A stretch of DNA of 32,714 bases, from the NCBI GenBank assembly GCA_016873475.1, contig VGXI01000014.1:1-32714 (forward strand), read 5' to 3'. Position 1 is the first letter of the stretch. Every line of letters begins with the position of its first letter. The notes below the pieces were generated by a model that was given only the letters and a program-made list of their open reading frames with translations, searched no databases and was not told the origin of the DNA. Positions 1 to 32,714 of the stretch are shown here, piece after piece. The DNA comes from a bacterium. Its GTDB lineage: Bacteria; Krumholzibacteriota; Krumholzibacteriia; JACNKJ01. Made by a program: the position numbers and the translations under genes.

Positions 1-144
1 AGCGAGCAGCTTCAGCGCCACCCGGCGGTCGAGCCCGGCGTCGTGGGCCAGGTAGACAACGCCGCTGCCGCCGCGCCCCAGCGTCTCGAGCACGCGGAAG
101 CTGGCGATGCGCGCGGGAACGCCCTGCGGCTCGGCCGTTGCCAT
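1..144 (-). CDS. Serine/threonine protein kinase, N-terminal fragment (runs off the window)
   Basis: Only the first 48 codons are in the window. The translation contains a glycine-rich ATP-binding loop, LGRGGSGVVY (residues 22-31), followed by the VALK lysine (Lys45), the start of a Hanks-type bacterial Ser/Thr kinase domain. Fewer than 20 residues precede the kinase domain, so it is N-terminal, as in PknB-like proteins. The rest, including any transmembrane or sensor part, lies outside. The ATG at 144-142 is preceded by a strong GGGAGGGGAG ribosome site. TAGACT (complement of 165-170) could be a -10 box, but I see no good -35. The gene is divergent from uppP. The kinase assignment is firm; its target cannot be told from this fragment. 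Confidence 0.85.
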   Translation of the reverse strand, partial: MATAEPQGVPARIASFRVLETLGRGGSGVVYLAHDAGLDRRVALKLLA

Positions 145-224
145 CTCCCCTCCCTGTGCGCCCGAGTCTAGACCAGGGCCGCCGGAAGCGCCAGGCGCCC
201 AGGCCCCGGCGGCGGCCCTTTCTG

Positions 225-253
225 TTGCCGGGCGGGCGGCGATCGGCTAGGCT
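225..253 (+). promoter_or_regulatory. Candidate sigma70-type promoter for uppP
   Basis: TTGCCG (225-230) and TAGGCT (248-253) are separated by exactly 17 nt and lie about 75 nt before the uppP start, inside the 182-nt divergent region. The -35 matches consensus at 4 of 6 positions and the -10 at 3 of 6. In DNA this GC-rich such matches can be chance. Nothing else was recognised in this intergenic stretch. Confidence 0.25.
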
Positions 254-326
254 CCGCGCCCACTCCGGCCCCGGCCGCGACCGCCGCGCGCCGCGATCGC
301 CGCTCTCACGCTGCCCGGGGGGCCCC

Positions 327-1145
327 ATGGACCTGCTGCTCTGGCTCAAGGCCGCCGTCCTCGGCATCGTCGAGGGGGCCACGGAGTTCATTCCCGTCTC
401 CTCGACCGGACACCTCATCCTCACCCAGGCCCTGATCGGCTTCGAAGGTGCCAAGGCGAACGCCTTCGTCATCTTCATCCAACTGGGAGCGATCCTGGCC
501 GTGGTCTGGCGCTACCGGGCCAAGCTCTTCGGCGCCCTCTTCGCCCTGCCCCGCGAGGCGGCGGCGCGGCGGCTCTTCGCGAACCTCGTGATCGGCACCC
601 TGCCGGCCATCGCCGTCGGCCTGCCCACCGACGACTGGATCGAGGCGCACCTGTTCAAGCCCCTTCCGGTGGCCCTGGCGCTCATCGCCGGCGGCGTCGC
701 CATCCTGATCATCGAAGGCCGGCAGCGAGCGCAGCGCGCGGCTACCATCGACGACATCACCTGGCGCCTCGCGCTCGGCGTCGGGCTGATCCAGGTGCTC
801 TCGATCGTCTGGCCGGGCATCTCGCGCTCCGGGGCGACCATCCTCGGCGGCCTCGTGCTGGGGCTCTCGCGCGTGGCCGCCACCGAGTTCTCCTTCTTTC
901 TGGCCATTCCGGCGATGCTGGGCGCCTCGATCGTCAAGCTCGCCGGCGTGCGCGGCGAGATGCACGCGTCCGACCTGCCGGTCTTCGCCATCGGCTTCGC
1001 CGTGTCCTTCGTCGTCGCCCTGCTCGTGATCAAGTGGCTGATCGGCTTCGTCTCGCGTCACTCCTTCGTGCCCTTCGCCTGGTACCGCCTCGCCACCGGT
1101 GCGGCGGTGCTGGCGGCGGTGGCCCTGGGCGTGGCCAGGGGCTAG
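327..1145 (+). CDS. uppP: Undecaprenyl-diphosphate phosphatase (UppP/BacA family)
   Basis: This integral membrane enzyme dephosphorylates undecaprenyl diphosphate to the monophosphate, recycling the lipid carrier for peptidoglycan and other surface polymers. Its loss or overexpression changes bacitracin sensitivity in other bacteria. The 272-residue product has the family's usual length. It shows both signatures: EGATEFIPVSSTGHL near the N-terminus (Glu16, Glu20, Ser26, His29) and PGISRSGAT (residues 163-171) with the conserved Arg167. Several hydrophobic helices fill the rest. The reading frame is open upstream to 138, but family alignment and the first hydrophobic segment support ATG 327. 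Only 21 nt separate it from the next gene, an AmpG-like transporter, so the two are probably co-transcribed and both fit cell-wall recycling. Confidence 0.95.
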   Translation: MDLLLWLKAAVLGIVEGATEFIPVSSTGHLILTQALIGFEGAKANAFVIFIQLGAILAVVWRYRAKLFGALFALPREAAARRLFANLVIGTLPAIAVGLPTDDWIEAHLFKPLPVALALIAGGVAILIIEGRQRAQRAATIDDITWRLALGVGLIQVLSIVWPGISRSGATILGGLVLGLSRVAATEFSFFLAIPAMLGASIVKLAGVRGEMHASDLPVFAIGFAVSFVVALLVIKWLIGFVSRHSFVPFAWYRLATGAAVLAAVALGVARG

Positions 1146-1166
1146 CCCGAGCCCAGAGGAGGCGCC

Positions 1167-2435
1167 GTGCCCGACTCGTCCCGCTCGCCCTGGCGCTTCG
1201 TGCCGACGCTCTACTTCGCCGAGGGCGTGCCCTACATCCTCGTCAACTCGGTCTCGGTCGTGCTCTACAAGCGCCTGGGGATCGACAATGCGGCGATCGC
1301 CTTCTGGACCAGCCTGCTCTACCTGCCCTGGGTGGCGAAGATGCTCTGGAGCCCCGCCGTGGACACGCGCGGGACGAAGCGCAACTGGATCCTCGGCGCG
1401 CAGGCGGCCCTCGCGGCCTGCCTGGCCGCGCTTGCGGTGGGCGTCGGCCTGCCGGGCGCCTTCGCCGTCACGCTGGCCGTCTTCTGGCTGGCCGCCCTGG
1501 TCTCGGCCACGCACGACATCGCGGCCGACGGCTTCTACCTCTACGCCCTGGGCGAGCGCGAGCAGGCCCTCTTCGTCGGCGTGCGCACGCTCTTCTACCG
1601 GGCGGCGATGATCTTCGGCTCGGGCTTCCTCGTCTTCCTGGCCGGCCGCCTGGAGCTGCGCCTGGGAGCCGTGCCCCGCGCCTGGAGCCTGGCCTTCGCG
1701 ATCGCTGCCGCGCTCTTCGGCGCGCTGGCGCTCTGGCACCGCTTCGCCCTGCCGCGTCCGGCCGGGGACATGCCGCGCGCGCGCCAGGCCGCCGCGCCCG
1801 GCGCCGGCTGGGGCCGCATCTTCGCCGCCTGGTTCCGCCAGCGGCGGGCGGCGGCCATCCTCGCCTTCATCCTGCTCTTCCGGCTGGGCGAGGCCCTGCT
1901 GCTCAAGCTGGCGGCGCCCTTCCTGCTCGACGAGCGCGCCCAGGGCGGCCTCGGCTTCACGACGGCCCAGGTGGGCCTCGCCTACGGCACGCTCGGCCTG
2001 GGCTCGCTGATCCTGGGCGGCGTCCTCGGCGGCTGGCTGATCGCGCGCTTCGGTTTGCGGCGGCTGCTCTGGCCGCTGGGGCTGGTGCTCAACGTGCCGC
2101 ACGCAGCCTACCTCTACATGGCCATCGCGCAGCCCGGGCCGGCCCTCGCCTATCCGCTCGTGGCGATCGAGCAGCTCGGTTACGGGCTCGGCACCACGGC
2201 CTTCATGGTCGTTCTGATGCGCGCCTCGCGCGGGGAGCACCGCACCTCGCATTACGCGATCGCCACCGGCTTCATGGCCCTGGGGATGATGCTGCCGGGC
2301 ATGCTGAGCGGGGCGATCCAGGGCGCACTCGGCTACCCCCGGTTCTTTCTCCTCGTCCTCCTGCTGGGCCTGCCCGGGCTCGCGACGTTGCCCTTCCTGC
2401 CCCGCTTCGCGGACGAGAGCCCGCCCGCCGCCTGA
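1167..2435 (+). CDS. MFS transporter, AmpG (muropeptide permease)-like
   Basis: A 422-residue polytopic membrane protein with about 12 hydrophobic segments and no signal peptide. The N-terminal region (TLYFAEGVPYILVNSVSVVL, then a helix ending in LPWVAKMLWSPAVD) has the layout of the AmpG/PAT branch of the major facilitator superfamily. In that branch a WSPxVD-type loop joins TM2 and TM3 and an HDIAADG-type motif ends TM4. AmpG imports anhydromuropeptides for cell-wall recycling, and the partner uppP immediately upstream supports a cell-envelope role. GTG 1167 is chosen because AGAGGAGG precedes it at good spacing. The exact substrate is an inference, since distant AmpG-like proteins in other phyla have unknown cargo. 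Confidence 0.8.
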   Translation: MPDSSRSPWRFVPTLYFAEGVPYILVNSVSVVLYKRLGIDNAAIAFWTSLLYLPWVAKMLWSPAVDTRGTKRNWILGAQAALAACLAALAVGVGLPGAFAVTLAVFWLAALVSATHDIAADGFYLYALGEREQALFVGVRTLFYRAAMIFGSGFLVFLAGRLELRLGAVPRAWSLAFAIAAALFGALALWHRFALPRPAGDMPRARQAAAPGAGWGRIFAAWFRQRRAAAILAFILLFRLGEALLLKLAAPFLLDERAQGGLGFTTAQVGLAYGTLGLGSLILGGVLGGWLIARFGLRRLLWPLGLVLNVPHAAYLYMAIAQPGPALAYPLVAIEQLGYGLGTTAFMVVLMRASRGEHRTSHYAIATGFMALGMMLPGMLSGAIQGALGYPRFFLLVLLLGLPGLATLPFLPRFADESPPAA

Positions 2436-2465
2436 GCCGGGGCCCCCTTGACCGCGGGCCCCGGC
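2436..2465 (+). terminator. GC-rich stem-loop right after the MFS gene, possible terminator
   Basis: Perfect 10-bp inverted repeat: GCCGGGGCCC (2436-2445), a 10-nt loop, and GGGCCCCGGC (2456-2465). The left arm begins at the base after the transporter stop codon. No U-tract follows, so termination would have to be Rho-aided or hairpin-only. The loop and the 5' edge of the right arm contain TTGACC (2448-2453), a fair -35 element. A promoter for the downstream propeller genes might therefore overlap the hairpin, although no convincing -10 sits 16-18 nt later. Confidence 0.45.
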
Positions 2466-2571
2466 CGTGGTCTTCTCGAATAGCGGCGCGCGGCCCCGGG
2501 TAAGGGAGCCCGTCCAACGCCGCCGCCCGCTCGCGGCCCATTGCCACCCGTCCGACAAGGAGTCCCCCGCC

Positions 2572-3834
2572 ATGAGCACTCGCTTCCTGCGCGCCCCCGC
2601 CCTGCGCACCCTTGCCCTGGCCGCCCTCGGCCTGGCCCTGCTCGCTCTCGCCTTCGCGGCGCCGTCCGGCGCGCAGACGGCCGCCGGCGTCCCCCACATC
2701 AAGAACGGCGCCGCGCCCAAAGGCGGCGTCGAGACGCTCCAGCTCACCGAGCTCTGGCGCCGGGGCGGCGAGGACGACGAGGAGCTGCTCTTCGGGATCA
2801 TCACCGACGCGGAGGTCGGCCCCGACGGCAACATCTACCTGCTCGACGCCCAGCTCAACGAGGTGAAGGTGCTCTCCCCCGAAGGCGAGCTGCTGCGCAG
2901 CATCGGCCGCGAGGGCGAGGGCCCGGGCGAGTTCCGCAACGCCCAGCAGTTCACCTTCCTGCCCGACGGCAACATCGGCGTCGCCCAGGTCTTTCCCGGC
3001 AAGCTGATCGGGCTCACGCCGAGCGGCGATCCGGCCCAGGACGTCGAGCCCGGCAAGGCCGATCCCACGGCCGGCGGATTCTTCGTCCTCGTCAACGCCG
3101 AGAGCGGCGGCGGCAATCTCGTCGTCACCGGCATCGACCTCAGTTTCGACCAGACGACGATGAGCCAGAAGCGCCACTACTTCGTGCGCAGCTATGGCCT
3201 CGACGGCAAGCAGAAGACCGAGTTCTACGGCGTGGACCGGACCTGGGTCTTCAACGACAACTTCAAGTTCCTCGAGTCGGACAACGACTTCGTCTGGCGC
3301 CGCTTCGGCGTGAGCGACACGGGCCAGGTCGTCGCCGCGCTGCAGCCCTACGAGTACGCGCTGAGCGTCTACGGCCCCGACGGCAAGCTCGAGCGGATCA
3401 TCGAGCGCGAGTACGAGACCTGGCCGCGCAACGACCGGGTGCGCCAGCGCTACCAGAGCATCATGGAGGCCCAGTCGGCGCAGTTCCCGAACCGGCCGAC
3501 GCCCGTGCTCGAGACCGACGAGCCCGACGTGCAACACCTGCGCTGCGCCGCCGACGGCACGATCTGGGTGCTGACGAGCCGCGCCATCTACGCGCCCGAG
3601 CCGGGCGTCCTGGCGCTCTGGGACGTCTTCTCCGCCCAGGGCGAGTTCCTCAAGCAGGTCAAGGCGATGGCCCCCGGCGACCCGGCCACGGACTGGCTCT
3701 TCCTCACGGACGAGGGGCTGGCCATCCAGGTGACCGGTTTCTGGGACGCCGCGCTGGCCGCCATGGGCGGCGGCGGCGCCGAGAGCGAAGAGGCGGCTCC
3801 AATGCAGATCATCTGCTACTCCACCAAGCCCTAG
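2572..3834 (+). CDS. Secreted six-bladed beta-propeller protein (paralogue 1)
   Basis: A 420-residue protein with a clear Sec signal peptide (positive RFLR start, long Ala/Leu core, likely cleavage after SGA at residue 34). The mature part resembles the six-bladed beta-propeller proteins (NHL-like, DUF5128 type) of FCB-group bacteria. Blades show GPDGNIYLLDAQLNEVKVLS-type strands followed by the hallmark GREGEGPGEF. The function of this family is unknown; members are thought to be periplasmic or surface binding proteins. ATG 2572 is preferred over the upstream in-frame start at 2467 because it gives a proper signal peptide and has AAGGAG about 10 nt upstream. It is followed at 26 nt by a paralogue. 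No catalytic residues are identifiable. Confidence 0.82.
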   Translation: MSTRFLRAPALRTLALAALGLALLALAFAAPSGAQTAAGVPHIKNGAAPKGGVETLQLTELWRRGGEDDEELLFGIITDAEVGPDGNIYLLDAQLNEVKVLSPEGELLRSIGREGEGPGEFRNAQQFTFLPDGNIGVAQVFPGKLIGLTPSGDPAQDVEPGKADPTAGGFFVLVNAESGGGNLVVTGIDLSFDQTTMSQKRHYFVRSYGLDGKQKTEFYGVDRTWVFNDNFKFLESDNDFVWRRFGVSDTGQVVAALQPYEYALSVYGPDGKLERIIEREYETWPRNDRVRQRYQSIMEAQSAQFPNRPTPVLETDEPDVQHLRCAADGTIWVLTSRAIYAPEPGVLALWDVFSAQGEFLKQVKAMAPGDPATDWLFLTDEGLAIQVTGFWDAALAAMGGGGAESEEAAPMQIICYSTKP

Positions 3835-3860
3835 CCGGTGCGACAGGAGGCATCACGACC

Positions 3861-5060
3861 ATGCACAGCGCCCTCTTGACCCTCTTCGCCCTCGGCCTCG
3901 CGGCGCCGGCCTTCGCGGCGCCCGCGCGGATCGACAACGGCGCCGCGCCCAGCGAGGGCCGCCGCGACGTCCAGCTCGAGGAGATCTGGCGGGCCGGCGG
4001 CGAGGACGACGAGATCTTCTTCGGCTCGATCGGCGCCGTCCAGCTCGGTGTCGACGGCCGCTTCCACATCCTCGACACGCAGCAGTCCTGCGTGCCGGTC
4101 TACTCGCCCGACGGCGAGCACCTGGCCACGCTCGGCCGCGAGGGAGACGGCCCCGGCGAGGTGCGCCGGCCCGGCGGCATGTTCCTGCTCGAGGACGGGC
4201 GCATCGCCCTCCTGCAGAGCTTCCCGGGCCGCATCGTCTTCCTCGACGCGGGCGGCAACCCCGCCGGCGAGGCCACCTACCAGGGCCCCGGTCAGGAGCA
4301 GGGCGCCTTCTGCGTCCTCAATGCCGGCCAGGGCCTGCCCGGCGGCGAGCTGCTGCTGCTGGGCATCCGCATGAGCTTCGGCGGCACGGTCAGCGACCAG
4401 ACCTTCTTCCTCTCGCGCTGCGACGGCGCCGGCAAGGAGAAGGTCCAGTACCAGAGCAAGGGCTACCAGATCAACTACGCCGACTTCCGCCTCGACGAGG
4501 GGAAGATGGACTTCCTCTGGAACCGCTTCGCCGTCGGCCCCCAGGGGCGCGTCTACACGGCGCCGGAGCGCAACCAGTACCTCGTGCGCGTGCTGGCGCC
4601 CGACGGCAGCGTGGAGCGCGAGTTCACGCGGGCCTACACGGCGCCCGCCCGCGATGCCCAGGCCAAGCAGACGGCGACGCGGATCATGGAGGGCATCGGC
4701 AGCTACTACCCGACGCCCCTGCTCGGCACCACGGTCGAATCCACGGAGCCCGCCGTGGCGGCGCTCTTCGTCGACCCGCGGCGCAATGTCCTCGTCCAGA
4801 CGGGCGACCCCGGCCAGCGCGATCCCGGCGTCTTCTGTCTGCTGGACGAGTTCGACGCCCAGGGCCGCTATGTCCGCCAGCTCGCCCTGCACTGCCCCGG
4901 CGATCCGCGCCAGGACGGCCTGGTCGTCCTCGGCGGCAATCGGGTCGTCGTCCTGCGCGGCGCGCTGGACGCCTGGCTCACGCAGCAGGCCGTGGCGGGC
5001 GAGGGCGAGAGCGCCGCGGAGGCGCCCGCGCTCGAGGTGATCTGTTACGCGATGCCCTGA
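3861..5060 (+). CDS. Secreted six-bladed beta-propeller protein (paralogue 2)
   Basis: A 399-residue protein with a signal peptide (probable cleavage after AFA, residue 19). It is clearly related to the upstream gene along its length. Shared features include the mature N-terminus (D/KNGAAP), EL/IWR-GGEDDE, GREGDGPGEV in place of GREGEGPGEF, a central DFLWNRF / DFVWRRF motif, and the same ending in a short ICY segment. The pair is therefore a tandem duplication that has diverged considerably. AGGAGG lies 11 nt before ATG 3861. It is followed after 76 nt by the export fusion protein. The role is unknown; position suggests envelope function, possibly linked with the efflux genes, but nothing in the sequence proves that. 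Confidence 0.8.
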   Translation: MHSALLTLFALGLAAPAFAAPARIDNGAAPSEGRRDVQLEEIWRAGGEDDEIFFGSIGAVQLGVDGRFHILDTQQSCVPVYSPDGEHLATLGREGDGPGEVRRPGGMFLLEDGRIALLQSFPGRIVFLDAGGNPAGEATYQGPGQEQGAFCVLNAGQGLPGGELLLLGIRMSFGGTVSDQTFFLSRCDGAGKEKVQYQSKGYQINYADFRLDEGKMDFLWNRFAVGPQGRVYTAPERNQYLVRVLAPDGSVEREFTRAYTAPARDAQAKQTATRIMEGIGSYYPTPLLGTTVESTEPAVAALFVDPRRNVLVQTGDPGQRDPGVFCLLDEFDAQGRYVRQLALHCPGDPRQDGLVVLGGNRVVVLRGALDAWLTQQAVAGEGESAAEAPALEVICYAMP

Positions 5061-5136
5061 GGAGCCGCCGGAAACCGGGTGGCCGGGCGCGCGTAGGCGC
5101 TCGGCCGCTCACCCCCCGCCCGCGCGAGGTTCATCG

Positions 5137-6465
5137 ATGCGCCTTTCCGCCCCCCGCCACGGCCTCCCCCTCCTCATCGTCCTCCCGCTCAGCCTCCTCC
5201 TCGCCGCCTTCCTCGGGACGGCAGGCTGCGACAAGCGGAAGGGCGCGGGCGCCGCCGCCGACTCGACGGCCCTCGCCGACAGCGCGGCCGGCGACAGCGC
5301 CAAGGCCGCGGCGCCGGAGCCCGAGAAGGCGATCAAGGTCAACGTCGGCGAGGTGCAGCGCGGCAACCTGATCAGCTCGATCTACGCCGACGGCGAGGTG
5401 CGCACGCCCCGCTCCCTGGCCGTGCGCGCCAAGGTCTCCGGCGAGCTGATCGAGGTGGCGGTGAAGGACGGCGATCGCGTCAAGGAGGGCCAGCTCCTCG
5501 CCCGCATCGACCCGCGCAGCTACCGCCTCGACCTCGAGGCCGCGCGCTACGCCCATCTGCAGGCGCTCTCGCTGATGGCGGCCGAGGCCGACAGCTTCGC
5601 CGGCGACGGCAGCGCCGCCGAGGCCTACGCCGGCGCGCGGGCGCAGATCGACCAGGAGCACGCGAGCGGCAAGCTGAGCGATGTCGACTACCGCGCGCAG
5701 CTCCTCGACCTCGAGCTGACCGCCCTGGACGGCGGCGCCTTCCGTCAGGAGGTCTTCGAGCAGCGCACCGGTCTGGCCGGCGCCCGTGTCGCCCTGGAGC
5801 GCGCCCAGCTCGCGCTCGAGTACACCGAGATCCGCGCGCCCTTCGCGGGGGCCGTGCAGGGCCTGGCCGCCGTCGTCGGCGAGAACATCGGCGTCGGTCA
5901 GACGCTCTGCTCGCTCTACGACAACAGCAAGCTCGAAGCCGTGGTCAACGTGCTCGAGGCCGACCTCGCCAACCTGATCGAGGGCCGGCCGGCCCTGCTC
6001 GCGGTGCCGGCGGTGGCCGACACGATCACCGCCGAGGTGGACGTCATCTCGCCGAGCCTGGACGCCGCCAGCCGCACCTGCCAGTGCATCCTGCGCTTCG
6101 CCAACCGCGGCGGGCGTTTCCGCCCGGGCATGTTCGTGCGCGCCGAGGTCGCCGGCTTCGTCCACGAGGACCGCCTGCTCGTGCCCAAGGCGGCCGTGCT
6201 GATCCGCGACGAGCGGCCGCTCGTCTTCAAGGTCGCCGGCGAGACGGCCCAGTGGCTCTACATCACCGCGGGCCTGGAGAACGACACCTGGGTGGAGGTC
6301 AAGTCCGTCCACAGCGGCGGCAGCCTGGCGCCCGGCGACACGGTGGTCGTCAGCGACCACCTCACGCTCGCCCACGAGGCGAAGATCGACATCCGGCGCA
6401 AGGTGCCGCCCAAGGACCGCTGGGCCTTCGCGGGGCCCGTGGCCGCGCAGGCCGACGCGCCATGA
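5137..6465 (+). CDS. RND efflux membrane-fusion (periplasmic adaptor) protein
   Basis: A 442-residue HlyD/AcrA-type adaptor that links an inner-membrane RND pump to an outer-membrane channel. The N-terminus has a hydrophobic signal ending in TAGC (Cys31), a weak lipobox, so it may be lipid-anchored. A charged Ala-rich linker follows, then the first half of the biotinyl-lipoyl-like domain (ADGEVRTPRSLAVRAKVSGE, then VKDGDRVKEGQLLARIDP). A helical hairpin occupies about residues 130-225. The second lipoyl half (YTEIRAPFAGAVQG) and a beta-barrel domain with RPGMFVRAEV follow. Its stop overlaps the next gene start (ATGA), implying translational coupling with the first RND permease. No outer-membrane factor gene is nearby. 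Confidence 0.9.
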   Translation: MRLSAPRHGLPLLIVLPLSLLLAAFLGTAGCDKRKGAGAAADSTALADSAAGDSAKAAAPEPEKAIKVNVGEVQRGNLISSIYADGEVRTPRSLAVRAKVSGELIEVAVKDGDRVKEGQLLARIDPRSYRLDLEAARYAHLQALSLMAAEADSFAGDGSAAEAYAGARAQIDQEHASGKLSDVDYRAQLLDLELTALDGGAFRQEVFEQRTGLAGARVALERAQLALEYTEIRAPFAGAVQGLAAVVGENIGVGQTLCSLYDNSKLEAVVNVLEADLANLIEGRPALLAVPAVADTITAEVDVISPSLDAASRTCQCILRFANRGGRFRPGMFVRAEVAGFVHEDRLLVPKAAVLIRDERPLVFKVAGETAQWLYITAGLENDTWVEVKSVHSGGSLAPGDTVVVSDHLTLAHEAKIDIRRKVPPKDRWAFAGPVAAQADAP

Positions 6466-9400
6466 TCATCGCGCAGAGCGTGCGCCGCCCGGTGGCGGTG
6501 CTGATGGCCTTCGCCGGGCTGGTGCTGCTCGGCTGGCAGGGCCAGCGGCGGCTGGCCCTCGACCTGCTGCCGGCGATCAACTACCCCAACTTGACGGTCA
6601 TCACCAACTACCCGGACACGCCGGCGGACGACCTCGTGCGGCTCGTCACCGAGCCGCTGGAGGAGCGGATGGCGGGGCTCGCGGGCGTGCGGCGCGTGGT
6701 GAGCAAGACGCGCGAGGGCACCTCCACGATCACGGCCCAGTACGACTGGGGCACGGACATGGACTTCGCCAACCTGCACATGCGCGAGGCCGTGGACCAG
6801 GTCGCCTACGGCGAGGATTTCCCCGCCGCCGCCGACCGCCCGCTCATCCTGCGCTGGGATCCCTCGGCGCGGCCGATCGCGATCCTCGTCATCGAGGGCG
6901 AGGCGCCCCTGCGCGAGATGACCGACTTCGCGCGCGAGGTGGTCAAGCCCGCGCTCGAGCAGATCGACGGCGTCAGCCAGGCCGAGGTGATCGGCGGCGC
7001 CGAGCGGGAGATCCTCGTCACGCCGGACCTGGCGAAGCTGCGCCTCTACGGACTCACCGTGAACGACCTCGCGACCGCGCTCAGCGTGGCGAACATCAGC
7101 TTCCCCGGTGGGCGCATCCGCAAGGGCCCGCTGCACCTGCCCCTGCGCATCCTCGGCGAGTTCGAGAACCTGGCGGAGATCCGCCTCACCGAAATCCCCG
7201 CCGCCGGCCCCGGGATCACGATCGGCGACGTCGCCACGGTCGCGGACGCGCTGAAGGAGCCCGAGGGCGCCACCTTCCTCGGCCGCGACGAGGTCGTGGC
7301 CCTCCACCTCTACAAGGAGGTGGGCAAGAACACGATCACGACGAGCGACACCGTCGACGAGGTGCTCGGCGTGCTGAAGGCCACCTACCCGGCCTTCGCG
7401 AGCAAGTACGTCTACCGCGAGGCGGACTTCGTGGCCGACTCGGTGAGCGGCCTCCAGCAGTCGCTGATCTTCGGCGCCCTGCTCGCCTTCCTCGTGCTGC
7501 TCATCGGCCTCGGCGACCTGCGCAGCCCGCTCGTCGTGAGCATCGCGATCCCGGTCTCGATCTACGCCACCTTCGCCGCCCTGGACATCGCGAAGGTCAA
7601 CATGAACCTGATGTCCCTCGGCGGCCTCTCCCTCGCGGCGGGCATGCTGGTGGACAACTCGATCGTCGTGCTCGAGAACATCAGCCGCCGCCTGCCCAAG
7701 CGGCGGGCGGCCGTGAGCCAGGCGGAAGTGGACGCGCTGGCGATCAAGAGCACGCAGGAAGTGGCGATGCCCGGGGTCGCCTCGACGCTGACCACCGTGG
7801 CCGTCTTCTTCCCCGTCATCTACGTGCCCGGCATCGCCGGCGAGTTCTTCCGCGATCAGGCGCTCACGGTGACCTGCGCGCTGCTGGTGTCCATCCTCAG
7901 CTCCGTGATCCTGCAGCCGATGCTCGCCGCGCGGCTCCTGCGGCCGGTCGAGAAGCCCTCGCGCGCGGCCCGCCTCTCCAACGCTTGGCAGGAGCGCGTC
8001 TACCACTGGTACCACCGGCCGCTGCCCTGGGTGCTCGACCACAAGGTTCTCTTCCTCGGCGTCTCGCTGGCGGCGATCGTCCTCGCCGGCTGGGCCGTGA
8101 AGGACATCCGGCGCAGCTTCCTGCCCGAGCGCTCGCGCGGCGACTTCAGCCTGCAGCTCGAGCTGCCCGCGGGGACGCCGCTGGAGGCCACAGGCGAGAC
8201 GGCGCGCCAGCTCGCCGCCTTCACGGCCAGGCTGCCCCGCGTGGCGACGGTCTACACGCAGGTCGGCGAGACGGAGACGACGCTCGCCAGCCTGAAGGAG
8301 TACACCGCGCCCAACGTGGCCCGCCTGCGCGTGCTGCTCACGCCCACGCGCCACGGCCGCGAGGACATGGCCCAGGTGAAGAGCGCGCTGGCCAATCGCC
8401 TCGCCCAGCTCGCCGGCGCGAGCTGGGTTTTCAAGGATGAGGGCGTCGGCCTGCGCGAGATCCTCGCCAGCGGCGAGGCCACCTTTGCGCTCGGCCTCGT
8501 CGCCGAGCACCCCGACGACGCCCTGCGCCTCGCCGACGCCCTGCTGCCCCAGCTCGCGCGCGTGCCCGGCCTCGTCGACCTCGAGCTGGACCGCGTGCTC
8601 GGCAATCCGACGCTCGAGGTGACGATCGACCGCGAGCTGGCCCTGCGCTACGGCCTCGAGCCCGAGGCGCTGGCGCGCGAGCTGCGCAACCGCATCCAGG
8701 GCACCGTGGCCACCACCTACAACGAGATCGACCAGCGCATCGACATCGGCGTGCGCCTGCCGGTCGAGCAGCGCCGCGACCTGGACACCGTGCTCGCCTC
8801 GGCGCTCGCCCTGCCCGGCGGCAAGACGGTCACCCTCGGCACCTTCGTCGAGACCGAGCTCAAGCGCCCCGTGCGCGAGATCGTCCGCCGCGACCAGCGC
8901 CGTCAGCTGACGATCTCCGGCAACGTCCAGGGCCGGGGGCTCGACCAGGTCTGGCGCGACGTGGACGCCCTCCTCGCGGCGACGCCCCTGCCCGCCGGGC
9001 TCGTCTACGTGCGCGGCGGCGAGCAGGAGGAGATCGGCCGTAGCTTCCGCGACCTCGGCTGGGCCCTGGTGCTCTCGGCGCTGCTCGTCTACATGATCCT
9101 CGCTGCGCAGTTCGAGAGCTTCCTCGACCCGCTGATCATCGCCGCGGTGCTGCCCGTTGGCATCGTCGCCGCCCTGCTCTCGCTGATGGCGACCGGCAAC
9201 ACGCTGAACATCATCTCCCTGATCGGTCTCGCCGCCCTGCTCGGCATCGGCGTCAACGACGCCATCGTCAAGGTGGCGACGGCGCGCCAGTTGCGCGAGG
9301 AGGAGGGCCTCTCCGTGCGCGAGGCCCTGCTCGAGGCCGGGCGCCTGCGCTTCCGGCCGATCATGATGAACACCTGGACGGCCGTGCTCGCCCTGATTCC

Positions 9401-9545
9401 GATGGCGATCGGCATCGGCACCGGCGACCAGATGCAGCGCCCCCTCGCCGTGGCGATCATCGGCGGCCTCACGCTCACCACCCTGCTCACGCTCTACCTG
9501 ACGCCCGCGATCTACGAGCTGCTGCACCGGGGAGGCCGGCGGTGA
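6462..9545 (+). CDS. RND family efflux permease 1 (HAE/AcrB-like)
   Basis: A 1027-residue inner-membrane proton-driven exporter, the normal length for the AcrB/MexB superfamily. It begins with TM1 after IAQSVRRPVAVLM, then a large periplasmic loop, a cluster of TM helices, a second periplasmic loop and the C-terminal TM cluster ending in LYLTPAIYELL. The TM4 relay motif reads GMLVDNSIVVLEN with Asp398-Asn399, so only the first of AcrB's two Asp residues is kept, a variant seen in many RND branches. The TM10 region (GIGVNDAIVKVATARQLR) and RFRPIMMNTWTAVLALIP are typical. The start is ATG 6462, overlapping the adaptor stop by 4 nt. The substrate cannot be predicted. Confidence 0.92.
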   Translation: MIIAQSVRRPVAVLMAFAGLVLLGWQGQRRLALDLLPAINYPNLTVITNYPDTPADDLVRLVTEPLEERMAGLAGVRRVVSKTREGTSTITAQYDWGTDMDFANLHMREAVDQVAYGEDFPAAADRPLILRWDPSARPIAILVIEGEAPLREMTDFAREVVKPALEQIDGVSQAEVIGGAEREILVTPDLAKLRLYGLTVNDLATALSVANISFPGGRIRKGPLHLPLRILGEFENLAEIRLTEIPAAGPGITIGDVATVADALKEPEGATFLGRDEVVALHLYKEVGKNTITTSDTVDEVLGVLKATYPAFASKYVYREADFVADSVSGLQQSLIFGALLAFLVLLIGLGDLRSPLVVSIAIPVSIYATFAALDIAKVNMNLMSLGGLSLAAGMLVDNSIVVLENISRRLPKRRAAVSQAEVDALAIKSTQEVAMPGVASTLTTVAVFFPVIYVPGIAGEFFRDQALTVTCALLVSILSSVILQPMLAARLLRPVEKPSRAARLSNAWQERVYHWYHRPLPWVLDHKVLFLGVSLAAIVLAGWAVKDIRRSFLPERSRGDFSLQLELPAGTPLEATGETARQLAAFTARLPRVATVYTQVGETETTLASLKEYTAPNVARLRVLLTPTRHGREDMAQVKSALANRLAQLAGASWVFKDEGVGLREILASGEATFALGLVAEHPDDALRLADALLPQLARVPGLVDLELDRVLGNPTLEVTIDRELALRYGLEPEALARELRNRIQGTVATTYNEIDQRIDIGVRLPVEQRRDLDTVLASALALPGGKTVTLGTFVETELKRPVREIVRRDQRRQLTISGNVQGRGLDQVWRDVDALLAATPLPAGLVYVRGGEQEEIGRSFRDLGWALVLSALLVYMILAAQFESFLDPLIIAAVLPVGIVAALLSLMATGNTLNIISLIGLAALLGIGVNDAIVKVATARQLREEEGLSVREALLEAGRLRFRPIMMNTWTAVLALIPMAIGIGTGDQMQRPLAVAIIGGLTLTTLLTLYLTPAIYELLHRGGRR

Positions 9546-12500
9546 TCCGCTGGTGGGTCGAGCATCCGGTCGCGACCTGGATGCTCTTCGCCGCCCTGAT
9601 CGTGTGTGGCGCCTATGCCGTGCCCCGCCTCGATCTCGAGGCGATGCCCGAGACCGATCTGCCCAAGCTGACGATCGTCACGAGCTGGCCGGGCGCATCG
9701 CCGAGCGCGGTGCAACGCTCGCTGACCCTGCCGATCGAGGAAGCCGCCGCGAAGTGCCACGGCGTCGAGGACATCGAGTCCACCTCGCGCCACGGGCGCT
9801 CGACGGTGGAGGTCAGCTTTCGCCGCGAGCAGAACCTCGACTTCGCGCGCCTGGAGCTGAGCGAGCACTTGGGCGCCGTGCGGCGCAGCCTGCCGCCGCG
9901 GGCGAGTCAACCGGTCATCGTACCGGAGATGCCCGAGGAGGTGCAGGTCGAGGAGTTCTTCTCGGTCAGCCTGATCTCACCGCTCGCCCCCAACAAGCTG
10001 CGTGAGGAAGCCGAGGACTGGGCGGTGCCGCGCTTCCTCGCCGTGCCCGGCGTGGCGGACGCGGAGCTGCGCGGCGGCGCGCTGCCGCTCCTGCGCGTGC
10101 TCCTCGACCTGGAAGCGATGGAGCGCTACGGGCTGACGGCGGATGGGATCGCCGGCCGCCTCAGCGCCCTCGATGCCGTTCTCCCGGTCGGCACGGTCCG
10201 CCGCTCGAGCCAAGAGCTGACGCTCACCGTGCACGACTCGGTGACCGTCGCCGGTCTCGCCCGGGCAGTCATCGCCAATCGCGGCGGGCAGACGATCACC
10301 CTCGATCGTGTGGCGCGCGTCGAGCGCAGCTTCGAAGACGTCGTCTACTTCCGGCGCATCAACGGCGACAACGTGATCTCGCTGCGCATCACCGAGCGCA
10401 GCGGCGAGAACGCCGTCGCCCTCAGCCGCCGCCTGCGCGAGGCGCTGCCCGCGATCGCGGCCGCCATGCCCTTCCCGGTGCAGTTCGACGTCGAGTCCGA
10501 CAAGGGCGCCGATCTCGAGAAGAAGCTGAAGGAGCTGGTCGTCCGCTCGCTCGTGATCATGGGTCTGCTCTTCGCGCTGCTCGCGATCGTCCTCAAGCGG
10601 CCGGACGTGGTGGCCATCGTCATCGGCTCGATCCTCTTCGCGATCGTGATCTGCCTGAGCCTCTTCTACTTCTTCGGGCTGTCGGTGAACTTCATCACGA
10701 TCAGCGGGTTGACGATCTGCTTCGGCATGCTGCTGGACAACAGCATCCTCGTGCTCGATTCCGTGCACCGGCGCCTGTCCGAACGCTCGCGGGGATCGGC
10801 CAAGGACATGCTCATCCTCGGCACGCGCGAAGTGAGCTTCCCCATCCTGGCGACGACCCTGACGAACATCGTCGCCTTCCTCTCCTTCATCTACCTGACC
10901 GGCCGCCTGGCGCTCTTCTACGTGCCGCTCGGGATCAGCGTCAGCCTCGCCATGAGCGCCTCGATGTTCACGGCCTTCTGCTGGCTGCCCGTCGCGCTGC
11001 GCGGCACCGCCGAGCGCATGCAGCGCCGGCAGGCCTTGCACCCCGCCGGTCCCCCGCGCCAAGGCTGGCCCCTGCTCTGGCGCTGGAGCCTGATCACGCT
11101 CGTCGCCGGCGGCCTGAGCGCCCTCGGCATCGCCTTCGCCCCCGGCGCGGTGAGCCTGCGCGAGCTGGCGCCCTGGCTCGGCGGCGCCGCCGGGCTCCTG
11201 CTCTTGATCGGCCTCTTCGTCGCCTACGTCGAGCGCATCACCCGGCTCAACCTGCGGCTCTGGTTCGTCAACCTGATCGTCTTCGCCGGGCTCTGCTATG
11301 GCGCCGTCTGGGCCTACCAGGAGAAGATCAGCAAGGGCGGCTTCTGGCGGCCGGCCGGGGAGGAGACCTTGCGCCTCTACCTCGAGCGGCCGGTGGGAAC
11401 CGACGTCCTCCTCACCAGCGAGACGATGCGCCTCTTCGAGCAGGAGCTGCTGCCCCTGCCCGCGGACGTGCGCATGCGCGTCGACTGCTTCGAGAACTGG
11501 GCCTACATGCAGATGGAGTTCGAGACGGACGCTACGCGGATCTCCGCCCTGCCCGAGCTCTACCGCAACAAGCTGATCGTCCTCGCCGAGGAGCTGGGCG
11601 GGATGTTCATCTTCGTCGGCGGCTTCGGCGACCCCTACCTGAAGGGCGGCCGCGGCGGCGCGATGAGCAACTCGACGATCCTGCTCACGGGCTACAACAG
11701 CAAGGACCTCAAGGAACTGAGCGACGGCATCAGCGCCCGCCTGTCCCGCAACCGGCGCGTGCGCAACGTGATGCTCTCCAGCGGCAGCCAGTTCGAGCGG
11801 GCGGGCACGGAGGAGACCCTGGTCGTCATCCGGCGGGAAGCGCTGGCGCGTTATCGGCTTTCGGTGGCCGAGGTCACCGCCCACTTGCGCCGGCTGATCG
11901 GCGTCGACATCCCCTGGCACATGGTGATCGAGGGCGAGGACGAGCAGATCCAGCTCAGCTTCGCCGACGCCGAGAACATCCAGTATGACGCCGTGCTCGG
12001 CAAGACGATGACGACGAGCCGCGGCGAGAAGGTTCGCCTGAGCGAGCTCCTGCGCCTGGAGACACGCCCCGAGCTGAGCGCGATCACGCGCAAGGACCAG
12101 CGCTACAGCCAGCGCGTGAACTGGGAGTTCGTCGGCACGGACCGCATGCGGCAGAGCTTCCTCAAGGACATCCTCGCCGGGCTCGAGCTGCCCTACGGCT
12201 TCACGGCCGAGGACGTCTCCGGCCAGCAGATCAGCGAAGAGGAGAAGGAGCAGCTCACGCTCACCTTGCTCCTCACGCTGCTGTTCATCTTCATGACCCT
12301 CGCCGCGATGATGGAGAACCTGCTGCTGCCCCTGCTCGTCATGGTGTCCGTGCCGATGGGCCTGATCGGCGTCGTCGCCATCTTCTGGGCCAGCGACGCC
12401 ACCTTCGACAGCTCCGCGCAGATCGGGCTGATTCTCCTGTTCGGAGTCGTGGTCAACAATGCCATCCTGCTCGTGAACCGCTTCCGGCTCAGCCTGCGCG

Positions 12501-12943
12501 AGCTGGTCGAGGCGCAGGGGCTGACGGCGGGGCCGGCCGCGCGCGTCCCGGACAAGCCGCGGCTGGGTGGCTGGGACCTCTGGCGCCTGCCGGGCGCCGA
12601 GGCGCGTCCCCTGCTGCATCGAGCGATCGTGGACGGTACGCGCATCCAGATGCGCTCGATCCTGCTCGCGACCGGCACCACGGTCTTCGGCATGCTGCCG
12701 CTGCTCTACCAGATCGAACAGGCGACCGGCGACACCAAGGACATCTGGGAGAACCTCGCGCTCGCCTCGATCGGCGGGCTGACCAGCAGCGCCGTGCTCA
12801 TCCTCAGCGCCATCCCGGCGATGTACTGGATCTTCACGCGCTGGGGCTGGGGTCTGGCCCGCCTCGGGCGTCGCCTGGGCGCCCGGCGCCGCGGGAGCGC
12901 GGTGGCGCCGCAGTTCTCGCCGCAGCAGACCACGAACCCGTAG
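9542..12943 (+). CDS. RND family efflux permease 2, with an extra hydrophobic segment between the two halves
   Basis: A 1133-residue RND permease, about 100 residues longer than its upstream neighbour and clearly different from it. GTG 9542 overlaps the previous stop (GTGA). TM4 carries CFGMLLDNSILVLDS, again Asp399-Asn. Between the N-terminal TM cluster and the normal central TM helix (about residue 570, NLRLWFVNLIVFAGLCYGAV) lie two additional hydrophobic stretches at roughly residues 513-530 and 545-565, which explain much of the extra length. The C-terminal half has a FGVVVNNAILLVNRF TM10 region and an inserted hydrophilic loop before RTRIQMRS-like residues. With permease 1 it may form a heteromeric pump, as MdtB and MdtC do, but that is inference. 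Confidence 0.9.
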   Translation: MIRWWVEHPVATWMLFAALIVCGAYAVPRLDLEAMPETDLPKLTIVTSWPGASPSAVQRSLTLPIEEAAAKCHGVEDIESTSRHGRSTVEVSFRREQNLDFARLELSEHLGAVRRSLPPRASQPVIVPEMPEEVQVEEFFSVSLISPLAPNKLREEAEDWAVPRFLAVPGVADAELRGGALPLLRVLLDLEAMERYGLTADGIAGRLSALDAVLPVGTVRRSSQELTLTVHDSVTVAGLARAVIANRGGQTITLDRVARVERSFEDVVYFRRINGDNVISLRITERSGENAVALSRRLREALPAIAAAMPFPVQFDVESDKGADLEKKLKELVVRSLVIMGLLFALLAIVLKRPDVVAIVIGSILFAIVICLSLFYFFGLSVNFITISGLTICFGMLLDNSILVLDSVHRRLSERSRGSAKDMLILGTREVSFPILATTLTNIVAFLSFIYLTGRLALFYVPLGISVSLAMSASMFTAFCWLPVALRGTAERMQRRQALHPAGPPRQGWPLLWRWSLITLVAGGLSALGIAFAPGAVSLRELAPWLGGAAGLLLLIGLFVAYVERITRLNLRLWFVNLIVFAGLCYGAVWAYQEKISKGGFWRPAGEETLRLYLERPVGTDVLLTSETMRLFEQELLPLPADVRMRVDCFENWAYMQMEFETDATRISALPELYRNKLIVLAEELGGMFIFVGGFGDPYLKGGRGGAMSNSTILLTGYNSKDLKELSDGISARLSRNRRVRNVMLSSGSQFERAGTEETLVVIRREALARYRLSVAEVTAHLRRLIGVDIPWHMVIEGEDEQIQLSFADAENIQYDAVLGKTMTTSRGEKVRLSELLRLETRPELSAITRKDQRYSQRVNWEFVGTDRMRQSFLKDILAGLELPYGFTAEDVSGQQISEEEKEQLTLTLLLTLLFIFMTLAAMMENLLLPLLVMVSVPMGLIGVVAIFWASDATFDSSAQIGLILLFGVVVNNAILLVNRFRLSLRELVEAQGLTAGPAARVPDKPRLGGWDLWRLPGAEARPLLHRAIVDGTRIQMRSILLATGTTVFGMLPLLYQIEQATGDTKDIWENLALASIGGLTSSAVLILSAIPAMYWIFTRWGWGLARLGRRLGARRRGSAVAPQFSPQQTTNP

Positions 12944-13024
12944 GGCGCCTCCTCTTGTACACGCGTACACTCCGCCGCGGCCGGCGCTGCAGAGGCGGCC
13001 CGCGGGGCTCCTCCCTGCTCAGAA

Positions 13025-13048
13025 GCGCCCGCGCTTGACGGCGGGCGC
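13025..13048. terminator. GC stem-loop between convergent genes, possible bidirectional terminator
   Basis: GCGCCCGC (13025-13032) and GCGGGCGC (13041-13048) form a perfect 8-bp stem around an 8-nt loop. It lies in the 118-nt gap between the plus-strand RND operon and the end of the minus-strand complex I/methyltransferase-like operon. No strong T-run follows on either strand (only TTCT on the minus side). The position is right for a terminator, but short GC palindromes are common in this DNA. Confidence 0.35.
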
Positions 13049-13061
13049 CAGGCAAGTCGCC

Positions 13062-13742
13062 TCAGGTCCCCTCCCCCTCCCGACTCGCGACGTACATCGT
13101 GTACTCGAAGGAGCGCTCGCCGATCGTGTCCTGCGCCGTCCTCGTGCCGACGCGCCCGAAGACCCCGGCCAGGCGAGCGGCGAAGGCGTCGTAGCGCTCC
13201 GGGGACCAGTAGACCGCGACGCCGCCGGGGCGCAGCGCCGCGCGGGCGGCCGCGAGCCCGGTCTCCGCGTAGAGCGCGGCGTTCTCCGCGCGCACCAGCC
13301 AGTCGGGGCCGTTGTCCGTGTCGAGCGTGACGAGATCGTAGGCGCCGCCGCTCGCGCGCAGGTGGGCGAGGACATCGTCGACGACCAGACGGGCCCGCCC
13401 CGCTGCCTCAGCGGCGGCCAGGCGCGCCGCGCGCCCCTCGCCGAAGATCCGAAACCAGTCGACGATCACGGGCTCGATCTCGACCACCGTGACGCGATCG
13501 ATCCGTGGGTCCGCCAGTGCAACATCCAGCGAGTAGCCGAGCCCGAGGCCGCCGACGAGAGCGGCTACGCCCTGGCCCTCGCCAGTGGCAGCGAGCGCAT
13601 CGAGGCCGGCCGTGACGAGCGCCGCGCTGGAGGCGGCGTTGGCGCTCGACATCAGGAAGCTGCCGCCGGCGATGACCTGCAGGTCCTCGCCCCGGCGGCG
13701 CAGCACCAGTTCGCCACTGCGCCCGACCGCGCGGGCCAGCAC
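13062..13742 (-). CDS. Spermidine synthase-like, class I SAM-fold protein
   Basis: Contains the nucleotide-binding core of the spermidine synthase/methyltransferase fold: VGGLGLGYSLDVAL (glycine-rich loop), VVEIEPVIVDW (acidic residue that would hold the ribose), a later VVDDV and DLVTLDTDNGP. An LMSSANAASSAAL segment upstream of the fold matches the MSSxxxxSExAL-type region of spermidine synthase relatives. The usual Asp-rich polyamine catalytic signature is not evident, so polyamine synthesis is doubtful. The frame is open to GTG 13949, but the first 69 codons are low-complexity and use AT-ending codons unlike the rest. GTG 13742, with GGGTGG about 7 nt upstream, is therefore preferred; GTG 13793 is another option. 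It follows nuoN on the same strand. Confidence 0.65.
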   Translation of the reverse strand: MLARAVGRSGELVLRRRGEDLQVIAGGSFLMSSANAASSAALVTAGLDALAATGEGQGVAALVGGLGLGYSLDVALADPRIDRVTVVEIEPVIVDWFRIFGEGRAARLAAAEAAGRARLVVDDVLAHLRASGGAYDLVTLDTDNGPDWLVRAENAALYAETGLAAARAALRPGGVAVYWSPERYDAFAARLAGVFGRVGTRTAQDTIGERSFEYTMYVASREGEGT

Positions 13743-14009
13743 CTCGAGGCCACCCGCCAGCCCCCCGTCTCGCCCTGATTGCGCGCTGCCCACGGCACCT
13801 CGCAGTGCGGTTCCGATCAGGCGCGGAGTGTAAGCCCACGGCGACTCCGATCGCAAGCGCGGGACCGGAGTGAGGGAGGGCAGGACTGGCGGGCGTCGCG
13901 GGCGCGTGGCCGACGCCAGGAAGCCAGCGCCACGGCCGCTGCGGGGCACGGGACTGCTGCGCGCCGACGCCGCGCTGCCCTTGGCCGCCGGCTCCGACTT
14001 CGCCCTGCG

Positions 14010-15563
14010 CTAGGGCAGCGCCAGTCCCCGCTCGGCAAAGAGCCGGAGCGGCTCCCAGTAGATGCCCAGCAGCACGGTCAGCACGCCGAGTACGCCGACG
14101 ATGGCGACGCTGAGCGGCGAGAGCGCCGGCGTCGCTGCCGGCGCGGCCACGCCCGCCGGGCCCGTCGCCGGGTGCAGGACGGGCGCGGGCGCCGCGCCTG
14201 TGGGCGCGGGCGCCGCGTCCTCGGTGCCATCGATGAGCATCACCCTGGCGATGCGCATGTAGTACCCCAGCGAGATCACCGAGTTGAGCAGGCCGAGCAG
14301 GGCGAGCCAGAGCCAGCCGCCCTCGATGAGCGCCGCGAAGAGGTAGAACTTGCCGATGAAGCCGAAGGCCGGCGGCAGGCCCGTGAGGCTGATCAGGAAG
14401 ATCAGCATCATCACGGCCAGGAAGGGCCGGCGCCGCCAGAGGCCGCGGATGCCGTCGATACCCCCGCTGCCCGACTCCTCCGCCACGGCGGCGATCACCA
14501 TGAAGGCGCCGAAGTTCATGATCAGATAGGCAAAGAGGTAGAAGACGATCGCCGTCACGCCGGCCGGCGTGAGGAGCACGAGGCCGGCGAGCAGGTAGCC
14601 CGCGTGGGCGATCGAACTGTAGGCCATCAGGCGCTTGAGGTTGTCCTGCCAGAGCGCGGAGAGATTGCCGATGAACATCGTCGCCACGGCCATCACCGCG
14701 ATGAGCGTCGGCCAGGGCAGCCCCGCGATCGGCAGCCAGCCGCTGCCCGTCGGTTCCGCGAGGGCGGTGTAGAGGATGCGCAGCGTCAGCGCGAAGCCCG
14801 CCGCCTTCGGCCCCACCGAGAGGAATGCCGTCACGGCCACCGGCGCGCCCTCGTAGACGTCCGGGCACCACATGTGGAAGGGCGCCGCCGCCATCTTGAA
14901 GCCGAGGCCGACGAGGATCAGCACCAGCGCCAGGAAGACGGGCAGTGGCTGCGCGGCGCCGGCGCGGAAGGCCTCGCCCATCGCCGCGAGGTCCAGCGTG
15001 CCGGTCAGGCCGAAGAGCCAAGAGAAGCCGTAGAGCATCGCCCCCGAGGCGACGCCGCCGAAGATGACGTACTTCAGCCCCGCCTCGTGGCTGCGCCGGT
15101 TGCCGCGCAGGCTGCCGACCAGCGTGTACGAGAGGAGGGACACGGTCTCCATCGCCAGGTAGGCCATCACCAGGTTGCCCGCGCCGGCCATCAGGATCAT
15201 GCCGAGAACGACGATCAGGGTCAGCCCGGTGAACTCCCCGCCCGCGCCGCGCAGCTCGCGGCTCCGCGCCGCCATCAGCAGGGTGAGCGCGCCGACCAGC
15301 ACGAAGAAGAGTCGGAAGACCCGCGTGAAGCCGTCCAGCGTGAACATCTGCTCGAAGAGGGCCAGCCCCTCGCCGCGCAGGCCGGCGCCCGGCAGGGCGG
15401 CCAGGCCGGCCAGCGCGAGCACGCCCACGCCCAGCCAGGGGTAGAGCGCCCGGCGCCTGGCGCCCCAGACCATGTCGAGCACCAGGACCAGCAGCGCGCC
15501 CCCCATGAGCAGGCACTCGGGGAGGAAGTGCTTCAGGCTGCCGAAGTTCTCGAGGGCGACCAT
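14010..15563 (-). CDS. nuoN: NADH-quinone oxidoreductase subunit N
   Basis: A 517-residue antiporter-like membrane subunit of complex I that forms part of the proton-pumping arm. Conserved features include Glu139 in NLVMAYLAMETVSLLSY (TM5), Lys223 in GLGFKMAAAPFHMWCPDVYE, and DNLKRLMAYSSIAHAGY. Just before the last helix is a stretch of about 45 residues rich in Ala and Pro (near residues 443-486, from GTEDAAPAP onward), an extra linker not normally present. ATG 15563 begins 2 nt after the nuoM stop. It is the last nuo gene of the cluster. The identity is firm; only the Ala/Pro linker is unusual. Confidence 0.95.
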   Translation of the reverse strand: MVALENFGSLKHFLPECLLMGGALLVLVLDMVWGARRRALYPWLGVGVLALAGLAALPGAGLRGEGLALFEQMFTLDGFTRVFRLFFVLVGALTLLMAARSRELRGAGGEFTGLTLIVVLGMILMAGAGNLVMAYLAMETVSLLSYTLVGSLRGNRRSHEAGLKYVIFGGVASGAMLYGFSWLFGLTGTLDLAAMGEAFRAGAAQPLPVFLALVLILVGLGFKMAAAPFHMWCPDVYEGAPVAVTAFLSVGPKAAGFALTLRILYTALAEPTGSGWLPIAGLPWPTLIAVMAVATMFIGNLSALWQDNLKRLMAYSSIAHAGYLLAGLVLLTPAGVTAIVFYLFAYLIMNFGAFMVIAAVAEESGSGGIDGIRGLWRRRPFLAVMMLIFLISLTGLPPAFGFIGKFYLFAALIEGGWLWLALLGLLNSVISLGYYMRIARVMLIDGTEDAAPAPTGAAPAPVLHPATGPAGVAAPAATPALSPLSVAIVGVLGVLTVLLGIYWEPLRLFAERGLALP

Positions 15564-15565
15564 GG

Positions 15566-17086
15566 CTAGAACCCCGCCAGGCCGGCGCCGGCGCCGTTCA
15601 CGTGGCCGACCAGGAAGCCGAGCGTGTCGCCGATCAGGTCGAGCACCGGCAGCGGCCAGACGCCGAGGATGATGACGATGATGCCCAGCGGCACGAGCGT
15701 GATCAGCTCGCGGCGGTTCATGTCGGTGAGGGTCGCGTACTTCGGATTCAACTCGCCGAGGAACATCCGCTGCAGGGTCCAGAGCAGGTAGGCCGCCGTG
15801 ATCACGATGCCCGTGGCGCTCACGATCGTGTAGAGCGGGAAGGTCCGGAAGCCGCCCATGAAGACGAGCACCTCGCTCACGAAGCCGGAGAGGCCGGGCA
15901 GCCCGAGGCTCGCGAAGAAGGCCAGCGCCGTGATGCCGGTGTAGACCGGCACCTGGTTGGCGAGGCCGCCGAAGCCGTCGATCTGACGGTGGTGCGCGCG
16001 GTCGTAGAGGACGCCCACGAGCAGGAAGAGCATCGCCGTGATCGTGCCGTGGTTGAACATCTGCAGCACGGCGCCGTTCACGCCCTGCGGCGTGAGGGAG
16101 GCCATGCCGAGCATCACGTAGCCCATGTGCGAGATCGACGAGTAGGCGACCAGCTTCTTCAGGTCGCTCTGCGCCATCGCGCAGAGCGCGCCGTAGACGA
16201 TGTTGATCATGCCGATCAGGGCGAGCACCCAGGCGAGCTTCGCCGTCGCCTCCGGCAAGAGCGCGTAGTTCACGCGCAGCAGGCCGTAGGTGCCCATCTT
16301 CAGGAGCACGCCGGCCAGGATGACGCTGATCGCCGTCGGCGCCTCGACATGGGCGTCCGGCAGCCAGGTGTGGAAGGGGAAGGCGGGGATCTTGATCGCG
16401 AAGGCGATGTAGAAGGCGAACCAGAGCAGCACCTGGGCGGTCATCGCCAGGCCGCGCGCCCCCTGCATCATCTCCGCCATGTCGAAGGTCTTGCCGGCCT
16501 TGAAGTAGAGGAAGATCACTGCCAGCAGCATGAACACGCTGCCGAAGAGCGTGTAGAGGAAGAACTTGATCGCCGCGTAGATCTTGTTCGGGCCGCCCCA
16601 GATGCCGATCAAGAAGTACATCGGCAGCAGCATGATCTCCCAGAACACGTAGAAGAGGAAGAAGTCGAGGGCGCAGAAGACGCCCATCATCCCCGTGTCC
16701 AGGAGCAGGAAGAGCGCGAAGTAGGCCTTGAGCTGGCGGTTGATGCCGAAGCTCGCGATCACTGCGATCGTGCAGATCAGGGCGGTCAGCAGCACCATCG
16801 AGATGCTGATGCCGTCCACGCCCAGCGTGTAGTTGATGTTGAAGCTCTCGATCCAGGGCCGCGGGCCTTCCAGGTACTGGAACTGCTTGAGCGGCTCGCC
16901 GCCGAAGCGGCGCTGGAAGCCCGCGAAGAGCTCGATCGCCCACCAGAGCGGCGGCAGCGTGGCGGCGACGCCCACACCCTTGATCCAGTTCGGCCGCTTG
17001 GCCGGCAGGAGCAGGATCACGGCGGCGCCGATGAGCGGGAAGAAGATCATCCAGCTCAGGACGTTGTCGATGGTGGCGAGAAACAT
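15566..17086 (-). CDS. nuoM: NADH-quinone oxidoreductase subunit M
   Basis: A 506-residue antiporter-like subunit of the complex I membrane arm. Signature residues are Glu150 in FFLFYVFWEIMLLPMYFLIG, Lys232 in AFAIKIPAFPFHTWLPDAH, and the following VEAPTAISVILAGVLLKMG. SDLKKLVAYSSISHMGYV is also present. TTG 17095 is in frame but sits 1 nt from the GGGGAGG ribosome site. ATG 17086, 10 nt after it, is the more credible start. The gene lies between nuoL (39 nt upstream) and nuoN (2 nt downstream). Length and sequence are ordinary for the family. Confidence 0.95.
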   Translation of the reverse strand: MFLATIDNVLSWMIFFPLIGAAVILLLPAKRPNWIKGVGVAATLPPLWWAIELFAGFQRRFGGEPLKQFQYLEGPRPWIESFNINYTLGVDGISISMVLLTALICTIAVIASFGINRQLKAYFALFLLLDTGMMGVFCALDFFLFYVFWEIMLLPMYFLIGIWGGPNKIYAAIKFFLYTLFGSVFMLLAVIFLYFKAGKTFDMAEMMQGARGLAMTAQVLLWFAFYIAFAIKIPAFPFHTWLPDAHVEAPTAISVILAGVLLKMGTYGLLRVNYALLPEATAKLAWVLALIGMINIVYGALCAMAQSDLKKLVAYSSISHMGYVMLGMASLTPQGVNGAVLQMFNHGTITAMLFLLVGVLYDRAHHRQIDGFGGLANQVPVYTGITALAFFASLGLPGLSGFVSEVLVFMGGFRTFPLYTIVSATGIVITAAYLLWTLQRMFLGELNPKYATLTDMNRRELITLVPLGIIVIILGVWPLPVLDLIGDTLGFLVGHVNGAGAGLAGF

Positions 17087-17125
17087 GAAGCCCAAACCTC
17101 CCCGGGCCCGCGGCCCGCAGCGTCC

Positions 17126-19405
17126 CTAGCTCGGGATGCCGATCAGGATCCCGACGATCACGAGCAGGAGAACGCCCGTGATCAGCGCGTAGGCGTAGCT
17201 CTGGATGCGCCCCGTCTGCAGGCGGCGCAGGCCGGCGCCGGCGTCCTTGCAGGCCGCCGCGGCGCCGTTGACGAGACCGTCGACGAAGCTGCGGTCGATC
17301 CAGCCGCTGAGGGTGGAGACGCCGCGCGTCAGCCAGGCCGAGCCGTTGACCAGCCCGTCGATGACGACGCGATCGAAGCGCGCGCAGGCCCGCATGAGCC
17401 CGAGCACGCCGGCCACCACCGTGGCCCAGTACAGCTCGTCGACGAAGTACTTGTTCACGAGCAGGCGGTGGAAGCCGGCGAAGCGCGCGGCGAGCTGACT
17501 CGGCAACTCCGGCCGCCGCGTGTAGATGGTCAGGGCCGTCAGGCCCGAGGCCGCCGCGCCGAGCACGGACAGCGCCATCAGCAGGTACTCCATGGGATCG
17601 ACGCCGTGGCTCCCGCCGTGGGTCTCGCCCGCGGCGGCCGGCACCTGTGCGTGCGGCGTCTCGGCGTGCTCCCCGGCCGCGGCCGCGGCTGCCGCCTCGT
17701 GCACGGCCTGCAAGCTCTCCTCGTCGCCCGGCTGGCGATGGCCGTCCCCGTTCGTCTCCTCCGGCGCCTGCCCGGGCGCGGGGGTGTCCGCGCGCGCGGG
17801 CGACGCGAGGAAGGGCGCCGCCCCGTGGTGCAGCGCGCCCGCCGGGCGCTCGGCAACGACGGGCTTCAGCCAGCCGTGGAAGCGGTTGGCGCCGCCGAGT
17901 GCGTGCGGCACGCCGACGAAGCCGCCCACCGTGGCGAGCAGCGCCAGCACGACGAGCGGCCAGGTCACCACGCGCGGCTGCTCGCGCAGGTGCTCGCGCG
18001 TGTGGTGGTCGGCGCGGCTCTCGCCGAGGAAGGTGAGGGCGACGAGGCGGAACATGTAGAAGGCGGTCAGCATCGCGCCCAGAAAGCCCAGCAGCCAGAG
18101 GAAGCGGTACCAGCCGCCGGCGGCCCAGGTCTGCCAGAGGATCTCGTCCTTGCTGAAGAAGCCGGCGAAGGGCGGGATGCCTGCGATCGCCACCGTCGAG
18201 ACGAGGAAGGTCCAGAAGGTGACCGGCATCGCCTTGCGCAGGCCGCCCATCTTGCGGATGTCCTGCTCGTGATGCATCGCCAGGATCACGCTGCCCGAGC
18301 CGAGGAAGAGACAGGCCTTGAAGAAGGCGTGCGTCACTAGGTGGAAGATGCCGGCCGAGAAGGCGGCGGCCCCGATCGCGAGCACCATGTAGCCGAGCTG
18401 GCTCACCGTCGAGTAGGCGAGCACCTTCTTGATGTCCGTCTGGGCGAGGCCGATCGTCGCGCTGAAGATGGCGGTCAGGCCCCCCACCGTGGCGACGACG
18501 AGCAGGGCCGTCGGCGCGAGCACGTAGAGCGCGCTCAGGCGCGCCATCATGTAGACGCCCGCCGTCACCATCGTCGCCGCGTGGATGAGGGCGGAGACCG
18601 GCGTCGGGCCGGCCATGGCGTCCGGCAGCCAGACGTAGAGCGGGATCTGCGCGCTCTTGCCCGTGGCGCCGATGAAGAGGCAGATGCCGATCCAGTCGAG
18701 CAGCGGCAGGCCCAGCAGGTGCTTGCCCTGGAGCAGGCCGACGGCCTCGCGGATGCCCGCGAAGCTCAGGGTGCCGCGGCCTTCGCCGGCCAGACCCCAG
18801 AAGAGCAGCAGCATGCCGATCAGGAAGCCGAAGTCGCCGATGCGATTGACGATGAAGGCCTTGTTCCCCGCGCTCGTGTTCGGCAGGTGGCGGAACCAGA
18901 AGCCGATCAGCAGATAGGAGCAGAGGCCGACGCCCTCCCAGCCGACGAACATGAGCAGCAGGTTCTCGGCGAGCACGAGCACCAGCATCGAGAAGCTGAA
19001 CAGATTCAGGTAGGCGAAGAAGCGCCAGATGCCGCCGTCGCCCTTCATGTAGCCGATCGAGTAGATGTGGATCAGCAGGCCGACGCCCGTGACGACGAGC
19101 AGCATCACGCTGCTCAGGGGGTCGAGCGTGAAGGCCACCTTGGCGTCGACGCCCGGGATACCGCCGCCGCCGACGCGCACCCAGTCCCAGAGGGTCTGGG
19201 TGAGGATCCGCGCCTCGACCGCCTGCGCGCGCAGGTGGAAGAAGGCGACGAGCGAGAGCAGGAAGCTGCCGGCGATCGCGCCGACGGCCAGGCCCTGCAC
19301 GAAGCGCGGCCCGAGCCGCTTGCCGAGGAGGATGTTGACGCTGAAGCCGAGCAAGGGCAGGCAGGGGATCCAGCCCAGCGCGTTTTCGATCCAGCTCAGG
19401 TCCAT
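17126..19405 (-). CDS. nuoL: NADH-quinone oxidoreductase subunit L, with a long hydrophilic insert
   Basis: The distal proton-pumping subunit of complex I. It is 759 residues long against about 610-660 for typical NuoL. Conserved elements are FVGWEGVGLCSYLLIGFW (Glu157), ATGKSAQIPLYVWLPDAM (Lys250), AGPTPVSALIHAATMVTAG, and TDIKKVLAYSTVSQLGYM. FSKDEIL follows at about residue 418. The extra length is largely an insert at about residues 515-602 rich in Ala, Pro, His, Glu and Gly, placed before the C-terminal region that forms the lateral helix and last TM (ITGVLLLVIVGILIG). The insert has no recognisable domain. ATG 19405 is the start, 39 nt after the nuoK stop. Confidence 0.95.
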   Translation of the reverse strand: MDLSWIENALGWIPCLPLLGFSVNILLGKRLGPRFVQGLAVGAIAGSFLLSLVAFFHLRAQAVEARILTQTLWDWVRVGGGGIPGVDAKVAFTLDPLSSVMLLVVTGVGLLIHIYSIGYMKGDGGIWRFFAYLNLFSFSMLVLVLAENLLLMFVGWEGVGLCSYLLIGFWFRHLPNTSAGNKAFIVNRIGDFGFLIGMLLLFWGLAGEGRGTLSFAGIREAVGLLQGKHLLGLPLLDWIGICLFIGATGKSAQIPLYVWLPDAMAGPTPVSALIHAATMVTAGVYMMARLSALYVLAPTALLVVATVGGLTAIFSATIGLAQTDIKKVLAYSTVSQLGYMVLAIGAAAFSAGIFHLVTHAFFKACLFLGSGSVILAMHHEQDIRKMGGLRKAMPVTFWTFLVSTVAIAGIPPFAGFFSKDEILWQTWAAGGWYRFLWLLGFLGAMLTAFYMFRLVALTFLGESRADHHTREHLREQPRVVTWPLVVLALLATVGGFVGVPHALGGANRFHGWLKPVVAERPAGALHHGAAPFLASPARADTPAPGQAPEETNGDGHRQPGDEESLQAVHEAAAAAAAGEHAETPHAQVPAAAGETHGGSHGVDPMEYLLMALSVLGAAASGLTALTIYTRRPELPSQLAARFAGFHRLLVNKYFVDELYWATVVAGVLGLMRACARFDRVVIDGLVNGSAWLTRGVSTLSGWIDRSFVDGLVNGAAAACKDAGAGLRRLQTGRIQSYAYALITGVLLLVIVGILIGIPS

Positions 19406-19444
19406 GCCGTTCCCTTCCCGGTCGGGCGCGCCCGGCGCGCCCCG

Positions 19445-19750
19445 TCAGCGCTGGAGGCTGTCCAAGCGATGGGCGTCGATGTCCCGCAGGTTCTGGTAGA
19501 TGGCCAGCACGATGGCCAGGGCGACCGCGGCCTCCGCCGCCGCGAGCACGATGATGAACACCGTGAAGAGCCCGCCCTGGATGCCCGTGGTCGTGTAGTG
19601 GTTGAAGGCGACGAAGTTGAGTCCTGCGGCGTTGAGGATCAGCTCGACGCCCATCAAAATGCCGATCGCATTGCGCCGGCTGAGCACCGTGTAGACGCCG
19701 GCCGCGAAGAGCAGCCCCGCGACGACGAGGAAGTGCGGGAGCCCGATCAT
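19445..19750 (-). CDS. nuoK: NADH-quinone oxidoreductase subunit K
   Basis: A 101-residue, three-helix subunit of the complex I membrane arm, homologous to MrpC and mitochondrial ND4L. The two membrane glutamates of the proton path are present: Glu36 in ILMGVELILNAAGLNFVAF and Glu73 in IIVLAAAEAAVALAI. Size and sequence are normal. Its ATG at 19750 overlaps the nuoJ stop by 4 nt, suggesting translational coupling. Confidence 0.95.
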   Translation of the reverse strand: MIGLPHFLVVAGLLFAAGVYTVLSRRNAIGILMGVELILNAAGLNFVAFNHYTTTGIQGGLFTVFIIVLAAAEAAVALAIVLAIYQNLRDIDAHRLDSLQR

Positions 19751-20295
19751 CGCCCGCCCTCCTTGCCTGCGGCGGGGGCGGCGTCCGCCGCCTCCGGGCC
19801 CTTCACCTCGCGGCGCGCGATGATCACGGCGCCGATCAGGGCGCCGAGCAGGAGCAGCGAGGCCACCTCGAAGGGCAGCAGGTACTTGCCGAGCAGGGCC
19901 CGGCCCAGCTCGGCGCTCATCGGCGCATGGCTCACTTCGGGCCGCAGCGGCCAGTCGCTGCCGAGGATGAGCACCAGGCTCATCATGAAGACCCCGACGG
20001 CGGCCAGCAGCGAGGCCGGACGGTTGAGTATGGGGTTCGTGTTCGCCGCCTGGCCGATGTCGCGCGTGAGCATCACGGCGAAGAGGATCACCACCGTGAT
20101 GCCGCCCACGTAGACGAGCACCTGCATCGCCGCCAGGAAATCCGCCGCGAGCTGGACGTAGAGGCCGGCCACGCCGAGGAAGGTGAAGATCAGCGCGAAG
20201 CCGGAGTAGACGATGTTCCGGCTGCCCGCGACGACGCAGGCCGAGAGCACGGTCAGCGCGGTGAGCGCGAAGAAGACGACGTCGAAGACCCCCAT
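19747..20295 (-). CDS. nuoJ: NADH-quinone oxidoreductase subunit J
   Basis: A 182-residue membrane subunit homologous to ND6. It has five hydrophobic helices and the conserved TM3 region with the pi-bulge-type sequence (AAMQVLVYVGGITVVILFAV), followed by the usual MLTRDI. The C-terminus ends in a short charged Ala/Gly-rich tail. It begins 3 nt after the nuoI stop and overlaps nuoK by 4 nt. Nothing is unusual except the tail. Confidence 0.94.
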   Translation of the reverse strand: MGVFDVVFFALTALTVLSACVVAGSRNIVYSGFALIFTFLGVAGLYVQLAADFLAAMQVLVYVGGITVVILFAVMLTRDIGQAANTNPILNRPASLLAAVGVFMMSLVLILGSDWPLRPEVSHAPMSAELGRALLGKYLLPFEVASLLLLGALIGAVIIARREVKGPEAADAAPAAGKEGGR

Positions 20296-20298
20296 GCC

Positions 20299-20784
20299 CT
20301 ACTCCTCGCTGTCGGCAGCGCCCCCGGGCGCCTTCGGATTCTTGTAGATGGGCAATGGCCCGCGCTCGACGAACTGGTGGTAGAGATCACCGAGATTGGT
20401 CGTCGACGCCTCGAAGCGGGGCGTGAAGTGGATGGAGCCGGTCGGACAGGGCTCCAGGCAGAGCCCGCAGTACATGCACTTGCCGAGGTCGATGTCATAG
20501 CGCCGGAGCATGCGCTCCTTTGTGGCCTCGTCGCGCTCGACCTCGATGTAGATGATGTCGATCGGGCAGGCCTTGGCGCAGGCCAGGCAGCCCGTGCAGA
20601 TCTCGACCTCGTTGACGAGGAAACCCCGGTAGCGCGCGGGCAGCGTCGCCTCGACGTCGACGTCGGGGTACTCGACGGTGATCGGCGGCTGCGTCCAGAG
20701 GTGGCGGGAGGTGATCTTGAGGCCCGTGAGCGTGGTCCGCACCGCGTCCCGGATGTTGGCGAAGTAGTCGGCGACGGCGCCCAT
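20299..20784 (-). CDS. nuoI: NADH-quinone oxidoreductase subunit I (2x[4Fe-4S] ferredoxin-like)
   Basis: A 161-residue peripheral subunit that carries clusters N6a and N6b, passing electrons toward N2 in NuoB. Two CxxCxxCxxxCP motifs are intact: Cys63/66/69/73 (CTGCLACAKACP) and Cys103/106/109/113 (CMYCGLCLEPCP). The N-terminal amphipathic region precedes PPITVEYPD, as in other NuoI. A much longer frame is open upstream, but ATG 20784 has AGGAG a few bases before it and begins 8 nt after the nuoH stop. In an enzyme without NuoE/F/G, this subunit would be a likely entry point for electrons from ferredoxin or another donor. Confidence 0.95.
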   Translation of the reverse strand: MGAVADYFANIRDAVRTTLTGLKITSRHLWTQPPITVEYPDVDVEATLPARYRGFLVNEVEICTGCLACAKACPIDIIYIEVERDEATKERMLRRYDIDLGKCMYCGLCLEPCPTGSIHFTPRFEASTTNLGDLYHQFVERGPLPIYKNPKAPGGAADSEE

Positions 20785-20792
20785 CTCAGCTC

Positions 20793-21899
20793 CTAGAACA
20801 GCCCGGCGACGAGGTCGTAGAGGCCGCGGCCCTTGAAGGCCACCAGCCAGACGGCGCTCATCACCACGTTGAAGACCGCGATCGGCACGAGATACTTCCA
20901 GCAGATGCCCATCAGCTGGTCGACGCGCACGCGCGGCAGGGTCCAGCGGATCTGGAGGATGAGCAGCACGAGGGCGAAGCTCTTGACGAGGAAGACCAAG
21001 GTCCCCAGCGCCGCGCCCCCGAAGCTCCTGGGATCGACCGGCACGCCGGGGAAGTTCCAGCCGCCGAGGAAGAGGGCCGTCGCCACGCCGGAGACGATCC
21101 AGATCGTCGCGAACTCGCCGATGAAGAAGACGCCGAAGCGGATCCCCGAGTACTCCGTGTTGTAGCCGCTGACCAGCTCGCTCTCCGCCTCGGGGATGTC
21201 GAAGGGCAGGCGGTTGTTCTCGGCCAGCGCGCTGATGAAGAACACGAAGAAGGCGAGGAAGGCGAAGGGATTGTGGAAGAGGTTCCAGCGCAGGATGCCG
21301 CCGCCCCCCGCCTGACCGGCCACGATCTCCGAGAGGCTCAGCGAGCCGCTGAGGATGACCACCGTGAGCAGGCTGAGCCCCGTCGGCACCTCGTAGCTCA
21401 CCACCTGCGCCGCGCTGCGAAAGCCGCCCAGCAGCGACCACTTGTTGTTGCTCGCCCAGCCGCTCATCAGGATGCCGGCGACGACGAGGCTGGTCACCGC
21501 CACCAGGTAGACGACACCGACGTTGAGATCGCTGACCACCAGGCGCTGGCCCCAGGGCATCACGACGAGCGTCAGGAAGGTGCCGGTCGCGACCAGGTAG
21601 GGCGCGAGGCGGAAGAGCGGCCGGTCGGCGTCCGCCGGGATGATGTCTTCCTTCAGGATCAGCTTCACGCCGTCGGCGACGAACTGGAGGATGCCCTGCG
21701 GCCCGACCCGGTTCGGCCCGATGCGGTTCTGGATCTTGCCCGCCACGCGGCGCTCGGCGAAGGTGAGCAGGCCGGCGACCAGGCAGGCATAGAGGGCGAT
21801 GCAGAGGAAGGCCGCCACCAGCATGAAACCGAGCTGGATGGCCCAGACCGGACCCGGCAAGCTGTGCTCGGCGATCAGGCCGGCGATCCACTGCTCCAT
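20793..21899 (-). CDS. nuoH: NADH-quinone oxidoreductase subunit H
   Basis: A 368-residue membrane subunit homologous to ND1, which forms much of the quinone chamber at the junction of the two arms. Signatures are ERRVAGKIQNRIGPNRVGPQ (about residues 49-68), the adjacent GILQFVADGVKLILKEDIIP, and PFDIPEAESELVSGYNTEYS (from residue 232), the conserved glutamate-rich loop contacting NuoD and NuoB. GGAGGAAGG lies just before ATG 21899. Length is normal. The gene is between nuoD (19 nt) and nuoI (8 nt). Confidence 0.96.
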   Translation of the reverse strand: MEQWIAGLIAEHSLPGPVWAIQLGFMLVAAFLCIALYACLVAGLLTFAERRVAGKIQNRIGPNRVGPQGILQFVADGVKLILKEDIIPADADRPLFRLAPYLVATGTFLTLVVMPWGQRLVVSDLNVGVVYLVAVTSLVVAGILMSGWASNNKWSLLGGFRSAAQVVSYEVPTGLSLLTVVILSGSLSLSEIVAGQAGGGGILRWNLFHNPFAFLAFFVFFISALAENNRLPFDIPEAESELVSGYNTEYSGIRFGVFFIGEFATIWIVSGVATALFLGGWNFPGVPVDPRSFGGAALGTLVFLVKSFALVLLILQIRWTLPRVRVDQLMGICWKYLVPIAVFNVVMSAVWLVAFKGRGLYDLVAGLF

Positions 21900-21918
21900 G
21901 GTCCCTTCCTCCTGCCGC

Positions 21919-23040
21919 CTAGCGATCGATCTCGGGAGCGACGATGTCCAGGCTGCCGATGATGGCGACCAGGTCCGCGATCATCAGGCCGCGCGCGAGC
22001 GGCTCGGTGATGCTCATCGCCGCGAAGCTGCCGGTGCGGATCTTGACGCGGTGGGGCTGCTTGCCGCCGTCTGCGACGACGTAGTAACCCAGCTCGCCGC
22101 GCGCGCTCTCGGTGCGCACGTAGTACTCGCCCGCCGGCGCCTTGAAGACCTTCTTCTCGTTCCAGAACTCGGGACCCGAGCGCGGCAGGCGCTCGACCGC
22201 CTGGCGCACGAGGCCGACGCACTCGCGCATCTCCTGCACGCGGCACCAGAAGCGGTCCCAGCAGTCGCCCCGCGTGCCCAGCCGGCCCTGCCCCACCGGC
22301 ACCTTGAAGGACAGTTCGGGATAGAGGCCGTAGGGGTCGTCGCGGCGGCAGTCGAAGTCGACGCCGCTTGCGCGCAGGTTGGGCCCGCAGAGCCCGTAGG
22401 CCATGGCGTCGGCCGCGCTGATCACGGCCACCTTGGCCAGGCGCGCGCGGAAGATGCGGTTGAAGGTGATCAGGCGGTCGAACTCGTCCACCGCCGGCAG
22501 GAAGCCGTCGCAGAAGCGCAGGACCTTGTCGGTCCAGCCCTTCGGCGCGTCGTGGCTGACGCCGCCGATGCGCACGTAGTTGTGGGTCAGGCGCGCGCCG
22601 CAGAGCTCCTCGATCAGGTCGTTCACCTTCTCGCGCTCGCGCAGGGCGTGCAGGAAGGGCGTCACGGCGCCCATGTCGGAGGCGTTGGAGCCCACCGCGA
22701 CCAGGTGGCTCGCCAGGCGCACCAGCTCGGCGCTGATCACGCGCAGCAGCTCGCCGCGCTCGGGCACGGCGTGCCCTGCCATCCGCTCGCACGTCACCGC
22801 CCAGCCGTGGTTGGCGTTGATCGCCGCCACGTAGTCGACGCGGTCCGTGAAGGGCATGAACTGGAAGTACTCGAGGCCCTCGGCGATCTTCTCGATGCTG
22901 CGGTGCAGGTAGCCGACGTCGGGCACGCACTGGTGGATGATCTCGCCGTCGGTCTCGAGCTGGAAGCGGAGCACGCCGTGCGTGCTCGGATGCACGGGAC
23001 CCATGTTCAGGGTCATCAGCTCGGTCTTCACTTCTGCCAT
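21919..23040 (-). CDS. nuoD: NADH-quinone oxidoreductase subunit D (49-kDa)
   Basis: A 373-residue peripheral subunit related to [NiFe]-hydrogenase large subunits, lining the quinone site with NuoB and NuoH. It shows [13 protein letters not shown] (His17 and His21 at the quinone site), [15 protein letters not shown], and a C-terminal [14 protein letters not shown]. The hydrogenase-type Ni-binding cysteines are absent, as expected of complex I. The ATG at 23040 lies inside the end of nuoC (13-nt overlap). NuoC and NuoD are separate here, unlike the fused nuoCD of some Proteobacteria. Confidence 0.95.
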
Positions 23041-23552
23041 GACAGCCACTCCCGGTCGCGGCGGGTGGGAATGCCCTGGTAGGCAGGCTGCTCGACGAAG
23101 TCCTTGCGCAGCGGGTGGCCCACCCAATCGTCGGGCAGCATGATCCGCCGCAGGTCCGGGTGCCCCGTGTAGACGATGCCGAGCAGGTCCCAGCTCTCGC
23201 GCTCGTGCCACTCGGCGGCTGGCCAGATGTCGCTCACGGTGGGCACCTGCGGCGCTTCGCGCGGCAGGTCGGTGTGCAGGGTGAGCAGGCGGCCGCCGTG
23301 CGCGTAGCTGCAGAGCGTGATCGTGCTGCGCAGCTTGTTCTCCTTGGGATGGTCGGTGCCCGCCACCTGCTGCAGTGCCTCGAAGTGCAATGCGGGGTCA
23401 TCGCGCAGGGCGAGGCAGAGCGCGTGCAGGCGCTCGGCGGTGACGAGCAGGTCCGGCTGCGGCGCCTCGGGGCGGAAGGTGATGCCCTCCTCGCCGACCA
23501 CGGCCGCGATGCGCGCGAAGAGGGCCTCCGCCTGCTCGCGGGTCATGCTCAT
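23028..23552 (-). CDS. nuoC: NADH-quinone oxidoreductase subunit C (30-kDa)
   Basis: A 174-residue soluble subunit of the connecting module, packing against NuoD and NuoI. The C-terminal third carries the family signature (residues around [19 protein letters not shown], then [10 protein letters not shown] and GHPLRKDF). The start is ATG 23552, which overlaps the nuoB stop in an ATGA. The end overlaps nuoD by 13 nt. A longer open frame upstream is only a shadow of nuoB and nuoA. Length is within the normal range for an unfused NuoC. Confidence 0.94.
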
Positions 23553-24133
23553 CCCTGCGCCTCGCTGCTGGGCGGCGCCGCAAGCGGCGCCGCCTCGGGT
23601 AGACTTGCCGCAGGCAGTCCCGCCGCGGCGGCCGGGGATCGCTTCACCAGGAAGCGCTCGCCCTTGATCTTGCGCTGCAGCTCGGCGATGCCCTCGTAGA
23701 GCGCCTCCGGCCGCGGCGGGCAACCCGGGATGTAGACGTCCACGGGCAGGATGGCGTCCACGCCCTTGACCACGCTGTAGCCGAGGTTGAAGAGGCCGCC
23801 GCAGTTGGCGCAGCTCCCCATCGAGATCACGTAGCGCGGCTCGGCCATCTGCTCGTACATGAGCTTGAGGCGGCTGGCCATCTTGTAGGTGAGCGTGCCG
23901 GCGACGATCAGCAGGTCGCTCTGGCGCGGCGTCGCGCGGAAGACCGAGCCCATGCGGTCGAGGTCGGTGCGCGGCCCGCCGGCCTGCATCAGCTCGATGC
24001 CGCAGCAGGCCAGGGCGCTCAGCATGTACCAGACCGAGTTGCCCCGGGCCAGGTTCATGATCTTGTCCGTGTTCGTGAAGATGGCCACCTCGGGCAAGGT
24101 GTCGACCATCGTCGGCAGTTCGCGCTCCGTCAT
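23549..24133 (-). CDS. nuoB: NADH-quinone oxidoreductase subunit B (cluster N2)
   Basis: A 194-residue subunit that binds the terminal iron-sulfur cluster N2, the donor to quinone. The four ligands are visible: tandem Cys43-Cys44 in [11 protein letters not shown], Cys108 in [10 protein letters not shown] and Cys138 in [12 protein letters not shown]. The C-terminus has an Ala/Pro-rich extension of about 25 residues after FLVKRSP, with no known role. ATG 24133 is 21 nt after the nuoA stop. Confidence 0.96.
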
Positions 24134-24154
24134 GGCGATCTCCCTCGGCCCCGC

Positions 24155-24595
24155 CTACTCGGGCCGGGAACGGGCGTGGCGCCGCAGCTCGATGGGATTG
24201 TCGCTGCGGCTGAGCTGGAGGTCCTTCACCCAGTCCAGGTCGCCCTTGCGCCACAGGTAGACCAGGCCCAGGAAGAGGATCAGGATGAAGAGCAGCACCT
24301 CCGCCAGCACGAACCACCCCTGACCGCTCTCGACGAAGCCGCGCATGACCATCCCGACGGGGAACATGAAGGCGATCTCGACATCGAAGATCAGGAAGGC
24401 GAGCGCGATCAGGTAGAAGCGGATGTTGAACTGCAGCCAGCCGGGGCCGGTGGGCCGCTCGCCGCACTCGTAGCTGGACAGCTTGTCGGCACTGCGATTG
24501 CGGGGCGCGAGCAGCTTGGAGATCGCCAGCAGCGCGAAGATGAACAGGATGCTGAAGAGGACGAAGACGAGCACATTCGCAAACTGGAATAGCAT
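24155..24595 (-). CDS. nuoA: NADH-quinone oxidoreductase subunit A, first gene of the nuo operon
   Basis: A 146-residue, three-helix membrane subunit homologous to ND3. It has the conserved loop SSYECGERP (Cys44 is the residue whose accessibility changes between active and deactive states in mitochondria) and [24 protein letters not shown] 24595 has only a weak ribosome site. It is the first of eleven nuo genes, so the operon promoter should lie in 24596-24891. I could not identify a convincing one on the minus strand. Confidence 0.95.
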
Positions 24596-24819
24596 CGCGC
24601 GTTCTCCGCGAATCCGGGGGCGGCCCCGAGCCGGCCGCTCCGCGACGCCGCGCGGCGCCGACAGGGCCGAAGTGCAGGCGAGGCTAGCGGGCGCCTACCC
24701 CTCGCGCAAGCACTTTCCAAGTAAGCAGATGGCGTCGAGTTCGCCAGAGTGGCGGCGATCCCGAGCCGGCGTTTCATCCATTCGCGCCTTGATCGGGGCT
24801 CGGCGCCGCGCACACGCCG

Positions 24820-24848
24820 TTGACGCGCCCGGACTCGCGACCCATGCT
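24820..24848 (+). promoter_or_regulatory. Candidate sigma70-type promoter for the alpha/beta hydrolase
   Basis: TTGACG (24820-24825, 5 of 6 to consensus), a 17-nt spacer, and CATGCT (24843-24848, 3 of 6) lie about 44 nt before the hydrolase start in the 296-nt divergent region. The rest of that region shows no other element I can support, including for the oppositely transcribed nuoA. Confidence 0.3.
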
Positions 24849-24891
24849 GCCGCGGGGCCGAGCGGCGCCCACCGCCCAGGAGAGAACGCGG

Positions 24892-25554
24892 ATGACCAAG
24901 CTGTCGCGAGAGGAGCCGCTCGCCCTGGCCGGCCCCGCCGGCCGCCTCGAGGCCCTTGCCTATGCGCCCGTCGATCCGCAAGGGGCGGCGCTCCTCCTGC
25001 ACCCGCACCCGCTCTACGGCGGCAACCTGCACAACAAGGTGGTCTTCACGGCCCAGCGGGTCTGCGCGGATCTGGGTCTGGCGACCCTGCGCTTCAACTT
25101 CAGAGGCGTCGGCGCGAGCGGGGGGCGCTACGACGACGGACAGGGCGAGCAGGACGACGCGCGGGCGGCCCTCGTCCATCTGGCGGAGCGCTGGCCGGCG
25201 ACGTCGCTGTACCTGGTCGGCTTCAGCTTCGGCGCCTGGATCGCCCTGCGCGTGGGCAGCGCGCGGGCGGACGTCGCGGGCCTCGCCGCCATCGGCACGC
25301 CGGTCGACTGGGCGCCGCTCGACTTCCTCGCCGATTCAGCCGTGCCGAAGCTCTTCGTCCACGGCGACGAGGACCAGTACTGCGACCCCGAGGGCCTCAG
25401 GCGCGCCTATCCCGGCTTCGCACCCCCCAAGCGGCTCGAGTGGATCGCCGGCGCCGACCACTTCTTCACGAGCCGGCTGGAGGCCTTGAGTCTGGCGCTG
25501 CGGGAGCAGTTTCCGCTGCCGGCGGTCGCTTGGCGGCGCTCGCCGTCCGCGTGA
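24892..25554 (+). CDS. Alpha/beta-fold hydrolase (COG2945-like, small soluble)
   Basis: A 220-residue cytoplasmic alpha/beta hydrolase. The nucleophile elbow is GFSFG (Ser112). The acid is in HGDEDQY (Asp161, with His157 preceding it) and the histidine is in GADHFF (His190). The N-terminal HPHPLYGGNLHNK and LRFNFRGVGASGG motifs match the COG2945 group of unassigned dienelactone-hydrolase-like enzymes, so substrate and pathway are unknown. The start is ATG 24892, with AGGAGAG upstream; an in-frame start at 24820 coincides with the promoter-like element and is not preferred. The last 89 bases overlap, antisense, the 3' end of the convergent lipoprotein gene. Confidence 0.82.
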   Translation: MTKLSREEPLALAGPAGRLEALAYAPVDPQGAALLLHPHPLYGGNLHNKVVFTAQRVCADLGLATLRFNFRGVGASGGRYDDGQGEQDDARAALVHLAERWPATSLYLVGFSFGAWIALRVGSARADVAGLAAIGTPVDWAPLDFLADSAVPKLFVHGDEDQYCDPEGLRRAYPGFAPPKRLEWIAGADHFFTSRLEALSLALREQFPLPAVAWRRSPSA

Positions 25555-26614
25555 AGACCGCGTCCACCGCGAAGTGCTCGCCGCGCGTGCCCGGCAGCTG
25601 CAGCCAGCGCAGGAAGCTGCCCTTGCGCAGGTCGATGAGCGCGAGCCGGCACTCCTCGAAATCGGGCACGGCGAAGAGCCGTCCGTCCGGGCTCATGTCC
25701 CCCGCCAGGGGATTGGCGCCGGCCTCGATCTCGCGCCAGAGCTCGATCCGCGGCCGGCCGTCGCCCCCGGCTGCGACGTCGAAGATGCGCAGGCGGGCGA
25801 GGTCGCTGGGCGCGATGCGCATCTCGCTGACGACGAGGCGCGCGCCGTCCGGCAGCGGCGTCACGCGCGCGGGGTGCTTGCCCGCTGCGAAGCGCGCGAC
25901 GGGCTCCAGGCCGGGCAGCGCAAGCACCTCGACGAAGCCGGGCGCGCGACCGCTCGCCAGCGGCGCGCCCAGGCAGGCGACGTAGAGCCAGCGCCCCAGG
26001 GGATCGACCGCCATGTGCACCGGCGCCGGCCCAACCGGTCGCGTCTCGAGCGTCGTCCCGTGTTCGGTGTCCAGCACCGTGAGCGTCGAATCGCCGGTGT
26101 TGCCGACGTAGGCGCGCTTGCCCCCCGGGTCGAAGCAGGCCGTGCGCGGGTTGCTGCCGACGCGGAAGGCGAAGCGCGGCTGGCGGGACCGGGTGTCGAT
26201 CGCCGTGACGACCGAGTCGCTCCTGGCGAGAGCGATCACGGCGCCGTGCGTGACGAGGCAGCGCCGGCTCGTCGGGTCGAAGGCGACACTGCTCGCGGCG
26301 GCCCCGATTTGGATGCGCCCGCGGATCGAATCGCCGGCGGCGCTGAGCACGTGCAGATCGCCCGAGCCTTCGCTGGCGACCCAGATCTCTTCGCCGTCCG
26401 GCGTCACGGCTAGCCGCGCGCTGACCGAGCCCAGGTTCAGTTCGGCGGTCGGCGTGAGCTGCGGGTAGTCGTAGCTCAGAAGGCGCGAGTGGCCGTAGGG
26501 CAGGCGGAACTGGGCGACATGCAGCGACCAGCCGGTCTCCGCCTCGCGGCGGCCGCAGCCGAGCGCGAGGGCGAGTGCCAGGGCGAGGAGCAGGGCGGGT
26601 CGCGCGCGGCGCAT
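25466..26614 (-). CDS. Beta-propeller lipoprotein (YncE/YVTN-like), last gene of the BMC operon
   Basis: A 382-residue protein with a signal ending in LALGC (Cys20), so probably a lipoprotein. The rest is built from repeated blade motifs of the YVTN/YncE beta-propeller type, such as RLAVTPDGEEIWVASEGSG, RTACFDPGGKRAYVGNTGDS, HMAVDPLGRWLYVACLG and AGDMSPDGRLFAVPDFEE. No catalytic site is seen. Its ATG shares one base with the stop of the preceding pentamer gene (TGATG), so it is translated with the microcompartment operon even though it should be outside the cytoplasm. The C-terminal approximately 30 residues are Ala/Pro-rich and antisense to the hydrolase gene. Its function is unknown. Confidence 0.78.
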   Translation of the reverse strand: MRRARPALLLALALALALGCGRREAETGWSLHVAQFRLPYGHSRLLSYDYPQLTPTAELNLGSVSARLAVTPDGEEIWVASEGSGDLHVLSAAGDSIRGRIQIGAAASSVAFDPTSRRCLVTHGAVIALARSDSVVTAIDTRSRQPRFAFRVGSNPRTACFDPGGKRAYVGNTGDSTLTVLDTEHGTTLETRPVGPAPVHMAVDPLGRWLYVACLGAPLASGRAPGFVEVLALPGLEPVARFAAGKHPARVTPLPDGARLVVSEMRIAPSDLARLRIFDVAAGGDGRPRIELWREIEAGANPLAGDMSPDGRLFAVPDFEECRLALIDLRKGSFLRWLQLPGTRGEHFAVDAVFTRTASAAKRPPAAETAPAAPDSRPPAGS

Positions 26615-26874
26615 CAGAGCTCTCCTTCGGGCCAGGCATCGACGATGCCGACGACGATCGCCCGGATCGGGGCCGCCGGGTCGCGCAGCACCTGGCGCGC
26701 GCCGTTGCCCTCGTCGAGGACCAGCACGGTCTCGCCGGCGCCCGCGCCCACGGCGTCCAGCGCGATCAGGTAGCCCGGCCCGTCCAGGCGCTCGACGATG
26801 AGCAGTCGCTGCCCAGCCACGACCCGATGATGGATGGTCGAGGTGCAGCGGCCCGCCACGCGGCCGAGGATCAT
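26614..26874 (-). CDS. BMC-P shell vertex protein (EutN/CcmL family), copy 3
   Basis: An 86-residue pentamer-forming shell protein that would cap microcompartment vertices. The N-terminus MILGRVAGRCTSTIHH matches the EutN/CcmL start. AVGAGAGETVLVLDEGNGAR is the conserved core with GNGAR in place of the usual GSSAR, and IVVGIVDAW is the C-terminal strand. Its ATG overlaps the stop of the preceding BMC-P gene by 4 nt. Three different BMC-P genes in one operon is typical of some sugar-phosphate BMCs. Confidence 0.88.
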   Translation of the reverse strand: MILGRVAGRCTSTIHHRVVAGQRLLIVERLDGPGYLIALDAVGAGAGETVLVLDEGNGARQVLRDPAAPIRAIVVGIVDAWPEGEL

Positions 26875-27254
26875 CGCCGACCGCCGCGGCCGGGCCGGCG
26901 CGGTGCGGGCGTGGTCTCCGACGATACGAGCGGCGCGAGCGGCGCGAGCGGCGCGGGCTCGCCGCGGCCCGGACCTGTCTCGTCGGCGTCGAGGGCGTGC
27001 GTGTCCACGATGCCGACGATCGCATGATCCACGGGCACGAACCAGGGGTCAAGGGCGAGGGCTGCTTCGCGGCTGGCGACGAAGTAGACCAGCTCGCCGG
27101 GGCCGGCCATCCGCGTGCCGTCGGCGCAGACCAGCGGGCGCCCCGCGGGCACGAGGTGCTGATCCAGCGGCTGCACCCAGAGCATGGGCACGCCCGCGAG
27201 CCCGTCGGCGACGCGGCAGGGCACGAGCGTGCCGATCACGCGCGCGAACTGCAC
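26871..27254 (-). CDS. BMC-P shell vertex protein (EutN/CcmL family), copy 2, with C-terminal tail
   Basis: A 127-residue EutN/CcmL-family protein with the fold ending at VPVDHAIVGIVDTH (about residue 86). It is divergent: the usual GSSAR loop is replaced by a YFVASREAAL region. About 40 extra residues follow the fold. These are polar and Pro/Arg-rich, with a short PAPLAPLAPLV repeat and a basic RRPGRGGRR end. The tail could face the lumen or cytosol and bind cargo, but nothing shows this. GTG 27254 overlaps the BMC-T stop by one base (TAGTG) with GAGGAGG upstream. I judge family membership likely from fold-wide motifs and operon position. Confidence 0.78.
   Translation of the reverse strand: MQFARVIGTLVPCRVADGLAGVPMLWVQPLDQHLVPAGRPLVCADGTRMAGPGELVYFVASREAALALDPWFVPVDHAIVGIVDTHALDADETGPGRGEPAPLAPLAPLVSSETTPAPRRPGRGGRR
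26928..26954 (-). repeat. Three tandem 9-bp repeats inside the BMC-P copy 2 tail
   Basis: GAGCGGCGC occurs three times in a row on the plus strand. On the coding (minus) strand it encodes the APL-APL-APL stretch of the tail. It is probably a local slippage expansion. Confidence 0.6.
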
Positions 27255-27922
27255 TAGCGCGCCTCCTCGTCATGGCGATCGCCGTGACCGGCGATCGCTG
27301 CTGCCCCGGCTTCTGTCTCCGCATCCGGCGGCGCGAGCGGGGCGCAGAGGGCGAAGCGGCTGCCCGCGGCGAGCAGCGCGCGCAGCGTGTCGTCCAGGCG
27401 CGGGATCAGGGCCTGTTGCGTGAGGCGCGGGCCGAGGCGCGCGGCGCCGGCGGCGAGGGCGGCCTCCACTTCGTCGAGCGCGCCGTCGAAGATCGAGAAG
27501 GCCTTGCCGCCCAGGCCGTCGGCCAGGCGCAGCTCGCGCAGCGTGACCGCGCAGGCCTTGAGCGCGGCGTCCGTGGCGCCGAGCAGCGCGGCGCTCGAGG
27601 CGGCCTCGAGCAGGCCGAGCGCCTCGGACTCGGCGCCGCTGCGCGCGCCGGCGAGCGCAGGGCCCAGCGCTTCGTGGGCGTCGGCGAGAAGGATCTCGTC
27701 GTGCAGGCCCGCCGCGGCCAGGCCCTCCGCGTGCGCCTCCACCACCGAGGCCGTGCTGCCGCCCAGCAGGACGAGGAAGCGGCCCGGCTGCACGCTGCCC
27801 GCGCGGATCAGCGCCACGGGCGCGCGCTTGAGCATGCGGTCGGCGGCGGCCACGCCCGCCGGCACGCCCGCGTACTCGAGCAGGGCGAGAGCCGGATAGC
27901 GCGTGTCGTTGGTCGTCACCAT
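27254..27922 (-). CDS. BMC-T shell protein (tandem BMC domains), copy 2
   Basis: A 222-residue protein with two BMC (Pfam00936-type) domains in tandem: one at about residues 9-68 (ALALLEYAGVPAGVAAADRM, then VALIRAGSVQPGRFLVLLGG) and one at about 100-165 (ALGLLEAASSAALLGATDAA, then GKAFSIFDGALDEVEAAL). Such proteins assemble as pseudohexameric trimers that tile shell facets and can carry larger pores. Both domains start with the LLE-type strand in the same topology. A charged, low-complexity C-terminus follows. It begins 2 nt after the aldehyde dehydrogenase stop. The subtype (single-disc versus stacked) cannot be decided from sequence alone, although the arrangement looks like the single-disc type. 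Confidence 0.85.
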   Translation of the reverse strand: MVTTNDTRYPALALLEYAGVPAGVAAADRMLKRAPVALIRAGSVQPGRFLVLLGGSTASVVEAHAEGLAAAGLHDEILLADAHEALGPALAGARSGAESEALGLLEAASSAALLGATDAALKACAVTLRELRLADGLGGKAFSIFDGALDEVEAALAAGAARLGPRLTQQALIPRLDDTLRALLAAGSRFALCAPLAPPDAETEAGAAAIAGHGDRHDEEAR

Positions 27923-27924
27923 CG

Positions 27925-29379
27925 CTAGACGATCCGGAAGTGGTCCACCAGCACGCAGCGCCGCTCGCGGCTGAAGCTGTGCGGACCGGTGAGCCCCTCC
28001 CCGGTGGGCGAGGCGATGCTGAAGCTCGCGTAGCCCTCGCCGCCGTGGCCGAGCCCGGCGGCGCAGGGGCCGTTCTTGACGAAGATCGACGTGTTGATTT
28101 CCCGCGCCATGCGGCTCAGGCGATCCAGGCGCCTCGAGTGCATCGCGGCCGAGTGGCCGCAGCCGTGCTCGGCGCGCACGGCGAGATCGATCGCCGTGTC
28201 GGCGTCGGCGACGGCGACCACGGGCAGCACGGGCAGCATCTGCTCCGTCCAGACCAGCGGGTGCTCGGCGGGGACGGGCGCCACGAGCAGGCGCGCCGCC
28301 GGATCGCAGGGCGCGCCGATCGCGGCGAGGATCGCCGGCGCGTCCTGGCCGATCCAGCGCTTGGCGATGACGCCGGGCTTGCCAGCGCCGCGCAGTTCGT
28401 CGAAGAGCAGGGGCGTGAGGCGCGCGATCTCGCCCGCGGTCAGCACGCGCGCGCCGTGCCGCTGCATGGCCGCGAGCAGGCCCGCCGCCGCCTCGGCGAC
28501 GACGAAGACCTCCTTCTCGTCCACGCAGATGATGTTGTTGTCCAGCGATGCCCCGAAGGCGATGTCGCGGCCCGCCGCGTCGAGGTCGGCCGTCTCGTCC
28601 ACCACCACGGGCGGGTTGCCCGGCCCCGCGCAGATCGCGCGCTTGCCGCTCGCCATCGCCTCGCGCACGACGCCCGCGCCGCCGGTCACCACGAGCAGGC
28701 GCACGCCCGGGTGGCGCATCAGCGCCTGGGCGCTGGCGATCGTGGGCTCGGCCACCGCGGTGACGAGGTCGGGCGGGCCGCCCGCGGCCAGCACCGCGCG
28801 GTGGATCAGCCGCACGGTCTCGGCCGAGCAGGCCGCCGCGCCCGGATGCGGGTTGAAGACCACCGCGTTGCCGGCGGCGAGCATGCCGATCGCGTTGCAG
28901 ATCACCGTGCTCGTCGGGTTCGTGATCGGCGCGATCGCCGCGATGACGCCGAAGGGCGCGGGCTCCATCAGCACGAGGCCGCGGTCGCCGCTCGCCGCGC
29001 GGGGCGCGAGGGCTTCGGGGCCGGGCGTCTTGAGGGTGACGAGGCGGTTCTTCAGCTCCTTGTCGGCGGCGCGGCCGAGGCCGGTCTCCGCGCGGGCCAG
29101 TTCGCCCAGGCGCGCGGCCGCGGGCAGCAACGCCGCGCGAATGGCGTCGACGAGACGCGCGCGCAGCGAGGGCTCGGCCGCCGCGAGGGCGCGGAAGGCG
29201 CGGCCCGCCGCGGCGACCGCGCCGTCGACATCGGCGTGGATGCCCTCGCCGAGCGCCGCCCCCGGGGGCGGCGCGGCGGCGGGCGCGGGCGCGGCCGCCG
29301 GGGCGACGCCGGCCAGGCCGAGGCGCAGGGCCAGCTCGCCGGCCAGCGCCTTGATCTGGGCCTCGCTGAGGGCGCTCAT
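27925..29379 (-). CDS. CoA-acylating aldehyde dehydrogenase, BMC-encapsulated (PduP/EutE type)
   Basis: A 484-residue enzyme expected to convert acetaldehyde, NAD+ and CoA to acetyl-CoA and NADH inside the microcompartment. It matches PduP/EutE: PFGVIAAIAPITNPTSTVIC, TGGAGVVREAM, the active-site Cys285 in SLDNNIICVDEKEVFVV, and the C-terminal GHGGEGYASFSIASPTGEG. Residues 1-24 form an amphipathic helix (SEAQIKALAGELALRLG), followed by an Ala/Pro linker, the usual form of an encapsulation peptide. ATG 29379 is chosen over GTG 29388, because the short start gives the helix at the extreme N-terminus; neither has a strong ribosome site. Acetaldehyde would come from the DERA domain encoded upstream. 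Confidence 0.93.
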   Translation of the reverse strand: MSALSEAQIKALAGELALRLGLAGVAPAAAPAPAAAPPPGAALGEGIHADVDGAVAAAGRAFRALAAAEPSLRARLVDAIRAALLPAAARLGELARAETGLGRAADKELKNRLVTLKTPGPEALAPRAASGDRGLVLMEPAPFGVIAAIAPITNPTSTVICNAIGMLAAGNAVVFNPHPGAAACSAETVRLIHRAVLAAGGPPDLVTAVAEPTIASAQALMRHPGVRLLVVTGGAGVVREAMASGKRAICAGPGNPPVVVDETADLDAAGRDIAFGASLDNNIICVDEKEVFVVAEAAAGLLAAMQRHGARVLTAGEIARLTPLLFDELRGAGKPGVIAKRWIGQDAPAILAAIGAPCDPAARLLVAPVPAEHPLVWTEQMLPVLPVVAVADADTAIDLAVRAEHGCGHSAAMHSRRLDRLSRMAREINTSIFVKNGPCAAGLGHGGEGYASFSIASPTGEGLTGPHSFSRERRCVLVDHFRIV

Positions 29380-29400
29380 CGCGCGCACCGGCGCGGGCCG

Positions 29401-29700
29401 CTAGTCATCGCGACCTTTCCGATAGCGCTCCTCGCCGCCGATCTCCCAGCTGTCGACGATCGCCATGATGACGGCGTCGCAGGGCCGGTTCTCGGTGGCT
29501 TTCGTTTGCCGGGCGGAGCTGCCGGTGGCAAAGAGCACCTTCTCGCCGATGCCGGCGCCCACGGCGTCGGCGGCCACCACCGTGCCGCCCGTGGGCGCCC
29601 CGTCGGGTCCGAGCTGTCCGAGCAGGAGGAACTTCAGCCCCTCCAGGCTCGGCTCCTTGCGCGTGGCCACCACCGTGCCCAGCACGACGGCCAGGTTCAT
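29401..29700 (-). CDS. BMC-P shell vertex protein (EutN/CcmL family), copy 1
   Basis: A 99-residue pentameric vertex protein and the most canonical of the three copies. The start [21 protein letters not shown], followed by [29 protein letters not shown] and [12 protein letters not shown], is standard EutN/CcmL, including the GSSAR loop. It sits between BMC-H (7 nt) and the aldehyde dehydrogenase (21 nt). Confidence 0.93.
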
Positions 29701-29707
29701 GGCGCGC

Positions 29708-30007
29708 CTACTTCGACTTGGCGGACTCGGCCTGGCGGCCGAGCGGGATCACCATGTCCACGTTGGCGTGCGGGCGCGCGATGATGTGCACGGCGACCAG
29801 CTCGCCCACGCGCGCGGCCGCGGTCTGGCCGGCGTCGCAGGCGGCTTTGACCGCCGCCACGTCGCCGCGGATCACGGCCGTCACGTAGCCGCCGCCGGTC
29901 TTCTCGTAGCTGACCAGCTCGACGCGGGCCGCCTTGACCATGGCGTCGGCCGCTTCCACCATCGCGGGGAAGCAGCGCGTCTCGATCATGCCCAGTGCAT
30001 CTGCCAT
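29708..30007 (-). CDS. BMC-H hexameric shell protein (PduA/EutM type)
   Basis: A 99-residue single-BMC-domain protein forming the hexagonal facet tiles. Canonical features are [20 protein letters not shown], Lys25 at the hexamer edge, the pore loop Lys36-Thr-Gly-Gly-Gly40 (KTGGG where PduA has KIGSG), [18 protein letters not shown], and the conserved HIIARPH. Ala or Gly-rich loops suggest a small polar pore suited to a phosphorylated sugar or similar metabolite, which is inference. The frame is open further upstream, but ATG 30007 is the family start. It is the only BMC-H gene in the operon, so it should be the main facet protein. Confidence 0.95.
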
Positions 30008-30042
30008 TTGCGTCCTTCCTGTGCTCGGGGACCGCGGTCCCC

Positions 30043-30678
30043 CTACCCGTTCTTCTCGTTCGTGCGCCCGCTGAGGGCCTCGATCGCCGCGACGGCGGCC
30101 GGCCAGGCCGCGTCGATGTCCCGCTGCTCGCCGCCGAGATACACGCGCCCGAAGCTGCCGAAGGCGCGCACCTCGAGGATGTTGATCTCGGCCGCCTTCT
30201 CGGCCTCGTTCGCGGCCAGCGCCGCGTAGGCCGCCGGCTCGCACTCGAGGATGTACAGGCTCTCGCCGGCCAGGATCATGTTGCCGTGGCGCATGCGGTT
30301 GATGAGCTGCGTCTGGTAGTCGTCCACGGCGCGGATCACGGTACTCGAGAGCACGCGCGGCTTCAGGCGCTCCTCCTCGCGCACCTGGAGCGCCTCGAGG
30401 ATGGCCCGCCCGGCCTGCCGCACGTCGGCCTGGCTCTTCGAGTGGATCTCGAGCATCCCGTAGAGCCGCTCCACGATCTGCATGCCGGGCGTGACCTGCG
30501 TCGTCTTGAGGGCGATGTCGGTGACGCGGTTGATCTCGATCCCCGGCGAGACCTCGACGAAGAGCGCCGCCTCGTTCGCCGTCGGCAGGAAACCCTGCGC
30601 CACGGTGGCGAGGAAGCTCGCGAACTGCGGCTGCAGCCGATCGAGGAACACATAGGCGCGCAGGTCGACCAAGCCCAT
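30043..30678 (-). CDS. BMC-T shell protein (double BMC domain), copy 1
   Basis: A 211-residue shell protein that starts [20 protein letters not shown] and contains [58 protein letters not shown] and, in the second half, [27 protein letters not shown]. This is the pattern of a double-BMC protein related to those found in planctomycete and Haliangium-type BMCs, with domains of unequal sequence. It differs strongly from the other BMC-T in this operon. ATG 30678 is preferred over 30705 because a GGGGGGACAGG element precedes it and the extra residues are basic and unalignable. The stop of the RpiB-DeoC gene is 10 nt upstream. Confidence 0.85.
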
Positions 30679-30688
30679 CCTGTCCCCC

Positions 30689-32041
30689 CTAGGCCGGCGC
30701 GCCACTCGCGCGCAGGGCCTGTTTCGCTTCCTCGACGATGGCGACGCTCGCGCTCGCGCCCAGGCGCGTGGCGCCGGCCGCGAGCAGGCGCTGCGCGGCC
30801 GCGAAGTCGCGGATGCCGCCCGAGGCCTTGACCCCGAGTCCCGCCGCGCGCACTTCCGCCGCCATCAGCGCGACGTCGGCCACCGTGGCCCCGCCGCCGC
30901 CGAAGCCCGTCGAGGTCTTGACGAAGTGCGCTCGCGCCTGCACGGCGAGGCGGCAGGCGGCGCGCTTCTCACTATCAGTGAGCAGGCAGGTCTCGAGGAT
31001 CACCTTGCAGAGCGCGCCGCCGTCGCGGCAGGCCTCGACGACGGCGCGGATGTCGGCGAGCACGGCCTCGGCCTCGCCGCCCTTGAGCGCGCCGACATTG
31101 AGCACCATGTCGATCTCGCGGGCGCCCTCGCGAATCGCCCGCCGCGCCGCGAAGGCCTTGGTCTCCGGCTGGTCGGCGCCGAGGGGAAAGCCCACCACCG
31201 CGCAGGTGGCGACGCCGCTCCCCGCCAGCTCGGCGGCGACCAGGGGCGCCCAGACCGCGTTCACGCAGGCTGCGGCTGCGCCCAGCGCACGCGCCTCGAC
31301 GGCGAGGCGGCGGACCTGCTCGCGCGTGGCGTCGGGGCGCAGCAGCGTGTGGTCGATCGCGCGCGCGAGGGCGGCCACGCTGAGCCCCGCGGCCGGCGCC
31401 GCGGCAGCGAGCGCCGCCGCCGGTCTCGCGCCCGCCGGCCCCGACCCGCCCCCGGGGGCGACCAGGGGCGCCAGCTCCGCGAGCAGGCGCTCGAGATCGG
31501 CGCTCGAGAGCGGCAGGCCCGCCCCCGCGCCTGAAGAAGGCGCCGGCTCCGCCGGAGTTGTCGCTCCCCCGGCAGAACCGGCAGGGATGGCCGCACGGCC
31601 TCCCGAAATCGTGTCGCCCTCGATCATCGCCACGCGGCGCTGGTGGCGGGCCTCGGTGCAGTCGGTCGCGAGCCAGAGGGCGACGATCTGCCAGGCTAGC
31701 TCGGGGCCAATCAGGCCGGCGCCGAGGGTGAGGACGTTGGCGTCGTTGTGCTCGCGGCTGTTGCGGGCGCTGGAAAGGTCGTAGGCGAGGGCCGCGCGCA
31801 CGCCGGGCACCTTGTTGGCCACCATCGAGGAGCCGATGCCCGCCCCGTCGACCATGATGCCCCGCTCCGCGCGCCCCGCGGCCACGGCCTCGGCGACCTG
31901 GCGCGCGAAGACCGGGTAGTCCACGGCTTCATTCGATGAAGTGCCGAGGTCGAGCACCTGGTGGCTCGCCGCGCGCAGCTTCAGGGAGAGCTGCTCCTTG
32001 AGGGCATAGCCGCCGTGGTCCGCACCGAGGGCAATCCTCAT
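30689..32041 (-). CDS. RpiB-like sugar-phosphate isomerase fused to deoxyribose-phosphate aldolase (DERA)
   Basis: A 450-residue bifunctional protein. Residues 1-147 are RpiB-like (ADHGGYALKEQL; GIMVDGAGIGSSMVANK; SREHNDANVLTLGAG with His98; RHQRRV with Arg132). Asp65 and Ala67 replace the Cys66 and Thr68 of E. coli RpiB. Residues 148-219 are a Gly/Ala/Pro linker holding an amphipathic helix, LSSADLERLLAELAPLV (178-194). Residues 220-450 are DeoC/DERA: AIDHTLL, REIDMVLNVGALK (Asp311), Schiff-base Lys375 in FVKTSTGF, and Lys405 in GVKASGGIR. DERA splits 2-deoxyribose-5-phosphate into acetaldehyde and glyceraldehyde-3-phosphate. It starts the BMC gene block; GAAGG is the ribosome site before ATG 32041. 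Confidence 0.93.
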   Translation of the reverse strand: MRIALGADHGGYALKEQLSLKLRAASHQVLDLGTSSNEAVDYPVFARQVAEAVAAGRAERGIMVDGAGIGSSMVANKVPGVRAALAYDLSSARNSREHNDANVLTLGAGLIGPELAWQIVALWLATDCTEARHQRRVAMIEGDTISGGRAAIPAGSAGGATTPAEPAPSSGAGAGLPLSSADLERLLAELAPLVAPGGGSGPAGARPAAALAAAAPAAGLSVAALARAIDHTLLRPDATREQVRRLAVEARALGAAAACVNAVWAPLVAAELAGSGVATCAVVGFPLGADQPETKAFAARRAIREGAREIDMVLNVGALKGGEAEAVLADIRAVVEACRDGGALCKVILETCLLTDSEKRAACRLAVQARAHFVKTSTGFGGGGATVADVALMAAEVRAAGLGVKASGGIRDFAAAQRLLAAGATRLGASASVAIVEEAKQALRASGAPA

Positions 32042-32060
32042 GCTGCGCCTTCATCGGTCG

Positions 32061-32074
32061 GGGCCCGCGGGCCC
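32061..32074. repeat. 14-bp GC palindrome between the regulator and the RpiB-DeoC gene
   Basis: GGGCCCGCGGGCCC is a perfect palindrome within the 56-nt gap between the regulator stop and ATG 32041. It could be a weak hairpin that lowers read-through from the regulator into the BMC genes. No T-run follows. Confidence 0.3.
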
Positions 32075-32097
32075 GTTCGCGCGCCGGCCGGGCGGCG

Positions 32098-32442
32098 CTA
32101 GGACCAGACCTGGGAGTCGTCGCTGGGGCGCCGGCCCGTGATCGGCCGGATGCCCCCCGCCTCCAGTTCCACGATGGCCTGCAACTTCCGAACGTGAAGC
32201 TTGAGGGCGCTCACTCCCTGCTCCGTGAGCTGGAAGCGGGTCCAGGAACGCCCGCCCCGGCTGCCCTTGAGGATCTCCAGGTAGCCGGCGCCGGCGAGCT
32301 TGCGGGTCTGCACATGCAAGTTGCCGTCTGCCAGGCCGGTGCGCTGCTTGAGATCCGTGAAGGCCACCGGCTCGCCGGTGATGAGCGCGGCGACGATGCC
32401 CATCCGGGCAGCCGAGCTGAGCGTTTCGTCGAAGTCGGGCAA
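32098..32442 (-). CDS. Winged-helix transcriptional regulator (HTH_34/HTH_27-like, ArsR/MarR-related)
   Basis: A 114-residue DNA-binding protein with a single winged-helix domain and no visible ligand domain. The order is RMGIVAALITGEPVAFTDLK (helices 1-2), RTGLADGNLHVQTRKLAGAG (helix 2-3, recognition), LEILKG-RGGRSWTRFQLT (wing) and GVSALKLHVRKLQAIVE (C-terminal helix). These small regulators often sit beside membrane-protein genes. TTG 32442 is the only usable start: an in-frame TGA lies about 48 nt upstream with no ATG or GTG between, and GGGGAG precedes it. It lies 56 nt upstream of the BMC operon on the same strand and divergent from the gene at 32646. Confidence 0.82.
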   Translation of the reverse strand: MPDFDETLSSAARMGIVAALITGEPVAFTDLKQRTGLADGNLHVQTRKLAGAGYLEILKGSRGGRSWTRFQLTEQGVSALKLHVRKLQAIVELEAGGIRPITGRRPSDDSQVWS

Positions 32443-32475
32443 GGGCGCTGCTCCCCTCTCAGCTTCACGATCGAA

Positions 32476-32504
32476 AGTCTGCTCCGATCATCGACAGCCG
32501 TCAA
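32476..32504 (-). promoter_or_regulatory. Candidate promoter for the regulator (minus strand)
   Basis: On the minus strand, TTGACG (complement of 32499-32504) is followed after 17 nt by CAGACT (complement of 32476-32481; 3 of 6). The -35 lies within the left arm of the palindrome at 32496-32520, so the regulator could repress itself. Confidence 0.35.
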
Positions 32505-32520
32505 GACTTTCTTGACGGCT
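32496..32520. promoter_or_regulatory. Perfect 11-3-11 inverted repeat, likely regulator operator
   Basis: AGCCGTCAAGA (32496-32506), spacer CTT, and TCTTGACGGCT (32510-32520) form an uninterrupted 25-bp symmetrical site in the divergent region between the regulator and the gene at 32646. Its size suits a dimeric winged-helix protein. Both arms contain a TTGACG hexamer that could serve as a -35, one for each direction, so occupancy would block both promoters. A stem-loop RNA role is possible but less likely given the 3-nt loop and no downstream T-run. Confidence 0.7.
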
Positions 32521-32540
32521 TTCGGCGGCCGAGCTTCAAT
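32512..32540 (+). promoter_or_regulatory. Candidate promoter for the gene at 32646 (plus strand)
   Basis: TTGACG (32512-32517, 5 of 6), a 17-nt spacer and TTCAAT (32535-32540, 4 of 6) form the best sigma70-like promoter in the window. The -35 overlaps the right arm of the palindrome. The distance to ATG 32646 is about 105 nt. Confidence 0.5.
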
Positions 32541-32645
32541 GCGTGAAGTATCGCCCGCCCTTCGCGCCCCCACTTGCGGCGGAGCCCGGCGCGCGGCATC
32601 TCTCCCTGGCCCGGCCCGGCCGGCCCCACGCGGAGGCAAGCCCGA

Positions 32646-32714
32646 ATGTCGATGAAGCGCATCCTGATCGGCCTTGGCGGCCTGATCGTCCTGCTCCTGA
32701 TCGCCGCTCCCCCC
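32646..32714 (+). CDS. N-terminus of a membrane or secreted protein of unknown family (runs off the window)
   Basis: Only 23 codons are present. They read as Met-Ser-Met, then Lys-Arg, then an uninterrupted hydrophobic stretch (ILIGLGGLIVLLLIA), consistent with a signal sequence or first transmembrane helix. GGAGG lies about 7 nt before ATG 32646; ATG 32652 is an alternative. The gene is divergent from the winged-helix regulator and shares the palindromic control region, so it is probably a regulated partner of that protein. Confidence 0.6.
   Translation, partial: MSMKRILIGLGGLIVLLLIAAPP

Follow-up and report, generated by a model that had tools for sequence, protein, structure and literature searches.

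Encapsulation peptides (EPs) of metabolosomes are defined as N- or C-terminal (PMC12339742; PMC11157265; PMC8217296). An EP has been reported to bind the hydrophobic groove between tessellating BMC-H (PduA) tiles (PMC11157265), and the EP of PduP forms trimeric bundles and condenses cargo both in vitro and in vivo (PMC12339742). Sugar-phosphate-utilisation (SPU) microcompartment (BMC) loci combine a DeoC-type aldolase (pfam01791), RpiB (pfam02502), an aldehyde dehydrogenase (AldDH) and shell genes, according to two surveys (PMC4207490; PMC8217296). In Marinimicrobia, a fusion of aldolase and isomerase was recorded by the first (Axen 2014, PMC4207490). The second described pfam01791 enzymes with EP-like extensions at the N-terminus; these enzymes are linked to HO BMCs and sometimes encoded off the shell locus (Sutter 2021, PMC8217296).

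The stretch of DNA analysed here (the window, 32,714 nucleotides) encodes an RpiB-DeoC fusion, P0001, with a helix, LSSADLERLLAELAPLV, in the linker between its domains. Like the terminal EPs PduP 1-18, PduD 1-18 and PduL 1-20, this helix is an amphipathic segment of about 17 residues, is accompanied by a disordered linker, belongs to a BMC enzyme and is absent from non-BMC homologues. Unlike them, it lies between two folded domains, and targeting, which is known for the Pdu EPs, is predicted here from sequence and a structural model. As residues 178-194 of 450, between RpiB and DeoC, are not a terminus, the helix is called an internal variant rather than a canonical EP. The HO-BMC extensions belong to the same enzyme family and are terminal, whereas the corresponding segment of P0001 is buried within the fusion. 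Thus, the fusion (2014) and EP-like N-terminal extensions of DeoC (2021) are already published, but a targeting helix inside the fusion is not described in the available text of the SPU surveys (PMC4207490; PMC8217296). The internal EP appears to be new; a literature search, whose reach excluded most subscription journals, found no report of one. If a conserved internal EP is real, a free chain end would not be needed for an EP, and docking would be constrained in that both chain ends must exit the groove or bundle. It would also be a natural template for loading two enzymes 1:1 with one tag and, for EP evolution, a case of a terminal tag trapped by gene fusion and lost again along with the shell.

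The fusion protein and its microcompartment locus

On its gene content, the window holds an SPU microcompartment locus of Candidatus Krumholzibacteriota. A DeoC-type pfam01791 aldolase and an RpiB-type pfam02502 isomerase are present, and shell genes of the BMC-H, BMC-T and BMC-P kinds accompany the AldDH at the same locus (Table 1), which is the composition of the published SPU type (PMC4207490; PMC8217296). The fusion gene is followed by genes for BMC-T (Tdp-like), BMC-H, BMC-P, AldDH, a second BMC-T and two more BMC-P proteins, and the same order is kept in relatives of the window's class. The closest named relative, L079, is a Candidatus Krumholzibacteriota MAG whose DeoC domain is identical to that of G024, a member of the window's class. 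A PduL-type phosphotransacylase (PF06130), an accessory feature of SPU loci, had no match in the window's genome (G000). This does not disqualify the assignment, because PduL occurs only in several SPU loci and those of Marinimicrobia likewise lack it (Axen 2014, PMC4207490). Among the matches to solved structures listed, none covers the linker or both domains of P0001.

Table 1. Features of the fusion gene and the adjoining microcompartment locus, in window coordinates
Feature	Coordinates	Strand	Details
RpiB-DeoC fusion P0001, 450 aa	30689..32041	minus	single open frame; PF02502 at residues 3-140, PF01791 at 227-416
RpiB (ribose-5-phosphate isomerase B) domain, residues 1-141	31619..32041	minus	PF02502 E 1e-50; solved relatives 3he8, 2vvr
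Linker, residues 142-217	31391..31618	minus	Gly/Ala/Pro low-complexity outside helix; pLDDT <50 at 143-178 and 192-218; length varies across relatives
Internal EP-like helix LSSADLERLLAELAPLV, residues 178-194	31460..31510	minus	helix 180-194 in model; site chosen by AldDH-tag profile; conserved in homologous fusions
DeoC (deoxyribose-phosphate aldolase) domain, residues 224-441	30719..31372	minus	PF01791; closest solved DERA 8qps, 6d33
BMC-T shell protein, BMC-Tdp-like (type inferred)	30043..30678	minus	weak PF00936 match; directly after fusion in relatives too
BMC-H shell protein	29708..30007	minus	PF00936 E 4e-29; AMVKAA and one further 10-residue stretch like PduA groove motifs (PMC11157265)
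BMC-P shell protein	29401..29700	minus	PF03319 E 1e-28
Aldehyde dehydrogenase (AldDH) P0002	27925..29388	minus	PF00171
AldDH N-terminal EP-like helix LSEAQIKALAGELALRL	29320..29370	minus	23.0 bits (profile of other AldDH tags); 9.3 bits, best site in P0002 (linker-helix profile)
Second BMC-T shell protein, two PF00936 domains	27254..27922	minus	PF00936
Second BMC-P shell protein	26871..27254	minus	PF03319
Third BMC-P shell protein (extent = domain match)	26638..26874	minus	PF03319 E 4e-19

The linker helix and the aldehyde dehydrogenase tags

In an AlphaFold2 model of the fusion, a lone helix spans residues 180-194 (block mean pLDDT 76), with pLDDT below 50 on both sides; these disordered flanks vary in length and sequence. 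The helix is within the 15-20 residues expected of an amphipathic EP helix, and its core, DLERLLAELAP, has a hydrophobic moment of 0.57. The moment of the 17-mer is not outstanding (rank 93 of the 434 17-mers within P0001); it does not discriminate and was rejected as a sole criterion. A preliminary description of the sequence had put the helix at 31459-31512, which is the right place (residues 178-194), the exact codons being 31460-31510 on the minus strand. It had also regarded the linker as low-complexity except for the helix, and had proposed aligning homologous linkers to see whether the helix alone is conserved. The first statement is true of the window protein but not of most relatives; in the alignment the helix is indeed conserved, but so, in most relatives, is a second segment, GPCVGxCPDTARxFIELGA. 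This segment, a short helix at residues 199-207 in the AlphaFold model of L079 (pLDDT about 50-55), is missing from the window lineage, which has lost it.

The AldDH P0002 starts with VRAMSALSEAQIKALAGELALRL, and its tag is the 17-mer LSEAQIKALAGELALRL. The seven identities in 17 ungapped positions reported earlier between this N-terminus and LSSADLERLLAELAPLV were counted again with the same result. In a chance control drawn from the window's proteins only, several unrelated 17-mers also reached seven identities, and against shuffles that keep the hydrophobic/polar pattern the identity gave P=0.058. The BLOSUM62 score of 26 was the best among 4436 window 17-mers (next 20), with P=0.001 for plain shuffles and P=0.017 for pattern-keeping ones. 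Under the AldDH-tag profile described below, the window helix scores 8.8 bits and the next site in P0001 8.2 bits, versus 11-29 bits for the linker helices of most relatives and 2-7 bits for their next site. By these scores, the window helix is a diverged, weaker member of its family. By itself, the window pair makes the match to the AldDH tag suggestive; a verdict from this pair alone was rejected as too weak, the seven identities being unremarkable. Given how weakly the window helix scores, it is the comparison across the family that carries the case and makes it firm.

For this comparison, a profile was built from 35 AldDH N-terminal tags, none of them from the window, and scanned over every whole fusion. 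For 40 of the 41 distinct linkers, which come from six phyla, no other site anywhere in the fusion scored higher than the linker helix, each of the 40 with P<=0.01 against shuffled linkers; the sole failure was L086 (Calditrichia). Reciprocally, a profile of linker helices scored highest within the N-terminal 75 residues in 41 of 49 AldDHs, and the window AldDH, scored separately, likewise had its best site at the N-terminus. The helix stands in register in fusions of Krumholzibacteriota, Gammaproteobacteria, Acidobacteriota, Marinimicrobia, Planctomycetota and Lentisphaerota, and weakly so in Calditrichota. Its form, L-S-[DE]-x-D-h-x-[RK]-h, is constant, whereas elsewhere in the linker both length and sequence differ between fusions. 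Thus, the linker helix resembles the EP of another cargo enzyme of the same locus, and the earlier idea that two cargo enzymes carry the same tag is borne out at the level of family sequence comparison in both directions. The helices of unfused DeoCs (LVEIITREVL type) match the AldDH profile moderately (3-14 bits in the 17 split DeoCs scored).

In the Anaerolineae-type SPU loci L103, L105 and L111, the linker-helix profile scored highest near the C-terminus of the AldDH. The AldDH tag of these loci seems to lie at this end instead of the N-terminus and may have changed ends between SPU subtypes.

Co-occurrence with the shell and origin of the internal position

PF00936 shell genes are found in 41 of 80 Krumholzibacteriota genomes. 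The helix is absent from all 24 stand-alone DeoCs examined from shell-free members of the phylum (L056 and L060-L062 included), which start close to the catalytic domain, and an EP-like N-terminal helix is carried by all five stand-alone DeoCs examined from shell-bearing members (G004, G007, G008, G011 and G018). The preliminary description had named homologous fusions lacking a conserved helix as a refutation; when this was checked, the helix was present in 40 of 41 linkers, and the one fusion that lacks it entirely, that of G075 (linker of 9 residues), comes from a shell-less genome. No PF00936, PF03319 or BMC-type AldDH was detected in the G075 genome, and its fusion gene is flanked by non-BMC genes. 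In the DeoC tree, G075 nests inside the group of EP-bearing fusions; its lack of a helix is therefore a loss, a case that depends on a single MAG (93% complete, 7% contamination). The helix is thus present on BMC enzymes and absent from non-BMC homologues (24 of 24 and G075 lacking it, five of five carrying it). In 19 of 19 further genomes from other phyla that have an extended DeoC without a shell gene nearby, shell genes occur elsewhere in the genome; an EP-like helix was recognised by eye in 17 of these 19, L108 and L151 being ambiguous. Since helix and shell are both inherited, the association represents fewer independent events than genomes, and the clearest contrasts are those of G075 within its genus and of G001/G003 with G000/G002 within the window's family.

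In G004, G007, G008, G011 and G018 (L052, L053, L057-L059 and L071-L078), the gene for the EP-bearing DeoC lies apart from the shell locus. This satellite arrangement is like one reported for HO BMCs.

SPU loci with separate genes (e.g., L090, L093, L097, L098, L101, L103 and L106) encode a DeoC that opens with a helix, of which LVEIITREVLIAL is one example. Between this helix and the aldolase domain there is usually an extension, at whose end stands a motif like VVxAGAxRLxSTLG. In most fusions, a matching segment, CPDTARxFIELGAxRL, follows the linker helix. Because the helix and extension of the unfused DeoC match the fusion linker, this linker is interpreted as an EP plus the DeoC extension. 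Sequence comparison thus makes it most likely that DeoC itself supplied the internal EP, as an N-terminal peptide that became enclosed when RpiB was fused in front of it. A C-terminal EP donated by RpiB was considered and rejected; unfused SPU RpiBs terminate directly after their own domain. We infer that the direction of fusion was the placing of RpiB before a tagged DeoC. The fusions cluster in the DeoC tree, in which two changes of state were counted, and a single origin of the fusion is still conceivable.

In Riflebacteria-type L109 (position 9110 onwards) and in L108, an EP-like helix (MENIVDQIAREVMLKLKSQ in L109) precedes DeoC and is followed by an extra domain of approx. 200 residues and a Cys-rich stretch. 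This is another fusion built on an EP-bearing extension.

Docking, alternative explanations and side features of the two enzymes

Taken together, sequence comparison indicates that the internal helix very probably works like an EP. The explanation held with strong confidence is that it is an EP in an internal position, namely the N-terminal EP of DeoC enclosed by the RpiB fusion and carrying both enzymes. In SPU microcompartments, an EP at its N-terminus would direct DeoC to the compartment; once RpiB had been joined ahead of such a tagged DeoC, the EP and part of the DeoC N-terminal extension would have become the linker, and one EP would carry two enzymes as a fixed 1:1 pair. Docking, probably shared with the AldDH EP, which is of the same type, would then take place in one of two settings: the groove that BMC-H tiles form on the luminal side, or bundles of EPs by which cargo is condensed before shell closure. 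The helix could still dock in spite of its internal position, since it has a disordered segment at either end, and both modes would be compatible with an internal helix if these flanks are as flexible as the fusion model predicts. The window BMC-H contains AMVKAA and a second 10-residue stretch close to the published PduA groove motifs (PMC11157265). We infer that the fusion is docked and encapsulated via the helix.

Which partner the helix contacts admits a narrower reading, in which it drives cargo-cargo association through EP-EP bundles in a condensate formed before the shell, with no direct shell contact. The trimeric bundles and cargo condensation of the PduP EP (PMC12339742), together with the presence of the same helix type on AldDH and fusion, speak for it; the reported binding of an EP to the PduA inter-tile groove (PMC11157265) and the similar motifs of the window BMC-H speak against it. 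It is given a minority share of the probability, and is a variant of the internal-EP explanation rather than its opposite. Of comparably modest standing is a broader proposal, that internal EPs form a natural class in at least six phyla, and that a single EP placed between two enzymes that each form oligomers works as a cross-linking node. With oligomers of RpiB and of DeoC joined via every EP, the fusion might be not just a passenger but also a scaffold on which the cargo condensate nucleates.

Fusion proteins often contain helical spacers, and a helix located between two domains could simply keep the RpiB and DeoC oligomers apart without any role in encapsulation. However, a spacer would have to coexist with the two-way match to AldDH N-terminal tags of the same loci, with a counterpart in unfused DeoC that is N-terminal and spaces nothing, and with the absence of the helix where the shell is missing; it is considered unlikely. 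Still less probable is an internal translation start in the linker yielding a separate DeoC whose EP acts terminally. An ATG does stand just before the helix in a few relatives (L084, L012), in L086 with GGAG upstream, but the 25 codons before the window helix contain no ATG, GTG or TTG, and relatives share no conserved start preceded by a Shine-Dalgarno-like sequence; this candidate is not supported. The least probable reading is that two Leu/Ala/Glu-rich helices of a GC-rich genome resemble each other by chance. It can draw on the unrelated window 17-mers with seven identities and on the pattern-keeping shuffles of the identity count, but not on the BLOSUM62 rank among the 4436 17-mers, and the family-wide match, in 40 of 41 linkers and reciprocally in 41 of 49 AldDHs, effectively refutes it.

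Several features of the two enzymes were recorded in addition. E. coli DeoC ends in Tyr. A C-terminal Tyr is also present in many unfused SPU DeoCs and in a few fusions (L084, L086, L088 and L089), and is absent from the C-terminus of P0001 (30689-30720, minus strand) and from most Krumholzibacteriota fusions. The N-terminal extension of DeoC often contains a Cys pair or cluster (GPCVGSCPD, CxxCxxxCxxxC), seen in L012, L079, most Krumholzibacteriota fusions and the unfused L091, L099 and L106, and lost in the window protein; from its sequence, a metal site or a redox role is possible. In the RpiB domain, residue 65 of P0001 (31847-31849, minus strand) is Asp (VDGAG), versus Cys in the solved C. 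thermocellum RpiB (ICGTG). All 12 aligned fusions have this Asp, and the replacement suggests that RpiB of the SPU type has altered its isomerase chemistry or its substrate.

Follow-up and report, generated by a model that had tools for sequence, protein, structure and literature searches.

In Escherichia coli, the lac operon has its promoter operator at +11 and two auxiliary ones, the first at -82 and the second within lacZ at +401, and the control of the deo genes by DeoR involves multiple operators, with looping over distances of up to about 900 bp (PMC4217526). The sugar phosphate utilisation (SPU) bacterial microcompartment (BMC) loci, as described in the main texts of two surveys (PMC4207490, PMC8217296), combine a DeoC aldolase and an RpiB isomerase with shell proteins and an aldehyde dehydrogenase, and an RpiB-DeoC fusion is reported there from Marinimicrobia. 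A key-term search of these main texts retrieved no description of an SPU operator or of an HTH_34 regulator; literature searches on HTH_34 operators, on SPU regulation and on Woeseiaceae microcompartments yielded nothing relevant, and no operator for the HTH_34 family was found by them. An SPU operator and its HTH_34 regulator are the new elements proposed here. The main finding, as read from the comparison of sequences, is a conserved array of putative operators with two intragenic members, and not the 25-bp palindrome to which a preliminary description of this DNA had drawn attention.

The window, i.e. the whole stretch of 32,714 nucleotides that was analysed, is an entire contig (C14) of a 3.6 Mb genome in 425 contigs. 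The genes at its right end are those given in the preliminary description, viz. a gene for a 114-aa regulator with a TTG start (32098..32442, minus strand), an rpiB-deoC fusion (30689..32041, minus strand; PF02502 and PF01791, with TIGR00126 for deoC) that starts 56 nt beyond the regulator gene on the same strand, and a divergent gene on the plus strand, here found to be AsmA-like, whose 5' end (32646..32714) lies in the window and which continues on contig C230 (C230:360-2717), where the Pfam match to AsmA (E 2.1e-5) is under the cut-off of Pfam. The fusion is the first gene of a BMC operon, the remainder of which (27254..30705, minus strand) encodes a CcmP-like trimer shell protein, BMC-H, BMC-P, an acylating aldehyde dehydrogenase and BMC-T, in a gene order matching that of relatives. 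The cluster of BMC shell genes includes here a DeoC-type aldolase (PF01791) and an RpiB-type isomerase (PF02502), which by the definition of PMC8217296 and PMC4207490 makes this an SPU-type microcompartment locus, and RpiB-DeoC is the signature of these microcompartments. The CcmP-like shell protein (30043-30705, minus strand) matches NF053796 with an E value of 5.5e-100, slightly under the cut-off of this model. On the same strand the BMC operon is followed by respiratory complex I (nuo) genes (15566-24595), and a NuoA match likewise lies beyond the BMC operon of the closest relative. Bases 1-423 of contig C230 overlap the right end of the window (32290-32712) with ~96% identity and represent a strain-variant copy of it; the two differ at 18 positions, 16 of them non-coding.

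Residues 13-91 of the regulator match the HTH_34 winged helix (PF13601) with a score of 57.1 bits against a gathering cut-off of 27 (E 2.1e-15), and its AlphaFold model (pLDDT 86) has 1ub9 as the best Foldseek match (TM 0.72/0.82). The predicted fold would place the protein in the 1ub9/MarR/PadR/ArsR-type group of dimeric winged-helix proteins, and the regulator is probably dimeric. A sequence search of the PDB gave no relative, NCBIfam holds no model for it, and no obvious tetramerisation or ligand domain is seen. Its predicted DNA-contact helix, DGNLHVQT, is invariant among the orthologs. With 1ub9 (Pyrococcus horikoshii), the closest fold for HTH_34 proteins, it has in common a single winged-helix domain and a C-terminal helix, whereas the regulator additionally has a disordered linker and, at its C-terminus, an invariant VW motif. 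This predicted-disordered linker (32098-32145, minus strand) ends in DDSQVWS; all 36 orthologs that were aligned have the VW at their very C-terminus, and no other protein of these loci contains the motif.

Orthologs of the regulator, showing 42-62% identity, were collected from 56 loci in a GTDB contig collection, the promoters being compared for 55 regions, and of the 80 genomes of its class 44 contain matches to the regulator. Wherever an ortholog locus extends far enough downstream, rpiB-deoC is the next gene after that of the regulator, and is followed, as far as the contigs reach, by the same shell genes and aldehyde dehydrogenase. The upstream regions of these orthologs contain a conserved palindromic word, ACTTCAT-N3-ATGAAGT (a 17-bp dyad), and in the window this putative operator occurs, on the minus strand, at four positions. 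The upstream operator O1 (32533..32549; ACTTCACGCATTGAAGC) has 1 mismatch to ACTTCAN5TGAAGT and is, the strain copy aside, one of just two perfect RCTTCAN5TGAAGY sites in the genome. The promoter operator O2 (32462..32478; ACTTTCGATCGTGAAGC), which lies over the -10 region, is weak (3 mismatches), but its position, 26 nt downstream from where the -35 begins, is the conserved one. O3 (32184..32200; GCTTCACGTTCGGAAGT) is an intragenic site in codons 81-87 of the regulator gene, being a 1-mismatch RCTTCAN5TGAAGY site with 2 mismatches versus the strict consensus, and O4 (31926..31942; ACTTCATCGAATGAAGC), a perfect RCTTCAN5TGAAGY site, covers codons 34-39 of rpiB-deoC. The differences between the window and contig C230 are clustered just past the palindrome and around O1, with none inside O1 or O2; all 17 bases of O1 are identical in the two, whereas 6 of the 12 adjacent bases differ.

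The arrangement of these sites is conserved as well. O1 and O2 are 71 bp apart in the window, as in relatives, and a second copy of the word is present 70-72 bp upstream of O2 in 35 of the 55 loci as against 0 in 20 shuffles. O3 is found at the same place in relatives, and O4 at the same place in relatives from several phyla. In the interval that runs from -2000 to +6000 relative to the regulator start, sites that are near-perfect (at most 1 mismatch) are located at -600..0, at +233..242 within the regulator gene and at +443..521 within rpiB, with only two others. Several copies of one operator are thus present near and inside the operon, as in multi-operator repression of the lac/deo type. 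All four sites are present in the family of this genome, in Eisenbacteria (O3 weak), in Ust_3 and in most Gammaproteobacteria; O1, O2 and O4 are present in a group labelled Latescibacterota/Fibrobacter/Gemmatimonas and in locus L058, and the Acidobacteriota-type loci have O1 and O2 only. It is chiefly in Gammaproteobacteria, and in one lineage besides, that O3 comes near the consensus. The Krumholzibacteriia-like loci (L054-L072) are without O3 and O4, and several of them show three to five upstream sites with a spacing of 55-62 or 70-71 bp. Due to their being missing from the Acidobacteriota-type and Krumholzibacteriia-type loci, O3 and O4 should not be interpreted as essential to the system.

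The pairing of the protein with this operator is based on their co-occurrence. In 78 genomes of the class, exact ACTTCAN5TGAAGT is found at 20 places, 13 of them no further than about 700 bp from the gene for this regulator; in the genome of the window, 14 operator-like sites (at most 1 mismatch) were counted versus 26 for a reversed-pattern control. In view of this clustering, and of the lack of enrichment elsewhere in its own genome, the regulator appears to be local, with no other clear targets there. In genome G046, two exact operators 183 bp apart are present on a contig (C111:17246-17445) different from that with the regulator match, and they mark a possible second target.

If the likeness of O3 and O4 to the operator resulted merely from conservation of the peptides encoded at these positions, viz. 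LHVxKL in the regulator and GTSSxEA in RpiB, then these sites would not be operators, and both of them do lie within fairly conserved peptide stretches. However, near-perfect O3 is present in 22 loci versus a mean of 1.1 (maximum 4) in synonymous shuffles, which keep the protein and the codon pool of each gene, and near-perfect O4 in 27 loci versus a mean of 0.18 (maximum 2). When Gammaproteobacteria and the Krumholzibacteriia-like group are left out, O4 is still found in 8 of 13 loci where 0.05 are expected, and the O4 of the window was reached by 4 of 3000 shuffles. With observed counts so far above those of the shuffles, conservation of the proteins does not account for O3 and O4. Further, the rare codons CTT, TTA, ACT and TCA are picked exactly at O3 and O4; the O4 codons ACT, TCA, AAT and GAA have shares of 4, 3, 7 and 12% among the synonymous codons of this operon, the window having 71% GC, and it is at O3 and O4 that codon bias peaks most strongly in the regulator gene and rpiB (the scores ignore relatedness, and their ranking alone is used). 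The amino acids also vary in step with the DNA word (R/M at regulator residue 85, N/R/H at RpiB residue 37), i.e. residues change while the word is preserved. Conserved peptides are thus a very improbable explanation, and O3 and O4 are, by the shuffles and the codons, under selection, with rare codons preserving them.

The palindrome of the preliminary description, AGCCGTCAAGA-CTT-TCTTGACGGCT, is present exactly as given there, with perfect 11-bp arms and a 3-nt centre (32496..32520), and it is sited between O1 and O2 and holds TTGACG on each strand. It was thought to be itself the operator of the 114-aa regulator, so that one bound dimer would shut both divergent promoters, and its perfect symmetry, the -35 that each arm contains, its centre near the midpoint of O1 and O2, and its uniqueness in the genome would fit such a role. 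However, it is missing from 54 of the 54 other ortholog promoters, in which the longest perfect arm in the O1-O2 interval is at most 6 versus 11 in the window, though the contact helix of the protein is invariant; it is ACTTCAN5TGAAGT that flanks both sides instead. In the strain copy, moreover, one arm of the palindrome is changed while O1 and O2 are intact, and a better conserved operator exists. That the palindrome serves as the operator of this regulator is, in our judgement, extremely improbable.

The genome-wide search for the palindrome that the preliminary description recommended was carried out, and it is unique in its own genome except for the variant on C230: neither the whole palindrome (at most 3 mismatches) nor its core (0-1 mismatch) has another copy there, the C230 variant having one arm base changed, and the core is not commoner than a reversed control. 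In a search of 193 genomes with 2 mismatches, matches with 0-1 mismatch were limited to the window and the strain copy, the rest being at control level. The window contains two further palindromes with arms of at least 11 bp, and at least one such palindrome arose in 2 of 15 first-order Markov simulations, so that the mere existence of this palindrome is uncommon but not extraordinary. A role as an RNA hairpin was rejected, because both predicted start points are downstream of the palindrome.

The minus-strand TTGACG of the palindrome (32499..32504) is the predicted -35 hexamer of the regulator/BMC promoter; this -35 is of the TTGACA type, a TTGA-- hexamer starting 25-29 nt before O2 in each of the 55 loci, 49 of which have TTGAC-, and the geometry of a -35 with O2 over the -10 is seen in 55 of 55. 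As for the -10 boxes envisaged 17 nt from each TTGACG, the plus strand has TTCAAT, a moderate match (4/6 of TATAAT), and the minus strand has CAGACT (32476..32481), which is weak (3/6), though its position fits that of the GATA(A/C)-type -10 of relatives. The candidate divergent promoter, TTGACG-N17-TTCAAT (32512..32540, plus strand), would serve the AsmA-like gene. A stricter promoter/terminator scanner reported no promoter or terminator in this region of the window. The claim of a divergently controlled gene is based on this one 9/12 promoter match in the window; no AsmA match was obtained at the 57 ortholog loci searched, and the upstream gene, where readable in Woeseiaceae, is co-directional with the regulator. 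At L026 and other Woeseiaceae loci, the co-directional gene (about -890 to -138) has a C-terminus that is, judged from sequence alone, DeoD-like (purine nucleoside phosphorylase), which fits nucleoside breakdown.

The palindrome could also be the site of another regulator, or a functional divergent promoter pair by which the AsmA-like gene is co-regulated, and either would be compatible with the explanation that we prefer. The length and symmetry of the palindrome speak for such a role, as does retention of both plus-strand hexamers in the strain copy; against it, the genome has no second copy, relatives have none, and no AsmA neighbour is seen elsewhere. We regard this as possible, though doubtful. 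The palindrome is best described as a feature that this species has added around the -35; it is probably a divergent promoter within a shared control region and possibly a product of chance. In the window, O1 overlaps the would-be plus-strand -10 (TTCAAT) and O2 the would-be minus-strand -10, and due to this a dual shut-off could work through O1 and O2; one regulator may therefore close both divergent promoters by way of these sites, in this species only.

The explanation that we prefer, to which we assign a probability of roughly 0.78, is that the 114-aa HTH_34 protein is a dedicated autorepressor of the SPU BMC operon acting through the O1-O4 array, most likely with looping. A probably dimeric winged-helix protein and a 17-bp dyad over the -10 make autorepression the simplest reading. 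The regulator dimer would recognise ACTTCAT-N3-ATGAAGT; when O2 is occupied the -10 region would be covered and RNA polymerase blocked, at what would be the only conserved promoter for the regulator, rpiB-deoC and the shell genes. No promoter-like signal was found between the regulator and rpiB by a consensus scan, and this, together with O4 inside rpiB, extends the same control to the BMC operon. The preliminary suggestion that the regulator governs its own promoter and perhaps the BMC operon is in this respect upheld, the latter being very likely, as rpiB-deoC is always the next gene and conserved operators are present at the promoter and inside rpiB. The other three sites, O1 at 71 bp upstream and O3 and O4 at about 278 and 536 bp downstream, would be auxiliary operators raising the occupancy of O2. 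Loops of DNA that join bound dimers would be the most likely means, and road-blocks may contribute; looping is suggested as their role because such auxiliary sites recall lac and deo, and for a regulator without an obvious tetramerisation domain it is an inference. Deoxyribose- or ribose-phosphate metabolites might relieve the repression, pentose phosphates being a guess from the pathway.

The weak O2 of the window and its poor -10 count against this explanation; further, the 71 bp between O1 and O2 do not correspond to an integral number of helical turns, and some lineages have 55-62 or 84 bp. If the protein were instead an activator or a dual regulator, activating from O1 and repressing from O2 without looping, then O3 and O4 would be road-blocks only. 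The place of O1 upstream of the -35, at a near-fixed 70-72 bp from O2, and the poor -10 boxes, like those of activator-dependent promoters, are in keeping with this; however, an operator over the -10 region is typical of repression, and the intragenic operators look like auxiliary sites of the lac O2 type and not like sites of activation. An activating or dual role without looping is on these grounds unlikely. As a more speculative extension of autorepression, which we think improbable, the invariant C-terminal -DDSxVW tail of the repressor might join dimers and so bring about looping, or might bind the repressor to the organelle or to enzymes of the organelle, giving feedback of assembly or substrate on transcription through a four-operator array whose intragenic pair steers both codons and amino acids.

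The regulator, its operator word and the promoter geometry are readable by phylogenetic footprinting, and they provide both a marker of SPU loci and a candidate for an inducible system, while O3 and O4 are a clear example from nature of coding sequence that has been maintained as regulatory DNA across phyla. The locus resembles lac in having operators at the promoter, upstream of it and in the first structural gene, with the repressor gene beside the operon. However, LacI is tetrameric, whereas the protein here is a 114-aa HTH_34 regulator with a different operator word, for which looping is inferred; and, unlike in lac, the regulator gene lies inside the controlled stretch and there are two intragenic operators, one of them in the repressor's own gene. 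With deo it shares the control of a deoC-type deoxyribose-phosphate catabolism and the presence of several distant operators, but the regulator family and the operator are unrelated, the gene for DeoR is located apart from deo, and two of the operators described here are part of coding DNA.
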